This document shows positions 1 through 64,000 of a stretch of 64,000 bases of DNA, piece by piece. The position numbers were made by a program, and so were the translations under genes. Positions within the stretch are counted from its first letter, which is position 1. Each line of letters begins with the position of its first letter. This DNA comes from a virus. The stretch is taken from IMG/VR virus record IMGVR_UViG_3300025120_000036, positions 1 to 64,000 of that record, one strand, 5' to 3'. The notes below the pieces were generated by a model. It did no database searches and was not told the origin of the DNA. It saw only the letters and a program-made list of their open reading frames with translations.

Positions 1-700
1 CCGCGTGTTCATCACCCACGAATGTTGCAGTACCTGACACAGCCGATTGGTCAAAAGACTCACTAGCCGTTCCAGCCAATGTTCTTAAAGAACCAATGAT
101 TTCTTGGTCGATCTCAGCAGTAATTTCTTGGGCTAATGCCGCCATAATTTCTGCTTCTACATCGATACCTTGTTGTGCTTGTGCATCTTGAGCCGCTTCA
201 AAAGTCCATCTAGCTGATAGTTTTCTTGATTTAGCTTCAACAGGTTGTTTCAAGATTTGGATTGATAATCTTTTACCAGCAGTACCTTCTAAAGATGCTG
301 TTGAAGCCGCTTTAGGAGTTGTGTTGTTGGTGTTACCAGAGTATGCTTTCGCAATCTTGAATGGAGATAATGCTTCTTCACCAGCTGTCGCGTTTGACGC
401 CACTGTATCAGCATATCTTATTCTTAATGTGTGGATCTGTCCTACTGGACCAGACATTGGTTGTACACCAACAATCTCGTTCGCAATAACAGTCGGCATT
501 ACCCGTCTAATTACTGGAAGGATCACACGGTTTAATGTTGCAACGTTACCGGCAGATGTCGCACCTGCAGTAGCTTGTTCAGACAAATGTCTTTTTGTGT
601 TTTCTAACACAACGTCCATTGTCTTTTTCTTGTTGCCTACTAAACCTTCAGTTAATGCGGCTTTTGTTTCGCCCCATTTTGATTCAAATAATTCACTCAT
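1..700 (-). CDS. 23: Major capsid protein gp23, N-terminal part (runs off the left edge)
   Basis: Main shell protein of the T4-type head. Reading leftwards from an ATG at 700, about 233 residues are present and the frame stays open to base 1, so the C-terminal half lies outside the window. The protein begins MSELFESKWGETKAAL and contains the signature-like stretch EIVGVQPMSGPVGQI, equivalent to the VGVQPL-GPTG region of T4 gp23. A purine-rich ribosome site (AAAGGGGAAA) precedes the ATG. It is the last visible gene of the head operon, directly after protease gp21 and scaffold gp22, the T4 order. In T4, gp21 removes an N-terminal propeptide; the cleavage site here was not assigned. Confidence 0.93.
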   Translation of the reverse strand, partial: MSELFESKWGETKAALTEGLVGNKKKTMDVVLENTKRHLSEQATAGATSAGNVATLNRVILPVIRRVMPTVIANEIVGVQPMSGPVGQIHTLRIRYADTVASNATAGEEALSPFKIAKAYSGNTNNTTPKAASTASLEGTAGKRLSIQILKQPVEAKSRKLSARWTFEAAQDAQAQQGIDVEAEIMAALAQEITAEIDQEIIGSLRTLAGTASESFDQSAVSGTATFVGDEHA

Positions 701-719
701 TATTCGTTTCCCCTTTAGT

Positions 720-727
720 TGTTTATA
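720..727 (-). promoter_or_regulatory. Possible late promoter for gp23 (TATAAACA)
   Basis: On the minus strand the sequence reads TATAAACA, one base from the T4 late consensus TATAAATA. It ends about 20 bases before the gp23 start and overlaps the gp22 stop codon. In T4, gene 23 has its own strong late promoter, so the position makes sense. The match is imperfect and the DNA is AT-rich, so this is tentative. Confidence 0.35.
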
Positions 728-1799
728 TACCCGCTAATTTACGGATACTGTTTATATCTGCATCTCCTCTAGTCTGTCTGACATCCGCTTTGTCGCCTGA
801 AGACTCAGAAATAATTTTCTTAGCCTGTGCAACTGGTTTGTCATCCATAACTGCAGGAAGATACTTGTCATAAGCAGATTTTAGTTTCACTGTTTGAACT
901 GATTCTAACAGTTGTGACATAACTTCTGCCTTCTCATTGCTCAATGGTTTGAGCATCTCAGCCATCGTTTCCTTACGTTCCATCAAATCTTTGGTTCTAG
1001 CAATTTCTTGTTCCTTAGATTCAATCACCGCTTTTTTCTCTTCGATGGATTTCTCAGCATCTTTAAGTTTCAAAGTAGCTTCGTCAACAACTTTCATGAG
1101 TTTAGACGTTTCCGACTTCTCATTCAAGTATGAAGCTTGGTACTCTGAAGCAAATGCTTCGAATATTTTCTTACCAAAGTTAATTTCTCTTGCATTACCA
1201 ATATCTTCTTTTAATTGATCAATTTCTTGACCTAATTTTTTGGTAACTGCACCTTCTACAACTTTAGCAGATCTCTTAATGAAAGTTTCTTTTAGTTTTG
1301 CCAATTGTACTTTAGCTTCTTTCACTAGTTTGACTTTTGTTTCTACAACACCTTTTTTGTCTTCAGCAAATTCTTTAATTTCTGTAGCAAGAGCTTTTAC
1401 TACAAACTCTTCTAATTTTTTAAAGTTTTCGTGAACACCTTTTCTGTCAGTGTGTAATTCAGACAATTCTCCGTTAAGTTTGCTTAATACAAACTCTTCT
1501 AATTTGCCTGCGTGTTTGCCTACGTTTTCTTTGTAAGCAATTTTTTCTTGTGCAAGTGCTTTTCTGTCCTCTACAAATTTGCTGATTTCTTCTGATAACT
1601 TGGTAGTCATCATTGTATCAATAGCTTCGACCATGTTTCCTTTATCATGTTCGTACCTTTTAGCAAACTCTTCTCTGAGTTCAGCAGTCACTTGATCTCT
1701 GTTTTCCTTAACTTGCGAGTTCCATGCTTCTTCGATTGAAACTTTTGTTTCTTCTCCAATAACACCTGACTCAACTAGTTTTGATATTGCGTCGATCAT
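723..1799 (-). CDS. 22: Prohead core scaffolding protein gp22
   Basis: A 358-residue, highly charged, largely helical protein (Lys/Glu/Ala-rich heptad-like segments through most of its length), as expected for the major component of the T4 prohead core, which is degraded by gp21 during maturation. T4 gp22 is about 270 residues, so this version is longer. The start overlaps the gp21 stop by one base, and gp23 follows 22 bases after its own stop. Identity rests on position between gp21 and gp23 plus composition rather than on a catalytic motif. Confidence 0.85.
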   Translation of the reverse strand: MIDAISKLVESGVIGEETKVSIEEAWNSQVKENRDQVTAELREEFAKRYEHDKGNMVEAIDTMMTTKLSEEISKFVEDRKALAQEKIAYKENVGKHAGKLEEFVLSKLNGELSELHTDRKGVHENFKKLEEFVVKALATEIKEFAEDKKGVVETKVKLVKEAKVQLAKLKETFIKRSAKVVEGAVTKKLGQEIDQLKEDIGNAREINFGKKIFEAFASEYQASYLNEKSETSKLMKVVDEATLKLKDAEKSIEEKKAVIESKEQEIARTKDLMERKETMAEMLKPLSNEKAEVMSQLLESVQTVKLKSAYDKYLPAVMDDKPVAQAKKIISESSGDKADVRQTRGDADINSIRKLAGI

Positions 1800-2431
1800 T
1801 ATTTTAGTCCTTTTATTACGTTGGTTATTGCATCTTTAAGATACCTTTGAGCTTTTTTGTCATTTCTAACTTCAGCCGCCATGCCCAATGCCTTATTTCC
1901 GCCTCTTGAGTTCATCAAGTGTTCGTAAATTGGTGTTGGGTAAGCCCCTGGTGCCGAAGGTTGGGCCACAACATCTACAGTGATGATCTCAAAGTCTGAT
2001 ACTTGTCCGCCGCCGTATTCAGAAATGTTTCCACTTCCTCTAGAGCTAACTCCAAGTTTCACACCTGATTCCAACATTGTTCTGACAAGTTGACCCATTG
2101 GTGTTGGCAAAATTTTCATTTTGCCGTATCCATTTGGACCGTCCATCCACATCTCGGTAATCATGTGTGACACTCGGTCCAAATTAATTTTTAAATCATC
2201 GGGGTGATCTACTTCTCCAAGAACTGAATAACCAGAACTGATCTGATCATTTAAAGTTTTTACTGCTGTTTGTATTTCGTTAACAGGATAAACTCTTTGA
2301 TTAGCGTTCTTGATTCCACCTTGAATACAGATTCCCTTCATGTACAAATCCTTGCCGTCTTTGCCTTCGTGCAAGACCTCTACTCTGGCCTGATCATAGG
2401 TTAAATGTTCTCTTAGATATAGTGATGACAT
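1799..2431 (-). CDS. 21: Prohead core protease gp21
   Basis: A 210-residue serine protease of the T4 prohead type, which cleaves capsid and core proteins during head maturation. The N-terminal half carries GEVDHPDD, holding the likely catalytic His, and the middle carries LGVSSRGSGN, holding the likely nucleophilic Ser. Both segments are typical of the gp21 family. An AGGAG ribosome site stands just upstream of the ATG. The stop overlaps the gp22 start by one base, suggesting translational coupling. Confidence 0.93.
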   Translation of the reverse strand: MSSLYLREHLTYDQARVEVLHEGKDGKDLYMKGICIQGGIKNANQRVYPVNEIQTAVKTLNDQISSGYSVLGEVDHPDDLKINLDRVSHMITEMWMDGPNGYGKMKILPTPMGQLVRTMLESGVKLGVSSRGSGNISEYGGGQVSDFEIITVDVVAQPSAPGAYPTPIYEHLMNSRGGNKALGMAAEVRNDKKAQRYLKDAITNVIKGLK

Positions 2432-2466
2432 CCGATTCTCCTAATGGTTAAATCAATATTGGTAGC

Positions 2467-3432
2467 TTACTTGCCGCCTAAAATTGATTTTGCTGATTTT
2501 TCTGATCCGTCCGCTGTATTAGGCTTCATCTCTTTTTTGAAAGATGTTGCTTTGTCTTTACCCGGTGCGTTTTCAAATTCTCCCATTTTCTCTGCTGTTG
2601 GTGCCGCTCTGCCTTTTTCGTCAGCGCCGCCTTTAGCTATGTTAGATCCTCTAGTAGTTTTCATTTCTGCACCACCTTTAGTTCCAACTGGAGAAGCTAC
2701 TTTATCAGAATGATCGGCGTTGTCTGCAGTTTTAGAAATCTTGTATTCTTTTACTGCTTCTTTTTTCATTTCGCCTTTCTTATCTTTATGCATTGCTTCC
2801 ATTGAGAGATCAGCGTTAGCATCAGCAATTGGCTGTTCCATAGACTCTTCTTTGTCCATTTCTTCGCCTTCTTCATCGCCTTTGCCGCCCATCATTTTTT
2901 CGAATTCTGCTTTTAGTTCGTCTAAAGCATCTTCTAAATCAGCCACTCTTTCTTCGGTGCCTTCTTCTTCGCCGTTTTCGCCGTTATCTGCGTCCATGTC
3001 TTTTTCCATGTCCATAGCGCCGTGTTCAGCTTCACCTGTTTCGTCTGCGGCGATATCTTTGACTAATTCGTCAGTTGCATCTCCACCTACTTCTTCGATT
3101 GACTCTTCTTCTTTAGTTTCTGCTTCGTCAGTTTTTTCGTCTTCGATTTCTACTACTTCGTCAACTTTTTCTTCTGACTTAGACTCTTCAGTAGTTTCGT
3201 CTACTGCTTCATCTTTAGACTCTTCTTTAGTCTCTTCTTTAACTGCTTCGTCTTTTGACGCTTCAGTTTCTTCTACTTTAGCTTCATCTTTCGCTTCTGT
3301 AGTTGTTTCGTCTGCTAATCCTTCGTAGATGTCTCTAGACTTCTCTACTACGATTTCATGAAATAAAGCTTCTGCTTTTTCAGTCTCTTCGTTTATTAGC
3401 AATTCTAATAATTGTTCAAATTTATTTGACAT
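2467..3432 (-). CDS. 67: Acidic prohead core protein, gp67-like
   Basis: A 321-residue protein. The first 40 residues (FEQLLELL, then KAEALFHEIVVEKSRDIYEGL) resemble the N-terminus of T4 gp67, a small acidic prohead core protein. From about residue 45 to 185 it is almost entirely Glu, Asp, Lys, Ser, Thr and Ala, strongly acidic and probably disordered. The last 130 residues are Lys/Gly/Ala-rich. T4 gp67 is only about 80 residues, so this is a greatly extended form. Position just upstream of gp21 fits. An AAAGGAG ribosome site precedes the start. The gp67 name is inferred from the N-terminal pattern and gene order. Confidence 0.7.
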   Translation of the reverse strand: MSNKFEQLLELLINEETEKAEALFHEIVVEKSRDIYEGLADETTTEAKDEAKVEETEASKDEAVKEETKEESKDEAVDETTEESKSEEKVDEVVEIEDEKTDEAETKEEESIEEVGGDATDELVKDIAADETGEAEHGAMDMEKDMDADNGENGEEEGTEERVADLEDALDELKAEFEKMMGGKGDEEGEEMDKEESMEQPIADANADLSMEAMHKDKKGEMKKEAVKEYKISKTADNADHSDKVASPVGTKGGAEMKTTRGSNIAKGGADEKGRAAPTAEKMGEFENAPGKDKATSFKKEMKPNTADGSEKSAKSILGGK

Positions 3433-3530
3433 TGCACGTGCTCCTTTGTGTTATTTGCAAGGTTTGTTTCTTATAAGTGAAGTATTTACGTCAAACGGCG
3501 TATTTCGGCTTCAAATTGGGCCAAAAAAGA

Positions 3531-4169
3531 CTATTTTTGGTTATTTTCAATATGTACATTATATATTTCGTAAAAATCTTCAATATGTACGTGTTTAAAG
3601 TTTTTAAAGAATTCAAGGTCGTGTGGTTTGAAAGCATTTTTGGGAACTACTCTTTTAAATTTGATATGAGGATAATCTTGGATAACTCTTTTGGTTTGAT
3701 TCATCCAGTTGCCGTAATAGGTTGCTTCATCAACAGAACGTTTATAGTTTCGTGTGTCTTTGAATAAGTTGTTAAATGCGAATCTGTGATTCTTATGATC
3801 CCTTGGATGCCCTTGATAGTCAAAGCCCAATATGTAAATTACTTTATATAAGTTTTGATCTGCGGCCATCTTTAAAGCAGTGGGGCCTGAGCTCCAACCC
3901 AATGAGGGTTTGAACCATTTCATATGGTCCATTATGGTTGGCTTCTTGCTATATTGATGATTGAAGTTGCTCCACACTTGATGTTTTTTAGGATAATCAG
4001 TTTCACCAATTTCAAATATCATTTTTGGATCAACAGCAACTAAAAAGTCTGGACTTTCAGTCCGGTACACGCCATTACAAGCGAAAACTTTTCCGCTCTT
4101 TTGCAAATGAGATATTTTTATCCCCTTACGTGATTCACCGTTGCCTAACACAAAAGCTGTATCGCTCAT
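3531..4169 (-). CDS. Glycosyltransferase-like protein (GT42/DUF115-type Rossmann fold)
   Basis: A 212-residue protein embedded in the head operon. It starts with AFVLGNGESRKGI followed by VFACNGVYR, the pattern seen at the N-terminus of GT42 sialyltransferase-like and DUF115 proteins (GNG-S motif, then xCN). The middle has SSGPTALKMAADQNLYKVIYILGFDY, matching the second conserved region of that fold. These comparisons are from memory of the families. The donor and acceptor are unknown. It overlaps the upstream small gene by one base, and a gap of about 100 bases follows before the gp67-like gene. A non-enzymatic role in the head cannot be excluded. Confidence 0.5.
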   Translation of the reverse strand: MSDTAFVLGNGESRKGIKISHLQKSGKVFACNGVYRTESPDFLVAVDPKMIFEIGETDYPKKHQVWSNFNHQYSKKPTIMDHMKWFKPSLGWSSGPTALKMAADQNLYKVIYILGFDYQGHPRDHKNHRFAFNNLFKDTRNYKRSVDEATYYGNWMNQTKRVIQDYPHIKFKRVVPKNAFKPHDLEFFKNFKHVHIEDFYEIYNVHIENNQK

Positions 4170-4411
4170 TATAATGTTAAATTATCGTCTGTGGCTGGTT
4201 GTCCATACATCTTCTGGACAAAAATTGCTTCTTCTTTTTGTTCTGCTTCGTGCTGTTCTGAAGCTAATCTCATTTTGTTAATATCTTTGAGAGTAAGTCT
4301 TGTTTTTCTAGTATCTTCTTTATCTAATACAGAAATGTCGTCTTCAGCATTGTAGTTCTTTTGCTGTTCAAATCCTTGTTCACCTGCTGTAAAAAATTCT
4401 TTTAATATCAT
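4169..4411 (-). CDS. Small conserved-position head-operon protein
   Basis: An 80-residue protein beginning MILKEFFTAGEQGFEQQ. The frame is open further upstream, to 4540, but those codons lie inside gp20 and give a His/Gln-rich sequence, so the ATG at 4411, 13 bases after the gp20 stop, is the sensible start. It is charged and probably helical, with KTRLTLKDINKMRLASEQ in the centre. It is likely a minor virion or assembly protein because it sits between portal and core genes. I do not recognise a family with certainty. Confidence 0.65.
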   Translation of the reverse strand: MILKEFFTAGEQGFEQQKNYNAEDDISVLDKEDTRKTRLTLKDINKMRLASEQHEAEQKEEAIFVQKMYGQPATDDNLTL

Positions 4412-4424
4412 CGTTGTATTTATT

Positions 4425-6149
4425 TTATGTTCTGCCTCCACCGCCGCCTGTAGTTGTACCCGGAACTGGTGGTTGACCTGGTGTTGCGCCTGGAGTTTGT
4501 GCTGGTGGTTCAGCAACATCTGGTGCCTGTGGATCTTCAAAATTATCTAGATCACTAGCTATACCCGACTGTGTTACGCCGCCTGTTCTTAATTGGGAAG
4601 TTTTAGTAGGTGTTTTTTGATCAACTGCATTTTCTTCTGCCCATGCACCTGCGTTCTCTGTCATTTCTTCTTCAGTCAAACCAAGATATCTTTTTAAAGC
4701 AAATCTTTTGCTCATATAAGGCAGTTCTGCTACTTGTACAAATGTACCAACTCTTTGTTGATCCATCTCTGTTTGTCTATATTGTGCAAAATTCTGTGGT
4801 GGATTCATTTTTATTTCAAACAAGGCATTGTCCATTGAATAACCTTTGTTTTTTATCCATAACTTAAATTCTTCATCAAACACTGGACTTATATTTCTTT
4901 GTAGTCTTTCACAGTATTTGTTAAATCTTAATTCTTGTATGTACGCAGTTCCAACTCTTCCATCATTGTATTGTTGTGCACCATCGTCTGCTCCAGTTGG
5001 CAAATAAGAACTTGGAATTCTTAAACCTCTAAAAAGTTTGTTAGTAAAGAATCTCAAATCATCAATCTCTCCCAAGTTAGTACCACCCGGAAGTGTGTCT
5101 ACTTTAGAGCCTCTTCCTTCTGCAGTTTGTGGAAAGAAGTAATCTTCATTGATACTCATTGGATTGTAAGTGGCGTCAACATAGTTCATACCACCTGATG
5201 TGCTTGGAATTCTTCTTTGATTAATTTCATTTTTAACTCGTTCAACAAATTGCATTGCCAAGTGTGTAGGCATATTACCTACGTCAATGTAGAACACTCT
5301 TCTTTCAGGTGCTCTTTGTACTCTGTAAATAATAATTGCATCTTCAAGCAATTCTTTTTGTTTGTAAACTTTGAACACTTGTTCTAACACTGATTGTCCA
5401 AACGGAAATAAATTATCTAAACCATCACTCATTGACATATGAACCACGTGTTCAGCATTAATACTGTATTGATTCATTGCTCTGTAGAATCTACCGCCTG
5501 CGCCTGCACTGCCCATATTAGCGTTTGTCATTGTAGTGCCTTGTCCTGCACCTGCATAATTTTGATTGTACGTGCCACCCGTTGTTCCACCGCCACCATA
5601 CGTTTGATTTGGTGTAATTTGCGTTGCACTCAATCTTTGTAAATTAGGATTAATATCTCTTACAACATATTGTTCTGGCAATTTGCCTTCTGATTCGTTT
5701 ACAATGATTCTATCTACTTTGGCAGGATCAATATAAAGTAATCTGTTTGTTTCGGGATCTCTAACAAAGAAACAGTCACCGTATTTTAATGTGTTTCTAA
5801 AAATTCTAAAAACTCTTTTTTGAAACTTGTTAGACTTTGTCCATTGTTGTAATGCTTTTTTTAATAGTTTTATTTCTGAATCTGTAACGTCACCTTTGAA
5901 CACAATGTCAAACGGTGTTTCGTTTTCTTTATTACTCTGTGTACAAAATTCTGCAAGAATATCTAGTGCCGCATTTACTTCAGAATCAGAATCCATTTGG
6001 TCGTATTGAAAGTACCTTTGTATTCTGTTAGGGTGTCCTGTGTAAACATCAGGCAAATAAGATGAATAATTTCTTTTTGCAAATTGTGGATTTCTATCTC
6101 CTGCTATGGGAGACATATTTGCGTCTTTAAAATATTTTTTCCAAGTCAT
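4425..6149 (-). CDS. 20: Portal vertex protein gp20
   Basis: The 574-residue portal that forms the dodecameric DNA channel and head-tail junction. It shows recognisable portal features: an N-terminal PNRIQRYFQYDQMDSDSEV followed by ALDILAEFCTQ, and the central YINVDATYNPMSI-like and LRIPSSYLPTG segments typical of T4-type gp20. T4 gp20 is 524 residues. A Gly/Thr/Asn-rich insert (about residues 185-215) and a Pro/Gly-rich C-terminus are low-complexity. The gene starts 8 bases after the stop of the tape-measure-like gene. Confidence 0.93.
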   Translation of the reverse strand: MTWKKYFKDANMSPIAGDRNPQFAKRNYSSYLPDVYTGHPNRIQRYFQYDQMDSDSEVNAALDILAEFCTQSNKENETPFDIVFKGDVTDSEIKLLKKALQQWTKSNKFQKRVFRIFRNTLKYGDCFFVRDPETNRLLYIDPAKVDRIIVNESEGKLPEQYVVRDINPNLQRLSATQITPNQTYGGGGTTGGTYNQNYAGAGQGTTMTNANMGSAGAGGRFYRAMNQYSINAEHVVHMSMSDGLDNLFPFGQSVLEQVFKVYKQKELLEDAIIIYRVQRAPERRVFYIDVGNMPTHLAMQFVERVKNEINQRRIPSTSGGMNYVDATYNPMSINEDYFFPQTAEGRGSKVDTLPGGTNLGEIDDLRFFTNKLFRGLRIPSSYLPTGADDGAQQYNDGRVGTAYIQELRFNKYCERLQRNISPVFDEEFKLWIKNKGYSMDNALFEIKMNPPQNFAQYRQTEMDQQRVGTFVQVAELPYMSKRFALKRYLGLTEEEMTENAGAWAEENAVDQKTPTKTSQLRTGGVTQSGIASDLDNFEDPQAPDVAEPPAQTPGATPGQPPVPGTTTGGGGGRT

Positions 6150-6157
6150 TGTTTATA

Positions 6158-8287
6158 TTATACAAGAGAACCGTTCAAATTTGCAAGTTTTCTTGTGCTG
6201 TTTTCCGTATTTTTTTCTGTTTTAGCACTAATGCTAACAAGTGTATTTAAATGTTTTTCCATCTTACTTGATATATCTGCAAACTGTTTAAACGTAACAT
6301 TTTGTTTTCCAAATATTTCTTCCATTCTGCCCATATCTGCTCCTTGATTGGTTACTGATGCATTTACTCCGGTTGGTGATTTAGTAATAAGCATGGGTTC
6401 TACATTGCCAGATTGAGTTGGTAGGAATAATTCTGGTCCTCTTTCACCAACTAGTGCTGGTTGTCCTGCGGCCAATGAACCACCATACTGTCTTTTTGAC
6501 AGTCCTGCACCAATCATTCCACCTACAAAATTACCTGCTGTGGCTCCAAGTGCAATACCTAGTGGTCCACCAAAGGCACCAAGTGCACCGCCAATGCCTG
6601 CTCCAATTAATCCGCCAATTCCTTGTTTGTCGTTCTTGTCTGAGTCGTCCATAAGCATTGATGCTGATGAACCAATGGCAAGTATGGCACCAATCGGTGC
6701 TATTACTCTACCTAAAACTCCTAGGGCTCCGCCTATTCTTCCTAATGGGCCTGCTAGTACACCTTTAGTTCCTATGGCTGTACCTGCCGCCACTATGCCA
6801 ACTTCTGATGCAAAATTGGCTGTGTATTTTAATAGTTGGGCACCTGCTACTGCTGTGGCCATTGTTGCAGGAGCGTTGGTTGTAAAATCTTCTAATGCTC
6901 CGCCAACTTTTGTTAATGTTTTATCAGTTGCACCTAATGTTGATGCTATACTTGGACCTACAACTTGTAAAAAGTTTGTTTGTAATCCTTCAATTTGACT
7001 TTTAAAAACTCTAAAGCCTTCTTGTGTAATACCAATTTGACCTGTTAAAGCATCTGTGGCTCTGCTTTGGTCTTGAATAATTTTATTTAAATCACCAAAT
7101 CTGTCTCTGACATCGATTAATGCATTACCCACTTCACCTACGTTGCCTGCCGCTCTTAATACAGCAGGATCAAAATTGTTTAAGAATGTGTTACCACCCT
7201 GTTCTAAAGATTTGGCAAATTGTGCTGTTGATATATTTCCTTCACGTAAAGCCAGTATGTTGTCCATTAAGCCGTCAGTGGTTCCTACTAATGTTTGTTC
7301 AAATTGTCCAAGCGGGAATCCTGTGGCTAAAATATTTTTAACTGCACTGCCTAAAGCAGGATTTATATTATGTAACCCTGCTGTAAAAATTTGTAATTGA
7401 TCTGCTCTAGTTTTTTCTAAGCCTTGTAAGAAAGTTGAAAACACTGCATCTGATTTTTGTGCTCGTACAGCCTCGTTTAGTTGTTCTCTTTGTATTCCTG
7501 TGATTTTAGCTACTTGGTCTAACTCTGCTGTGTAGTTTCTTAATGCTTCAGTTGTTGCCGCTTGATTTTTAAATTCTTCTCTGCCTTGTGTTCTTTGTTG
7601 TTCTAAGAACGTTGAGAAAAAATCTAAATAATTTTCAGTTGTAATACCTAGTCCAGCAAATTGCGGTATTAATTCATCTCTCACATTTGCGGCCAATCTT
7701 CCTACTTCGATGGCTCCTGACGTAGCCGAACCAAATAATCCTGCCAACACCTGATTGTTGCCAGCAATAAAATCTGTAAATTCTAATAACGGTAGCCTAG
7801 AGTCTCTGGCCGCTAATCTTAAGCCAACTAAACTTTGATTAAAGTCAGCACCAATTGATGCTAGGGCTCTAAAGTTGTTAATATTAAAGTCTAAACTTTT
7901 ACCAAGCTCATCAACCGCGGCACCAAGGACTGGAAAGTTTTTTAGAGCACCGGTATAGAAACCAATCTGTTCTGCACCTTTTTGACCAGCATCTCCTAAT
8001 TTAAAAAGTGTGCCACCAACATCTCCAATTGTGGTACCAACTTTTTTAAATGCTTTGTCTGTTGCTACTACTTGCTTTTCTAATTTTTCTAATTCTTGGA
8101 CTAAATCTTTGTTTTCTTTAGAAAGTTGGTTAGTATTGCCTTTTAACTTTACCAATGCTTTTGTTAGATCTGCATTAGATTCACCACGTCCTACACGTGT
8201 TTTAAGCTCTTTGATTAAAGCACTGAGTTCTTTACTGTTTCTACCCAGTATCTTATTCAGCTCTTCTAGTAGTTGTTGTTCATCCAT
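6158..8287 (-). CDS. Tail tape-measure-like protein
   Basis: A 709-residue protein. The N-terminal 80 residues form a coiled coil (KELSALIKELKTRVG, then KENKDLVQELEKLEKQ). The middle is helical, a hydrophobic Gly/Ala-rich membrane-like segment lies at about residues 525-630, and the region around residue 640 reads YGGSLAAGQPALVGERGPELFLP, a phrase common near the C-terminus of tape-measure proteins. T4's tape measure is gp29 (590 residues). Divergence from gp26 and the gp51-like frame, the likely tail-assembly chaperones, supports the call. It is the first gene of the leftward head operon and has its own late promoter at 8343-8350. A virion protein of another kind is possible. Confidence 0.7.
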   Translation of the reverse strand: MDEQQLLEELNKILGRNSKELSALIKELKTRVGRGESNADLTKALVKLKGNTNQLSKENKDLVQELEKLEKQVVATDKAFKKVGTTIGDVGGTLFKLGDAGQKGAEQIGFYTGALKNFPVLGAAVDELGKSLDFNINNFRALASIGADFNQSLVGLRLAARDSRLPLLEFTDFIAGNNQVLAGLFGSATSGAIEVGRLAANVRDELIPQFAGLGITTENYLDFFSTFLEQQRTQGREEFKNQAATTEALRNYTAELDQVAKITGIQREQLNEAVRAQKSDAVFSTFLQGLEKTRADQLQIFTAGLHNINPALGSAVKNILATGFPLGQFEQTLVGTTDGLMDNILALREGNISTAQFAKSLEQGGNTFLNNFDPAVLRAAGNVGEVGNALIDVRDRFGDLNKIIQDQSRATDALTGQIGITQEGFRVFKSQIEGLQTNFLQVVGPSIASTLGATDKTLTKVGGALEDFTTNAPATMATAVAGAQLLKYTANFASEVGIVAAGTAIGTKGVLAGPLGRIGGALGVLGRVIAPIGAILAIGSSASMLMDDSDKNDKQGIGGLIGAGIGGALGAFGGPLGIALGATAGNFVGGMIGAGLSKRQYGGSLAAGQPALVGERGPELFLPTQSGNVEPMLITKSPTGVNASVTNQGADMGRMEEIFGKQNVTFKQFADISSKMEKHLNTLVSISAKTEKNTENSTRKLANLNGSLV

Positions 8288-8309
8288 TTTTTAGGCCATT
8301 TTCTGCGTA

Positions 8310-8317
8310 TATAAATA
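8310..8317 (+). promoter_or_regulatory. Late promoter, exact TATAAATA, for gp26
   Basis: An exact T4 late consensus TATAAATA lies 44 bases before the gp26 ATG on the plus strand. This class of promoter is read by host polymerase carrying gp55, and a gp55 gene is present in the window at 16344-17330. It faces the leftward late promoter at 8343-8350, so the two start regions overlap. Confidence 0.75.
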
Positions 8318-8342
8318 TAGACACGTTCTCATATCTATGTTA

Positions 8343-8350
8343 TATTTATA
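8343..8350 (-). promoter_or_regulatory. Late promoter, exact TATAAATA, for the tape-measure/head operon
   Basis: The minus strand reads TATAAATA here, 55 bases before the ATG of the tape-measure-like gene at 8287. It points leftward across the rightward promoter at 8310-8317, so the two transcripts should be complementary over a few tens of bases at their 5' ends. Confidence 0.7.
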
Positions 8351-8361
8351 GAACGTAAATT

Positions 8362-9219
8362 ATGGTAGAAAACACTAACCCACTAAACAAGTATTACAGG
8401 CAACCTGCAATATACATTACTTTGCCCTCCAAAGGCAAATACTATACTGCTGTATCCTATCAAACCACAGAAACAGGTGAAATACCTGTTATGCCGATGA
8501 CTGCAAAAGACGAGATGGCATTTAAAACACCAGATGCTATGATCAACGGTCAAGCTACTGTGGATGTGATTAAGAGTTGTTGTCCTAATATACTAGATCC
8601 ATGGCAATTAGCCAACTATGATTTGGATACTGTTTTGTTAGGGATTAGAATTGCTACTTACGGAGAAACCATGGACATAAACGCGACGGTGCCTGTGGTC
8701 AACGAGCAGATGGGTCATACTGTTAACCTACCTGCTCTACTTGATAGTATAAGAAATTTTGAATTAAAAGAGTCATTTAAAACAGACGCTGGATTTGAAG
8801 TGTTTGTAAAACCTTTAACCTACAAAGAAGTTACTGATGCACAGGTTAAAACTTTTGAACAACAAAAAATGGTTGCCGCAGTTGGACAATCACAAATGAC
8901 AGATGAACAAAAGAGTCAAAAATTTGCAGAAGCACACAAGGTGTTGACTGAATTAAATTTTGAAATATTGTCAACAAGTTTTGCAAAAATTATCACTCCA
9001 GAAGGACAGGTGGTAGACGATCAAAATCAAATTAAAGAATTTTTAGAAAATGCAGATTCAAAAACTGTAAATTCTTTTCAAGACAAAATGCTTGTATTAA
9101 GGAACCAAGCACAGGTAAAACCGATCAAACTTAAAGCTACTGATGAACAGATTAAAAAAGGAGCGCCGGTGACATTTGAAACACCGTTGACGTTTGATAA
9201 CTCAAATTTTTTCGTATAA
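8362..9219 (+). CDS. 26: Baseplate hub assembly protein gp26 (likely tail-assembly chaperone)
   Basis: A 285-residue protein similar in pattern to gp26 of marine T4-like phages: YITLPSKGKYY near the N-terminus, then a central DPWQLANYDLDTVLLGIRIATYG. T4 gp26 is about 208 residues and takes part in baseplate hub assembly. The last codons (TCA AAT TTT TTC GTA TAA) contain two overlapping in-frame slippery heptamers just before the stop, and the -1 frame continues into the gp51-like reading frame. This suggests a short product ending at 9219 and a longer frameshifted product of about 360 residues. The late promoter is at 8310-8317. Confidence 0.75.
   Translation: MVENTNPLNKYYRQPAIYITLPSKGKYYTAVSYQTTETGEIPVMPMTAKDEMAFKTPDAMINGQATVDVIKSCCPNILDPWQLANYDLDTVLLGIRIATYGETMDINATVPVVNEQMGHTVNLPALLDSIRNFELKESFKTDAGFEVFVKPLTYKEVTDAQVKTFEQQKMVAAVGQSQMTDEQKSQKFAEAHKVLTELNFEILSTSFAKIITPEGQVVDDQNQIKEFLENADSKTVNSFQDKMLVLRNQAQVKPIKLKATDEQIKKGAPVTFETPLTFDNSNFFV
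9204..9213 (+). other. Predicted -1 ribosomal frameshift site (A_AAT_TTT and T_TTT_TTC)
   Basis: In the gp26 frame the bases 9204-9210 read A AAT TTT and 9207-9213 read T TTT TTC. Both fit the X_XXY_YYZ rule for -1 slippage. Four bases after the second heptamer is the gp26 stop (9217-9219). The -1 frame has no stop from the slip site through 9440. A weak downstream pairing (GATTCT at 9237 with AGAATC at 9269) is possible, but no strong hairpin is evident. Confidence 0.7.
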
Positions 9220-9224
9220 GACTT

Positions 9225-9443
9225 TTGGCACTCTCGGATTCTGAAATAATCAAATTTTTAAAAGATTTAGAATCAGACATAAAAAATCTCAAACATGAAT
9301 TACTTAAAATATGTTGGTATATGCGAGGCGGAGTAACTTACCAAGAATCTCTCAATATGAGCCTAGATGAACGCAAAATAGTTGCTAACATAGTCAAGGA
9401 CAACTTGGAAACTACCAAAAAATCAGGTAGAGATTTCTTTTAA
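9225..9443 (+). CDS. 51: gp51-like reading frame, probably expressed as a -1 frameshift extension of gp26
   Basis: The recognisable peptide is about 72 residues, with LLKICWYMRGGVTYQESL and ending NLETTKKSGRDFF, a pattern I associate with small gp51-type hub-assembly proteins of marine T4-like phages. There is no ATG: the first possible start is TTG at 9225 without a ribosome site, while the frame is open back through the slippery heptamers at 9204-9213. The natural product is therefore probably gp26 residues 1-283 joined to 77 codons of this frame. That mirrors the G/GT tail chaperones of lambda-like phages, encoded beside the tape measure. The gp51 name is moderate. Confidence 0.65.
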   Translation: MALSDSEIIKFLKDLESDIKNLKHELLKICWYMRGGVTYQESLNMSLDERKIVANIVKDNLETTKKSGRDFF

Positions 9444-9446
9444 ATG

Positions 9447-9455
9447 TGCTATAAT
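9447..9455 (+). promoter_or_regulatory. Extended -10 promoter (TGC TATAAT)
   Basis: TGC immediately before a perfect TATAAT at 9450-9455 makes an extended -10 element of the host sigma70 type. No convincing -35 is visible. A second -10-like TATACT lies at 9464-9469. It starts the accessory genes at 9508 and 9749 and differs from the TATAAATA late promoters, suggesting early or middle expression. Confidence 0.5.
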
Positions 9456-9507
9456 CATTAACATATACTTTAATGAACTCAAAATTTTAGGATAATTACA
9501 CTCACTT

Positions 9508-9795
9508 ATGTCAAACAAAGATCTCGCACGAGAATTTAAAAAGACTATTCAAGAACTTACAGACGACAAAGAAGAATTGCAAAAAAAGATAAGTGCAAAA
9601 GAGTCTCGAATAAAACAGATATTGATACAGTTAGAAAATGCAACTGATGATGTGTCTCATTGTGGTAAAAAAATACGTCAACAAGAAGATGAAATAAAAA
9701 GCCTAACATTGGAATTAGATGAATTTCAAAGGAAAGAAAAAGCAAACAATGAAACAGTCAAAGAGCCAGAACCTGAAATCAAAGAAGAAGAATAA
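9508..9795 (+). CDS. Small coiled-coil protein, unknown function
   Basis: A 95-residue protein, charged and helical over residues 5-75 (KKTIQELTDDKEELQKKISA and later QQEDEIKSLTLELDEFQ), with an acidic tail of Glu/Pro repeats. It has one central Cys (SHCGKK). It resembles a dimeric coiled coil; no family is recognised. It follows an extended -10 promoter and overlaps the next gene by 47 bases, so the two are probably co-expressed. Confidence 0.6.
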   Translation: MSNKDLAREFKKTIQELTDDKEELQKKISAKESRIKQILIQLENATDDVSHCGKKIRQQEDEIKSLTLELDEFQRKEKANNETVKEPEPEIKEEE

Positions 9796-10291
9796 ACCCA
9801 CACAGTTTATAAAAAATTGGTTACGTAAATTTGTAGAAGTGCCACACCCTGCATTTGCGGATATGCCACCATGTCCTTATGCTAGACAGGCTCGAATGCA
9901 AGACAAAATAAAGTTTATGGAAATCAACACAGCTTTTCCTGAAGTAAACATTTATTTAGAAATAAGCAAATTTGATTTTGACAACAATGATGTGTTGGTA
10001 ATGATACTGCCTGCAGATGATTTAACGGTCAAACAAACTCAAAGCACAGCAATCACATTAAACAAGCAATTTCGTAAAAGCGATATTGTGGTACTAGAAG
10101 ATCATCCTCAAATAAAAGAACAAGTACAGTCAGTTAAACTTAACAACGGGCAATACATTTTGTTTTTGGCTCAAAGACTTTCAAAATTAAACAAGGCCAG
10201 TAGTGCTTTGAAACGAACTGGATACTACAAAAATTGGACTAAACAGTATTTTGACCACGTGGTAACTTCGAGAGATCCTCAATCTTCTTAA
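9749..10291 (+). CDS. Conserved hypothetical protein with PPCPYAR motif
   Basis: About 180 residues from the ATG at 9749; an in-frame ATG at 9719 would add 10 Lys-rich residues. After a basic N-terminus it reads VPHPAFADMPPCPYARQARMQ, then an alternating strand/helix pattern ending with GYYKNW. I recall similar proteins in marine T4-like phages without known function. The single Cys in CPYA could be a redox or metal site, but no partner Cys is visible. Its last 53 bases overlap the end of the convergent gene at 10239-11039. Confidence 0.6.
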   Translation: MKQSKSQNLKSKKKNKPTQFIKNWLRKFVEVPHPAFADMPPCPYARQARMQDKIKFMEINTAFPEVNIYLEISKFDFDNNDVLVMILPADDLTVKQTQSTAITLNKQFRKSDIVVLEDHPQIKEQVQSVKLNNGQYILFLAQRLSKLNKASSALKRTGYYKNWTKQYFDHVVTSRDPQSS

Positions 10292-11039
10292 TCCGGCTGT
10301 CACGTTGACACAACCTCACATATTTTTCTTTGTCTTTGCTCCACTCCGTGCCTGTCCACCATTGGAATCCTCTGTACTGACTTTTGTATGCACTGCTTTT
10401 TTCATAACCACTGCCCAGATACAAATCTGATACTCCACGTCTCTTGCACCAGCTGGCTTCCATGTCCACAGTGACTTGACTGATGGGCACTGTGTTGGCA
10501 TGAAGCACACTCTCTACTGCTACACACTGATCTGGATTTAATCTTTTTAGTTCTTTTCTGTTGTTGAAGTTCAGCAGTTCTTCTTGGAACCAATAGCGTT
10601 TAATTTTGGAAAAGCCAACCATGTTGGTGACGTTGCCCACGTAGTACAATAAAAAACTGTCTCGGTCTGATATGTGTCCAAACGGATCATAGAGATCTCT
10701 GAATCCGGTACGTTTGATATAGCTGTTGTACACACGTCTCAGGCCAGTCATCTCAATGTTGTCTGTGTCTGGAACAATTTCCATCATCTGTATAGTACGG
10801 CCACGCCATTGCGCCGTACGTTTGGACGGTCTGTACTGTGATAGATTGATACGTGTACTACGGCTTTGATAAAAACATTCCTGCAGTCTGCCTTCAAAAT
10901 GCACAGGATTATCCAGTGCCAACCAGCCAGTGTCCAGCATTTCTGCTTCTTCGAAACTTTCGGGAATTGCAAAAGGTTTACACACAACAAGGTCCTGTCT
11001 TTCCTGTTTGCCAAAACTGTGATCAAAAAGTAATTGCAT
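10239..11039 (-). CDS. Arginyl-tRNA-protein-transferase-like (GNAT-fold) protein
   Basis: A 266-residue protein. The C-terminal third contains GVSDLYLGSGYEKSSAYKSQYRG, resembling the YLGYWI--C-KM-YK--YRP region of arginyl-tRNA-protein transferases, and an upstream DPFGHISDRDSF may correspond to the acceptor region. ATE enzymes attach Arg to protein N-termini and mark them for turnover. The N-terminal Cys cluster of true ATE is absent, so this is best described as ATE-like or GNAT-like of unknown substrate. Its long 5' side contains strong RNA structure (11064-11266). The 3' end overlaps the convergent gene by 53 bases. Confidence 0.45.
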   Translation of the reverse strand: MQLLFDHSFGKQERQDLVVCKPFAIPESFEEAEMLDTGWLALDNPVHFEGRLQECFYQSRSTRINLSQYRPSKRTAQWRGRTIQMMEIVPDTDNIEMTGLRRVYNSYIKRTGFRDLYDPFGHISDRDSFLLYYVGNVTNMVGFSKIKRYWFQEELLNFNNRKELKRLNPDQCVAVESVLHANTVPISQVTVDMEASWCKRRGVSDLYLGSGYEKSSAYKSQYRGFQWWTGTEWSKDKEKYVRLCQRDSRIKKIEDLSKLPRGQNTV

Positions 11040-11063
11040 TGCTTAATAGTTATTGAGTTGAAG

Positions 11064-11266
11064 AGATGTGCATGAGCACATCTGAAACTTCGCTGTGCTC
11101 GTTTCCTTTGTTGCGTCTCCTGTGGTAGATGAGCAGTCACAATTCGGCTATTTCTAGCCGAACCGACTTGAGCTCTGTGGTGAGTTCACAGTCACTATAC
11201 ATCGCTACTTGCGTCGGGCGGTTGTGCTGTACCCGTTTGCTCATTCATTACAACGCGAGCCTACCA
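11064..11266 (-). ncRNA. Candidate structured RNA / 5' leader with strong hairpins
   Basis: This lies in the only gap longer than 300 bases (11040-11509). Visible pairings: an 8-bp perfect stem 11064-11071/11076-11083; a 5-bp stem 11084-11088/11101-11105; an 8-bp perfect stem 11143-11150/11155-11162 whose loop is GAAA on the minus strand (TTTC on plus), a GNRA tetraloop; and long-range pairs 11129-11135/11238-11244 (7 bp) with 11123-11128/11261-11266 (6 bp). The GNRA loop suggests a minus-strand RNA, which would be the leader of the ATE-like gene at 10239-11039 or an independent RNA. I cannot match it to a named RNA family. It looks less AT-rich than its surroundings. Confidence 0.4.
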
Positions 11267-11467
11267 AATCCTTGTATAATAGTTTTTGGTAAACCTGAGG
11301 TTTGTCTTTTTCTAAGAGCCTCATCATTTTTGCATTTGCATCTACAGATTCACCTATCCTCTTATCGAGTGCAATTCTGTGCTCACTACATTGATGCTAT
11401 TTTTGCCTATTGAGAAATTTGTTTGCCTGGTGGTTGGATGCTGTTGCCCAACACTAGTATATAACAT
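11241..11467 (-). pseudogene. Possible short or broken coding segment
   Basis: Two overlapping minus-strand frames look weakly protein-like. One runs from ATG at 11467 to a stop at 11354 (37 residues, MLYTSVGQQHPTTRQTNFSI...). The other, one base back in frame, is open from about 11392 to a stop at 11241 and includes MMRLLEKDKPQVYQKLLYKD. Joined by a -1 shift they would give one protein of roughly 75 residues. No slippery heptamer or ribosome site is obvious, so it may be a decayed gene, two micro-ORFs, or chance. Confidence 0.2.
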
Positions 11468-11509
11468 GGAATACTTTTGGGGTCAATCTTTTTGACTTTA
11501 AATACCACT

Positions 11510-11950
11510 ATGACATGGTTTTACCAAAACAATCCAATAGCTGAATTACCTGCGGACTGTGTGGGTTTTGTGTACGAAATAACCTGCCTAGAGAACCAAC
11601 GCAAATACATAGGCAAGAAATTAGCCAAATTCAAAACCACGCGATATAAAATGCACACGCAAAAAAACGGAAAAAAAATACGCAAAAGAATTCGCGGCGC
11701 TGTAGACAGCGGTTGGAAACAATACTACGGTAGCAGTGACGCATTGCAAAAGGACATTGATTTATATGGTGCTGACAAATTTAAAAGAGAAATATTGTTC
11801 TATTGCCACAGCAAAGCAGAACTATCTTACGTAGAAGCCAGAGAACAGTTTGCACGAAAAGTGTTAGAATCTGATCACTACTACAACGGACACATAAGAG
11901 TGAGAGTCCATGGCAAAGGAATCCTAAAAGAAAAAGCCCCCAACCGTTAA
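11510..11950 (+). CDS. SegE-like GIY-YIG homing endonuclease
   Basis: A 146-residue protein starting at the ATG at 11510 (an upstream in-frame ATG at 11477 adds 11 residues lacking family pattern). GFVYEITCLENQRKYIGKK corresponds to the GIY-YIG core in the SegE-type variant (GFVYEIT, then KYIGKK). SGWKQYYGSS and YVEAREQFARKVL match downstream conserved segments with the likely catalytic Arg and Glu. Such free-standing nucleases nick DNA of competing phages and spread themselves. It sits alone on the plus strand between the structured gap and a histone-like gene, a common place for such elements. Confidence 0.75.
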   Translation: MTWFYQNNPIAELPADCVGFVYEITCLENQRKYIGKKLAKFKTTRYKMHTQKNGKKIRKRIRGAVDSGWKQYYGSSDALQKDIDLYGADKFKREILFYCHSKAELSYVEAREQFARKVLESDHYYNGHIRVRVHGKGILKEKAPNR

Positions 11951-11963
11951 GCTGAAGGCTTTT
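11932..11963 (-). terminator. Bidirectional Rho-independent terminator-like hairpin
   Basis: AAAAGCC at 11932-11938 pairs with GGCTTTT at 11957-11963, with additional inner pairing. On the minus strand the stem is followed by a run of T with one C, giving a good terminator for the histone-like gene at 11986-12174. On the plus strand it overlaps the end of the SegE-like gene. A 12-bp perfect palindrome, GAATTGCAATTC, lies next to it at 11966-11977. Confidence 0.5.
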
Positions 11964-11985
11964 GTGAATTGCAATTCAATAATTA

Positions 11986-12174
11986 TTACGCGGCTTTTTG
12001 TGCGTTTTTAGTTTCTTGAATTTCTTTTCTTCTTGATTTAATTAACTTAGATAATTCAGCAAGTGCTTTTCTGGCTCTTGTTGCAGATGCCTTTACGCCT
12101 TTTTCCACAAACTTAGAATTTTCTTCTGAGTATGTTTGAATTGCTGTCATTATTGATTCATGTGTTTGTGACAT
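11986..12174 (-). CDS. Histone H1-like (Hc1-type) DNA-binding protein
   Basis: A 62-residue basic protein. The segment VEKGVKASATRARKALAELSKLIKSRRKEI is similar in pattern to Hc1-like nucleoproteins (chlamydial histone H1-like family), which coat DNA through Lys/Arg-rich helices; the preceding 20 residues (TIM-like helix with IQTYSEENSK) are milder. It probably binds phage or host DNA in the infected cell. The ribosome site AAAAGGA precedes its ATG. It has its own unit, bounded by a palindromic intergenic region upstream and a terminator-like hairpin downstream. Confidence 0.65.
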   Translation of the reverse strand: MSQTHESIMTAIQTYSEENSKFVEKGVKASATRARKALAELSKLIKSRRKEIQETKNAQKAA

Positions 12175-12194
12175 ATTTTTTCCTTTTGTTGTCG

Positions 12195-12214
12195 TACGAT
12201 AATTAATTAACGTA
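12195..12214. repeat. 20-bp near-perfect palindrome between divergent genes
   Basis: TACG-A-TAATTAATTA-A-CGTA is self-complementary except for one mismatched pair. It is centred between the histone-like gene (minus, start 12174) and the oxygenase gene (plus, start 12214) and ends on the start codon of the latter. It could be an operator or a structured start region. Confidence 0.4.
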
Positions 12215-12798
12215 TGATCAATGATAGCATTAAATTTCTGGTTCAGTCAATAGAAAAATCGCTGGTAATACAAAAACATGGATGTTATTACCAAAGTTTT
12301 CAAGATATTCTACCAGAAAACCTTCTAGAAAGATTAAAAAAGTTAGAACCTACTAATTGTTTGGTAAAAAAATTAGAAGGACAAGAAACTTTTAATCGAG
12401 TGAGAGTCGACTATCAAGAAGACATATCTAAAGCATTAAATTTAATTTTTAAGTCATCAAAAATTAAAAATGTATTTGAAGAAAAATATAAAATGGAATT
12501 AGTACCACAAACCACTGACATTTGGTTTGACAGTAAAGGATATAACTTAACGCCGCATACAGATGATTCACGCTTGGCTTTGTCAATGCAGATTTATATA
12601 AACACTGACAGTAGCATTCCTGGAACGGCCTTGTTCAAATCAAAGAATAGCACTGAATCTTTTTGTCAATTTAAATATGTAGAAAACAATGGCTATTCAC
12701 TACTCAACAACAAAACCGGATATCACGGCACTGCATTTGAAATGAAGTCTTCAAATGTTAGGAAAAGTGTTTATGTAAGATATGGAAAACGCACCTAG
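12214..12798 (+). CDS. 2-oxoglutarate/Fe(II)-dependent oxygenase-like protein
   Basis: A 194-residue protein with a double-stranded beta-helix oxygenase pattern: iron ligands His115 and Asp117 in LTPHTDDSR, a distal His171 in GYHGTAF, and Arg183 or Arg189 as the 2-oxoglutarate ligand near the C-terminus. Such enzymes hydroxylate proteins, sugars or small molecules; the substrate is unknown. No ribosome site stands before the ATG at 12214. Its end overlaps the next gene (PLP-type enzyme) by 17 bases, so the pair probably acts together. Confidence 0.65.
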   Translation: MINDSIKFLVQSIEKSLVIQKHGCYYQSFQDILPENLLERLKKLEPTNCLVKKLEGQETFNRVRVDYQEDISKALNLIFKSSKIKNVFEEKYKMELVPQTTDIWFDSKGYNLTPHTDDSRLALSMQIYINTDSSIPGTALFKSKNSTESFCQFKYVENNGYSLLNNKTGYHGTAFEMKSSNVRKSVYVRYGKRT

Positions 12799-13576
12799 TA
12801 AAATTTTACACCTATTAACAGACAAAAAAACCAGAGCATTGAAAGATGATTTTTTTGCTAAGAAACAAATAGTGCCCGGCAGACAACAATTTATTGAGCA
12901 GGCTGACAAATGGTTTCTAGATACAAAAATCAACAAATTACAAGGTATAGAAAAATTTAAAAACAAAGACATTATAATTGGATGTACACAATTCATTGAG
13001 AATCTCTGTTTAAAATACAAATGGAATATTCAAGTATTGCCTGAAGATTATGCATACTATTCTGTTATGGGTAAACAACCCACACAGGTTGGCAGTTTAG
13101 AACCAAACGTGCCTTTGATTACATCAGTGCCTAATTGGAAGTACGGACATAGACCACAATGGAATGAAATATTAGAAGAATGTAAAAATAAAAATATTGA
13201 TATTCATTTAGATTGTGCTTGGTTACCTGTTGCTAGAGATATTGAATTAAATTTTGATCATCCTAATATCAAAAGCATAGGAATGAGTATTTCAAAAATA
13301 ATTGGAAGTTGGAATAGGATAGGATTAAGATATTCAAAACAAAAATCTGTTGATTCTATTGCATTGTATAATGCAAAAGGAAAATATAACGATGCTTTGA
13401 TATCAGCCGGCAGTTACATAATGCAAAATTTAGATAGAGATTATGTTTGGAATACCTATAAAAAACAATATGAAGAAGTTTGTAAAGAATATAACTTAGA
13501 AGAAACAAACTTTATTAATGTTGGAAAACAAGATGGCGTGCCTGTTGGTATAGCACATTTGGTTACTAAATTATAA
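12782..13576 (+). CDS. Short PLP-dependent aminotransferase-like protein
   Basis: A 264-residue protein with the core of a fold-type I PLP enzyme: IDIHLDCAWLPVARD supplies the Asp that would bind the pyridine nitrogen, and about 30 residues on, GMSISKIIGSWNRIG supplies the Ser-x-Ser-Lys with the candidate PLP lysine. Complete enzymes of this fold are usually 350-450 residues, so domains are reduced. It follows a 2OG oxygenase with 17 bases overlap. Its end overlaps gp46 (convergent) by 11 bases. Activity and substrate are unknown. Confidence 0.5.
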   Translation: MENAPSKILHLLTDKKTRALKDDFFAKKQIVPGRQQFIEQADKWFLDTKINKLQGIEKFKNKDIIIGCTQFIENLCLKYKWNIQVLPEDYAYYSVMGKQPTQVGSLEPNVPLITSVPNWKYGHRPQWNEILEECKNKNIDIHLDCAWLPVARDIELNFDHPNIKSIGMSISKIIGSWNRIGLRYSKQKSVDSIALYNAKGKYNDALISAGSYIMQNLDRDYVWNTYKKQYEEVCKEYNLEETNFINVGKQDGVPVGIAHLVTKL

Positions 13577-15335
13577 TCTCAACGTCATTGGCATAGTTTG
13601 TAAAGCCATTTTCTTTAATAACTTTTAAAACAGAATTGACTCTGCTTACCAATTCGTCTTTGTGAGATATTAGGAATATATTTTTGTTTTGTGTTCTTGC
13701 CATGTCTTTTAACACTGCCATAGAACTTTCTACGCCAGATGCATCCATACCAGCATCTATTAATTCATCAATGAACAACAAGTTTATTTGTTGATATAGT
13801 CCTTCCCAAACATCTCGGAATGCCCAACTTAGACTTAAAATTAATCTATTTCTTTCACCTCTACTTAAATTGTCAAAATCTAATTCTCTACCCAACTCTT
13901 CAATTTGCACAGTAAGATCTGGTTGGAACACAACAGTGTGTGGCAGTTTTACTTTGCTCAAATAATTTGCTAATCTTTGATTCAAGTATGTTAAGTTTTG
14001 CTCTATAATTTTTGTTCTCAAGAAACTATCTTTTGCAGTCAAAAGTTTATACAAGAATTCCTGGTGTCTGTATAAATCTTCTAGCTCATTAGCTTTAACA
14101 TAGTCTACTTTTTGTACTGCACTCTTTGTTAGTTCGTCAATTTGTTCTGCATAAGGATCTTCTTTGGTTTGTGTTTGTTCCAGCTGTCTTTTTAAATCAG
14201 CAAGAGATCCTTTGTGATTGTAAGCCTCGTCTAAAGTGTCATAGTAAGTATCTGGTATATTGCCTAAATCACCAATGCTATCAATGTTCTGTTGTATTTT
14301 TACAAGATCACTTTTTAGTTTATTGCTGTACTCTCTACTTTCATTTAACATTGTTTTTAGTTTGTCTTGTAGATGTTCGTGTTTGTCGTCATGCAGTTCT
14401 TGTTCACACGTAGGACATTTGGCCTGCTCTGCATATTCTAAGTCTTTTACTGTTTTATCAACTGTTGATTCTGCTTTAGTCAATGAGTCTTCGTGATATG
14501 CTTTTTCTTTTTCTAAACTTGCAAGTGCTTTTACGTCTTCGTTGTGTTTTTGTAATTTTTTATGTGAATTAAGTTCTTTGTTTATGTCTACTTTTTGCAA
14601 TTCTTCTATGGCTTCTTTAAAGCTGAGAACGTCTTTGTTTTTTTGTGTTTGCCAAGCACTACTTCTTAATTTTATTGTTTTTATAGATTCTTCAATTTTT
14701 TCATTACTTTGTTTTAAGCTGTCTAGTCTATATTTCTCACTCATTAATTCATCTTTAGTGCCACGCATCTGATCTTTTAAAAGATTTGCCTTTTCACTTA
14801 ATATGGTTATTCCTAATAGCTGTTCAATAATTTCTCTCTGTTCAGCTTGTTTGGTTGCTAAAAATGGTTGTGTATATGTGTTCAATGCAATTATGTTTTT
14901 AAACATTGCATGGCTCATGCCAATCAACTTGTTTATTTCGGCCTGTGTTTCTCTGTTTTCTCCCTGTGCTTCGTTGCTCTCTTGCTCAACGTCATTGATA
15001 AAGAATCTTAATTTAGCAGGTTTTCTTCCTCTTTCAATTGTGTAAGTGATATTGTTTTTTTCAAACGTAATACCAACAACCATATCTTTGTTGTTAGTTT
15101 TGTTTACAAGATTATCTTTTCTAATTTGTGTTAGTGCATCGCCAAAAAACGCATAACTGATGGCATTTATTATTGTAGTTTTGCCTGTACCATTTCTTGC
15201 ACCAGCATCATCACCACCCAAGTCCATGTTTTCTCCTAAAACTAAAACAAGATTTTTGCCTTCAAAATTTATTGCCTGTGCTTGATTGCCCACAGACAAG
15301 AAGTTTTTAACTGTAAGTGTTTTAACTGTTAACAT
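13566..15335 (-). CDS. 46: Recombination endonuclease subunit gp46 (Rad50-like)
   Basis: A 589-residue SMC-type ATPase. The Walker A (GARNGTGKTT) is near residue 50, a zinc-hook CPTC lies near residue 306 between two coiled coils, and the C-terminal part has the signature NLSRGERNRL followed by a Walker B LLFIDELIDAG and the switch His in LISHKDEL. With gp47 it resects DNA ends for recombination-dependent replication and helps degrade host DNA. The start overlaps the gp47 stop by 14 bases. Confidence 0.95.
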   Translation of the reverse strand: MLTVKTLTVKNFLSVGNQAQAINFEGKNLVLVLGENMDLGGDDAGARNGTGKTTIINAISYAFFGDALTQIRKDNLVNKTNNKDMVVGITFEKNNITYTIERGRKPAKLRFFINDVEQESNEAQGENRETQAEINKLIGMSHAMFKNIIALNTYTQPFLATKQAEQREIIEQLLGITILSEKANLLKDQMRGTKDELMSEKYRLDSLKQSNEKIEESIKTIKLRSSAWQTQKNKDVLSFKEAIEELQKVDINKELNSHKKLQKHNEDVKALASLEKEKAYHEDSLTKAESTVDKTVKDLEYAEQAKCPTCEQELHDDKHEHLQDKLKTMLNESREYSNKLKSDLVKIQQNIDSIGDLGNIPDTYYDTLDEAYNHKGSLADLKRQLEQTQTKEDPYAEQIDELTKSAVQKVDYVKANELEDLYRHQEFLYKLLTAKDSFLRTKIIEQNLTYLNQRLANYLSKVKLPHTVVFQPDLTVQIEELGRELDFDNLSRGERNRLILSLSWAFRDVWEGLYQQINLLFIDELIDAGMDASGVESSMAVLKDMARTQNKNIFLISHKDELVSRVNSVLKVIKENGFTNYANDVEIII

Positions 15336-16344
15336 CTAAATTGCTATAAATTGCCATTAATATTTTTTTGTCGTATGTTTGAGAATCTACGCTTTCTAAT
15401 TGTTTTACAACAATTTGATCTACTGAATCAAACTTTTCGATAGTGGCTGTTGTTTGTTGTGCTTGATCAACCTGTTCAGGAATAAGTTGTAGTTCTCGTA
15501 GTTTGTATTTGTCTATAAATGTTTCTCTAATAAAATTAGCTTCTTCGTATGAAATCTTAATGTCTAACGTTACTCTCACATACATTTTTTCTTTTAAAAG
15601 ACCTTCTGGGTCAGCTAACAGTTGACTTATTTTGTAATTTCTATATCTAGGCATATTAGGATAATTGATATATTTTGGTGTACCGCCGTGTTCTAATATC
15701 ATCATGCCTCGTTCGTCATCACCAGCATCTGCATAGTTGTGTGGAAAAGCGTTGCCCATATACACAATATTGTTTCTTACTTGTCTTTTGTGAAAGTGTC
15801 CTGTAAACACATATTGTTGATTTACAAAATGTTCTGCTTTTATGCCACCTACATCTGGCATATCTACCATAGCGTTCATCTTAAAGTACGGCAATTCAAA
15901 GTGTCCAAAAATATACTTTTGTTTTAGTTGGGGAATACGTTTCCATTCATCTTGCACAACCCATGGAATAATTGCAACATCTTCTTCTTCAATCCACTCA
16001 TTTACTATTTTTATGTTTGGAATATTTCTTATAAACTCCATACTGTTTATTTCTCTTTTGTCTCTGTAAAATAAATCGTGATTACCCATAATGACGTAAA
16101 CTTTTTCAAATGCGGCGGATAGTCTTTCCATATTGGAAACTGTGTAGTTCATTGTAGATACGTTTGTAGATGATCTATGGTGGTGCCAGTCGCCTAAGAA
16201 TATACAAGTTTCGCAACCTTGAGCTTTAGCTTGTTCTATGAACCAATGAACAAAAGCTTCGCAATCGTCATTGTGTACTCTTGAATTGCCTTTCATTCCA
16301 AAGTGAATGTCAGTAAAACAAGCAACCTTTTTAAACATTGCCAT
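15322..16344 (-). CDS. 47: Recombination endonuclease subunit gp47 (Mre11-like)
   Basis: A 340-residue calcineurin-type phosphoesterase. Metal-binding motifs appear in order: TDIHFG near residue 12, LGDWHHHR near 50, MGNHDLFYRD near 86, FGHFELPY near 147 and TGHFHKRQ near 176. This is the nuclease subunit that works with gp46. It overlaps gp55 by one base and gp46 by 14 bases, so gp55, gp47 and gp46 form one leftward operon. Confidence 0.95.
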   Translation of the reverse strand: MAMFKKVACFTDIHFGMKGNSRVHNDDCEAFVHWFIEQAKAQGCETCIFLGDWHHHRSSTNVSTMNYTVSNMERLSAAFEKVYVIMGNHDLFYRDKREINSMEFIRNIPNIKIVNEWIEEEDVAIIPWVVQDEWKRIPQLKQKYIFGHFELPYFKMNAMVDMPDVGGIKAEHFVNQQYVFTGHFHKRQVRNNIVYMGNAFPHNYADAGDDERGMMILEHGGTPKYINYPNMPRYRNYKISQLLADPEGLLKEKMYVRVTLDIKISYEEANFIRETFIDKYKLRELQLIPEQVDQAQQTTATIEKFDSVDQIVVKQLESVDSQTYDKKILMAIYSNLDVNS

Positions 16345-17330
16345 TATTTTTTATGTTCCTCTTGTATTTTTCTTTGTATCTCTTGAAGCTTTTCTGTTGG
16401 TGTGTCTTTGTATTTTAAAATAGAATAATCCATTTTTCCAGTTTTTTTATAGTGTTTGTTGAATAGCGCCATTGATGTCTTTGTTGCTACTTTTACTGTA
16501 GACTGTGATTCTTTTATTTGTTTATTTTGTCTTGCAATCTGTTCGCTCATCTGCCTAGTCATACTTGGCATCATGTTATTTTGTTCCATAATATCATCTC
16601 TAATATTTTGATTTTTCTTTTCAATGTTTAATATTCTAGTAAATGAATTTGTTATAGCCGCTGTGTAATAAGCAAACGGATTTTCAGATTTTGATTCATC
16701 AAACTGTAAACCTATTTGACTTAACTGCATTAGTGCTTGTGATTGCATTTCGTCATTGTAGGTATAACCTCTCCAGTTTGAACGTGTTCCATATCTTTCA
16801 CAAAGTTTCATATACATCTTGGCTAGTTTTTCTGTAATTGTTCCATGTTTATTATCAAAGTATCCGTTACTCAAACCACCAACCCAATGTGACTTGCCTA
16901 CAAGTTTAACTTTTGCTTTTTTATCTAAACGATAATGTTGGAATGGAGGAAAGTTACATTTTGTATGATGATCAGCAACAGTTTTAGGATTGTTTTTTCG
17001 TGTGCTATCTTTGGGTATATGATCAAAGGACATTACACGAAAAACTAAATCTGTTTTTTCGATCTTCCTAGGAGACACTTCAAAGTCTGCCATTTTTAAC
17101 TTGTTTCTTTTTCCAGCTTCAGCTTTGGCTTTTTCCCATGCTATTTGTGTCATTCTTTTGGCACGTGCTTTTCTGGCTTTTGCAACAGTGGCCGCATTTA
17201 TTTTTTTTACGTCAGGCACTATGACGTCATAGTGTGCGTCTTCAGGATCAACATAAGAACAATAGGTATTTTTGCTCTTGTGTATTTCAGCCATCAAATC
17301 ACGGTTGTTTAAATAATTTACTCTTTTCAT
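16344..17330 (-). CDS. 55: Late-transcription sigma factor gp55
   Basis: A 328-residue protein. The central region, EMQSQALMQLSQIGLQF, then SENPFAYYTAAITNSFTRIL and EKKNQNIRDDI, matches the region-2-like domain of T4 gp55, which recognises TATAAATA. T4 gp55 is only 185 residues; here there is an additional N-terminal segment of about 170 residues and a charged C-terminal tail. The short hydrophobic clamp-binding C-terminus of T4 gp55 is not evident. Late promoters of the right sequence occur in this window. It is the first gene of the gp55-gp47-gp46 operon. Confidence 0.8.
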   Translation of the reverse strand: MKRVNYLNNRDLMAEIHKSKNTYCSYVDPEDAHYDVIVPDVKKINAATVAKARKARAKRMTQIAWEKAKAEAGKRNKLKMADFEVSPRKIEKTDLVFRVMSFDHIPKDSTRKNNPKTVADHHTKCNFPPFQHYRLDKKAKVKLVGKSHWVGGLSNGYFDNKHGTITEKLAKMYMKLCERYGTRSNWRGYTYNDEMQSQALMQLSQIGLQFDESKSENPFAYYTAAITNSFTRILNIEKKNQNIRDDIMEQNNMMPSMTRQMSEQIARQNKQIKESQSTVKVATKTSMALFNKHYKKTGKMDYSILKYKDTPTEKLQEIQRKIQEEHKK

Positions 17331-17430
17331 AATTCTCTTTCTATGTTAATTAAGATGACCACAAACAGGTCTGTTGAAATGTACTCTAAACTGTGCCGTA
17401 TGGGGAATTAAATGCGCCTATTATTGTGCC

Positions 17431-17438
17431 TATAAATA
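17431..17438 (+). promoter_or_regulatory. Late promoter, exact TATAAATA, for gp48 and the baseplate operon
   Basis: An exact consensus 24 bases before the gp48 ATG at 17462. It lies in the 131-base gap between the divergent gp55 and gp48 genes. No other promoter is evident until 23315, so it should drive gp48 to gp25. Confidence 0.8.
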
Positions 17439-17461
17439 TTGTTTATTATACTATATTTTTT

Positions 17462-18373
17462 ATGAGTACACAACCTTTTGAAAACAATAACCAGAACACT
17501 TTAGGCAAGTCTATAGGGCGAGCCGCCTCTAACGTTTTTAACAGAACATTGGGCAGACTTTTTGGTGCAGGTTTAAAAAGAGGAGGTGAGGGTCTAATAG
17601 GGGATCAAAGAGCAACAGCACGTTGGAATACTCGTAGCGGCAACACAGACTGGCGTGTAAAACTTACTTTACCAACTAACAGTAATTTAAGAGAAATGTT
17701 TTTTGCAGATAATAACAAAACAACAACCGGTGTAAATTACAAGTTATTAAATGCTTTGACAGGAGCAGGCGGAGTAATTTTTCCAATTACACCATCAGTC
17801 ATTATACAGCACCAAGCCAATTATTCACAACTAGCAACAACTCATGCAAACTATCCTTACTATGCATATCAAAATTCTGAACCAGCAAACATGACCATTG
17901 TGGGAGAATTTCCTGTACAGAACCAAACAGATGCGGCATACTGGGTAGGTACAATTCATTTCTTAAGAGCAGTAACAAAAATGTTTTTTGGTGGAGCAGA
18001 TGCAACAAGAGGAAATCCACCACCAATTTTAAAATTAAATGGATACGGAAATCATGTTTTTAAAAATGTACCTGTAATTGTAACAAACTTTACTTGTGAA
18101 TTAAGATCTGATGTAGATTACATTGCAACATCACAAGGACCACAAATACGTAATCCTTCAAATCAACAAACACCCGATGATGGTTTTATAACTGCACAAT
18201 CAACAAGTGCCATTCCGGAAACATGGGCACCTAGCCTTTCAACAATAACAGTGCAACTACAACCAGTCTATTCAAGAGACACTGTAAAAAACTTTTCAAT
18301 GAGAGATTTTGTTAATGGCAATCTAAGTAATTTTGGTTCTAAAGGAAACCAAGAAGGAGTAGGGTTCATTTAA
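17462..18373 (+). CDS. 48: Baseplate tail-tube cap protein gp48
   Basis: A 303-residue protein, taking the ATG at 17462 (MSTQPFENNNQ). The longer in-frame start at 17393 would lie upstream of the late promoter and adds a hydrophobic 23-residue stretch. Features are FPITPSVIIQHQANYSQL, a Gln/Asn-rich centre with MTIVGEFPVQNQTDAAYWVG, and LKLNGYGNHVFKNVPVIVTNF, matching gp48 of marine T4-like phages. In T4, gp48 and gp54 form the base on which the tail tube polymerises. The stop overlaps the next start in TAATG. Confidence 0.85.
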   Translation: MSTQPFENNNQNTLGKSIGRAASNVFNRTLGRLFGAGLKRGGEGLIGDQRATARWNTRSGNTDWRVKLTLPTNSNLREMFFADNNKTTTGVNYKLLNALTGAGGVIFPITPSVIIQHQANYSQLATTHANYPYYAYQNSEPANMTIVGEFPVQNQTDAAYWVGTIHFLRAVTKMFFGGADATRGNPPPILKLNGYGNHVFKNVPVIVTNFTCELRSDVDYIATSQGPQIRNPSNQQTPDDGFITAQSTSAIPETWAPSLSTITVQLQPVYSRDTVKNFSMRDFVNGNLSNFGSKGNQEGVGFI

Positions 18374-18672
18374 TGGCTCAGTATTCAAACACATCACCTT
18401 ATTTTAACACAGAAGAAAATGCAATCAGTCTTGACTTTTTAGTGCCGAGAGCAATTACAGCCGATCAAGATGATACAACATATACAATTGATCAAATATA
18501 TGCTTACAGGCCTGACCTATTGGCATACGATTTATACGGCTCACCGAGACTTTGGTGGGTGTTTGCACAAAGAAACCCCAATCAAATAGAAGATCCAATA
18601 TACGATTTTGCCCCGGGAGTCACAATTCAAATTCCAAAATTAAGTAATTTGAAAACAGACTTAGGAATTTAA
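18373..18672 (+). CDS. 53: Baseplate wedge protein gp53 (LysM-like)
   Basis: A 99-residue protein; the central RPDLLAYDLYGSPRLWWVFA is the LysM-like signature of gp53, followed by a short VTIQIPKLS. T4 gp53 is about 196 residues; the shorter form retains only the core. It is translationally coupled to gp48 (TAATG) and followed after one base by the large hub-like gene. Confidence 0.8.
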   Translation: MAQYSNTSPYFNTEENAISLDFLVPRAITADQDDTTYTIDQIYAYRPDLLAYDLYGSPRLWWVFAQRNPNQIEDPIYDFAPGVTIQIPKLSNLKTDLGI

Positions 18673-18673
18673 A

Positions 18674-20770
18674 ATGGCATACCAACCAGGCGATACAGGC
18701 ACAGTGAAAGAAGCGTTCACTGAAAAAACAATAAGCCAAGAATTAAAAACTGACGTAGATAGATTTGTTGATGCAAACAGACTGCATAAATTTGCAACCT
18801 ACAACTATGTTCTTACGCTTTCAGGTTTAAGTAGAACACAACTTGATAATCCAAAAAGCATTTTAAAAGATCCTGCACACGATATTATCGCTAGAACAGG
18901 AGGTATAGGCGATGCTGAAGAATTTGCCAATTCAAACATACAATTTGGCACAGGGTATGGTAAAAAGTTTGAAGCTGAAGGATCAGATGATTTTGCTAGA
19001 ACTCTAAAAATAAAAAGAGAAGTAGGAGCCACAGCAGAACAATACAATAAAACTCTTAAAAAAAACAGAGACATTTATTTTGAAAGAGTAGAAATTGACA
19101 GCTATCCAAGGCCTAACGCAGATAGAAAATTAATGAATTATACCAAGATAGAAATGACAATGAGTGAACCCAACGGCATTACTTTTTGGGAAAAAATAAG
19201 AGCGGCCGCATTCAACGGAGGTTACCTTGACCACACAGATGCACCTTTCTTACTTACAATAGAATTTAAAGGATACGACTCTAAAGGAGATCCTGTGCTT
19301 GACGCTGTGCAAAAAAGATTTTTGCCTATAAGATTGACTCAATCTAGTTTACAAATGAATGCAGGCGGTACTACTTACACATTAACAGCACAACCATGGA
19401 CAGAATTTGCAATGGTTAACACTTTTTTATACACTAGAGGGCAAGGAAAAATGTCAGGACGAGGCAACGATCTAAGAAGTTATCTAAATGATTTTCAAAA
19501 TACTTTAAACACAATCATGAAAAGTGAAGTTAAGAGAGGTGTTAGAGAATATGAAGACGTATACAAAATTACTGCAGATCCAGATATAGGTGACACAGGT
19601 TCAACAAGTATTCAAGCTGGAACTGGAGACTATTCAAACAAATTTAAATCAACTGGATTTTTTGGAAACAAAGATCTACATTCTATGACTTTTAGAAAAG
19701 GTACATCGATTGCTAAAATATTGGAAGATTTTGTAAAACAATTTCCGCAATACAGTGAGATTGATAAAATTTGTGATATTTATTGGAATCAAGTTCAAGC
19801 ATCTACGGCATACGACGAAGCAGATGGATCAGCTCCAACGCCATGGGTGCCTTGGTTTAAAATTATTACAACAGTAAAAGTTGAAAAAGAGTTTGATAGA
19901 ACTTTAAAATCACACAAAAGAACAATTCACTATCATGTCCAGCCGTATAAAATTCATGTTGGAAACTTTGCGAGAGCAGGCATGGGCGGATATGACACTT
20001 GGAATCAATATGTAAAAAAAAAGTACAATTACATTTACACAGGAGAAAATCTTGACATATTGGATTTAAATGTAGAATACAATGCAAGTTATTATCAATC
20101 AAAATTAATTGATGGAGGATCAGCACAAGGAAATAATGATCTAAGTCCAAGTTTATTTAAAAAAGTAATACAATATTTTGGCAAAAGAACCTATCCAGAG
20201 CCTGGACTGCCACTGAAACAAAATGTTACAACATCCAAAGGAGAAGATCCTGAACAAGTTGGCTTAGAAGTTGGATTACAGGCACAACAGTTTTACGATT
20301 ATCTTACTAATCCAAAAGGAGACATGGTTAATGTAGACATGAAAATTATGGGAGACCCTGCATTTTTAGGGCAAGATTTTGCACTACCAATGACTGATCC
20401 TGGATTTGGAGGCAGTTATGATAAAAAAATTCAAGTAGGTGGAGTAAAAGGTTTTGAATTTGATACAGAAAAAGGTTGTTTTAATTTTGACAATGCAGAA
20501 CCAGTTGTATCATTAGATTTTAAATTTCCAACAGACTTTGATGAAGGCACAGGACTTTATGAGTTCACCAAAGGTGATACCCCACAGTTTACAGGAATAT
20601 ATAGAGTTAACAGAGTAGTAAGCGTTATGGAAACTGGACAATTTACGCAAAATTTAGAAATGACAAGATTCAATAATCAAAAAGGAAGTTCAAAAGCAGT
20701 AAAACAAGAATTAAAAGAACTTAAAACAGCTAGTCAATTACCACCACCAATAGAGGACAACGTCGCATAA
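18674..20770 (+). CDS. 27: Baseplate hub protein, gp27-like by position
   Basis: A 698-residue beta-rich protein with no enzyme motif. It contains FERVEIDSYPRPNADRKL near residue 140, TIEFKGYDSKGDPV near 205 and ends with GIYRVNRVVSVMETGQFTQN, a pattern of tail hub proteins in which a final domain wraps the spike. It immediately precedes gp5 and overlaps it by one base (TAATG), the position of gp27 in many T4-like marine phages. T4 gp27 is 391 residues, so this is much larger. Identity is inferred from position and tail-hub character. Confidence 0.55.
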   Translation: MAYQPGDTGTVKEAFTEKTISQELKTDVDRFVDANRLHKFATYNYVLTLSGLSRTQLDNPKSILKDPAHDIIARTGGIGDAEEFANSNIQFGTGYGKKFEAEGSDDFARTLKIKREVGATAEQYNKTLKKNRDIYFERVEIDSYPRPNADRKLMNYTKIEMTMSEPNGITFWEKIRAAAFNGGYLDHTDAPFLLTIEFKGYDSKGDPVLDAVQKRFLPIRLTQSSLQMNAGGTTYTLTAQPWTEFAMVNTFLYTRGQGKMSGRGNDLRSYLNDFQNTLNTIMKSEVKRGVREYEDVYKITADPDIGDTGSTSIQAGTGDYSNKFKSTGFFGNKDLHSMTFRKGTSIAKILEDFVKQFPQYSEIDKICDIYWNQVQASTAYDEADGSAPTPWVPWFKIITTVKVEKEFDRTLKSHKRTIHYHVQPYKIHVGNFARAGMGGYDTWNQYVKKKYNYIYTGENLDILDLNVEYNASYYQSKLIDGGSAQGNNDLSPSLFKKVIQYFGKRTYPEPGLPLKQNVTTSKGEDPEQVGLEVGLQAQQFYDYLTNPKGDMVNVDMKIMGDPAFLGQDFALPMTDPGFGGSYDKKIQVGGVKGFEFDTEKGCFNFDNAEPVVSLDFKFPTDFDEGTGLYEFTKGDTPQFTGIYRVNRVVSVMETGQFTQNLEMTRFNNQKGSSKAVKQELKELKTASQLPPPIEDNVA

Positions 20771-22890
20771 TGTTAAACGTAAGTGGACACCAAAGCACAA
20801 AGAAATTAACAGGAGAGTCATCTTATACAACATTAGACTCTGGTCCATATGTGGCTGTTGTCAAAGACAATGTTGATCCAACACGTATGGGAAGATTGAA
20901 GGTTGTTATTCCAGCATTAGCAGGAACCAGCAGTATCAGTGAAAGCGAATTAATCAGCGTTGAATATGCTCCGCCTTTCTATGGGGCAAAAAGCCCTGAA
21001 GCAACAAATAGCTCCTCCACAGCAAGTTATAAAGATTCACAGCACTCTTATGGTATGTGGATGGTACCACCTGATATAGATTCTCGTGTGCTAGTAATTT
21101 TTGCAGAAGGCAAAATTAGTTTAGGTTATTGGATAGCCTGTGTACAACAACCGTTTATTAACAACATGACGCCAGGTATTGCAAGTGCAGATACTAGTGC
21201 TGAAGACACTAACGACTTTGGCCAAACTAATCAAGAGTTGTATGGAGCAGATAAGTTACCCGCAGGAGAAGTTAATAGACAATTTTATGCAAATGCTTCA
21301 TTAAAAGGATTTGACAAACTTAAAAAACCTATACACCCTTTTGCCAAAACATTGAGAGATCAAGGGTTGGTACAAGATAATGTGCGTGGAACAACAACCT
21401 CTTCTAGCAGAAGAGAAACGCCAAGTAATGTGTTTGGCATCAGTACTCCGGGTCCTATAGACAAAAGAGTTGCTAAAAAAGACAAACTTGGACCTAATGA
21501 TCGATTACAAAACAAAAATACAACAAGAAAAACAGGACATACTTTTGTAATGGATGATGGCGATGAAAACGGAGATAATCATCTAGTACGATTAAGAACA
21601 AGTTCTGGTCATCAATTGGTAATGCACGACTCAGCAGGGGTTATGTATTTGGCCAATTCCGAAGGAACAGTCTGGATGGAATTTTCTAACAACGGACTTG
21701 TAGATGTTTATGCACAGACAGGATACAATTTAAGATCAGGAGCAGATATTAATTTCCATGCAGAAGGAAATATTAATATGTACGCAAACAAAAATATAAA
21801 AATTAAAGCAAACGAATCAACCGGCGGAGTGAGTCTTGATGGATCAAGAATAAATGCTTTGGCTTCAGACGATGTTAGAATAGAAGGCAGAAACGTTTAT
21901 ACAAAAGCATCTTCACAGATAATAGCAGACGCTGGTTTAAGAAATATTCAACAAGGTATGGGTAGAGTAGACCTAATAGGAGGTCAAGTACACTTTAATA
22001 GTTTTGGCACAATAGGAAACCTAGTGCCAACTTTAACAAGAACAAGTTTTTTAGATCCAGATGGATCAGGCACAGGTACAGCTTTAACATCTTATCCTGA
22101 TGTATCATTGAGATCCGTAGGATCAATATATGAAGTAGACAGAGGATTGCCGGGTATGTCAGGTATGAGAGTACCAACACACGAACCGTTTTGGGGACAT
22201 CAGGATCGTAATCCAGCTTTTGGATCTGTTGGCGGAACAACCAATAGTCCAGGCACAGTAGGATTTGTAGAAAGTGCAAATAGAAATAGTGATCTTGCTT
22301 CCATTAAATGGGCTCAATACAGATCAGACTTACTTACAGACTTTGCAAAAAATCCAACCAAAACTTTTGAAAATGCATTAAGTAATTTTAACAACTCATA
22401 TAGTGCAAATTATAGTGTAGATGTAAATTATTTGACAAGTGGTGTGTTAGGATATACTGCACTACCAGAAGCAGTATCAGAAACATATCAACAACTTACT
22501 TCAGCTGTCAACACAGGTGGTGCAAATTTAAAAAACGTATTGATCAACGAATCAGGTGTGTTGTACACCGAAGGAACAAACAAAATTGTAAATATTCCAA
22601 ACACAAATAAAGTTACAGGAACATTAAATAAAGTTTCATCTACAGTAAACACAATTGGCACATTATTATCTGATGGAACAGGAACAAATATTGGCGGAAC
22701 GATACAAGGAATAACAGGACCAGCAAACACACTAAACAATTTGACTAAAGTTACAAGTACATATAAAAATGTAGTTGGAGGAAAAGTTACCTCAGTAGTA
22801 CAGACAGCAGAGGCGGTAAGTACAGTTGCACGAGCTGTTAGCACTGTTGGTAAAGTTGCTAGAAGCATAGGAAAAGTATTTGGATTTTAA
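20770..22890 (+). CDS. 5: Baseplate central spike gp5 without lysozyme domain
   Basis: A 706-residue protein. The N-terminal OB-like domain (DPTRMGRLKVVIPAL, then VSYAPPFYG-like segment) and the C-terminal beta-helix (GHTFVMDDGDENGDNHLV, SGADINFHAEGNINMYANK) are those of gp5/VgrG spikes. Between them, residues about 150-245 are short and polar, leaving no room for the 160-residue lysozyme domain of T4 gp5. After the spike, residues 480-706 form an extra Thr/Asn/Val-rich region. So the tail punctures without its own muramidase, or that activity is elsewhere. Confidence 0.82.
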   Translation: MLNVSGHQSTKKLTGESSYTTLDSGPYVAVVKDNVDPTRMGRLKVVIPALAGTSSISESELISVEYAPPFYGAKSPEATNSSSTASYKDSQHSYGMWMVPPDIDSRVLVIFAEGKISLGYWIACVQQPFINNMTPGIASADTSAEDTNDFGQTNQELYGADKLPAGEVNRQFYANASLKGFDKLKKPIHPFAKTLRDQGLVQDNVRGTTTSSSRRETPSNVFGISTPGPIDKRVAKKDKLGPNDRLQNKNTTRKTGHTFVMDDGDENGDNHLVRLRTSSGHQLVMHDSAGVMYLANSEGTVWMEFSNNGLVDVYAQTGYNLRSGADINFHAEGNINMYANKNIKIKANESTGGVSLDGSRINALASDDVRIEGRNVYTKASSQIIADAGLRNIQQGMGRVDLIGGQVHFNSFGTIGNLVPTLTRTSFLDPDGSGTGTALTSYPDVSLRSVGSIYEVDRGLPGMSGMRVPTHEPFWGHQDRNPAFGSVGGTTNSPGTVGFVESANRNSDLASIKWAQYRSDLLTDFAKNPTKTFENALSNFNNSYSANYSVDVNYLTSGVLGYTALPEAVSETYQQLTSAVNTGGANLKNVLINESGVLYTEGTNKIVNIPNTNKVTGTLNKVSSTVNTIGTLLSDGTGTNIGGTIQGITGPANTLNNLTKVTSTYKNVVGGKVTSVVQTAEAVSTVARAVSTVGKVARSIGKVFGF

Positions 22891-22892
22891 AA

Positions 22893-23294
22893 ATGGCAGA
22901 AAATAAAACATATCTACAAGGACAATCAATATTCAAAGGATTTAGTTCTAGAGCTGATAACAACAACTACAAACTGTATGATTTTGCTTTGATTAAGCAG
23001 GATTTAATAAACAGATTAAGTGTGAGAAAAGGTGAAAGAGTAGAAAATCCAGAATTTGGTACAATAATATATGATGTATTGTTTGAACCATTGACAGATG
23101 ATGTAAAACAAGCTGTTGCAGATGATATTACTGCAAATTTAAACGCAGATCCACGCCTACAAACAGAAGAAATCATAGTAAGCGAGTTTGAGCACGGTAT
23201 TGCTGTGCAGGCCACTATACGTTTTGTGCCCTACAATGTTGTAGAAAAGCTCACTTTTAGTTTTGATGAAGATAGCACTCTCCGTCTATCTTAA
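22893..23294 (+). CDS. 25: Baseplate wedge protein gp25
   Basis: A 133-residue protein with the gp25 fold: SVRKGERVENPEFGTIIYDVLFEPL includes the conserved Gly-Glu-Arg and Pro-x-Phe-Gly positions that correspond to the EPR core in contractile tails. It forms part of the wedge core with gp6 and gp7. The ATG follows the gp5 stop after 2 bases, with a purine-rich site inside gp5. Confidence 0.93.
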   Translation: MAENKTYLQGQSIFKGFSSRADNNNYKLYDFALIKQDLINRLSVRKGERVENPEFGTIIYDVLFEPLTDDVKQAVADDITANLNADPRLQTEEIIVSEFEHGIAVQATIRFVPYNVVEKLTFSFDEDSTLRLS

Positions 23295-23314
23295 TATACG
23301 CACTTTATATAATC

Positions 23315-23322
23315 AATAAATA
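23315..23322 (+). promoter_or_regulatory. Probable late promoter AATAAATA for gp6
   Basis: AATAAATA, one base from the TATAAATA consensus, lies 14 bases before the gp6 ATG in the short gp25-gp6 gap. It would boost the gp6 and gp7 transcripts. Confidence 0.45.
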
Positions 23323-23336
23323 TTCATACAAACAGT

Positions 23337-26300
23337 ATGGCCACAACAGATAGACAGAACAGATTACTAGTTGCTGAGGATTGGCGTAAAATTTACACCT
23401 CTTTCCAACAAGCAGATTTTAAATCATACGATTTTGAAACCATTCGTAGAACAATGGTAGCATATCTAAGAGAGAACTATCCTGATGATTTCAACGACTA
23501 TATTGAATCATCTGAATACGTTGCCTTACTAGATTTGATTGCATACATATCACAATCACTTTCATTTAGAGTAGATTTAAATGCCAGAGAAAATTTTTTA
23601 GAAACAGCAGAAAGAAGAAATTCGGTTTTAAGATTAGCAAGATTAATTAATTATAATGCCAAAAGAAATTTAGCGGCAACCGGATTATTAAAATATTCCT
23701 CAGTGTCAACAACTGAAAACATATCTGACTCAGCTGGAACAAATTTAGGCAACGTTACAGTTGTTTGGAATGATCCTACTAACTCAAATTACAGAGAACA
23801 GTTTATTAATATTTTAAACGCTGTGAATGTTTCAGGTCAAAGATTTGGCAAACCACAAGAGTCAGGCACTATTGGCGGAATTAAAACTGAAATTTACACA
23901 ACAAATTCTAACAACACAGATCTACCAGTTTTTAGTTTTAGAAGATCTGTTAGTGGAGTTGATAGAGCATTTGAAATAGTGCCAAGCACAATTGAAGCAT
24001 CAGAATCCATTTATGAAAAAACTCCAATACCAGGTGGTGGATTTACATACGTATACAGAACAGATGGCGCAGGTGATTCATCTAACAATACAGGATTTTT
24101 TAGTTTGTTCAAACAAGGAGCTTTACAAAATGTAGAATTCAACATTGATACACCAACTACAAATTTTATTCAACCATTAAATGTAAACAACATAAACAAT
24201 ACAGATGTTTGGCTTTATGGTTTAGATGATTTTGGCCAAGTGCAAAATTTATGGGACAAAGTTGCAACCACAGTTGGAAACAATGCAATTTATAATTCTT
24301 TAGCAAAAGATCAAAGAAACATCTACAACGTTATTACAAAAAACAATGATGCGGTTGATCTTGTGTTTGGAGATGGCAATTTTTCAAATCTTCCTTCAGG
24401 TAGATTTAAAACATATTACAGAGTTTCAGACAACGCAACATTCTCAGTACAACCTACAGATATTAGCAACATTACTTTTAGCTTAGGCTACACAGATAAA
24501 AATGGTGGCGGACAAACACTTACAGTTACAGCATCATTACAACAATCAATTTACAACGCATCTGCAACAGAAAGTTCAGATTCAATAAAAGAAAAAGCGC
24601 CACAAGTTTATTATTCTCAAAACAGAATGATTACAGCAGAAGATTACAATGTTGTGCCTTTATCAGCATCTCAAGACATTGTTAAAGCAAAAGCAACAAA
24701 TAGAACAGCTTCAGGTATATCAAGAGCTAAAGAAATTATTGATCCTACAGGAGCATATTCAAATGTAAACACTTTTGCAGATGACGGAATTCTTTACAGA
24801 GAAGATACTATGCCAAGTTTTACTTTTACTTTTGCAAATCAAAATGAAATATTAAACACAATTAATAATAATGTTGAAGGAAAATTAAAACAAGCATCAT
24901 CAAGACAATTTTTTTACAAAAATTATGGTACAAAACCTTTAAGCACTTTAAGTGCAAGTTGGGTATCAACTACTACAGGCACTAATACTAATACAGGTTA
25001 CTTTAATGCAGGCGGTCCTTTGTCTGTTGGAGAATATGCAACCTCAAATTTAAAGTATGCTACTGTAGGCGCATTAATAAAATTTACTTCGCCAGATACT
25101 AGAGAATTTTTAAATGGCAAATTAGTCACTGCAAACTCCACTGATGCAGAAGATAGATCATGGGCAAAAGTTAGTGCAGTCACAGGTGACGGAGCAAACT
25201 CTGGTGTAGGAAATTTAGAATCAGGAATAGGACCAATTACACTTAATAATGTAATACCTGCCAATGCAGTATTGAACGCAATTTTTCCTGTATTTGCTAC
25301 AACCTTTACAGCAACTCTAAAAACTGATTTGATAGATAGAATTAATTCTTACGAAACTTTTGGTTTAAGATACAACGTAGATTTAGGCGAATGGGTTGTA
25401 ATTTCCTCAGCAAATTTAAGTACAGATACAACTTTTTCATTGAGTAATGCTGGAAGTACTGCGTCTACTAATTCAGATGCAAGTTGGTTCTTTAAGTTTA
25501 CAAATGACGGAAACACATACACGGTAGCATACAGATCATTAGCTTATATTTTTGAATCAGAAAGTCAAAACAAATTTCATTTTGATAAAACAGAAAAAAT
25601 TTACGATTATACCACAGGAAAATCAGTTAAAGACACAGTAACAATTTTAAAAAACAACACAATAGTTTCAACAGGATTAGGTGTTGGTTATCAATTACCA
25701 TGGCAAGTTGTAGACACTGTTGAAGAAGCTGACGGATACCAGGACAACAGAAAAGTACAAGTTGGATTCCTCGATGATGACGATGACGGAGTTGTTGACA
25801 ATCCTGAACTTTTTGATATAATTGTTGAGCCAGATACTAGTGTATCAACAAAATTTGTATTCTTTGAAAAATATACAAGTTACAACAATATACAAAGATT
25901 CAAACCGTATGCTTCATCTAATTTTGTAATAGCCGAAAACGAAACAAGTATAACATTACCAGGTGCATACACAGACGGACAACTGTTTTATTTTTATGCT
26001 ACCGATGAAGATGTTATTAAAAAATATGATTCAACAGCAATATCATTGACTACCACAACAGATTATATTGCAAGAAGAGGTAGATCAAGTATTGATTTCA
26101 AATACAAACACAACGCAGGACAAGACACAAGAATTGATCCTAGTGTTAGTAACATTGTTGATTTATATCTATTAGAAAGGAATTATGATTCAAGATTTAG
26201 AGGATGGTTAAGAGAAGGCGGAACAAAACCAACAGCTTCTACATCGGATCAATTAAGAATTAGTTATAGCGGATTTTTGAATCCACTAAAAGGATTATCT

Positions 26301-26858
26301 GATCAAATTGTATATCATGCTGTAAAATACAAAATACTTTTTGGATCTAAAGCAGATGATTCATTCCAAGCAACATTTAAAGTTGTAAAAAATACATCTA
26401 GCAACGTTACAAATGCAGTTATAAAAACTAGAACAATCCAAGCTATAAATGAATTTTTTGCTTTGGATAATTTTGACTTTGGAGATACTTTTTATTTTAC
26501 AGAATTAGCGGCATACGTTCATCAACAACTAGCACCTGATTTGCTAACTGTGGTGATTGTGCCAAATCAAAGCGGTCAGAGTTTTGGGTCATTATTCCAA
26601 ATTTCTGGAGCAACAGACGAAATTTTTATCAGTGGGGCCACCGTTGATGATGTTTCTATAATTGATGCATTAGGAGCCAACCAATTGGTAGCTTCTGGCA
26701 CAGTTGTAACATCAACCACAACAGCTACAACAAGCACTAGATCAACATCAGCAGTATCATCAGTGACCTCTACAACATCAGGAACAGGATATAGTTCAGG
26801 AAGTTCTTCTTCTGGAAGTTCTTCGTCAAGTTCCGGCAGTAGTGGGTCAGGATACTAG
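23337..26858 (+). CDS. 6: Baseplate wedge protein gp6
   Basis: A 1,173-residue protein. The N-terminal region (DFETIRRTMVAYLRENYPDD, then SSEYVALLDLIAYISQSLSF and LNARENFLETAERRNSVLRLAR) is the signature of T4 gp6 and related J-type wedge proteins. T4 gp6 is 660 residues; the extra length lies in the middle and C-terminal part. The last 60 residues are an almost pure Ser/Thr/Gly tail. It is followed after two bases by gp7, with which it forms the wedge. Confidence 0.93.
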   Translation: MATTDRQNRLLVAEDWRKIYTSFQQADFKSYDFETIRRTMVAYLRENYPDDFNDYIESSEYVALLDLIAYISQSLSFRVDLNARENFLETAERRNSVLRLARLINYNAKRNLAATGLLKYSSVSTTENISDSAGTNLGNVTVVWNDPTNSNYREQFINILNAVNVSGQRFGKPQESGTIGGIKTEIYTTNSNNTDLPVFSFRRSVSGVDRAFEIVPSTIEASESIYEKTPIPGGGFTYVYRTDGAGDSSNNTGFFSLFKQGALQNVEFNIDTPTTNFIQPLNVNNINNTDVWLYGLDDFGQVQNLWDKVATTVGNNAIYNSLAKDQRNIYNVITKNNDAVDLVFGDGNFSNLPSGRFKTYYRVSDNATFSVQPTDISNITFSLGYTDKNGGGQTLTVTASLQQSIYNASATESSDSIKEKAPQVYYSQNRMITAEDYNVVPLSASQDIVKAKATNRTASGISRAKEIIDPTGAYSNVNTFADDGILYREDTMPSFTFTFANQNEILNTINNNVEGKLKQASSRQFFYKNYGTKPLSTLSASWVSTTTGTNTNTGYFNAGGPLSVGEYATSNLKYATVGALIKFTSPDTREFLNGKLVTANSTDAEDRSWAKVSAVTGDGANSGVGNLESGIGPITLNNVIPANAVLNAIFPVFATTFTATLKTDLIDRINSYETFGLRYNVDLGEWVVISSANLSTDTTFSLSNAGSTASTNSDASWFFKFTNDGNTYTVAYRSLAYIFESESQNKFHFDKTEKIYDYTTGKSVKDTVTILKNNTIVSTGLGVGYQLPWQVVDTVEEADGYQDNRKVQVGFLDDDDDGVVDNPELFDIIVEPDTSVSTKFVFFEKYTSYNNIQRFKPYASSNFVIAENETSITLPGAYTDGQLFYFYATDEDVIKKYDSTAISLTTTTDYIARRGRSSIDFKYKHNAGQDTRIDPSVSNIVDLYLLERNYDSRFRGWLREGGTKPTASTSDQLRISYSGFLNPLKGLSDQIVYHAVKYKILFGSKADDSFQATFKVVKNTSSNVTNAVIKTRTIQAINEFFALDNFDFGDTFYFTELAAYVHQQLAPDLLTVVIVPNQSGQSFGSLFQISGATDEIFISGATVDDVSIIDALGANQLVASGTVVTSTTTATTSTRSTSAVSSVTSTTSGTGYSSGSSSSGSSSSSSGSSGSGY

Positions 26859-26860
26859 CA

Positions 26861-29800
26861 ATGGCAGACGTACCAGTTAATTCAACATCCAACAGTGCAA
26901 CTTACAAAGATAAAAACGGAACTGTAATAAGAAGATCAATAGCTCATCTTCCTGCATTTTACAGAACAGATGCTAACGAAAGATTTTTAAACAGCACAAT
27001 AGATCAATTAATACAACCAGGACAACTTGAAAGATTAGATGGATTTATTGGTAGAGAATACGCATACACTAGAAACACAACAAAAGACAAATATATTACT
27101 GCCACTAGTACAGACAGAAAAAATTATCAACTAGAACCTACGGTAACATTTACAGATCAAGATACTTCAAGTGTAAATCCGGAAGATCAAGTAAAGTTCA
27201 CAGGCACATATGATGATTACATCAACCAAATTAATTTTTATGGCGGCTTTACAGATAACCATGATAGACTAAACAAAGAAAAAGTTTACGCATGGAATCC
27301 AGCAATAGACTACGACAAATTAATTAATTACAGAGAATACTATTGGGTACCAGATGGTCCTAATGCAATAGCTATAAGTTCAGTTGGCACAGGGTCAACA
27401 ACAGAAATTGATGTTGTAAACAATGCCGCTGGAGCATACCAATTTGGAATTAAAGGCAACACAAATAATCCAACAATTGAATTATACAGAGGCAACACTT
27501 ACAAATTTAAAGTAAATGCTCCAGGTCATCCTTTTTACATAATGACCGAACCATTTAAAACAGGAATTGCTTTAGATGGTTCAACTTCTGTAATTTGGAG
27601 CACAGGAGTAACAAACAACGGCACAGATTCAGGTACAGTTGAATTTGTTGTACCAGCAGACGCACCAAATAGTTTATTTTATCAATGCGGTAATCACACT
27701 GCCATGCATGGAGTCATAAATGTTAAGACTGTAACATCAACTACAAAAATTGATGTAGTGAATGATATAATTGGTTCAAGAACATACACAACAACTTCAG
27801 GAACTGTTTTAAGCAACGGAATGAAAGTAAAGTTTGGCAGTAATGTTTCAGATATTACAAACTATTCAGGTAACGAATTTTATGTTGAAGGAGTTGGTGA
27901 GTCAATTACATTGTCAAATATATCAGGATTAATAACACCGGAATCTTACAGTACTGAAACAACAGAATTATATGATACAGTAGCTTACGATCAGAGACCT
28001 TATGCTATTGCATTTTACAGACCAGAAACACGAGACTATATTACAATTAAAAGAGATTCACTAGATCAAAATGCATGGTCAAGATATAACAGATGGTTCC
28101 ATAAATCTGTGCTTGAAACGACTGCAATAGCAAATGGTGGTGTAGCAAACTTATTAGAAGAAGACAGAGCAAAGCGTCCTATAATTGAATTTGATTCTGG
28201 ACTTGCACTTTACAATCATGGTTTACAAGCAAAAACATCAGTTGCTTTGGTTGACACAGTAACCACTGACGCATTTTCTCAAATTGTAAACACAGGAGGT
28301 TACATCGTTGATGGTGTGTCTTTAGCAGAAGGTATGAGAGTGCTTTTTACAGCAGACACAGACAACCTTGTAAAAAATAAAATTTTTAAGGTTAGTTTTC
28401 ATACAGTAGACGATTCCACAATACTTGCAGGTAAAAAAACAATTATTGCTTTAACTGAAGAAGATGACGCAACACCTGTAGATGGTGAATGTGTATTTGT
28501 AGAGTTAGGCACAAACAATCAAGGAAAAACTTATTTTTACAACGGCACAACAAAAATTTGGGCAGTTGGACAAACTAAAACAGGCGTCAATCAGCAACCG
28601 TTATTTGATATGTTTGATAATAATCATACTAGTTTTGGAAACACTACAACATATCCAAATACAAGTTTTAGTGGAGCAAAAGTTTTTGAGTATGAAACAT
28701 CAGACACAGCAGTCACTGATACTGTATTAGGAATTAAAGTAAAATACAAAACTATAAACAATGTTGGAGATATCGTATTTAAATCAGATATTTCTTCCGG
28801 AACCTTTACTTACAAAAGTGGAGACGAATTTTTAACTAAAAGTAATGGAGCAGGACATTTACATTATACAACAGGACTTACAACACATAATTCAAAAAGC
28901 GGCTGGATTGAAAGATCTGTAGAATCTAAACAAAGAGTTATAAACACAGTTGTTGTTACAGCAGATGAAAAATTATTATTTCCAATAAATGTTTACAAAA
29001 ATTCTGCTAATTTAAGTGATTTAGAAGTTTCAGTAGAAGTTAATCATATAAGAAAAAATTTAACTACTGATTATACTTTAGCAAGTGGTACGGTTAACAA
29101 GTATGTTAAATTTGTAAAAGAATTATCAGTTGGAGATATAATCAAAATTCAAACTTATTCAGCAACTAAAAAAGTTAACGGAAAAGGCTTATATGAAGTA
29201 CCTGAAAATTTAAGTACAAATCCTCTTAACACTCAATTGGGAGAATTTACTCTTGGTGAAATTTTAAATCACGTAAATGACATTATTGTCAAAAACAATG
29301 ACGTGGTTGGCACAACACCAGGCTCAAGCAACCTAAGAGATTTGCCAGATGTCAGAACAAAAGGTGGAACTATATTACAGCACTCAGGAGCCCTACCAGC
29401 CGGAATATTCAACTTAATTGATCAGAGTGCAAATGCAATCACATCTTTAGATTACGTAAATTTAGAATATCAAAAATTTAAAGATAATTTTTTAGCACAA
29501 TCTACAGGAAAAACTTTTGAAGGCGACGTTGCAGACTTTGTTGACACAATTATTGATACACTAGGACAAACTAAATCTTCTAGTTTTCCTTTTTACTATG
29601 AAGACATGGTTGGTTATGGACCAAATGTTTCTTTAAGAACTTACACTGTATTAGATTCATCTGAAGTAGAATATGCAATAGATTCTCAACACACTATGTC
29701 AACACCTAGCAACAGAGCTGTGTATGTTTACTTGAATGACGTACAGTTGTTACTAGGCACAGACTATACTTTTAGTACAACAGATGACAGTATAACCATA

Positions 29801-32800
29801 CTTGCCACTATTGCAGTAAATGATATTATTAAAATTAAAGACTATGCAAGTACTACTGGAAGTTTTGTTCCACCTACGCCAACTAAACTTGGAATGTATC
29901 CAAAGTTTAAACCAGAATCAATCACTGATAACACTTATAGAACAAGTCAAACTGTTATTGTAGGACACGACGGGTCAAGAACAATCGCTTATGGAGATTA
30001 CAGAGACGATCTACTGATAGAATTAGAAAAAAGAATTTACAATAACTGTAAAACTGCATACGATTCATCTTTGTTACCTTTCTCTGATGTAAAACCTTCA
30101 GCTTTTACAAAAACAGATTATACTAGACAAGAAGTTGATGCAGTTTTAGGACCAGATTTTTATAGTTGGGCAGGTAAAAACGGTGTTGATTGGCAAAACA
30201 ATAAAACGTTCAATGCCAGTGATGGCTTTACTTGGAACTACGGATTTTCAAGAAGTCATATTACTAATGATTTCCTACCAGGCTACTGGAGAGGAATATT
30301 TTATCACTTGTATGACACAGATAGACCTCATACGCACCCATGGGAAATGCTTGGCTATTCTGAAAAGCCTAGTACTTGGGAAACCGAATACGGACCAGCT
30401 CCTTACAGTGCAGGTAACTCTGTGTTGTGGGAAGATCTTGCCGCTGGGTATGATAGGCTTCAAAAGAAAAGTATTACAAGATACATAAGAACTAATTTAC
30501 TAAATTATCTACCTGTAGATGAAAACGGAACTTTAAGAAGTCCAGCATCTATAGGATTAGTGTCAAACGATTTAACAAGAAATTTAAATAGAAAATGGAA
30601 TTTTGGCGATCAATCTCCTGGAGAATCAGCTTGGAGAAGATCATCTGCTTATCCTTTTACTGTTTGTAAATTATTAGCGATAACAAGACCTGCAAAATTC
30701 TTTGGACTGTTTTTTGATAATTCAAGACTTATTGTTAACACCGGTGGAAACTTAATTGATAAAGACACAGAAATAAGACAAAATTTAAACACTGCAAAAT
30801 ATCATTTAGAAATAGAAACTGATAGCAAAACAGGTGTTGTCACTAGATATATTACTGCAGGCTATCAGCCTTGGGTAGTAAATTACTTAATTGCAAATAA
30901 CCTTGATCCAGCTACGTTTTACTATGACAAAATGAAAGGGTTAGGAGTGCAACTTGCATACAAACTTGGTGGATTTACAGACAAACAAAACATAAAAGTA
31001 TTAACAGATTCAACATCTCCGTCAAGCACTGGAGGATCACAGTTTATACCAGACGAAAACATAAAAGTTTTATTTAGAAGTTCAAATCCTGTTGAAAGTT
31101 ATGATTACTCGGGTGTCTTAATTGAATTAAACACAAACCTTACTCTTGATGGATCAACATTAGAAGGCGGTTATAAAGTTATAGGTTACAATACTTTAAG
31201 ACCTTTCTTTAAAGTTTTTGAACCAATTGTAAATGGAAATAATACAAAGTCCAAAGTAGGAACTGCTGAAGCTTTAATTTATAACAACTGGGGCATTACA
31301 ACTAAAACAATAACTTATGGCACGGTGCTGAGAACTGTTCAAGACGTTGTAAACTTTTTAGTTGGATATGGCAAATATTTAGAATCCAGAGGATTTGTAT
31401 TTGATAAATTTTCAAATGAAATAAAAGAAGTTAATAATTGGGAAACTTCAGCAAAAGAATTTTTATATTGGACAACACAAGGATGGTCGGCTGGTTCGGC
31501 AATCACAGTGTCAGCAGGAGCTGACGGATTTAATATTGAAACCAACAATAGTATAATTACCAGATTAAGAAATATGCGTGGCGATTACACAGTAATGGAC
31601 GCAGGTGGAAGGACTATTGGCACAAAAGATATATCAACTAAAAGGATTGGTACTACTTTTAGTATATCTGCAAAAAATTCAGAAGTTGGAATATTCAATG
31701 CGACAATGAATTCTGTACAAAAAGAACATTTAATTATTTTTGATAATAAAACAGTGTTCAACGATGTTATACTTGAAACTACTACAGGTTTTAGGCAAGA
31801 AAGATTAAAACTAGTTGGTTGGAAAACTGGCGGATGGAATGGAGACTACTATTCTCCTGGTTTTGTTTTTGACGAAGCTAAAGTAAGTTTATGGTCCGCA
31901 AATACTAACTACGAAATTGGTGACACAGTTGAATATGATGCTAAATTTTTTGTAGCAAAAAAGAATCATAATTCTTTATCTGCATTTGACTTTGCACAAT
32001 GGATCAAAAAAGATTCAAAACCTGCACCAGCATTAATTCCAAACTTTGACTATAAAATTTCACAGTTTAACGATTTTTACAATTTAGAAACAAATAACTT
32101 TGATGAATCGCAACAAGCACTAGCACAACATTTAATTGGATACCAAAGCAGAAGTTATCTAGAAAACTTACTTGTTAACGATATTTCTCAGTATAAATTT
32201 TATCAAGGATTTATTAGAGACAAAGGAACAAGAACAGCAATAGACAGACTTTTGAAAGCACAATTTAACAATGAAAGTTTAACAATTGAAACGTACCCAG
32301 AATGGATGATACGTATTGGTGAGTTTGGAAATGTAGACGGCCTTAAATCTATTCAAATTAAAATGGATGACACAACATTCTCAAAAAATATTCAATCAAT
32401 TGAGCTACTTGACAACGCAAACTCAACTGTAAGTTATGATAGATCTGCTACTGCAACTGTTGATCAGATGTATAGCAAACCATTAGATTATACAGCTTCA
32501 ACAACTTTTGATCATTATGATTACACTCAAGCAGGAATTGACAGAAATACACCTGAAGTTTTCAAAACCGCTGGCTTTGTAAGACCAGAAGATGTACAAC
32601 ATACTGCTTTTACAAAAGCTGATTTAACAAACTTAGATGCAAATAACATAAAGTCAAATGATCTTGTGTGGGTAGCGAACACCAGCACATTAGATTCAAA
32701 TACATCAACATACAATCAATGGGACGTTTTACGTATTACCTCAACTAATTTAAGGGTGAAGTCATTACAGTCATTTAACACTGATACACAATTATTAATC

Positions 32801-35800
32801 AACACATCAGCTAGTCATACTTTTAAAAAATTGGATTATGTAACTATTTCTAATTCACAATTTACAGAATTAAATGGTGCGTATCAAATAATTGATGTGC
32901 CAAATGCAACATCAATTTTAATTTCATATGCCAATGCTTCTAGATTAGGCACAGGCGTTAGTATATTAGCTGACGGATCTACTTTTGGCACATACGGAAA
33001 TCTTTACAAATTTGTTAGTGTAAGAGTAAGTTCAATGGATTATGCTAATCAATCTCTTTCTTATAAAGATTATCGTGATGCAGATGCAACAAATAAAGCA
33101 AACGGTGATAGAATTTTTGCTGATAACACCGCAAGCCTATGGAAAATTTACGAGAAAGTTGAGCCATACACAACCACGGTGTTAAATTCACCTAGTACAA
33201 CAGACAATCAAGATTTTGGTTGGGCTATTACAGGCAGAAACGATGGAAGAACTTTAGTAGTTTCAGCTCCTGATTTAGGACAAGGCACAATTAACTTTTA
33301 CTTTAGATCAAGTTCTGCACCAGGCACAGCTTATACATTACAAACCAGTTTGACAATGACAGACGATGAGGATACAAGTTCTAGACTAGGTTACAGTTTA
33401 TCATCTAGCATCGATGGCAACTTTATAGTTGCAGGTGCACCATTAGCCAACGCAGTAGCCAACGATGGTAGCACAAGATTTACAGATTCAGGACTTGTCA
33501 AAGTTTATATTTGGAGTCCATCAACATTTGCATTTACTGAATTGTCTACAATTAGAGCTCCGCATGACGGATCTAGTGTGAGACACAGAGCAAATTTTGG
33601 TTGGTCAACAGCAATAGCAGAGCTTACAGAGTCGGCAGACAGAACAACAACTCCTAAGTATTTGTTTGTTGGAGCACCAGGACATGAAAATGACACAGGT
33701 ATTGTTCATATGTACACTTGGGGAATAGGTTCAGATGGTTCCACATATGACACATGGACGCACAATGTATCAATACAAAGTGCCGCACCTTCAAACAATG
33801 ATAGATTTGGACACAAAGTTGCAACCAATGATAACGGTGATATCCTAGCAGTATCTTCTATATCTACAAGCACAGCAGGTAAAGTTGAAATTTATATTAG
33901 AGGTGGACACACTAATGATGACAGTACAATCAACAGTTGGACACTCGCACAAACTATTGTTGGACTTGCCGCAGATGGATCAACTCTTAATCAAGCATTT
34001 GGTGATGCAATAGCAATGGACAAAAGTGGTGACACTTTGATTGTGTCAGCACCTGGCTATGACAAAACAAATCAAGCAGATGCAGGTGCAGTTTATTACT
34101 ACAAATGGAACGCAGACGGATCTACAAACACATATTCATTACAACAAACATTAGAAGCACCAGATGATCAATACAACATGAAATTTGGTACTACCCTTGC
34201 TATAAATCATGCAGGTGACAGAATAGTAATTGGTGCAGAAAAATTAGGAAACAGTAGAGAGATGAGAATTGATACTGGAGCCACAACATTTGATTTACAA
34301 GACACAACATTTATGGATTTAAATATTGGATCAGGCGGGGCCTACACAGCAACCAAATATGATTCAAAATTTGTAGTAGATGATTTATTAGTTACAACAC
34401 ACGTGAGTTCAAATGATGATTTTGGCAGAGGTGTTTATATCAATGACAGAGGTGTTTACATAGGTGCACCGGAAGACGATTCATCGTCAGCTGTAGAAAA
34501 TGACGGAACAGTGACAATATTTGACTTAGATACAGTAGGAAGTTATGCATGGAAAAATTTAGTTACTGAAAGTAATTTAATTGATAATAGAAAAATTAAA
34601 TCAGCATTTACTTTTAACAAAGCAAGTAATAGAATTATTGATTATTTAGATTACTACGATCCAATCAAAGGAAGAATATTAGGTATTGCAGACAGAGAAA
34701 TTAATTATAAAACAGAATGGGATCCGGCAGTCTACAATGTTGGTTTGGAAACTGACACAGTAAATTCTACAACAGCATGGGGAGAAGAACACATTGGAGA
34801 AGTATGGTGGGATCTTTCAAAAGCAAGATGGAAAACTTATGAACAAGGTGATCAAGAGTACAGAGCTAAAAATTGGGGCCAGTTGTTTCCAGGAGCAACT
34901 ATAGATGTGTATGAATGGGTTGAAAGTAAACTTACTCCAAGTGAATGGGAAGGACAAGCAGACACCACGGCAGGGTTATCAAGTAACGTTTCAGGAACAC
35001 CTTTTGTCGCTGAAAACACAACATTTACACTTAAACAAAAATATAGTTCAGCTTTAGATGGCTTTATAAATTATTATTACTTTTGGGTAAAAAATTCAGT
35101 ATTTTTACCTGACCCAGGACAATCAGTTGTAAGAAGAAAAAATACAACCGCATATGTTTCTAATGTAATTGCAAATCCAATAGCATCAGGAATTAAATTT
35201 TACACAGTTTCAGACAAAAACAAAATTATTACTTTTAATGTTAAAGATAGTTTATTCAATGACAATGTTGTTTTAAACATAGATTATAGCAGTAACTTAA
35301 ACGAAGGTGAATCACACGCAGTTTGGAAAATATTCAGTGAAGGTGATGCTGACGATAGACCAAATGCAACTATAGAAAACAAATGGTGGGACAGTTTAAT
35401 TGGAGACGATCAATTTGGAAATCATGTTCCAGATTTAGACTTGCCTCTGAATAGAAAATATGGTACAGGACTAAGACCAAGACAAAGTTGGTATGTTGAT
35501 AGGTATGATGCTCTTAAGCAAATTATTGATTATGCTAATACAGTGATGAAACAATATCAATTGGCAAACACTATTGACAAAACAAACTTAGAGTCAGAAG
35601 AAGCACAACCTACTGCGGCATCAGGCGAATGGGACGGATCTGTTGACACTTACGCAGATCTTACATACCTAGATACAAGAGAAATTAGTGGCTTGTCCAA
35701 ATATTTGGTCAAAGCAGACGAACAAAATTCAAATGGTTACTGGGCAATATATCAATGGAGTGGTACAGAATGGAACAGAACAAAATTACAAACGTATAAA

Positions 35801-38800
35801 ACATCAACTTATTACGATTTAGCAGACTGGTACGGTACCGATCCTGCTATTCATGGAATGCTACACAGTGAAAATACAGTCATAGATGCACAGGTAACTT
35901 TTGAATATCAACTTGATACTTTAAATTTAGAAACTGGACAACACGTAAAAGTAACTAAAGCAGATACTGGTGGTTGGAAGTTGTTTATGAAAACGTCAAC
36001 AGGATATACAAACGTTGGTACTGAAAATGGTACAATACAGTTAAGCACTAAACTTTATGATTATTCTATTGATAATACAGGTTACGCTGGTGATGATACC
36101 TTTGATACTAACTTCTTTGACCAAGAACCTACTATTGAAACAAGAAAAGTTTTACAAGCATTAAGAGATGATATCTTTATTGGGGAATTAAAAGTTGAAT
36201 ACAACAATTTATTCTTTATTGGATTAAGAAAAGTATTAGAAGAGCAGTTGTACGTTGACTGGTTATTTAAAACAAGTTTCCTAAATATTAAAAATAATTT
36301 CCGTGAACTAGATCAAAGAAAAACTTACACATCTGGTGCAGACACATATGTTGAAGAATATATTAAAGAAGTCAAACCATTCCATACTAAATTAAGAGAG
36401 TATAAAGTTGGTTACAATAAAACAGAAACACAAGACGGACTGTTTTCAGACTTTGACAATCCAGCATTTTACGATGAAGATATTAAAGCAATAAGAACTT
36501 TAAACAAAGACAGTTCAGCAGATGCAACACGTATTACTGAATATCCACACAAGATATGGAATACAAGTTACAAAAAATCTGTTAAAACTTTAACACTAGT
36601 AAATGCAGGAACAGGATACACTACTGCACCAACTGTGACATTTTTAGGTGGTACATCTGATTCCACAGGACCATTTCAAATTTTAGGTAGAAGTAGTTCA
36701 GGTGGTAGTTCAGGAACATACGGATATTTTTATCCACTGTTTTTAAACGAACAAAAGTCCAACATCTATGACAAACAAAATGGTGGAGCAGGTGCTTCTC
36801 ACAGACACACGTTCGAGGAGTATCCTGGGAACGTATATTACATGCCAAATAGTTTCATTGCTAATCATGGTCTGTCAACTAGAAATTTTGCATTTAAGAT
36901 GTATTACGAATCAACAGCGAACCATGCCACTGCTCAAGCAGTTGTACAAGGTGGAAAAGTTACTAAAATTAATTTATTGACTGCTGGTGCAGGTTACGAT
37001 ACAACACCAACAATAATTTTATCAGGAGGCGCATCAGATGGGTCTAATCCTACCGACACAGCCAAAGTTTACGCAAATCTTGGTAATGATCTTGTGAGAG
37101 ATTTTGATGTTACGTTAAGGTTTGACAGAATTACAAAAACTTCAACAGTGTATGATTGGAAAGCAAGTACATCATACGTGTATGAGAATTTAATAAGGCA
37201 CAATAACGAATTGTATAGAGCCACAAGTGATTTCACATCTACAACAACGTTCAATGATAGTATTGGAAATTTATTTAAACTAACCGGTAATGAAAGTTAC
37301 ATCACTGCCGCTGACAGAACTTTAGGTATGTATACACCAGAAGCTGGAATGCCAGGAAATGATTTAACACAATTAATGGAAGGTGTCGATTATGGAGGAG
37401 TAATGGTTACAGGTTTATTATTCAAAGAAGATCAAGGTTGGGACAAATCATCTTGGTATGATTTCCCATGGGACACATTTGGAACTACAAAAGTTAAAAC
37501 TTTTTATGGTGATGGCTCAACTGTGCTTTATACATTTGATACTGCACCAGCTGTTGGCGAAGTATACACAGTGTACTATGCAGGCGTGAGACAGACTGCT
37601 CAGGTGTTTTTAGGTGATGGTTCTACAAGAACATTAACACTTTCAACTGCTCCAGGCAATGGAGTCAAAGTTGAATTAATTCCATTTGATGACGATAAAG
37701 TTTTAACTCCTACAGATGACAGAGTTTTAGATTCTTTAGTGACAGGTGGATTGTTTTCAACAGCAGTAGGTATTGCTCCAGGTGATATACTTACAGACGG
37801 TGATGCTTTTATTACACCTGAAAATAGTTTTGCTCCTGAAGAACAAGTACCAGGTCAAATATTTGACACATTAGATATCACAGTTTATACCACACCTGAA
37901 TCTGGAGTGCCATTTATTGTAGATAAAACATATAGAGGTAACGGATCAACCACTACATTTGATATTGGACAACAACCTGGCACACAGGCCGCGGTAATGG
38001 TAAGTTTAGATGGTGTACATCAAAACAATCTTGCTTCTGATAGCACATTAAATTATACTGTAGACACAGCGGCAAAAACAGTTTCATTTACGTCAGCACC
38101 TGTAACAAATTCAATTATAAACATAAAAAGTTTTGCAGTATCAGGAAACAATTACGTACTGTTAAACAGTTTTACTGGCGACGGATCAACAACAGCGTTT
38201 GAAACTTCTGCTAGAGACACTTATCAACTAGACAGTGCATCACCGCAAATTTATGTAACAGAAGACGGAGTGCCTACAACAGATTACACAACAACTGAAG
38301 CAAACAGAAGAGTAACAATTACTTTTAATTCAGCTCCTGCAAATGGTAAAGCAATACAAATTGCTGGATTCAATCAAGATCCTAGCACTAGAGCGTTTGC
38401 TGAAATTAGAAGCGAAAATATAAATTATGATTTATCAACAACAACTTATACATTAGACTTCCCTCCTGGAGCAGTTGGTCCTTTTGCGGCTCTAACATTA
38501 GTTGAAGTGAATGGCATATTGTTAAGAGGCCCAGACAATACATATTATTCAGGAGATGGTACAACTTATTCTTATGGTGTTGTATCTGGCCTTACAGATG
38601 GTTCTACTGTTGATCCATCAAAAACTATTACTGATGCAAGTCAAATAGAAGTTTACAAAAATGGAATTAAATTAGCTCTTAACACAGACTATACAGTAGA
38701 CATATCAGCACAAACAGTAGAGTTTACATCACCCCCTACCGATGCAGATGTAGTTGCTGTGTCAACATTAGTTGAAAATCATTACTCAATGGTGGATAAT

Positions 38801-39835
38801 GACCTAACTTTTAATTTGGCACAATTGAGTACAGATAGTATAACCATTACTACTGGAGATGATATTAGAGTTACAACTTTTAACAATGCTCTTGGCATGA
38901 AACATAGAAGAGAAATTCTTGAAGGAAGACAAAGCAATCAACTAGCTTTAAGTAATGATGTAATAAATGCAGACTATGTTTTTGTTACATTAAACAATAA
39001 TAGAGCTTTAGTACAAAATCAGGATTACACATTATCAGGAAAAATTATTACAGTTGGATCACATATAACTTTAACAGCTTCAGACAGAATTGATATAATG
39101 TATTTTGCAGTTGAATCTGCAACCAACGCCACAGGATTTAGAATTTTTAAAGATATGTTAAACAGAACTTTTTACAAACGTATTAGTGCAAATGCAACAA
39201 CAACTTTAGCCAAGTCTTTAGAGCCAGGTGATAAGAAAATTACAGTTGCTAACGCCACAGTGCTTACACAACCTGACATTACAATTGATGATGGATCAAC
39301 AGTGCAGTTTAGCACACCGGGTGTAATTTTTATAGATAAAGAAAGAATAGAATATTTTGCCAAATCGGGTAACGAATTATCTCAATTAAGAAGAGGTACC
39401 CTTGGCACAGGAATTAAGGTGCACGTCTCAGGCGTATCAGTAGTTGACGCAGGTGGACAACAAACCGTACCTTATGCTGATACTGTTTCAACCAAAACCC
39501 ACGTAGGTGATGGAAGTACAGTACAGTTTACTACTACATACGCTCCGTCTCGTGCAGAAGATTTAGACATATTCATTGGTGGCCAACGATTGTCCTTCCA
39601 ACACGAGACGGACGACAGTACAATTAACCCAAACTATTCGGTAGATGGAAGTACCGCAAATGTAACATTAACTCTGGCACCTGCTTCTGGAACGCAGGTA
39701 AAAATAGTACAAAAACGTGGTAATACATGGTACACAGCTGGAACAAACACAGCCGCTGACGGAAATGGACTACAAAGTTCAACAACTGCACAGGCTAAAT
39801 TCATAGCAGGAGACCCAACAAATGCGCCAGAATAA
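26861..39835 (+). CDS. 7: Giant baseplate wedge protein gp7 (4,324 residues)
   Basis: Continuous frame of 12,975 bases with ATG shortly after the gp6 stop. The N-terminus (SIAHLPAFYRTDANERFLNST, then LERLDGFIGREYAY) is that of gp7 in marine T4-like phages; T4 gp7 is 1,032 residues. Extra domains are visible: a cupredoxin-like domain near residues 205-290 (His223, Cys276, His279, Met282); wedge-like helical parts; a seven-repeat FG-GAP-type beta-propeller near residues 2117-2560; and at least five GDGST beta modules from about 3545 to 4230. These presumably decorate the tail's rim or bind the host. It takes up one-fifth of the window. Confidence 0.85.
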   Translation: MADVPVNSTSNSATYKDKNGTVIRRSIAHLPAFYRTDANERFLNSTIDQLIQPGQLERLDGFIGREYAYTRNTTKDKYITATSTDRKNYQLEPTVTFTDQDTSSVNPEDQVKFTGTYDDYINQINFYGGFTDNHDRLNKEKVYAWNPAIDYDKLINYREYYWVPDGPNAIAISSVGTGSTTEIDVVNNAAGAYQFGIKGNTNNPTIELYRGNTYKFKVNAPGHPFYIMTEPFKTGIALDGSTSVIWSTGVTNNGTDSGTVEFVVPADAPNSLFYQCGNHTAMHGVINVKTVTSTTKIDVVNDIIGSRTYTTTSGTVLSNGMKVKFGSNVSDITNYSGNEFYVEGVGESITLSNISGLITPESYSTETTELYDTVAYDQRPYAIAFYRPETRDYITIKRDSLDQNAWSRYNRWFHKSVLETTAIANGGVANLLEEDRAKRPIIEFDSGLALYNHGLQAKTSVALVDTVTTDAFSQIVNTGGYIVDGVSLAEGMRVLFTADTDNLVKNKIFKVSFHTVDDSTILAGKKTIIALTEEDDATPVDGECVFVELGTNNQGKTYFYNGTTKIWAVGQTKTGVNQQPLFDMFDNNHTSFGNTTTYPNTSFSGAKVFEYETSDTAVTDTVLGIKVKYKTINNVGDIVFKSDISSGTFTYKSGDEFLTKSNGAGHLHYTTGLTTHNSKSGWIERSVESKQRVINTVVVTADEKLLFPINVYKNSANLSDLEVSVEVNHIRKNLTTDYTLASGTVNKYVKFVKELSVGDIIKIQTYSATKKVNGKGLYEVPENLSTNPLNTQLGEFTLGEILNHVNDIIVKNNDVVGTTPGSSNLRDLPDVRTKGGTILQHSGALPAGIFNLIDQSANAITSLDYVNLEYQKFKDNFLAQSTGKTFEGDVADFVDTIIDTLGQTKSSSFPFYYEDMVGYGPNVSLRTYTVLDSSEVEYAIDSQHTMSTPSNRAVYVYLNDVQLLLGTDYTFSTTDDSITILATIAVNDIIKIKDYASTTGSFVPPTPTKLGMYPKFKPESITDNTYRTSQTVIVGHDGSRTIAYGDYRDDLLIELEKRIYNNCKTAYDSSLLPFSDVKPSAFTKTDYTRQEVDAVLGPDFYSWAGKNGVDWQNNKTFNASDGFTWNYGFSRSHITNDFLPGYWRGIFYHLYDTDRPHTHPWEMLGYSEKPSTWETEYGPAPYSAGNSVLWEDLAAGYDRLQKKSITRYIRTNLLNYLPVDENGTLRSPASIGLVSNDLTRNLNRKWNFGDQSPGESAWRRSSAYPFTVCKLLAITRPAKFFGLFFDNSRLIVNTGGNLIDKDTEIRQNLNTAKYHLEIETDSKTGVVTRYITAGYQPWVVNYLIANNLDPATFYYDKMKGLGVQLAYKLGGFTDKQNIKVLTDSTSPSSTGGSQFIPDENIKVLFRSSNPVESYDYSGVLIELNTNLTLDGSTLEGGYKVIGYNTLRPFFKVFEPIVNGNNTKSKVGTAEALIYNNWGITTKTITYGTVLRTVQDVVNFLVGYGKYLESRGFVFDKFSNEIKEVNNWETSAKEFLYWTTQGWSAGSAITVSAGADGFNIETNNSIITRLRNMRGDYTVMDAGGRTIGTKDISTKRIGTTFSISAKNSEVGIFNATMNSVQKEHLIIFDNKTVFNDVILETTTGFRQERLKLVGWKTGGWNGDYYSPGFVFDEAKVSLWSANTNYEIGDTVEYDAKFFVAKKNHNSLSAFDFAQWIKKDSKPAPALIPNFDYKISQFNDFYNLETNNFDESQQALAQHLIGYQSRSYLENLLVNDISQYKFYQGFIRDKGTRTAIDRLLKAQFNNESLTIETYPEWMIRIGEFGNVDGLKSIQIKMDDTTFSKNIQSIELLDNANSTVSYDRSATATVDQMYSKPLDYTASTTFDHYDYTQAGIDRNTPEVFKTAGFVRPEDVQHTAFTKADLTNLDANNIKSNDLVWVANTSTLDSNTSTYNQWDVLRITSTNLRVKSLQSFNTDTQLLINTSASHTFKKLDYVTISNSQFTELNGAYQIIDVPNATSILISYANASRLGTGVSILADGSTFGTYGNLYKFVSVRVSSMDYANQSLSYKDYRDADATNKANGDRIFADNTASLWKIYEKVEPYTTTVLNSPSTTDNQDFGWAITGRNDGRTLVVSAPDLGQGTINFYFRSSSAPGTAYTLQTSLTMTDDEDTSSRLGYSLSSSIDGNFIVAGAPLANAVANDGSTRFTDSGLVKVYIWSPSTFAFTELSTIRAPHDGSSVRHRANFGWSTAIAELTESADRTTTPKYLFVGAPGHENDTGIVHMYTWGIGSDGSTYDTWTHNVSIQSAAPSNNDRFGHKVATNDNGDILAVSSISTSTAGKVEIYIRGGHTNDDSTINSWTLAQTIVGLAADGSTLNQAFGDAIAMDKSGDTLIVSAPGYDKTNQADAGAVYYYKWNADGSTNTYSLQQTLEAPDDQYNMKFGTTLAINHAGDRIVIGAEKLGNSREMRIDTGATTFDLQDTTFMDLNIGSGGAYTATKYDSKFVVDDLLVTTHVSSNDDFGRGVYINDRGVYIGAPEDDSSSAVENDGTVTIFDLDTVGSYAWKNLVTESNLIDNRKIKSAFTFNKASNRIIDYLDYYDPIKGRILGIADREINYKTEWDPAVYNVGLETDTVNSTTAWGEEHIGEVWWDLSKARWKTYEQGDQEYRAKNWGQLFPGATIDVYEWVESKLTPSEWEGQADTTAGLSSNVSGTPFVAENTTFTLKQKYSSALDGFINYYYFWVKNSVFLPDPGQSVVRRKNTTAYVSNVIANPIASGIKFYTVSDKNKIITFNVKDSLFNDNVVLNIDYSSNLNEGESHAVWKIFSEGDADDRPNATIENKWWDSLIGDDQFGNHVPDLDLPLNRKYGTGLRPRQSWYVDRYDALKQIIDYANTVMKQYQLANTIDKTNLESEEAQPTAASGEWDGSVDTYADLTYLDTREISGLSKYLVKADEQNSNGYWAIYQWSGTEWNRTKLQTYKTSTYYDLADWYGTDPAIHGMLHSENTVIDAQVTFEYQLDTLNLETGQHVKVTKADTGGWKLFMKTSTGYTNVGTENGTIQLSTKLYDYSIDNTGYAGDDTFDTNFFDQEPTIETRKVLQALRDDIFIGELKVEYNNLFFIGLRKVLEEQLYVDWLFKTSFLNIKNNFRELDQRKTYTSGADTYVEEYIKEVKPFHTKLREYKVGYNKTETQDGLFSDFDNPAFYDEDIKAIRTLNKDSSADATRITEYPHKIWNTSYKKSVKTLTLVNAGTGYTTAPTVTFLGGTSDSTGPFQILGRSSSGGSSGTYGYFYPLFLNEQKSNIYDKQNGGAGASHRHTFEEYPGNVYYMPNSFIANHGLSTRNFAFKMYYESTANHATAQAVVQGGKVTKINLLTAGAGYDTTPTIILSGGASDGSNPTDTAKVYANLGNDLVRDFDVTLRFDRITKTSTVYDWKASTSYVYENLIRHNNELYRATSDFTSTTTFNDSIGNLFKLTGNESYITAADRTLGMYTPEAGMPGNDLTQLMEGVDYGGVMVTGLLFKEDQGWDKSSWYDFPWDTFGTTKVKTFYGDGSTVLYTFDTAPAVGEVYTVYYAGVRQTAQVFLGDGSTRTLTLSTAPGNGVKVELIPFDDDKVLTPTDDRVLDSLVTGGLFSTAVGIAPGDILTDGDAFITPENSFAPEEQVPGQIFDTLDITVYTTPESGVPFIVDKTYRGNGSTTTFDIGQQPGTQAAVMVSLDGVHQNNLASDSTLNYTVDTAAKTVSFTSAPVTNSIINIKSFAVSGNNYVLLNSFTGDGSTTAFETSARDTYQLDSASPQIYVTEDGVPTTDYTTTEANRRVTITFNSAPANGKAIQIAGFNQDPSTRAFAEIRSENINYDLSTTTYTLDFPPGAVGPFAALTLVEVNGILLRGPDNTYYSGDGTTYSYGVVSGLTDGSTVDPSKTITDASQIEVYKNGIKLALNTDYTVDISAQTVEFTSPPTDADVVAVSTLVENHYSMVDNDLTFNLAQLSTDSITITTGDDIRVTTFNNALGMKHRREILEGRQSNQLALSNDVINADYVFVTLNNNRALVQNQDYTLSGKIITVGSHITLTASDRIDIMYFAVESATNATGFRIFKDMLNRTFYKRISANATTTLAKSLEPGDKKITVANATVLTQPDITIDDGSTVQFSTPGVIFIDKERIEYFAKSGNELSQLRRGTLGTGIKVHVSGVSVVDAGGQQTVPYADTVSTKTHVGDGSTVQFTTTYAPSRAEDLDIFIGGQRLSFQHETDDSTINPNYSVDGSTANVTLTLAPASGTQVKIVQKRGNTWYTAGTNTAADGNGLQSSTTAQAKFIAGDPTNAPE
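33211..34530 (+). repeat. Seven FG-GAP-like repeats inside gp7 (predicted seven-bladed beta-propeller)
   Basis: Seven units, each of the form (D/R/N)FG-x-x(5-12)-G-x-x-(hydrophobic)4-(S/G)AP, start near 33211, 33385, 33592, 33804, 33997, 34180 and 34418 in the gp7 frame. Examples are DFGWAITGRNDGRTLVVSAP and AFGDAIAMDKSGDTLIVSAP. Spacing is about 55-80 residues. Integrin-alpha-type propellers have seven such blades, so a complete propeller is likely. Confidence 0.6.
37500..39560 (+). repeat. GDGST beta-modules in gp7
   Basis: Repeated short motifs of the form F-x-G-(D/N)-G-S-T-x-x-F occur at about 37503 (YGDGSTVLYTF), 37611 (LGDGSTRTLTL), 37935 (RGNGSTTTFDI), 38175 (TGDGSTTAFET), 38551 (SGDGTTYSYGV) and 39505 (VGDGSTVQFTT), each followed by beta strands and an L/I-x-G-V-x-x/G-G-x-R turn. 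They look like tandem small beta domains. Confidence 0.55.
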
Positions 39836-39845
39836 ATACAATGAG

Positions 39846-40538
39846 ATGCAAGAACAACCAATAGAAAATAAAGACATAGAAGAGAACAAAAAGCCTGACG
39901 ATAAATCAGGTGTAATGATGCAAGGACACATCAAGATCTGGGATCCAGAAACTGGTGAAGTAATTGTAGATAAAAGAAATGCTATTCATTATGAAAATAT
40001 GAGTACAGGACTTGCAAATTCATTAGCTAACAAAACAACCGGTTTTGTACACGAAATGGCTTTTGGAAACGGTGGTACTACTGTTGATACAACAGGAGTT
40101 ATTACATACCTGACACCAAATTCTACAGGTACAAATGCAACTTTATATAATCAAACATATTACAAAGTGGTAGATGACAATTCATCTACAAATAAAGATA
40201 CAACAAGAAATAAAATGGAAGTGAGACATACTGCAGGCAACAAATATACTGACATAGTTTGTACTTGCACATTAGATTACGGTGAACCTACTGGACAAGC
40301 CGCATTTGATAACACAACAAATTTTAATGGTGACTATGTTTTTGACGAATTGGGATTGAAGTCTTGGGAAGGTACAGAAAATGGATCAACGAATAAATTG
40401 TTAACCCATGTAATTTTTCACCCGGTACAAAAATCTCTAAACAGATTAATACAGATTGATTACACTTTAAGAATACAAAGTTTAACATCATTTACGGAAA
40501 CAACATCAACAGGAACAACAACCACAACAACTAGTTAA
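39846..40538 (+). CDS. Virion structural protein at the gp8 position, family unclear
   Basis: A 230-residue protein from ATG 39846 (MQEQPIENKD); an in-frame ATG at 39822 overlaps the end of gp7 and the AATAAATA element. It has VMMQGHIKIWDPETGEVIVDKRNAI, then MAFGNGG, and ends VIFHPVQKSLNRLIQIDYTLRI with a Thr-rich tail. I do not recognise T4 gp8 in it, though it occupies the gp8 place after gp7. It is probably a baseplate or fibre protein found in marine phages. Confidence 0.6.
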   Translation: MQEQPIENKDIEENKKPDDKSGVMMQGHIKIWDPETGEVIVDKRNAIHYENMSTGLANSLANKTTGFVHEMAFGNGGTTVDTTGVITYLTPNSTGTNATLYNQTYYKVVDDNSSTNKDTTRNKMEVRHTAGNKYTDIVCTCTLDYGEPTGQAAFDNTTNFNGDYVFDELGLKSWEGTENGSTNKLLTHVIFHPVQKSLNRLIQIDYTLRIQSLTSFTETTSTGTTTTTTS

Positions 40539-40540
40539 TA

Positions 40541-42043
40541 ATGGCTTATACAGTAAACAAAACAAATAGTTCAGCATCGCCAAGTTCATACACTGTGAAT
40601 GATTCAGTATTGAATACACAAACTGATTTAAGTTTTATAGGAAAAGGTTATGCAGGTTATGGTGAAGTAGTTGCTGAAAACTTTTTAGCTCTATTAGAAA
40701 ATTTTGCAAATACATCTGCTCCAAGTAAACCAATTACAGGACAGCTATGGTATGATACTACAAATGCAAAATTAAAAGTTTATGACGGATCATTTAAACC
40801 AACATCAGGAGCTGTTTATCAAGCGGCAGAGCCAACTGGACAAGTAGCAGGTGATCTTTGGGTTGATTCAGATACAGGACAACTTTTCTTTTATAATGGA
40901 AATGATAATGTTTTAGTTGGACCACCAAGTGGATCAGGAAATACAAACGGTTTTGTTTATAACACAATACAAGATTCAACAGATGCAAATCAAAATGTCA
41001 CTTACCAATACAATGATGGAAACTTAATTGCAATAATTTCAGAAGATACTTTTACACCAAAAGTTTCAATATCAGGATTTTCAACAATAACAAAAGGTAT
41101 AACACTATCAACAGCAATATCAGATTTAAGGTTTGCAGGTACCTCAACAAACGCAGAAAAATTAGGCGACATATCAGCAACATCATTTTTAAGATCAGAT
41201 GCCAATGACACAACAACAGGTACCTTAGGAGTTGTCACTGACTCAGGATTTACTGTTGGTGCTGATAGCGATTTTAAAATTTCAGTTGATTCAAGTGGAG
41301 CAATACTTCAAAACGTTGTCACAAACACTGACATTACATTTAAAGTCAACGATGGAGGTGTCACAACAACAGTAATGACCATTGATGGTGCAGAATCAAG
41401 AGTTGGCATAGGGACAGCAACGCCAACTGCAAAATTAGAGGTCAACGGTGTAATCAAAGCAACATCAATTGAAACCTCAGTAACTGGTGCATTGGCAGGA
41501 AACGTTACAGGTAACTTGTCAAGCTCGGGTGCAAACACTATGGGCACTTTGGTGATGTCAGGAAACATCACATCACAAAATATAATTCCAGCGGCCAATA
41601 CCACTTATGATTTAGGATCAAGTTCATTAGGTTACAATGTTGTGTATGCCAAAGCAACGTCGGCTCAATACGCTGACTTGGCAGAGATTTATGAATCAGA
41701 TGATTCGTACGAAATTGGCACAGTGGTTGTTTTTGGAGGAGATAAAGAAATTACAATAAGCAAATTTGCTCAAGACACAAGAGTAGCAGGAGTTGTTAGT
41801 GAAAATCCTGCATACTTAATGAATAACACTTCCACAGGACAGCCAATAGCACTTGTGGGAAAAGTTCCAGTAAAAGTGCATGGAATAATTGCAAAAGGAG
41901 ATCTATTAACAACGTGTGGAGAACACCATGGTTGTGGAAAAAAGGCAATGGATCCAAAAACTGGTACTATAATAGGAAAGGCATTAGAAAACTACAATTC
42001 TACAGAGGTTGGCAGGATCTTTGTATCTGTAGGAAAACTATAA
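40541..42043 (+). CDS. Tail fibre-type structural protein (paralogue 1)
   Basis: A 500-residue protein. The N-terminal 130 residues (IGKGYAGYGEVVAENFLALLE, then PITGQLWYDTTNAKLKVYDG) are shared with the genes at 42054 and 45113. The middle is beta-rich, with VNDGGVTTTVMTIDGAESRVG followed by a fibre-like repeat region. The C-terminus, AQYADLAEIYESDDSYEIG, is shared with the gene at 45113 and resembles intramolecular-chaperone ends of phage fibres. It is probably a fibre or connector; the exact position is unknown. Confidence 0.65.
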   Translation: MAYTVNKTNSSASPSSYTVNDSVLNTQTDLSFIGKGYAGYGEVVAENFLALLENFANTSAPSKPITGQLWYDTTNAKLKVYDGSFKPTSGAVYQAAEPTGQVAGDLWVDSDTGQLFFYNGNDNVLVGPPSGSGNTNGFVYNTIQDSTDANQNVTYQYNDGNLIAIISEDTFTPKVSISGFSTITKGITLSTAISDLRFAGTSTNAEKLGDISATSFLRSDANDTTTGTLGVVTDSGFTVGADSDFKISVDSSGAILQNVVTNTDITFKVNDGGVTTTVMTIDGAESRVGIGTATPTAKLEVNGVIKATSIETSVTGALAGNVTGNLSSSGANTMGTLVMSGNITSQNIIPAANTTYDLGSSSLGYNVVYAKATSAQYADLAEIYESDDSYEIGTVVVFGGDKEITISKFAQDTRVAGVVSENPAYLMNNTSTGQPIALVGKVPVKVHGIIAKGDLLTTCGEHHGCGKKAMDPKTGTIIGKALENYNSTEVGRIFVSVGKL

Positions 42044-42046
42044 ATA
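42039..42046 (+). promoter_or_regulatory. Late promoter, exact TATAAATA, before fibre paralogue 2
   Basis: An exact TATAAATA overlaps the stop of the previous gene and ends 7 bases before the next ATG at 42054. Transcription from the usual distance would begin at or next to the start codon, giving a leaderless message for 42054 or mainly serving downstream genes. Confidence 0.5.
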
Positions 42047-42053
42047 CTGGTAT

Positions 42054-43493
42054 ATGGCGTATACAATCAACAAAACAGACGGAACAGCAATAGCTACAAT
42101 TACAGATGGTACTATTGATACTTCAACAAGTATAACACTTTTTGGAAAAAGTTATTCAGGGTTTGGAGAATTATTAAACGAAGACCTTGTAAAACTATTA
42201 GAAAATTCAGCATCAAATTCAGCACCAACGGCTCCACTTAAAGGTGAGCTTTGGTTTGATACATCATCAGGTTCACTTAAGGTTTATGACGGATCAGCTT
42301 TTAAACCAACAGGTGGTGCAAAGTCTCAATCAGCAGAACCATCTTCAGCTTCGGCTGGTGATTTATGGCATGATTCAGATGATGATCAAGTATATTTTTA
42401 CACAGGATCAGCTTGGCAACTATTAGGCCCAGTATTCACATCAGGACAAACTTTATCAGGTTGGAAAATTGAAACTATAAACGATTCAGTTGGAGCCAGT
42501 AAAGTTATTTCTTCAATGTACACTGGAAACATACAAGTTGCAATACTTTCAAAAGAAACATTTACACCACAAGTAACAATTTCAGGATTTGCTTCAATTA
42601 AAGCTGGGTTAACATTAAACTCTACATTAGGTGCAGTGTTTGAAGGTACAACAAGTCAATCTTCAGCAATAAATGTATCAGGTACAACTAACACATCTTC
42701 AACAGTTATTGCAGGCGGTAACTTTTTAAGAGCAGATGCGGCTGATACAACAACAGGTGCATTGACTATTGATTCAGATTCAGGTTTAATTGTTGGAGAC
42801 ACACAAGAGTTAACAGTAACAGTTTCATCTGGTAATGTAATAGTTGCACAAACAAGGCAAGATAAAAATTTAAGTTTTACAATTAACGATGGCGGATCAA
42901 CAGTAACACCTTTGACATTTACAGGTACCACAGGTGCTATTGGTATGGTAGGAAATGTTACTATTACAGGTAATTTAAGTGTATCTGGAGAATACGAAAA
43001 TACATCATCAAATATTACAACTGTAGATGATGCATTTATAAAAACAAATACAGGAAATTCAGAAGTTGATTCAGGTTTGATAGTAGAAACATCAGACACA
43101 GATGATGCAAGATTCTTTTACGATGTATCAGAAAATCACTTCACAGCAGGACAAGGTGGGACATATTCTCAAGTAATTAGATTAGCAGACGCAACAGACG
43201 ACGGTGGCGCAAATCACAGCACAGTATTGAAATCAACTTCAGCTGGTGGGCTAACAATGGATTCAGTAACAATGGTTGCAGTTGGATCTGATATTACATC
43301 ATCAACATCAACGTCCAGTAAAGTTGTTCCAACAACGGGGCAAGTTGCTAAGTCAATACAAATATGGGGTGGATCAACAATTACTGATGACAGTTCAAAC
43401 AGTATTGCTGGAAACAGATACGTAGAGACCTCAGCACCTACCTCAGGTCAAGGTAGCAACGGAGATCTTTGGTTCGTACGTGAAGGAAGTTAA
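42054..43493 (+). CDS. Tail fibre-type structural protein (paralogue 2)
   Basis: A 479-residue protein. The N-terminal module (LFGKSYSGFGELLNEDLVKLLE, PLKGELWFDTSSGSLKVYDG, then GDLWHDSDDDQVYFYTG) is homologous to those at 40541 and 45113. The centre repeats beta-strand pairs (FTINDGGSTVTPLTFTGTTG). It ends with a different tail, SAPTSGQGSNGDLWFVREGS, and lacks the AQYADLAE end of its two relatives, so the paralogues differ at their distal tips. Confidence 0.65.
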   Translation: MAYTINKTDGTAIATITDGTIDTSTSITLFGKSYSGFGELLNEDLVKLLENSASNSAPTAPLKGELWFDTSSGSLKVYDGSAFKPTGGAKSQSAEPSSASAGDLWHDSDDDQVYFYTGSAWQLLGPVFTSGQTLSGWKIETINDSVGASKVISSMYTGNIQVAILSKETFTPQVTISGFASIKAGLTLNSTLGAVFEGTTSQSSAINVSGTTNTSSTVIAGGNFLRADAADTTTGALTIDSDSGLIVGDTQELTVTVSSGNVIVAQTRQDKNLSFTINDGGSTVTPLTFTGTTGAIGMVGNVTITGNLSVSGEYENTSSNITTVDDAFIKTNTGNSEVDSGLIVETSDTDDARFFYDVSENHFTAGQGGTYSQVIRLADATDDGGANHSTVLKSTSAGGLTMDSVTMVAVGSDITSSTSTSSKVVPTTGQVAKSIQIWGGSTITDDSSNSIAGNRYVETSAPTSGQGSNGDLWFVREGS

Positions 43494-43499
43494 TCCTTT

Positions 43500-44909
43500 A
43501 TGCCTACGGTAACTAAAACATTCACCTACTCAGGTACAACACAAAATTTAACAGTGCCAGCTGGCACAACTTCAGCGGCCATTTACCTTTGGGGTGGCGG
43601 CGGAGGCGGCGGAGGCGGCGACCAAGCTGGTTCAGGAAGAACCGGTTCAGGCAGTCAACACACCAAACACACAGCATTATCTCTAACAGCTTACGTAGGA
43701 CAATTAATGTCAGTAGGTGTTGGCGGTGGTGGAGCAGGTGGATCAGCTGGAGGCAGTGCACCAGGAGGTGCAAACGGAAAAAGTTTAACAGGCTACTCAG
43801 GAGGAGTAGGTGGTACTTCAGGTCCTCGAGGATCATCAGGTGCTGGTGGAGGTGGCGGAGGAGCCACAGTCATCACAATGGACGGTACATCAATCATGAT
43901 CGCAGGAGGCGGTGGTGGAGGTGCTGGTGACGGAAAAAGTGGAGTAGGTACTGCAGGAATAAATTCAAACTCAGCAACAGGAAATTCACCAGGCACACTG
44001 GGAGAAAATGGAGCCAATCACTCAGGAGACGGTGGTGCGGGTGGTGCCGGAGGCGGAGGCGCTGACGGTGGCAAAGGCGGAAATGGTGGATCGGGTGACG
44101 TTGGAGGCACAGGCGGCTTTACAGGTTCTAATCAATTGCCATCAGGAGCATCAGAAATTAATCCATCAGGATCGGTGCCAGGTGGTACAGGAGACGCTAG
44201 ATATCAATCAGGCGTTGGAGTTGGCGGAGCTTCAGGTTCATCAGGCGGCAACGGTCTAGCAGTTATTATTTTTACAATAAGTCCAGAATCATTTGTAAAA
44301 ATTGGAGGAACTTGGAAATCAATAACAGAAATTTACAGTAAAATTGGTGGAGCATGGAAAAAAATTACAGCAGGCTATATTAAAATAGGCGGAGCCTGGA
44401 AAGCAATTTTTAATTCAGGAATAGAATTTAATTCAACAGCGGCAGATTTTGGTGATAGTTCAGGAGGTTCAACTTCTGGATCAGCAGGATCAGGCGGTGG
44501 TGGAGGTGGCGGCGGTGGACGTGTTATATGTACATGGTTGCAGAACAAAGGTATGTTCACTGTACAAGATTTACAAATAGATACAGAATTTTCAGTGAAA
44601 CATTTAGGCAGAACAACAAAAATTGGATACTGGTTCTGGGCTATACCGCTTGTTAGCTATATGCAAAATTCAGCAGAAACAAAATCATGGTTTGGTAACC
44701 TAGTAATAAATGTTATTAAAGTATTAGCTCAAGCAAGAGCAAATGAACTAGCTTATCAAATGGGCAAACGATCCAAGGGAGATATTTTAGGGAAATTTAC
44801 AAGATGGATAGGAGAATCCTTCTGTTTTGGCATAGGTCTAATGGTTAGACCTTTTGTGGAGCATAAATTTGGCGAATGGCTAGAAATATATGATCCGGAG
44901 ATTAGATAA
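43500..44909 (+). CDS. Glycine-rich tail fibre/adhesin
   Basis: A 469-residue protein. Residues 30-260 are extremely glycine-rich (runs of up to nine Gly), like the polyglycine-sandwich adhesins at T4-like fibre tips. Residues 265-307 carry three 14-residue repeats of KIGG-x-WK. After a second Gly run, residues 335-469 form a compact hydrophobic domain (ICTWLQNKGMFTVQDLQIDT, then GYWFWAIPLVSYM), reminiscent of C-terminal modules of other phage fibres. It may determine host receptor choice. Codons for Gly make it visibly GC-richer than its neighbours. Confidence 0.65.
   Translation: MPTVTKTFTYSGTTQNLTVPAGTTSAAIYLWGGGGGGGGGDQAGSGRTGSGSQHTKHTALSLTAYVGQLMSVGVGGGGAGGSAGGSAPGGANGKSLTGYSGGVGGTSGPRGSSGAGGGGGGATVITMDGTSIMIAGGGGGGAGDGKSGVGTAGINSNSATGNSPGTLGENGANHSGDGGAGGAGGGGADGGKGGNGGSGDVGGTGGFTGSNQLPSGASEINPSGSVPGGTGDARYQSGVGVGGASGSSGGNGLAVIIFTISPESFVKIGGTWKSITEIYSKIGGAWKKITAGYIKIGGAWKAIFNSGIEFNSTAADFGDSSGGSTSGSAGSGGGGGGGGGRVICTWLQNKGMFTVQDLQIDTEFSVKHLGRTTKIGYWFWAIPLVSYMQNSAETKSWFGNLVINVIKVLAQARANELAYQMGKRSKGDILGKFTRWIGESFCFGIGLMVRPFVEHKFGEWLEIYDPEIR
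44292..44420 (+). repeat. Three KIGG-x-WK repeats in the adhesin
   Basis: Three copies of a 14-residue unit (KIGGTWKSITEIYS, KIGGAWKKITAGYI, KIGGAWKAIFNSG). The nucleotide copies are similar but not identical. Similar VGG-x-WK repeats occur in various phage tail proteins. Confidence 0.6.
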
Positions 44910-44927
44910 TTACAATAAGGAGTAAAC

Positions 44928-45104
44928 ATGGCAACAAAACAAGAAGTAGCAGATTATATTAACGCTAACTATCAGACTGTTTTAACAGCAGAGGAAATAG
45001 GCAAAATAGACGCGGCTTTAAATCCTGAATTAGCAACAATATTGATCAAACTTTTAGGTGACGTTAGTTTTTTAACATTTATTAGAGATAACGGATCAAA
45101 CTAG
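44928..45104 (+). CDS. Small 58-residue protein in fibre region
   Basis: A 58-residue frame, MATKQEVADYINANYQTVLT and onward, with a strong AAGGAG ribosome site 5 bases before the ATG. It is mostly helical with two predicted helices and a hydrophobic patch (TILIKLLGDVSFLTFI). It lies between the adhesin and fibre paralogue 3, ending 8 bases before the latter. Perhaps a fibre assembly factor; the family is not recognised. Confidence 0.65.
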   Translation: MATKQEVADYINANYQTVLTAEEIGKIDAALNPELATILIKLLGDVSFLTFIRDNGSN

Positions 45105-45112
45105 GAAATTAA

Positions 45113-46726
45113 ATGGCGTACACAATAAACAATACATTAGGGGCAACTCTAGTTACACTAGCAGATGGTACAATTGATACCACGACTACTGATCTTACAC
45201 TTATAGGAAAAGGTTATGCTGGATTTGGTGAACGTCTTAATGAAAATTTTATTAAAGTTTTAGAAAATTTTTCAAATACTTCTGAACCTTCAAATAAAAT
45301 TAAAGGTCAATTATGGTATGATGCATTAAACAACCAACTTAATGTTTACACAGGATCAAAGTTTAAACCAGTAGGTTCAACTACAAATTCTGCAACACAA
45401 CCAACTAATGGTGTAACTGGTGATATGTGGTTTGATACAACCAATGCACAACTTTACATTTACAACGGTACAACATGGACACTTATAGGACCAACAACAG
45501 TGACTGGTTCTGGTGTTACTCAGGTTGTTTCTGAAGCTATTGAAGATGGAGTTGGAGTACAAAAAAGTATTTTACGTTTTGTAACCAATGACGTAAATGT
45601 TATGATTGCATCAGCAGAAACTTTTACGCCAGGCACTGCAATATCAGGATTTTCTACAATTACAAAAGGACTTAACATTTCAACTGCAATAGCAGATGCT
45701 AAATTTACAGGCACATCTACAGATTCTGACAAGCTAGGTGGAATTGCAGTAGCAAACTTTTTAAGATCAAACGCCAATGACACTACATCAGGTACATTAG
45801 GTGTTTTAAATGATGACGGAATAACAATAGGTGCAGGATCAGATGTTACAATGTCATTATCTTCAGACAACTTTACTCTTGCAAACACAACACAAGACAA
45901 AGATATTAAAATTCAAATAAATGATGGTGGTTCAACAAAAACTCCAATTGAAATTACTGGAGCAACTGGTAACATTACACTTACAGGCGATACTAGCATT
46001 GTAGGAAATCTGGAAGTTACAGGTTCAACCACAATAGTAAACACAACTACACTATCAATCGAAGACAACATTATAGAATTAAACAGAAATGTATCTGGAA
46101 ATTCTGGTATGCCAGCTTACACAGGATTAAAAGTAAACAGAGGTGAGTCATCAACAGCCATAGAACAAGATTTATACTGGGTATGGGACGAAACTTTTGC
46201 TGACGATACCACAACAACATACGGAAATGCAGGCGGGGCCTGGACAGCGTTCAAATCAGGTGGTGGTGACGAAATGTCAGCTCCTACTTTAGTAGATTTA
46301 CGAGCCAACATAGTACACGCAGTATCAACAGGGGCTCAATATGCTGACTTGGCAGAGCGTTATGCCGCAGATGTTCCTATGGAGGTTGGTGATGTAGTTG
46401 AACTAGGTGGTACAAAAGAAGTTACAAAATGTGTTACAGTAAAATCAACAAAAGTTTTTGGTGTTATATCTGAATTTCCAGCATTTTTAATGAATAAAGA
46501 TGCAGGCAATAACGATTCACATCCAATGATTGCATTAAAAGGACGAGTAAGAGTCAAAGTTATAGGCACGGGTGAAAAAGGTGATAGAATTGTGTCTGCA
46601 GGCAACGGTGAAGCCATGGTTGCGCCATTAGAAGACTGCACTGCGTTTAATGTAGTAGGCCGATTAATACTTGATAAATACAACACAGAAACAGAATTAC
46701 ACGAATGCGTAATAGGAGTTAAATAA
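45113..46726 (+). CDS. Tail fibre-type structural protein (paralogue 3)
   Basis: A 537-residue protein. The N-terminal module (LIGKGYAGFGERLNENFIKVLE, KIKGQLWYDALNNQLNVYTG, GDMWFDTTNAQLYIYNG) matches the paralogues at 40541 and 42054. The centre has INDGGSTKTPIEITGATGN. The C-terminus has AQYADLAERYAADVPMEVGD with GVISEFPAFLMNKDAGNN, shared with the first paralogue. The TTIVNTTTLSIEDNIIELNR segment is characteristic of marine fibre proteins. Confidence 0.65.
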   Translation: MAYTINNTLGATLVTLADGTIDTTTTDLTLIGKGYAGFGERLNENFIKVLENFSNTSEPSNKIKGQLWYDALNNQLNVYTGSKFKPVGSTTNSATQPTNGVTGDMWFDTTNAQLYIYNGTTWTLIGPTTVTGSGVTQVVSEAIEDGVGVQKSILRFVTNDVNVMIASAETFTPGTAISGFSTITKGLNISTAIADAKFTGTSTDSDKLGGIAVANFLRSNANDTTSGTLGVLNDDGITIGAGSDVTMSLSSDNFTLANTTQDKDIKIQINDGGSTKTPIEITGATGNITLTGDTSIVGNLEVTGSTTIVNTTTLSIEDNIIELNRNVSGNSGMPAYTGLKVNRGESSTAIEQDLYWVWDETFADDTTTTYGNAGGAWTAFKSGGGDEMSAPTLVDLRANIVHAVSTGAQYADLAERYAADVPMEVGDVVELGGTKEVTKCVTVKSTKVFGVISEFPAFLMNKDAGNNDSHPMIALKGRVRVKVIGTGEKGDRIVSAGNGEAMVAPLEDCTAFNVVGRLILDKYNTETELHECVIGVK

Positions 46727-46730
46727 CAAT

Positions 46731-47729
46731 ATGGGATATGTAGCAGGCGAAACAATTTTAGACGACGAATATGTAAATTTCCTTAATGGAACTGATCCAG
46801 CGGGTATAAATCACATAATGGGTACAGGCACAGGAAACCAAGGTCTAGGACAAACAGGAATTGGAGCCGTAGTGGCAGGAGATACTATTACAGCGGCACA
46901 ATGGAACGCTTTATTCACAGCAATGACTAACATTGCGAACCACGTTAATAGATCAGTCACATCAAATGTTGCGAGAGCGGCTGGACAAGATGTTGCAGTA
47001 GTATCTGCAATAGTAACAGATTTGGCTAACATAGCATCAGACGTAGCAGGTGGATCAGTAAATGCTACAGATGGCTTAACAGCAGGCAGTGAAGACCTAT
47101 CATTAGTTGCTAACAAAGTTTACGATAAAGCACACGTCACAGAAGCATCATTTACTTTTGCTGGCGGTGACGAAACAAGATTCTTTTTTAATGCAGGCGG
47201 AAAATTAAGAGTACTTTTTACAAACACAGCAACAGGGTCAACAGGCAGAGACACAGCATTGAGCGCCGTAATTTCAGCCCTAGGAAATTTTGATATGGGA
47301 GCAACAGTGTCAACTAGATCAGGTTCAGGTGAAACTATTGTAACAAATGGTTTAGCAAAGGGTTACTTTGATTTGACAACTTCATACCAAACACTAATTA
47401 AATTGGCAGACGCGGCAGGCATATACACTAGTAATACAGTTTTTGCATCAGTAGAAGCAAAATGTGGCGCAGGTGCACACGCAGACGGCAGAGGTAACAC
47501 CGGTAACGTTATTACATTGAAATGTACAGCATCAGTAGATGACGGATCATCTTACACGGATTATCACGCACAAAACTTAGATTCAAGACCAGCTGAAGAC
47601 GAATCAGTAGGACCAACCGACTGGTCATTCAGAACAGTAGACCCAAACACTAGTGACGGATTAAACCCAGTTTACACTTCGATATCAGTAGCTTCAGTAT
47701 CTAATACTACCACAGACAACGACGATTAA
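46731..47729 (+). CDS. Structural/fibre protein, family of marine phages
   Basis: A 332-residue beta-rich protein, MGYVAGETILDDEYVNFLNG at the N-terminus, an Ala-rich helix around residue 60-120, then Thr/Ser/Gly-rich strands up to SVSNTTTDNDD. No enzyme motif. It follows fibre paralogue 3 within a few bases and precedes a tail-fibre-assembly-like gene, so it is likely the last fibre protein of this operon. Confidence 0.55.
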   Translation: MGYVAGETILDDEYVNFLNGTDPAGINHIMGTGTGNQGLGQTGIGAVVAGDTITAAQWNALFTAMTNIANHVNRSVTSNVARAAGQDVAVVSAIVTDLANIASDVAGGSVNATDGLTAGSEDLSLVANKVYDKAHVTEASFTFAGGDETRFFFNAGGKLRVLFTNTATGSTGRDTALSAVISALGNFDMGATVSTRSGSGETIVTNGLAKGYFDLTTSYQTLIKLADAAGIYTSNTVFASVEAKCGAGAHADGRGNTGNVITLKCTASVDDGSSYTDYHAQNLDSRPAEDESVGPTDWSFRTVDPNTSDGLNPVYTSISVASVSNTTTDNDD

Positions 47730-47744
47730 GAAATAATTTACCAG

Positions 47745-47773
47745 TTGTATTTTACAATAATTAACTGTATAAT
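47745..47773 (+). promoter_or_regulatory. Sigma70-type promoter with palindrome at the start codon
   Basis: TTGTAT (47745-47750), 17 bases, then a perfect TATAAT (47768-47773). The -35 matches only three of six positions. Transcription would start near the ATG at 47780, making the message leaderless or nearly so. It opens the accessory cluster that follows the fibre genes. Confidence 0.55.
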
Positions 47774-47780
47774 ACAGTTA
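47762..47780. repeat. 8-bp inverted repeat over -10 and start codon
   Basis: TAACTGTA (47762-47769) and TACAGTTA (47773-47780) are perfect inverted copies separated by TAA. The element covers the TATAAT and touches the ATG, so it could be a repressor operator. Confidence 0.5.
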
Positions 47781-48094
47781 TGGATATTGGCAAACTTAAA
47801 AAGTATTCGGATCTAGCACATGATCTCGCACAAACAAAACGTAACGCTCTAGAAAAATGTAGAGCGAGGCAAATAATTGCCTACAATGGACGTTTGTTTA
47901 ATGCGGACGCAAACACAATCAATATAGTTTCTACATTCAAAGCTCATGCAAAAAAATTTGTTATGCTTGATGTAAACGATAATCCTTGTGAAATAACAGA
48001 TCCAGATGCATTTTTAACACAACTTATACAAAGGAACCAAGAGACACTTAATACCTACAACCAATTATTCATAGCTTTAAAAAATAAAGGCTAA
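47780..48094 (+). CDS. Tail-fibre-assembly-like small protein
   Basis: A 104-residue protein with CRARQIIAYNGRLFNADANTI in the first half, then a DPDAFLTQLIQRNQETLNTYN helix. This resembles the C-terminal domain of phage tail fibre assembly chaperones (DUF4376 type), judged by pattern only. It follows the fibre genes but has its own promoter, and it ends one base before the oxygenase gene. Confidence 0.5.
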   Translation: MDIGKLKKYSDLAHDLAQTKRNALEKCRARQIIAYNGRLFNADANTINIVSTFKAHAKKFVMLDVNDNPCEITDPDAFLTQLIQRNQETLNTYNQLFIALKNKG

Positions 48095-48095
48095 A

Positions 48096-48623
48096 ATGAT
48101 TATTGAAAAAATTAAGGCTCAGGTTGAAATACCTTTTATAAATTTTCAATTAGATAATTTTTCTGATTATCGTAAAGATATTATTTCTAGCATCAAAAAA
48201 GAAGCGGTTGCAAATTCTTTTGAGAAACTTTCACAAGGAAAAAGAACTCCATGGCACATTATAAAATATAATTCAATTAAATGGTTAGCAGATCAAGTGA
48301 CAAACGCAATTGGCAAATTTGATAAACGGCAAGAAGGAGCACTTGTGTGTAAGGAAATATGGGGTATAGTCTATCAAGGCAAAGATAATCATAAGAGTCA
48401 TAATCATTATCCTGCAACTTGGAGTGCTGTTGCTTACATAGATTGTCCAGAAGGCAGTGGAAATACTGTGTGGCCTAACTTAAAAAAAACTATAAAACCA
48501 CAAGATGGATCAGTTTGTGTCTTTCCAGGTTGGCTAAATCATCATGTAGAACCATCTATAGATGATGTTGAAAGAATAATAGTGTCATGCAACGTATATT
48601 CAAAGAGGCAAATAAATGAGTAA
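48096..48623 (+). CDS. 2OG-Fe(II) oxygenase (phage type)
   Basis: A 175-residue protein with KSHNHYPATWSAVAYIDCPEG, FPGWLNHHVEPSIDDVERIIVSCNVY, matching the small 2OG oxygenases common in T4-like marine phages (pattern H-x-H, FP-x-WL-x-H-V-x-P, E/D-R-I). His102 or His104, and His149 or His150 with Arg160, are the likely iron and 2OG ligands. The substrate is unknown. It overlaps the next gene by 8 bases and starts the accessory cluster. Confidence 0.75.
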   Translation: MIIEKIKAQVEIPFINFQLDNFSDYRKDIISSIKKEAVANSFEKLSQGKRTPWHIIKYNSIKWLADQVTNAIGKFDKRQEGALVCKEIWGIVYQGKDNHKSHNHYPATWSAVAYIDCPEGSGNTVWPNLKKTIKPQDGSVCVFPGWLNHHVEPSIDDVERIIVSCNVYSKRQINE

Positions 48624-49380
48624 AGGTGTATTATTATATTGTTTTGATACAAACCATACACAGTATCATAAACTTGCATTGCGTTGTATTGATTTTATTA
48701 ATAAAAATTTAAAACTTCCTGTGACAGTGGTAACTGATCATACAACACATAGACATTTCCCACAGTTTGCAGGCGTATGCTATCATGTTATAAAAAACAA
48801 AACTAACAATAATAGATTGTACAGAGGTAAAACAGTGCCGTGGCACAACGAAGAAAGATCAAATGCCTATGATCATTCACCATACGATACCACATTGTTA
48901 ATTGACTGTGACTTTTTTCCTTACACAGATAACTTGGCACAATACATGGATACTGATTATGATTTTTTATGTCATAATACTGTGCATGATGCTACTGGGG
49001 TATTTCAAATATTGTCCAAAAATGAATCTGTTCTGCCAATTGTATGGGCAACAGTTTGTATTTTTAAAAAAAATGAAAATGTAAAAGCACTGTTTGACAC
49101 TTTTAAAATGGTGCAACAAAATTACGAGCATTACAGACAGATGTATAGAATTACACACAAAAATTTCCGTAATGATTACGCTTTGGCAATAGCTTTGCAC
49201 CAATGCAATGGCCACACTAAAAATTTTAATTACTTTCCAACTCCTATGATAATGCTTCCACTAGATGTAGATGTTTTAGAAATGGACGATACAACTGTAA
49301 CTTACAGATACAGACGTTGTGTAGGAGTAATAGAGAATCAAGATGTACACATTTTAGACAAGGAGTTTTGCAATGAGTAA
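48616..49380 (+). CDS. Glycosyltransferase-like protein A
   Basis: A 254-residue protein with a GT-A-like layout: VTVVTDH near residue 35, a DxD-like DTTLLIDCDFFPYT near residue 95, and RNDYALAIALHQC near residue 190, a pattern seen in nucleotide-sugar transferases. It begins MSKG, as does the following related gene. It overlaps the oxygenase (8 bases) and the next gene (8 bases). It is probably a sugar transferase or its relative; donor unknown. Confidence 0.5.
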   Translation: MSKGVLLYCFDTNHTQYHKLALRCIDFINKNLKLPVTVVTDHTTHRHFPQFAGVCYHVIKNKTNNNRLYRGKTVPWHNEERSNAYDHSPYDTTLLIDCDFFPYTDNLAQYMDTDYDFLCHNTVHDATGVFQILSKNESVLPIVWATVCIFKKNENVKALFDTFKMVQQNYEHYRQMYRITHKNFRNDYALAIALHQCNGHTKNFNYFPTPMIMLPLDVDVLEMDDTTVTYRYRRCVGVIENQDVHILDKEFCNE

Positions 49381-50188
49381 AGGATTTGTTTGGTTTGCAT
49401 TAAACAATGCAAAAACTGATTATGTTAAATTAAGCGAACGTTTAGGTGGAGCAATTAAAAAGTATAATAAAAATAATCAAACTTGTATTATCACAGACAA
49501 TCATATGCTTCAGATTCCTAATGCTGTAAAAAATATTGATAGAGTAATTTTAATTAATGAAAATACAAATCCTCATGAAGAATGGAATTTAAGCAATGAA
49601 TGGCAGGTTTTTAATTTAACTCCTTTTACCCATACTATTAAATTAGAAGCTGATATGTTATTGGATTGCAATATTGATTATTGGTGGAATTATTTGCATC
49701 AGCATGATATGATATTCAGTTGGAATTGCAGAAACTTTCAAGATGAAATTATTACTAGCACTCCTTATAGAGATCTTTTTAAACAAAATAATTTACCAAA
49801 CATTTACAGCAGTCTGACTTACTTTCGTAGATCAGTGTTTGCTGATAAATTTTATCAGTTGTGCAGAGACATCACAAAAAATTGGAAACAAGTACAAGAA
49901 ACTTGCCTTGTAAAATGTTATGACAAGCAACCAACAACGGATGTTGTTTACGCACTAGCTTTAAAAATAATGGATCCAATGAATGATAAAAAAATTGATT
50001 TTGATTTTTTTAAGTTTGTACACAATAAAAAAGCTGTAAATAAAATATCAAGAAGTGTTGACACAGACGATTATTTGTATCCAATGATTACAGATAACAA
50101 ATTATATGTAGGTGGATACAAAATGAATAGACTGTGGCACTATCATAATAAAAATATACCGGAGGATTTAGATGCCAGGATTTTATGA
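49373..50188 (+). CDS. Glycosyltransferase-like protein B
   Basis: A 271-residue protein related in layout to the preceding gene. It has MSKGFVWFALNN, TCIITDNHM near residue 40, then THTIKLEADMLLDCNIDYWW with a DxD-like E-A-D-M, and TTDVVYALALKIM near residue 190, equivalent to the RNDYALAIA segment of its neighbour. Divergent paralogues by duplication are likely. Its end overlaps the next small gene by 17 bases. Confidence 0.5.
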   Translation: MSKGFVWFALNNAKTDYVKLSERLGGAIKKYNKNNQTCIITDNHMLQIPNAVKNIDRVILINENTNPHEEWNLSNEWQVFNLTPFTHTIKLEADMLLDCNIDYWWNYLHQHDMIFSWNCRNFQDEIITSTPYRDLFKQNNLPNIYSSLTYFRRSVFADKFYQLCRDITKNWKQVQETCLVKCYDKQPTTDVVYALALKIMDPMNDKKIDFDFFKFVHNKKAVNKISRSVDTDDYLYPMITDNKLYVGGYKMNRLWHYHNKNIPEDLDARIL

Positions 50189-50474
50189 GGCTTTTAATAA
50201 TTGGAAACACGTAGATAAAAAACATTTTGTTACAATAGCTGACAAAAAAATTGAAGTGTCTTTACAAAAAAAACTTGAGATAGACAGGCACGGAGTTGAA
50301 AAGTACGAGTTAGTTGACGGTGTTGTAAAACTTAAATTGATAGCAACAGTCAATATTCCACAAACTGAATTAGTAAAGGCTGAAAAAGGATACAAGTTTT
50401 ATGGAAAAAATCCTTTTTGGGTTGAATCAATTGGAGATAACGGACACATATGGAAAACAAAACAAAAGTCTTAG
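50172..50474 (+). CDS. Small unknown protein of the accessory cluster
   Basis: A 100-residue protein, ATG at 50172, overlapping both neighbours (17 and 25 bases). It has KKHFVTIADKKIEVSLQKKL and GYKFYGKNPFWVESIGDNGH, mainly beta in appearance. No known family recognised. Its embedding in the run of overlapping genes suggests a function with the glycosyltransferase-like proteins. Confidence 0.5.
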   Translation: MPGFYEAFNNWKHVDKKHFVTIADKKIEVSLQKKLEIDRHGVEKYELVDGVVKLKLIATVNIPQTELVKAEKGYKFYGKNPFWVESIGDNGHIWKTKQKS

Positions 50475-51346
50475 ATTTAGATTTTGTATTCATTAGTTAC
50501 AAAGAACCTAACTGTGAAGAAAATTATGCTGATCTACTTAATAAAGTACCATGGGCAAAACGTGTCCATGGTGTAAAAGGATTTGATACAGCACACAAGG
50601 CCGCGGCCGATGTTGCTGAAACTGATTTTTTTATTTCAATTGATGGCGACAATATTATTGATGAATCTTTTTTATTAGAAACAATGGATTGGTTTAAAAC
50701 GGATCCAAAATTTGTACATCGTTGGCGAGCAAGGAACAGTGTCAATGGTTTAGTTTATGGCAATGGAGGTTTGGTAGGTTGGCACAAAGAAACTGTGCGA
50801 CATATGAAAACTCACGAGAATGCAATTATCACAGACCACGTAGCAAAAAAAGACTTTTGTTGGACTGTTCCTCACGCAAATTTGCACAACTGTTATTCAA
50901 CAACAGTTATAAACACAACGCCAATGCAGGCATTTATGGCTGGTTACAGAGAAGGAGTAAAATTAAGCATGGATCGTGGAGCTAGAGTTGACCCAAGAGA
51001 ATTTACAAAAAAAATTGTAAAGAGCAACTTGGTTAAATTAATGAGCTGGATGACTGTTGGAGCAGATGTTGACAACGGACTATACGCTATGTTGGGAGCA
51101 AGGGTAGGCTGTTATGAATTAGCGGTGGCGGACAAAGCCAGTGAATTAGGACTAGATCAATTAGAGGAACTTTACAATGGCAGGTGTACAATTCCTATTT
51201 TAGATAATTTAAAACAATACAAAGGATCTCTGAATAATAGATTGGGTCTCAACATTGTTGATTTAGATGAGTCCAGCAGTAAATTTTTTAAATTTATACA
51301 ACCAAGTCATAGCAATCGTAAAATACAGACAGGTGAACATGAGTAA
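50450..51346 (+). CDS. Family-2-like glycosyltransferase
   Basis: A 298-residue protein. The N-terminal part (LDFVFISYKEPNCEENYADL, then HGVKGFDTAHKAAADVA and FFISIDGDNIID) is a GT-A nucleotide-sugar domain with a DGD (DxD) metal motif. The gene at 62095 has an equivalent domain. A C-terminal helical part contains MAGYREGVKLSMDRGARVD, also echoed there (WKNGFREVSKL). It overlaps the first radical SAM gene by 8 bases. Confidence 0.6.
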   Translation: MENKTKVLDLDFVFISYKEPNCEENYADLLNKVPWAKRVHGVKGFDTAHKAAADVAETDFFISIDGDNIIDESFLLETMDWFKTDPKFVHRWRARNSVNGLVYGNGGLVGWHKETVRHMKTHENAIITDHVAKKDFCWTVPHANLHNCYSTTVINTTPMQAFMAGYREGVKLSMDRGARVDPREFTKKIVKSNLVKLMSWMTVGADVDNGLYAMLGARVGCYELAVADKASELGLDQLEELYNGRCTIPILDNLKQYKGSLNNRLGLNIVDLDESSSKFFKFIQPSHSNRKIQTGEHE

Positions 51347-52700
51347 AAGTGTATACCAAAAAGCGGCAGACGATGCCAAAACAAAACTTGATACTGTGTC
51401 GCCAACATTTTGTTTGGCCAAGTGGAATCAAGTAAGTCTGCATCTGCCAACAGGAATGACAAATTCTTGTTATCACCCACCATTGCACAACATTGATGCC
51501 AAAGAATTAGAAAAGAATCCAGCCGCACTGCACAACACCAAACAAAAGTTAGCTGAAAGAGAACAAATGCTCAAAGGCAAAAGACCAGCTGGTTGCAGTT
51601 ATTGTTGGAACATTGAAGACACCGGCGGCACGTCAGACAGAATTTATCGTTCAGGAGAACCCTGGGCGATCCAAGATTTTGAGTCAATTGTTGGAAAACC
51701 TATAGACTCAGAATGGACACCGAGATACGTGGAAGTAAACTTTAATAATGCTTGTAATTTCAAGTGCAGTTATTGTTCACCACAGTTCTCAACAACGTGG
51801 GGCAAGGAGATTGACAGGTATGGCCAATATCCCACATCTCCTCCCCACAATGCTCCAGAACACTTTCAGGGCAGAAGACGTCCAATACCTCACAGAGAAG
51901 ACAATCCCTATGTAAATGCTTTTTGGAAATGGTGGCCTAAACTGTATCAAAATTTAAAACATTTTCGTATGACCGGTGGCGAACCATTAATGGACAAAAA
52001 CACATACAAAGTATTGGAATACATAATAGATCATCCAAAAAAAGATCTGCATTTGAACGTAACTAGTAATATGTGTCCCCCAGATAAAAAATTAAAAAAC
52101 AAATATTTTGACATGATAAAGCGTATATGTTTAGACGAACACGTAGAACATATGATGCAGTTTGTCAGTGTAGATGCACATGGTCCACAAGCAGAATACA
52201 TAAGGCACGGACTTGATTGGAATTATTTTACAGATACAGTGGAAGAATTTTTGTACAGAATACCTGTCCGTAACAGTGTGACTTTTATTATAACCTACAA
52301 TAATCTAAGTGTTACAACACTGGATAAACTGTTAAATTACATACGTGAATTAAGACAAAAATATTCTACAACATATCAAAGAGTATGGTTTGATATACCG
52401 TTGTTGCGTCAACCAGCTTGGCAACAAATAACATTACTGCCGGAAAGCTATCAAAAAATTCACGAAGACAATATATTAATGATGCAAAAACCTGCAGAGG
52501 GCTACGGAGCATATAAAGACTTTGAAATTCAAAAAATGCTTCGCAATTTAGCATACTGGCGAAAAAATTTTAATGCTGACGCAAAGCAAAAAAATAACTT
52601 TTACGCATTTTTTAACGAACACGATCGTAGACGCGGTACTAGTTTTGAAAAAACGTTTCCTGAAATGCAGGAATTTTGGCAGGAGTGTAAAAACGCATGA
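51339..52700 (+). CDS. Radical SAM protein 1 with N-terminal Cys-rich (twitch) domain
   Basis: A 454-residue protein from ATG 51339 (an upstream in-frame ATG at 51267 lies inside the previous gene). The radical SAM CNFKCSYC motif has Cys139, Cys143 and Cys146, with MTGGEPLM further on. An N-terminal Cys set (Cys25, Cys44 before HPP, Cys86, Cys89) would hold a second Fe-S cluster, like N-terminal-twitch radical SAM proteins. The substrate is unknown. It is closely related to the next protein, probably by tandem duplication. It overlaps its neighbours by 8 and 4 bases. Confidence 0.85.
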   Translation: MSKSVYQKAADDAKTKLDTVSPTFCLAKWNQVSLHLPTGMTNSCYHPPLHNIDAKELEKNPAALHNTKQKLAEREQMLKGKRPAGCSYCWNIEDTGGTSDRIYRSGEPWAIQDFESIVGKPIDSEWTPRYVEVNFNNACNFKCSYCSPQFSTTWGKEIDRYGQYPTSPPHNAPEHFQGRRRPIPHREDNPYVNAFWKWWPKLYQNLKHFRMTGGEPLMDKNTYKVLEYIIDHPKKDLHLNVTSNMCPPDKKLKNKYFDMIKRICLDEHVEHMMQFVSVDAHGPQAEYIRHGLDWNYFTDTVEEFLYRIPVRNSVTFIITYNNLSVTTLDKLLNYIRELRQKYSTTYQRVWFDIPLLRQPAWQQITLLPESYQKIHEDNILMMQKPAEGYGAYKDFEIQKMLRNLAYWRKNFNADAKQKNNFYAFFNEHDRRRGTSFEKTFPEMQEFWQECKNA

Positions 52701-54040
52701 AAGATATAGACTTTAAGAAGCAAGTGTTAGATAGTATTTCTCCAAGTTTTTGTGGAGCAAAATGGTACAATGCCACTATATGGTTAGGATCAGGAATGAC
52801 AACAAGCTGTCATCACCCACCTGCACATAAAGTTGATATTGAAAAGGTAAAACTTAATCCAAAACTGCTACACAATACACCACAGAAAAAGCAAGACAGA
52901 GCTAAAATGATCGCTGGTGAAAGACCAAAAGGTTGTGAATACTGTTGGAAGATAGAGGACATGGGCAGAGATGCTATTAGTGACAGAGTTTACAAAAGTA
53001 AAATATATAAAAATGAAGATCTAACAACAGCTAGCCGTACACCAATTACGGAAGATGTTAACTTGAAAACATTAGAAATTGCTTTTGATAGAACTTGTAA
53101 CTTTGCTTGTTCATACTGCAATCCAGCATTTAGTTCAACTTGGGTACGAGATATAAAACAAAAAGGTGCATATAAAAATTTAGTATCAGATGGCAGGAAT
53201 CATTTTACACACAACCATGACGGCGCACAACTTTACAAAGATACAGAAGAAAATCCATATGTTGAAGCATTTTTTAAATGGTGGGAATCAGATTTACATA
53301 AAACATTAGAAGAATTAAGAATTACAGGTGGTGAACCAATGATGAGTCCTAGTTTATGGAGATTGTTAGATTGGTTTGAAACACAAAAACACAGAGTAAA
53401 TCCTAAAATGAGATTAGCCATAAATTCTAATCTCGTGCCTAAAAGAGAACTGTTTTGTAAATTTTTAGAGAAAGTAAAAAATGTACCTAATTTACACATT
53501 TATACTTCTAATGAATCAACGTATGAACAATCAAATTACATAAGAGATGGCATGGATTATGTTTCTTGGTATACCCATTTGGTGAACTTACCGGATATTA
53601 GACCTGCAGGCATTCATAATATGTGTACTGTCAATGCGTTGTGTTTAGAAAGTTTACCTGAATTTTTAGATGAAATAGTAAAAAATAAAAAAGACTTTAA
53701 AAGAATATACAATGTAGATTTAAATTTTACTTTAAATATACTAAGGTTTCCTAGTTTTCAATCACCTTTAATTTTGCCTGACAATTTGAGAACAAGATTT
53801 AAGAAAAATTTACAAAGTTGGTTAGATAAAAATATAGAAGATCTAGAACCAATGGAAGTTGCACACACGTCAAGATTGATAGATTATTTAGATATAGTAA
53901 AAACACCTCATAGCGAGGCATTTAATTTACCAAAACTAAGGCAAGATTTTAAAAATTTCTATAAACAATACGACGAAAGAAGAAACAAAAATTTTATTAA
54001 AACTTTCCCAATAATAGGAGAATGGTATAATGGCTTATAA
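52697..54040 (+). CDS. Radical SAM protein 2 with N-terminal Cys-rich domain
   Basis: A 447-residue protein. CNFACSYC holds Cys134, Cys138 and Cys141, and ITGGEPMM follows. The N-terminal set Cys19, Cys38 (SCHHPP), Cys80 and Cys83 matches the first radical SAM protein, including the HPP in place of the usual PCC. The centre has the same FERM-like aromatic pattern, ATWNATIWL-type. It overlaps both neighbours (4 and 11 bases). Confidence 0.85.
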   Translation: MKDIDFKKQVLDSISPSFCGAKWYNATIWLGSGMTTSCHHPPAHKVDIEKVKLNPKLLHNTPQKKQDRAKMIAGERPKGCEYCWKIEDMGRDAISDRVYKSKIYKNEDLTTASRTPITEDVNLKTLEIAFDRTCNFACSYCNPAFSSTWVRDIKQKGAYKNLVSDGRNHFTHNHDGAQLYKDTEENPYVEAFFKWWESDLHKTLEELRITGGEPMMSPSLWRLLDWFETQKHRVNPKMRLAINSNLVPKRELFCKFLEKVKNVPNLHIYTSNESTYEQSNYIRDGMDYVSWYTHLVNLPDIRPAGIHNMCTVNALCLESLPEFLDEIVKNKKDFKRIYNVDLNFTLNILRFPSFQSPLILPDNLRTRFKKNLQSWLDKNIEDLEPMEVAHTSRLIDYLDIVKTPHSEAFNLPKLRQDFKNFYKQYDERRNKNFIKTFPIIGEWYNGL

Positions 54041-55322
54041 TTACGGCGCTAAAGAACCTGAAAAACTAAAAATTGAAGATATGACAGCTCGACAAAAAGA
54101 GTTGCTTATTGATAGTGATAGTTTTTGTATGTTGCCATGGATGCATCTTCATGCTTTCCCTGATGGTAGAGCTTATCCTTGTTGTTTTGGTTTAGACAAA
54201 TATCCTGTTGGAGACATGAATAAGCAGTCAATGAAAGAAGTATTCAACGACGAACCTTTAAAATTAATGCGTAGGAATATGTTGGCTAATAAAAAAAGCA
54301 AACAATGTGCTAAATGCTATGATCAAGAAAAGGCTGGATTCTTTAGTTTACGAATGAGTTCAAATAAACACTTTGGGCATGACATAGGCTTAATTGAAAA
54401 TACATTGCCGGACGGAACTGCAGATTTTATGATCAAATATTGGGATATAAGATTTTCTAATCTCTGTAATATGGCTTGTAGAAGTTGCGGAACTTGGTTT
54501 AGTTCTAACTGGTACGAAGATCATAAAAAAATACACGGTAGTGACCCGGGACATCCAAAGATAATGAGAGTGGGTCGAAACGGTAATGATGTTTGGAATC
54601 AATTGTTAGAACAATTTGATCATGTTGAACAATTTTACTTTGCCGGAGGCGAGCCTTTAATAATGGAAGAACATTATAGGATTCTAAAAGAATTGGATAA
54701 AAGAAAAATGTATCATGTAAGATTAATTTACAACACTAATTTCAGTAAATTAAAATTTAAAGATATGGATGTTTTAGAGCTTTGGAACAAATTTGATTCA
54801 GTATCTATAGGCGCAAGTTTAGACGCTGAAGGACCAAGAGCAGAATTGATGCGTAAGGGTACCAAATGGGAACAAACATTAGCAAATAGAAAACGTATGC
54901 TGGAAGTCTGTCCACAAGTTGATTTTTATCTATCAAGCACAGTAGGACTTATCAATGCTTTACATATTCCTGACTTTCACAAAAATTGGACGGAACAAGG
55001 GTTAATCAAAGCACAAGATTTTAATTTCAATTTATTACAATGGCCAAGTTGGCAAAGAATGGATATGTTACCTATTGAATATAAAAAAAGAATTGAAGAA
55101 AAATACTTGAAACACATTGATTGGCTAAAAGGCCAAGACCATTTGACCAGAGCAACAAAAGGTTTTGAAAGCGGAATAAAATGGATGTATGATAAAGATA
55201 CTTCTAGACATCTTCCAGAATTTTTTGAATTAACAAGAAAATATGATGCAGTAAGAGAAGAAACAACCACAGAAGTATTTCCTGAACTAAAAGAGTTATT
55301 TGACAAATATGAAAAGAAATAA
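54030..55322 (+). CDS. Radical SAM protein 3 with twitch-type N-terminus
   Basis: A 430-residue protein. CNMACRSC has Cys146, Cys150 and Cys153; FAGGEPLIM follows. The N-terminal SFCMLPWMHLHAFPDGRAYP with Cys33, then Cys51-Cys52 and CAKC at Cys93/Cys96, is the typical twitch pattern (C-x-x-PW, PCC, C-x-x-C). It differs from proteins 1 and 2 in having PCC, so it belongs to a second subfamily together with proteins 4 and 5. Confidence 0.85.
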   Translation: MAYNYGAKEPEKLKIEDMTARQKELLIDSDSFCMLPWMHLHAFPDGRAYPCCFGLDKYPVGDMNKQSMKEVFNDEPLKLMRRNMLANKKSKQCAKCYDQEKAGFFSLRMSSNKHFGHDIGLIENTLPDGTADFMIKYWDIRFSNLCNMACRSCGTWFSSNWYEDHKKIHGSDPGHPKIMRVGRNGNDVWNQLLEQFDHVEQFYFAGGEPLIMEEHYRILKELDKRKMYHVRLIYNTNFSKLKFKDMDVLELWNKFDSVSIGASLDAEGPRAELMRKGTKWEQTLANRKRMLEVCPQVDFYLSSTVGLINALHIPDFHKNWTEQGLIKAQDFNFNLLQWPSWQRMDMLPIEYKKRIEEKYLKHIDWLKGQDHLTRATKGFESGIKWMYDKDTSRHLPEFFELTRKYDAVREETTTEVFPELKELFDKYEKK

Positions 55323-56592
55323 GCCAAGTGAAGGCAACAAAACATTTTGTATGGCACCATGGACGCATACGTATTTGAGTCCACAAACAGAAAGACGTAT
55401 GTGTTGTGCGTCAAGAGAACCTGCACAAAGTTTTAAGCAATACATAGATACAGGAAACGATGCTAAAGAATACAAACCTAAAAGTTTAAAAGAACATTGG
55501 AACAGTGATCATATGCGTTCAGTAAGACAACAAATGATGTCTGGAGAAAAACTTAAAGAGTGTGTAGTGTGTGATGACAAACTGTTAAACACCGATGTTT
55601 ATAGGTCATATTGGAATCAGCTATTCAAAGACAAAGTAGACGAGGCGTTTGCATCAACAGATGACACAGGTTATACTACAATGAAAACAATTAGTTTTGA
55701 TTATAGATTTAATAATCTTTGTAATTTTAAGTGTAGAATGTGCGGAGATATGTTAAGCTCTAGTTGGGAAGCCGAGTCAAGAAAACATCAAAACTGGAAT
55801 AAAGACTCACAGCCTTGGATGGCATCACCTTTAAGAGAACAAATAAAAACGTTTCAAGACAAACAAGTTGTGCAGGAGTTTGTAGATGCTGTTGAAACAA
55901 AAGAAATAAGAGAGATATACTGGTGCGGTGGAGAACCTTTGATGTGGGATATGCATTGGAAAAGTATGGAAAGAATAATTGAGTTAGGATTTGCAGACCA
56001 AGTATACGTAAGATATAATTCTAATTTAAGTAGAACAAGTTTTAGAAAATCAAATTTGTTTGATCTTTTAGGATATTTTCAGGATTGGCAAGTGTGTGCA
56101 TCAATTGATGGCACAGGAGAGGTTGGAGAGTATATAAGAGATGGATTAAACTATGAACAGTGGTTACGTAATTTTAAAGAAGGTTTATCTGTTTCAACCA
56201 ATCCAAGACAAATGCGTTTAGATTTTACAATAACATTACTAGGGTTATTAGAATTAAAAAATATGTTTGATTTAAGCCAAGAATTAAACACTGAAATATT
56301 AACGAAAGTTATGTTTACATTTAGTAATGAAGAAATATTAAGTCCATTAAGTTTGCCTACAAAATTATTACATGAAATAATAGACGAAGCGTTAGCTTAC
56401 ATGGAGCCTAAAGCTACCTACAAACAACAAGCATTAATAGATGTTTTAAAAAATTTAAAAACAAGAGAAACTTTTACTGCTACAAAAAAAGGAAAAGTAA
56501 GACAGCTATGGTTAGACAAAATTCGTAAACAAGATATTACAAAACTATTAGCAAAGGATAAGAGGATATTAGAATGGTGGACAAGTATATAA
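55309..56592 (+). CDS. Radical SAM protein 4 with twitch-type N-terminus
   Basis: A 427-residue protein from ATG 55309 (MKRNKPSEGN); a TTG at 55300 is possible but less likely. CNFKCRMC has Cys138, Cys142 and Cys145, with CGGEPLMWD following. The N-terminal pattern CMAPWTHTYLSPQTERRMCC has Cys14 and Cys32-Cys33, then CVVC at Cys85/Cys88. It overlaps the preceding gene by 14 bases and the next by 19. Substrate unknown. Confidence 0.85.
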   Translation: MKRNKPSEGNKTFCMAPWTHTYLSPQTERRMCCASREPAQSFKQYIDTGNDAKEYKPKSLKEHWNSDHMRSVRQQMMSGEKLKECVVCDDKLLNTDVYRSYWNQLFKDKVDEAFASTDDTGYTTMKTISFDYRFNNLCNFKCRMCGDMLSSSWEAESRKHQNWNKDSQPWMASPLREQIKTFQDKQVVQEFVDAVETKEIREIYWCGGEPLMWDMHWKSMERIIELGFADQVYVRYNSNLSRTSFRKSNLFDLLGYFQDWQVCASIDGTGEVGEYIRDGLNYEQWLRNFKEGLSVSTNPRQMRLDFTITLLGLLELKNMFDLSQELNTEILTKVMFTFSNEEILSPLSLPTKLLHEIIDEALAYMEPKATYKQQALIDVLKNLKTRETFTATKKGKVRQLWLDKIRKQDITKLLAKDKRILEWWTSI

Positions 56593-57740
56593 AATCAAAT
56601 GTTTGTCCTTTACCATGGACACATTTAGAAGTTGATGTAAACGGTGGAGCGTCTCCGTGCTGTTTGTATAAAGGGTCCATACCCAATGTAAAAGTTTATG
56701 AAACAGGTTTAAAAAAAATACAACAAACTGATTTTATGAAAAACTTAAGGCAAGAGTTTAAAGAAGGAAAACGTCCTGATGGTTGTACAAACTGCTGGAG
56801 TGAGGAAGACGCAGGCAAGACATCAAAACGTATGAATTCATTATACAAAATTAAAAACAGTTTAAAAGATTGGACCCCCGATAGCGAGCCTTCACTAAAG
56901 TTTATTGACTTTAAGCTAGGCAATGTGTGTAATCTTAAATGTAGAATATGTGGATCATGGAGTTCAAGCAAATGGGCACAGGAGGAATTAGATTATGGTG
57001 AAAATCCCGTGGCAAGAAAAAATTTAAAAGAAGGCGGTTGGCCAAAACGCAATCCACAGTTTTTTGAAGATCTTAAGGAAGACTTGAAACACGTAGAATA
57101 TTTTGAGTTTACTGGCGGAGAGCCGTTTATGATAAAAGATCACTTTAAAATATTGATGCACTGTGTAGAAAAAGGATATGCAAAAAATATTGATATACAC
57201 TACAATACAAACGGAACACAATTACCAGGAATAGAAATATTTGACCTTTGGAGTTATTTCAAAAGGGTTGAAGTAGCATTCTCAATTGACGACGTTGGTG
57301 AGCAATTTGAATATCAAAGGCACCCAGCTAATTGGAGACAGGTAGGAGCAAATTTAGTCAAATGGAAAGAACGCAGAACACCTAACATGGATTTTCAAAT
57401 TTGTACTACTGTTAGTATGTTTAACATCTTTAGTTTGGCAAAAATTGCATTTTGGGTAGCACAATATCAACCTAAATTTTTTTATGTAAACACACTGTTT
57501 GATCCAGACTATTTCAATATTCAAACACTACCAAAAAATATAAAAAATATAGTTAACACTAGATACTCTATGTTAAGTGATTTTAAACCTACATTAAGGT
57601 TTATGAATGCTGTTGATAGAGATACGGCAGAAATTAGAAAGCAAAGAATGAATAGAATTGTAACTGCTGATGCATATAGGCATGAAAATTTTGGAGAAGT
57701 GTTTCCTCTTTTAAATAAAGTATTAGGAATTTATGAATAA
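56574..57740 (+). CDS. Radical SAM protein 5 with twitch-type N-terminus
   Basis: A 388-residue protein. CNLKCRIC has Cys119, Cys123 and Cys126; FTGGEPFMI follows. The N-terminal CPLPWTHLEVDVNGGASPCC has Cys11 and Cys29-Cys30, then CTNC at Cys71/Cys74. The last of five in a row; it overlaps the SGNH-like gene by 8 bases. Like the others it could supply a 5'-deoxyadenosyl radical for an epimerisation, crosslink or other unactivated C-H change. Confidence 0.85.
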   Translation: MVDKYIKSNVCPLPWTHLEVDVNGGASPCCLYKGSIPNVKVYETGLKKIQQTDFMKNLRQEFKEGKRPDGCTNCWSEEDAGKTSKRMNSLYKIKNSLKDWTPDSEPSLKFIDFKLGNVCNLKCRICGSWSSSKWAQEELDYGENPVARKNLKEGGWPKRNPQFFEDLKEDLKHVEYFEFTGGEPFMIKDHFKILMHCVEKGYAKNIDIHYNTNGTQLPGIEIFDLWSYFKRVEVAFSIDDVGEQFEYQRHPANWRQVGANLVKWKERRTPNMDFQICTTVSMFNIFSLAKIAFWVAQYQPKFFYVNTLFDPDYFNIQTLPKNIKNIVNTRYSMLSDFKPTLRFMNAVDRDTAEIRKQRMNRIVTADAYRHENFGEVFPLLNKVLGIYE

Positions 57741-58539
57741 AAATATTATATCAGGCGGTTGCAGTTTTACGTATGGTCATGAATTAAGTGATTGTAATCA
57801 TACAGGATTGCCACCTTCCAACAGAACATGGGCTAAAGGTTTGAGTGATTTGGTGCAAGGCAATTATTTTAGTGTAGCACAAGGCGGAATAGGAAATTCA
57901 GGAATTGCAAGAAAAGTTTTTGAATATATTTCACAAAATCCTACAGATATGGTTTTAGTAATGTGGAGTTTTCTTTCAAGATATGATGTTGCTATGCCAA
58001 GAAACAAATATTTAGAAGATACTCGTTGGGCTACAATAAGTCCTTGGGACACACAAGAAAAACAAGCAGAAGTGTACAGAACTTTATTAAGTTCAGAACC
58101 TCAACAAACGGCTTACAAATGGAGACGTGAACAACTAGGTACCACAGGCGTAAAAGAATATGCAGATGCTTTGTACAAATACCAAGCTAACGAATATAAT
58201 GAAGTACACAACAGTTGGAAAAGTATAATTTGGTTACAAAATATATTAGAAAAGAAAAAAATACCATTTTTGTTTACACTTGCAGATAATACATTGTTTT
58301 ACGATCACGATAAACCTCACAGTAATATAGACACTTTTATGACATACTTACACAATGAAATAGATTTTACCAAGTGGTTCACATTTGGCGAAAGAAAGAT
58401 GGGCTTCAACCAATGGTCAGCAGTAAATGATTATCCAAGAGGCACAACACATCCACTAGACGAAGCACACAAAGATGCTGTACAATTAATGAAAGAAAAG
58501 TTTTTAGAAATTTATAACCAAAAGGAGAAAAATGATTAA
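57733..58539 (+). CDS. SGNH-type hydrolase-like protein
   Basis: A 268-residue protein starting NKNIISGGCSFTYGHEL, where Ser11 occupies the GDS nucleophile place of SGNH esterases. GGIGNSGIAR (block II-like) follows, and HPLDEAHKDA near residues 239-246 gives the D-x-x-H block. Such proteins de-acylate or acylate sugars. The phage versions often sit with glycosyltransferases. It overlaps the last radical SAM gene by 8 bases. Confidence 0.6.
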   Translation: MNKNIISGGCSFTYGHELSDCNHTGLPPSNRTWAKGLSDLVQGNYFSVAQGGIGNSGIARKVFEYISQNPTDMVLVMWSFLSRYDVAMPRNKYLEDTRWATISPWDTQEKQAEVYRTLLSSEPQQTAYKWRREQLGTTGVKEYADALYKYQANEYNEVHNSWKSIIWLQNILEKKKIPFLFTLADNTLFYDHDKPHSNIDTFMTYLHNEIDFTKWFTFGERKMGFNQWSAVNDYPRGTTHPLDEAHKDAVQLMKEKFLEIYNQKEKND

Positions 58540-58651
58540 ATGGCTTAAAGCAATGTTTGACAAAATCTTACCAGAAAAGATTAAGGCAGAAATTGCATAT
58601 AGAAAAAGGCTGAAAGAATTAAAGAAAAAAGATCCTTTCATATACAAATAA
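58532..58651 (+). CDS. 39-residue basic protein before the carbamoyltransferase
   Basis: A small frame of 39 residues, MIKWLKAMFDKILPEKIKAE and so on, ending DPFIYK. AAAGGAG stands just ahead of the ATG (spacing 4-5), and the frame overlaps the end of the SGNH-like gene by 8 bases and ends one base before the carbamoyltransferase start. It has an amphipathic basic helix. I recall similar short proteins in marine T4-like phages; the function is unknown. Confidence 0.6.
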   Translation: MIKWLKAMFDKILPEKIKAEIAYRKRLKELKKKDPFIYK

Positions 58652-58652
58652 A

Positions 58653-60137
58653 ATGAGAATACTAGGTATTAATTGCATGAACCATGACGCCGCTATGGCT
58701 GTCATAGATGGACAAGACATTGTCTGGGCCGCTCATGCTGAACGATATAGCAAGGTAAAAAATGATCATTACTTGAATCAAGAGATAGTAAATGAGGCAA
58801 TGTCCTTTGGACCGTTTGATAAAGTGGTGTACTATGAAAAACCTTTGCTTAAAAAGACAAGGCAGTTTTACGCAAAACAATATGGATTAGCTATTGATTC
58901 AAAGGAAATGCCTTTACAACACCTTAAAACATTTGGCATTAATAAAATTGACGAATATATTTTGCATCACGAATCTCACGCCGCAACAGGATACTATACA
59001 TCACCTTATAGAGACTGTGTAATTTTAACAGTTGATGCAATAGGCGAGTGGGACACAATTAGTATATGGTTAGGACAAAATGGCAAAATGGAACTTAAAG
59101 AAAGAACTAGATATCCTCATTCTTTGGGAATATTATATTCTGCATTTACACAGAGATGTGGATTAAAACCAGCTGAAGAAGAATATATTTTAATGGGCAT
59201 GGCCGCTTATGGAATGCCTATCTACAAAAACAAAATTTATAGAGATTTTATTCATAGTTCAAATCCTTTTCAATTAACAAAAAATTTACATAAAGGATTA
59301 GGAGACTGGATGCCTGATGCAGATGTAATGGATATAGCAAGATCCATACAAGAAGTCACAGAAGAAATATTGGCAACACTGTGGCACAAGGCGGCATCAT
59401 ATCTACCAGCAAAAAGTTTAATGGCACCACAGCGTAATCTTGTATTTGGCGGAGGAGTAGCTTTGAACTGTGCGGCCAATAGCAAGTTAGCTGAATTAGG
59501 TTTATTTGATAATATTTGGATTATGCCTAATCCAGGAGATGCAGGATCGTCAATTGGTTGTGTTGCGGCGTCGCAAAAAGAATTTTTAAATTGGGAACAC
59601 CCATTTTTAGGACACGAAATCAAAGGTGAATACCCTGTAGACAGATTAATAAAAGAATTGAAAGAAAATAAAATGTGTGGAGTGGCAAGTGGCAAAGCGG
59701 AATTTGGACCAAGAGCACTTGGTAATAGATCACTGTTAGCAGATCCTCGTGGACCTGAAGTTAAAGATTTGGTAAATCAAATAAAGCGTAGACAGAAGTT
59801 TAGACCGTTTGCTCCAGCCATATTAGAAGAGGATGTAAACGACTATTTTACTCTGCCTAAGTCAGTGAAAAACACCCCTTATATGCAATTTACAGCGGCG
59901 TGTGTGCGTGGTAAAGACTTCCCTGCCATAATACATCATGATGGCACATCTAGGGTCCAAACGGTGCGTAAGACGGATAATCCAGGGTTTCATGCACTAC
60001 TTACTGAGTGGAAAAAACAGACAGGTTGCCCTATACTTTTGAACACTAGTTTGAACATAAAGGGTCAACCAATTGTAAATGATGAGGCAGATGGTAAAGC
60101 CTTTGAAAACAAATATGGAGTGAAAGTGTTTTCGTGA
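58653..60137 (+). CDS. Carbamoyltransferase (NodU/CmcH family)
   Basis: A 494-residue enzyme that transfers a carbamoyl group from carbamoyl phosphate to a hydroxyl. N-terminal Kae1-like part: NHDAAMAVID, HHESHAATGYY (metal His pair), VDAIGEWDTIS, and GGGVALNCAANSKL. C-terminal YrdC-like part: EFGPRALGNRSLLADPRG, KFRPFAPAIL, ILLNTSLNIKGQPIV. The order and spacing are complete. In phages these enzymes are thought to modify DNA bases or sugars; its neighbours point to sugar. It overlaps the epimerase by 4 bases. Confidence 0.85.
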   Translation: MRILGINCMNHDAAMAVIDGQDIVWAAHAERYSKVKNDHYLNQEIVNEAMSFGPFDKVVYYEKPLLKKTRQFYAKQYGLAIDSKEMPLQHLKTFGINKIDEYILHHESHAATGYYTSPYRDCVILTVDAIGEWDTISIWLGQNGKMELKERTRYPHSLGILYSAFTQRCGLKPAEEEYILMGMAAYGMPIYKNKIYRDFIHSSNPFQLTKNLHKGLGDWMPDADVMDIARSIQEVTEEILATLWHKAASYLPAKSLMAPQRNLVFGGGVALNCAANSKLAELGLFDNIWIMPNPGDAGSSIGCVAASQKEFLNWEHPFLGHEIKGEYPVDRLIKELKENKMCGVASGKAEFGPRALGNRSLLADPRGPEVKDLVNQIKRRQKFRPFAPAILEEDVNDYFTLPKSVKNTPYMQFTAACVRGKDFPAIIHHDGTSRVQTVRKTDNPGFHALLTEWKKQTGCPILLNTSLNIKGQPIVNDEADGKAFENKYGVKVFS

Positions 60138-61075
60138 AAATTCTCGTAACAGGTGGAAATGGCTTTATTGGATCTAAAATTGTTGAATTGTTGTGTAAGA
60201 AACACAAGATCACAGTACTAGACAACAACGAAACCTACGGATTAGTTCATCAGGAACAATTACAAAATTTATTAAAATGGCGTCAAAGAAATTGGAAAAA
60301 AATTAGTACTACTATCACGGGAGATATTAGAAAGTCTTTAGTTGGATTGAAAGCATTTAAAAGCAGACCAGATTTAGTAATCCATTTAGCATCGTACCCA
60401 AGAGCAAAAATTGTACAAAATAATCCTGTAGACGGAGTTAGTCAAATTGTAGACGGTACAGTAAATATGCTTTGGCACGCCGCTAAATTTGGAGCCAAAA
60501 AATTTGTGTATGTAAGTTCTAGTATGGTGTATGGCAATTACAAAGATGGCACACGAGAAGATGCAAAAACAAAACCTATAAACATATACGGTGAAGCAAA
60601 ACTAACTTGTGAAAGGTTAACTAAACTTTGGTGTACAAATAATAAATTAGACTATTCGATTGTAAGACCAAGTGGTGTTTATGGCCCTGGCGATTTGCCA
60701 GACAGAGTAATAAGCAAGTTTTTCGAGGCGGCTATGAATAATAAAACTTTAAAAGTACATGGCAAAAACAAAGTAGATTTCACGTACAGAAAAGATGCGG
60801 CACAGGGTATAATAGATGTAGCATTAGCAAAACATACAAATACAAGTTTTAATATTACTGCCGGTAAAGCCACAAGTCTAAAAGAAGCGGCAAAATTAAT
60901 TGTTAAGATATGTAAAAGTAAAAGTAAAATTGTTGATACAGGTGCAAAAGCATTATATCCTATTAGAGGTACTTTGAATACTAATAGAGCTAAAAAGTAT
61001 TGTGATTATAAACCAACAATGAAATTAGAGGAAGGACTTATAAGTTACTATGAGTGGTTACAAAATCAGATTTAA
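60134..61075 (+). CDS. NAD-dependent epimerase/dehydratase (extended SDR)
   Basis: A 313-residue protein with GGNGFIGSKIVELL (NAD-binding Gly motif), SSSMVYG with the catalytic Ser near 129, and Tyr152/Lys156 in IYGEAK. The C-terminal sugar-binding part has GVYGPGDLPDRV. It resembles nucleotide-sugar 4-epimerases or dehydratases. It probably makes the substrate for the aminotransferase and glycosyltransferases beside it. It overlaps the next gene by 26 bases. Confidence 0.8.
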   Translation: MKILVTGGNGFIGSKIVELLCKKHKITVLDNNETYGLVHQEQLQNLLKWRQRNWKKISTTITGDIRKSLVGLKAFKSRPDLVIHLASYPRAKIVQNNPVDGVSQIVDGTVNMLWHAAKFGAKKFVYVSSSMVYGNYKDGTREDAKTKPINIYGEAKLTCERLTKLWCTNNKLDYSIVRPSGVYGPGDLPDRVISKFFEAAMNNKTLKVHGKNKVDFTYRKDAAQGIIDVALAKHTNTSFNITAGKATSLKEAAKLIVKICKSKSKIVDTGAKALYPIRGTLNTNRAKKYCDYKPTMKLEEGLISYYEWLQNQI

Positions 61076-62105
61076 TGGACTTGACAGACTGTATGACTCA
61101 TTTAGTTGGCGGTTAACTAGAAGAGCAAAGAAAGCCTGGGAGACAGGTATTGTTGTTGACGGAACTTTCCTACAAAAACTTGAAGCCAAAATTGCTGACA
61201 AAAGTCTTAGAAAATTTGCTGTTGGTGTTGCTAGTGCAACAGATGGTTTATATTTTGCTATGAAAGCCTTAGGATTGAACAAAGATTCAGTGATAGGATG
61301 TCCTGTATTAAGTTATGTTGCAACTGGTGGAGCAATCAAAAGACTAGGTGCCAGATTAGAATATATTGATGTTGATCAATATGGCAGTATAGGATCTTTA
61401 GATTCAAAAAAATTAGATGCAGTTGTTTATGTCAACTTGTATGGTAGTCCTGCAGAGTATCAAAGGTTAAAAGATTTTTGCAATGACAAACACATACCAC
61501 TAATAGAGGATGCCGCACAATCACAAGGAGCATGGTATCACGGAATACCTAGCGGCAAAATGGGAGACATAAGTGTTTATAGTTTTGCGCCTTCAAAAAA
61601 TTTACCATGTTTTGGCACCGGAGGAATGATACTCACAGACAACGCTGATGTCTATGACAAATTGAAGTCTTTAAGAAAGCATGGTCTAGGAACTAAAGAA
61701 CACGGATACAATAGTATTTTAAGTGAAGATCATGCAAGTCAATTGACACTATTACTAGACAAATTTGATTCTTTGCAAAAAATGAGAGAACACATACAGA
61801 AACGTTATGAAAAACAATTAAAAGGTATTGAATTTTTAATTAAAAAAGAGAAAGGTGTTTTTCCTAGCTATCATAAGTGTGTCATTATGTGCAATGAAAG
61901 AAACAAATTAAAAAGTTATCTAGACAATTATGGCATAGAAACAGCAATTCATTATTCTTATCTGCTGGACAAAACAATGACTCATCACTATCCTATGGCA
62001 GAACTTATACAAGCACAGTGTTTAAGTTTGCCTATATATCCGTATTTGAAAGAGTCAGAAGTTGATTATATTTGTAACAGGATAAAAAAGTTTTATGGCA
62101 TTTGA
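61050..62105 (+). CDS. DegT/DnrJ/EryC1-type sugar aminotransferase
   Basis: A 351-residue PLP enzyme. LIEDAAQSQGA (Asp154) and YSFAPSKNLPCFGTGGMI with PLP lysine Lys183 are the family hallmarks, along with ASATDGLYFAMKALG near the N-terminus. Such enzymes transfer an amino group to a keto-sugar nucleotide, usually after an epimerase/dehydratase like the one just before. It overlaps both neighbours (26 and 11 bases). Confidence 0.85.
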   Translation: MSGYKIRFNGLDRLYDSFSWRLTRRAKKAWETGIVVDGTFLQKLEAKIADKSLRKFAVGVASATDGLYFAMKALGLNKDSVIGCPVLSYVATGGAIKRLGARLEYIDVDQYGSIGSLDSKKLDAVVYVNLYGSPAEYQRLKDFCNDKHIPLIEDAAQSQGAWYHGIPSGKMGDISVYSFAPSKNLPCFGTGGMILTDNADVYDKLKSLRKHGLGTKEHGYNSILSEDHASQLTLLLDKFDSLQKMREHIQKRYEKQLKGIEFLIKKEKGVFPSYHKCVIMCNERNKLKSYLDNYGIETAIHYSYLLDKTMTHHYPMAELIQAQCLSLPIYPYLKESEVDYICNRIKKFYGI

Positions 62106-63423
62106 TTGTTTTTGTATAGATCTAAAAAATAAAACCAATGAGAAAAATATCACTGTCATACAGGAAAAATTTCCACAGGCTAAAATACTACCTTTTACAA
62201 AAAACTATAAAAACACAATTGACTATGCTGTTGAAACAGCAAAAACAGAATACGTTTGGATATTAACAAGTCTTATTGATTATACAGAGTTTGATTTTGA
62301 TTTCATTCCTGAACAGTTTGAAAAGGACCAGATACATACGTGGTCAACTTACAATCAAAAAGAAGGTGATACGTTTTTAGTCCCTAAAGTATACCTCACG
62401 CAAAAAGTTAAATTTTTAAGAGATTATAAAGATGTAAATTATCACGTAACAGGATACCTAAAATACGATGATGAAATTGAAGAGCATCAGTATGATCTAT
62501 CAAATGCTGTTGAGTCTTTACCCAATTTAAAAAATCCACCGCATAGATACATTTGTTATAAAACAAACACCGGCTACCGTTGGCCTTTTTTCCCAAGTTA
62601 TTGGGATGATTTAAAAATTGTACAAGACGCCGACGTATTTTATATTCCAATACACGCAATTGAACAAATTAAAAATGACATTTATGATTATCCATTAATA
62701 TACACTAGACATCAAAACAAGAATGTAGATTGTTTTGATATTGCTTTTATTTCTAATGGAGAGCCCTTTGAACAACAAAATTATGATCTTTTAAAAAAAC
62801 ACATTGAAATATACAAATTAAAAAATAGATTAATATGGATCAGAAACGTTAAAGGGAGATCACAAGCATACAAAACTGCGGCTAATAAAGTTGATACAGA
62901 ATATTTTTATGCTGTGTTTGCCAAAAGCAGAGTAGATAAAAATTTTATGTTTGATTACACAGTCGATAGATGTAAATCTAAAAGGCATTATATTTTTCAT
63001 TCATACTTGCCTGAATTAGAAATAGACTATGGAACCTTTAACATTTCAGCATTCAATAAAACACTATGTTTAAATACCGGAGATGATGTTTTAGATTTTA
63101 CTTTAGCACAACAACACGAAGTTGTCACCACTGTGGCCTCAGTTGCACTGCTGGCACCGGACAATTATACTGCATGGAAAAATGGTTTTAGAGAAGTTTC
63201 AAAACTAGTTTACTGGAATAAACACACTCCAACTGTAGAAACAAGTTATAGAATAAAGAAATGGTTAAATTGCAATAACGAATGGTTAAAAAAAGGTGCA
63301 AGTGATGGGGAGCAGTTTACTAAAGAATCAAACTTTAATTTAGATAAAATACAAAAAACTTATTATTGGGATTTTTGTAGAAAGACTTTTAATTCAAAGT
63401 ATCCAGCTGAAACTTCTTATTAA
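62095..63423 (+). CDS. Two-part glycosyltransferase-like protein
   Basis: A 442-residue protein. The second half has DIAFISNGEPFEQQNYDLL, IRNVKGRSQAYKTAANKV and FYAVFAKSRVDKNFM, parallel to the domain of the gene at 50450 (FISYKEP, VKGFDTAHKAAADVA, ISIDGDNII), but the DxD is replaced by F-A-K-S-R, so catalysis may be lost. The first half has a similar outline (TIDYAVETAKTEYVWILTSL). It may be a double GT-A domain protein. Its end overlaps the convergent epimerase by 35 bases. Confidence 0.45.
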   Translation: MAFDCFCIDLKNKTNEKNITVIQEKFPQAKILPFTKNYKNTIDYAVETAKTEYVWILTSLIDYTEFDFDFIPEQFEKDQIHTWSTYNQKEGDTFLVPKVYLTQKVKFLRDYKDVNYHVTGYLKYDDEIEEHQYDLSNAVESLPNLKNPPHRYICYKTNTGYRWPFFPSYWDDLKIVQDADVFYIPIHAIEQIKNDIYDYPLIYTRHQNKNVDCFDIAFISNGEPFEQQNYDLLKKHIEIYKLKNRLIWIRNVKGRSQAYKTAANKVDTEYFYAVFAKSRVDKNFMFDYTVDRCKSKRHYIFHSYLPELEIDYGTFNISAFNKTLCLNTGDDVLDFTLAQQHEVVTTVASVALLAPDNYTAWKNGFREVSKLVYWNKHTPTVETSYRIKKWLNCNNEWLKKGASDGEQFTKESNFNLDKIQKTYYWDFCRKTFNSKYPAETSY

Positions 63424-64000
63424 TTTTCAAATTTTTGTGATAAAACGGTTGTTTTAAAAACCAATCTATGTATGCTGGTATGCCAGTTTCGATGTCAGTG
63501 GTTGGAGCCCAATTAAACATAGATTTTGCTTTGTCACTATTCAACGTATCTCTGTTTGGATAAAAACTATCGTGTGGTAGTGTTAGAATTTTTCCATAGC
63601 CTAATTTGTTTTTTATTAGTTCAGCGGCTTCAATTATTTTTCTGCCATTACCTCTTGTGCAATTAAAAGTTTCGTTGTAAATCTCGCTTGTGGTTGCCAC
63701 ACTAAAATACTTCGCAACATCAAACACATCAGAAAAATCTAGTTTGTTGTCTGGTCCTTGCACAGTCATTGTACCATTTGTTAAACAATTCTTAGTCAAT
63801 TGACTTATTACTCTCACTATGGCATCTGTTGTGCCATATAATGCTGATGGACGCATTATTACATAGTTCAATCCTTTTTCTCTGTGCCAAATTTTACACA
63901 TTAGTTCACCCTGTCTTTTAAAAGATCCATACAAAGTATTAGGTTTTGGCATTACATCTTCATTAGGTATATTGTCTTTGAAGTCACCATATACCATACT
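63389..64000 (-). CDS. NAD-dependent epimerase/dehydratase, C-terminal part (cut by right edge)
   Basis: About 204 codons including stop, open to base 64000, so the N-terminal Rossmann part lies beyond the window. Visible: MVYGDFK, LYGSFKRQGELM with Tyr-x-x-x-Lys catalytic pair, NYVIMRPSALYGTTDAIVRV (sugar-site region) and NSDKAKSMFNWAPTTDIETG near the end. It resembles the epimerase at 60134 in layout but is divergent. It is convergent with the plus-strand cluster, overlapping by 35 bases, so a second cluster on the minus strand may continue to the right. Confidence 0.8.
   Translation of the reverse strand, partial: SMVYGDFKDNIPNEDVMPKPNTLYGSFKRQGELMCKIWHREKGLNYVIMRPSALYGTTDAIVRVISQLTKNCLTNGTMTVQGPDNKLDFSDVFDVAKYFSVATTSEIYNETFNCTRGNGRKIIEAAELIKNKLGYGKILTLPHDSFYPNRDTLNSDKAKSMFNWAPTTDIETGIPAYIDWFLKQPFYHKNLKINKKFQLDTLN

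Follow-up and report, generated by a model that had tools for sequence, protein, structure and literature searches.

The 64,000-nucleotide stretch of DNA analysed here (the window) comes from an uncultured marine T4-like jumbo phage, whose portal protein is closest, at about 50% identity, to those of PA5oct, Phosso and Atu_ph07-type jumbo phages; a first guess that the phage was a pelagimyophage was dropped on this comparison. In its tail region, 3' of the baseplate and fibre-like genes, lies a 15-kb run of genes that a sequence-only reading had described as a single biosynthetic cluster. All the ORFs named in that reading are present and intact on the plus strand at the positions of Table 1, most of them overlapping by 4-80 bases, and two that it had missed, of 100 and 39 aa, are added. 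The conserved block begins upstream of 48096, where the run had been taken to start, at the fibre-like gene 46731, and the region extends past the window end into a second epimerase and a PIG-L deacetylase, both on the minus strand. Orthologues of the region show dS >1 with dN of 0.08-0.54, so that its genes are not chance; promoter and terminator scans gave results near shuffled expectation. Set beside more than 200 related viral loci, the run separates into several modules stacked behind a tail-fibre-like gene, and its reading as a single unit is supported only in part.

Table 1. Genes of the region, with positions in the window, strand and supporting evidence.
Feature	Position	Strand	Evidence
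Fibre-like structural protein upstream of core	45113..46726	+	PHROG tail fiber and virion structural protein matches; upstream of core in marine relatives
Fibre-like protein heading core block; proposed (inferred) substrate	46731..47729	+	39/40 marine, 10/13 distant loci
104-aa small protein between fibre-like gene and G1	47780..48094	+	40/40 marine loci; analogue in 11/13 distant
2OG-Fe(II) oxygenase, private insertion	48096..48623	+	2OG-FeII_Oxy_5, PF13759 6.7e-15
G1, GT8-type GT-A fold glycosyltransferase (predicted)	48616..49380	+	AlphaFold pLDDT 91; invariant D97xD99
G2, G1 paralogue	49373..50188	+	hhalign E 2.3e-12 to G1; 40/40 marine loci
Small core protein (100 aa)	50172..50474	+	homologue or analogue in 40/40 marine, 10/14 distant loci
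G3, GT2-like, invariant DGDN	50450..51346	+	40/40 marine, 14/14 distant loci
R1, N_Twi radical SAM	51267..52700	+	NF033640 339 bits; rSAM and twitch Cys 100% conserved in 45 sequences
R2, N_Twi radical SAM	52697..54040	+	NF033640 286 bits; Cys invariant
R3, N_Twi radical SAM	54030..55322	+	NF033640 407 bits; model pLDDT 86
R4, N_Twi radical SAM, TTG start	55300..56592	+	NF033640 319 bits; Cys invariant
R5, N_Twi radical SAM	56574..57740	+	NF033640 371 bits; Cys invariant
SGNH-type hydrolase or acyltransferase	57733..58539	+	34/34 marine loci
39-aa microprotein ending KKKDPFIYK	58532..58651	+	<=3.5 kb upstream of CT in 67/72 CT-anchored loci
CT, NodU/TobZ-type O-carbamoyltransferase	58653..60137	+	PF16861 4.5e-53, PF02543 1.9e-43; 30/30 flank-anchored loci
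EPI, SDR nucleotide-sugar epimerase family	60134..61075	+	PF01370 4.5e-39
AT, DegT sugar aminotransferase, PLP Lys183	61050..62105	+	PF01041 8.7e-62
G4, G3 homologue without DxD	62095..63423	+	hhalign E 1.1e-25 to G3; DGDN position not kept; 23/24 loci
Second SDR epimerase, cut by window end, continues to 64390	63389..64000	-	35% identical to EPI
PIG-L deacetylase, beyond window	64387-65034	-	follows second epimerase

The core of the region runs in a constant order: fibre-like gene 46731, 47780, G1, G2, the 100-aa gene and G3. The fibre-like gene has G1 behind it in 26 of 27 fibre-anchored loci, and G3 in 19 of the 21 with room for it; anchoring on G3 instead, G1 is found upstream in 52/52 loci and a tail-type gene in 47/52. 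A minimal form, free of rSAM, CT and sugar-nucleotide genes, occurs in 14 of 58 non-redundant G3-anchored loci, where the core leads straight into the usual downstream flank. The fibre-like gene and the glycosyltransferases (GTs) are thus the smallest unit, and the core is an ancient set kept together in a wide group of uncultured large phages. Neither G2, G3 nor the fibre-like protein has a match among 50,697 records of cultured phages. PA5oct and Phosso gave no match to the G1 profile, and K566 carries N_Twi rSAMs with no G1 match. The same order, continuing into an rSAM gene, is also present in one Bacteriovoracales genome, on a contig that carries housekeeping genes; this single copy could be captured phage DNA. 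Across 58 genomes of a second bacterial class, a search for G1 that had no positive control there found none. The protein encoded at 46731 belongs to no named family in any library searched, and its label of 'fibre' therefore rests on position and neighbours; position likewise suggests a chaperone role for the 104-aa protein.

The GT-like calls made from sequence at 48616, 49373 and 50450 find support in other ways, despite the lack of Pfam support above cut-off for these proteins. When the AlphaFold model of G1 was compared with structures (VIA), Z scores reached 15.8 for glycogenin and 14.9 for LgtC (rmsd 3.1-3.9, 198-200 residues aligned), and the aspartates of its DxD metal site, D97 and D99, are invariant in 18 orthologues: G1 is predicted to be a GT8-type GT-A glycosyltransferase. 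G2 is homologous to G1, and weak Glycos_transf_2 matches were obtained for 9 of 18 G3 orthologues. Searching solved structures with profiles of R3, G1 and G3 brought up nothing relevant. The further GT-like protein proposed at 62095 is indeed a homologue of G3, but the DxD motif is missing.

Between G3 and the fixed downstream flank sit optional layers: one or many N_Twi rSAM genes, the SGNH gene, CT with its microprotein, and exchangeable sugar genes. The Radical_SAM domain recurs in five consecutive ORFs, and all five products, already recognised from sequence, pass the curated NF033640 (N_Twi_rSAM) cut-off of 170 bits, at 286 to 407. The listed start of R1, which overlaps G3 by 80 bases, may be too early. 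CxxxCxxC and the N-terminal auxiliary-cluster cysteines are fully conserved within each paralogue group, and the paralogues form five clades. Among cultured phages, R1 and R3 have counterparts in two Vibrio jumbo phages only, at about 22% identity; literature searches on N_Twi rSAM in phages and on rSAM in Bdellovibrio returned nothing direct. An anti-phage viperin identity was rejected, as matches were partial, confined to the rSAM core (E 6e-10 to 6e-6), and below the NF038283 cut-off of 180 bits.

The SGNH protein has no Pfam match; its assignment is borne out by Ser11, Gly52, Asn55 and His240/His246, invariant in 55 orthologues, and that of the carbamoyltransferase by both of its Pfam domains, conserved HDAA-type residues, and NovN, GdmN and TobZ as nearest solved structures. 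The microprotein, for which an opposite-strand control gave 0/600, has a conserved C-terminus and a variable N-terminus, and tracks CT rather than the rSAM genes. In other phages this pair also lies between primase and helicase genes, so that at least these two proteins need not act on the fibre.

Further downstream, EPI retains SSS/Y152/K156 (SSS-M-x-YG) and AT retains K183, with QdtB and WbpE among its nearest solved relatives. An amino-sugar nucleotide had been proposed from the two: both enzymes are there, but a keto sugar is also needed and EPI lacks the TDE motif of nucleotide-sugar 4,6-dehydratases. A Gfo/Idh-type dehydrogenase, a possible keto-sugar supplier, is found in 9 of 24 relatives and is absent from the present contig.

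The sequence-only reading had suggested comparing gene order among relatives, with independent presence of the genes counting against a single cluster, and this is in part what we find. Every gene is real, but the layers have separate distributions: the oxygenase is found in 0/53 non-redundant relatives with sequence at that place (40 marine, 13 distant), EPI in 15/24, AT in 20/24, and the second epimerase and PIG-L in 11/24 each, always together. The sugar-making genes thus appear to be the most exchangeable part of the region. Nor are the genes gained and lost jointly: the GT core stands alone in the 14 minimal loci, CT and its microprotein occur in unrelated phage contexts, and a Bacteriovoracaceae chromosome has the R1-R5 set but no sugar genes, GT, CT or SGNH. 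Two observations nevertheless argue for some functional link: the main marine lineage keeps the layers together, and in Bdellovibrionota R5 orthologues adjoin G3 homologues.

The explanation we tentatively prefer, although it could well be wrong, is a layered virion-modification region whose transferases glycosylate a protein of the virion, either the phage's own fibre or a different one, with the other layers decorating it. G1-G3 would be made late, together with the tail, and would put sugars on the fibre-like protein or another virion protein, with sugar nucleotides taken from the host or made by the phage; which sugar is supplied would change with EPI, AT and the epimerase/PIG-L pair. R1-R5 would each carry a radical step of their own, acting on this glycan or on protein, and acyl and carbamoyl groups would be added or removed by SGNH and CT. 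The outcome would be a variable fibre surface, with changed receptor binding or shielding. A phage-made glycan on host surface or virion, as first proposed, remains the natural reading of the GT-fold core, though not of all genes as one pathway, and the steady position behind a fibre-like gene favours the virion over the host surface. Against this, synteny with that gene may reflect just late expression in a plastic tail region, and phage GTs altering host O-antigen are likewise cytosolic, or could make use of a host flippase. A more specific version, in which the GTs and the ordered set of five rSAM enzymes jointly modify the tail-fibre protein through radical-derived and carbamoylated changes of sugar or backbone, with related machinery in predatory Bdellovibrionota, we consider unlikely.

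Of the alternatives, remodelling of a host-surface glycan survives best and is only somewhat unlikely: GTs and sugar genes would alter the LPS or capsule of the infected cell at a late stage, which would block superinfection and keep progeny from re-adsorbing. EPI, AT and PIG-L are typical surface-glycan sugar genes and vary among relatives, as host-matched glycans should, and this is how the tail islands of pelagimyophages, which carry GTs and radical SAM cassettes, have been interpreted (PMC7029224). However, the invariant part is made of GTs and a fibre-like gene, and the minimal form has no sugar genes at all. The region moreover encodes no membrane protein: the absence of any transmembrane-like stretch (maximum KD19 1.58) means that it provides no Wzx/Wzy-type flippase or polymerase and no lipid-carrier transferase, as a surface polysaccharide made from scratch would require.

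Less probable again is that unrelated systems share one insertion region, the GT core acting on the fibre, the rSAM enzymes on a peptide or small-molecule product, CT and the microprotein in a third role, and the sugar genes on host LPS. The layer-by-layer distribution and the bacterial R1-R5 set speak for it, the R5-G3 adjacency and the cohesion of the marine lineage against it. We regard as improbable a RiPP-like modification, in which five SPASM/twitch rSAMs would cross-link or epimerise a ribosomal peptide or tail protein backbone, possibly the 39-aa microprotein. Peptides are frequent substrates of such enzymes, a highly conserved short ORF directly follows the array and SGNH, and the best folds for R3 include CteB, anSME and SkfB; yet BlsE and DesII, which act on nucleoside or sugar substrates, tie with these, so that the R3 model does not appear to separate peptide from sugar. 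The reading of the microprotein as a precursor is weakened by its association with CT, including beside primase and helicase genes, and its conservation pattern runs opposite to that of a leader-core precursor. Hypermodification of DNA bases by GTs, rSAM, CT and the oxygenase is very improbable: similar classes of enzyme are known from phage base-modification pathways, and CT lies within a replication module in other phages, but the oxygenase is a PF13759 member with no TET/JBP match and is missing in every relative, pyrimidine hydroxymethylase and base kinase are not among the region's families, the core comes after a fibre-like gene, and a literature search on DNA hypermodification with CT returned nothing direct.

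What began as a vague 'biosynthetic cluster' can now be put as a claim open to test: three GT-type genes and a fibre-like gene make up a conserved unit in a wide group of uncultured large phages, one for which sequence searches gave no match in cultured phages, and radical SAM chemistry is layered onto it. The sugar genes, most noticeable to a reader, prove the most exchangeable, while a carbamoyltransferase-microprotein pair is brought to light. If the fibre is the substrate, this would be, to our knowledge, the first time that radical enzymes are seen to modify a phage particle, and would add a new source of variation in host range; radical-derived and carbamoylated changes of a virion protein, if true, are not known to us for any virus.

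Several known systems bear comparison with the region. Virion-protein glycosylation by phage-encoded GTs has been proposed for mycobacteriophages (PMC11256854), where phage GTs are likewise thought to target a virion protein; here the neighbour is tail-fibre-like instead of capsid, and rSAM and carbamoyl layers are added. G1 shares the fold and DxD of the GT8 family (LgtC, glycogenin, LARGE), but at about 10% sequence identity, with no Pfam family and no relevant PDB sequence match. CT has both domains and the HDAA-type residues of the NodU/TobZ/NovN O-carbamoyltransferases ('Nol-like' in cyanophages), with homologues in cultured cyanophages; its clade differs by the upstream DPFIYK microprotein gene, found beside none of the more distant cultured-phage enzymes examined. 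The host recognition cluster of pelagimyophages (Zaragoza-Solas et al. 2020; PMC7029224), whose GTs were read as O-chain modifiers, is also a marine T4-like tail-region island of GTs and radical SAM cassettes that varies among relatives; epimerases are not mentioned there. In the present region, by contrast, the fibre-like gene and GT core are invariant and separable from the rSAM array, and the portal is of PA5oct/Phosso/Atu_ph07 type. Finally, R1-R5 all exceed the cut-off of NF033640, a family for which we found no assigned reaction, but stand apart from it as five paralogues, fixed and evolving separately, within one phage operon.

The sequence-only reading had proposed one biosynthetic-looking cluster. 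Window ORFs and family searches recovered every gene that it named, with reading frames intact, but its list omitted two small ORFs, one of them encoding a 39-aa microprotein (Table). Each of the five consecutive radical SAM genes (R1-R5) exceeds the NF033640 cut-off, and the radical SAM and N-terminal auxiliary-cluster cysteines are all kept across every sampled orthologue. The glycosyltransferase (GT)-like protein G1 is predicted to adopt a GT-A fold, in a confident model whose closest structures are glycogenin, LARGE and LgtC; its DxD is invariant, and sequence comparison makes G2 its paralogue. DGDN is invariant in G3 and absent from its homologue G4. The carbamoyltransferase (CT) is of the NovN/GdmN/TobZ-type O-carbamoyltransferase class. 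R3's modelled fold matches peptide radical SAM enzymes and sugar/nucleoside ones equally well, so that fold does not assign the radical chemistry. The DegT aminotransferase (AT) retains its PLP lysine and the SDR epimerase (EPI) an epimerase-like SSS-Y-K site. EPI lacks the dehydratase motif, so the two alone make no amino sugar and a keto-sugar source is required. A Gfo/Idh-type dehydrogenase, named by eye from sequence, lies nearby in only some relatives.

The search with R3 gave 80 loci; after removal of redundancy 58 were left, 43 marine and 15 distant. Marine loci share a near-fixed order: a core (fibre-like gene, small gene, G1, G2, small gene, G3), then R1-R5 and an SGNH hydrolase (SGNH). 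Where sequence is available, these loci retain G3 (40/40), R1 (41/41), R5 (36/36) and SGNH (34/34); G3, R1, R2, R4 and R5 are kept in the distant loci wherever visible. Because these loci had been selected by R3, a second, independent anchor was used, a VWA gene beyond the far end, and among the 30 loci with room CT occurs in 30, G4 in 29, AT in 26 and EPI in 22. The 2OG oxygenase is found in 0/53 relatives, and EPI, AT, an epimerase/PIG-L pair and the Gfo/Idh gene form many differing combinations. Comparison of this phage with two relatives gives dS above 1, often saturated, and dN of 0.08-0.54 across the region. Conservation is among the highest in the radical SAM proteins and CT; the fibre-like protein, G1 and G2 vary more.

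Two allele types of R2 (~80% vs 65% identity to the window) and of R4 (~80% vs 52%) are mixed among the marine relatives in loci L006-L085, a pattern that suggests cassette-wise recombination. A thioredoxin reductase-like gene (cluster c26), possibly an electron source for the radical enzymes, occupies the variable slot between SGNH and CT in L015, L032, L044 and L049.

Further loci came from profile searches with the fibre-like protein and with G3; the best 80 matches of each were used, so these frequencies hold for the closer relatives of the queries. Among these matches the core is far more widely spread than the rest: the fibre-like gene is followed by G1 in 26 of the 27 loci anchored on it, and G1 precedes G3 in 52 of 52 G3-anchored loci. 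Within the 58 non-redundant G3-anchored loci of the same best 80, the core leads directly into the downstream flank in 14, with a second G3 and no other cluster genes; at least one N_Twi radical SAM gene is present in 36, and 8 are undecided.

In 67 of the 72 loci anchored on CT, a short ORF ending in DPFIYK lies at most 3.5 kb upstream of that gene; among opposite-strand control stretches it occurs in 0/600. Pairing of a NodU-type CT with the microprotein recurs in several unrelated phage contexts. In other phages primase and helicase genes flank the pair. A marine single-cell virus record carries, in order, two SGNH genes, a microprotein variant ending in SDPYIYEE and CT. No microprotein was seen near more distant CTs in four other phage records, and DPFIYK also ends some other small ORFs with differing N-termini and neighbours.

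Features of the region and of related loci (window positions unless stated)
Feature	Position	Strand	Remark
264-aa protein	12782-13576	+	31% identity to family c65
4,324-aa ORF	26861-39835	+	baseplate wedge gene on one side, fibre genes on other
Fibre-like gene	46731		core
Small gene	47780		core
2OG oxygenase	48096		
G1	48616		core
G2	49373		core
Small ORF	50172-50474		core
G3	50450		core
R1-R5	51267-57740		
SGNH	57733		
Microprotein ORF, 39 aa	58532-58651	+	C-terminus nearly invariant (YRKRLKELKKKDPFIYK)
CT	58653		
EPI	60134		
AT	61050		
G4	62095		
MoxR-type AAA ATPase and VWA-like metallopeptidase pair	L166 6534-8922; record 66533-68921	-	conserved, fixed downstream flank
Bacteriovoracales N_Twi genes	L252 6049-18045		
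Core-like block, G060	L291 (G060:C21:128000-139884)		

The window covers bases 1-64,000 of a 68,973-base record. Judged from its baseplate proteins and portal, the source virus is a T4-like myovirus; the portals of the jumbo phages PA5oct, Phosso and Atu_ph07 are ~50% identical to its own, and related contigs reach 354 kb, plus one at 608 kb. The phage region also appears in contigs of bacterial MAGs (Pelagibacter, Flavobacterium and others; L247-L251), which are probably mis-binned phage.

One Bacteriovoracaceae chromosomal locus, adjoining rpmA and obgE, holds an orthologue of each of R1-R5, with no GT, CT or SGNH there. N_Twi radical SAM proteins exceed the cut-off in 63 of 129 Bacteriovoracales genomes, and in several an R5 relative adjoins a G3 homologue and another radical SAM family. 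One genome, G060, has the phage-like order of core and radical SAM genes on a contig that also bears housekeeping genes, and a marine phage (L140) carries a Bdellovibrionota-type radical SAM set in the same phage locus. On these sequence comparisons, the phage group and Bdellovibrionota share genes. N_Twi genes are strongly multiplied in Bacteriovoracales (G001-G132), many genomes having at least 10 matches, often in tandem. Family c65 neighbours radical SAM and G3 genes in Bdellovibrionota and some phages; its 264-aa relative, far upstream in the window, is possibly a further part of the system. The Vibrio jumbo phage K566 record (L293), with several distant N_Twi genes within one region, offers a possible experimental model.

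What the analysis shows is the content and order of the genes, their layering, the folds and which active sites are conserved. Beyond this level, G1-G3 would add sugars to the fibre-like protein or to a different late virion protein, and the sugar itself would be supplied and decorated by the outer layers. Synthesis of a host glycan by the same genes is less favoured, since the region lies behind the fibre-like gene and contains no membrane protein, both of which argue for glycosylation of a virion protein. Among the published descriptions that we found, the closest is that of the host recognition cluster of pelagimyophages, which likewise combines glycosyltransferases with radical SAM cassettes (PMC7029224). 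To it we add that an invariant core of fibre-like gene and GTs separates from layers that are optional, that the five radical SAM paralogues form a fixed set with orthologues in bacteria, and that CT is paired with a microprotein.
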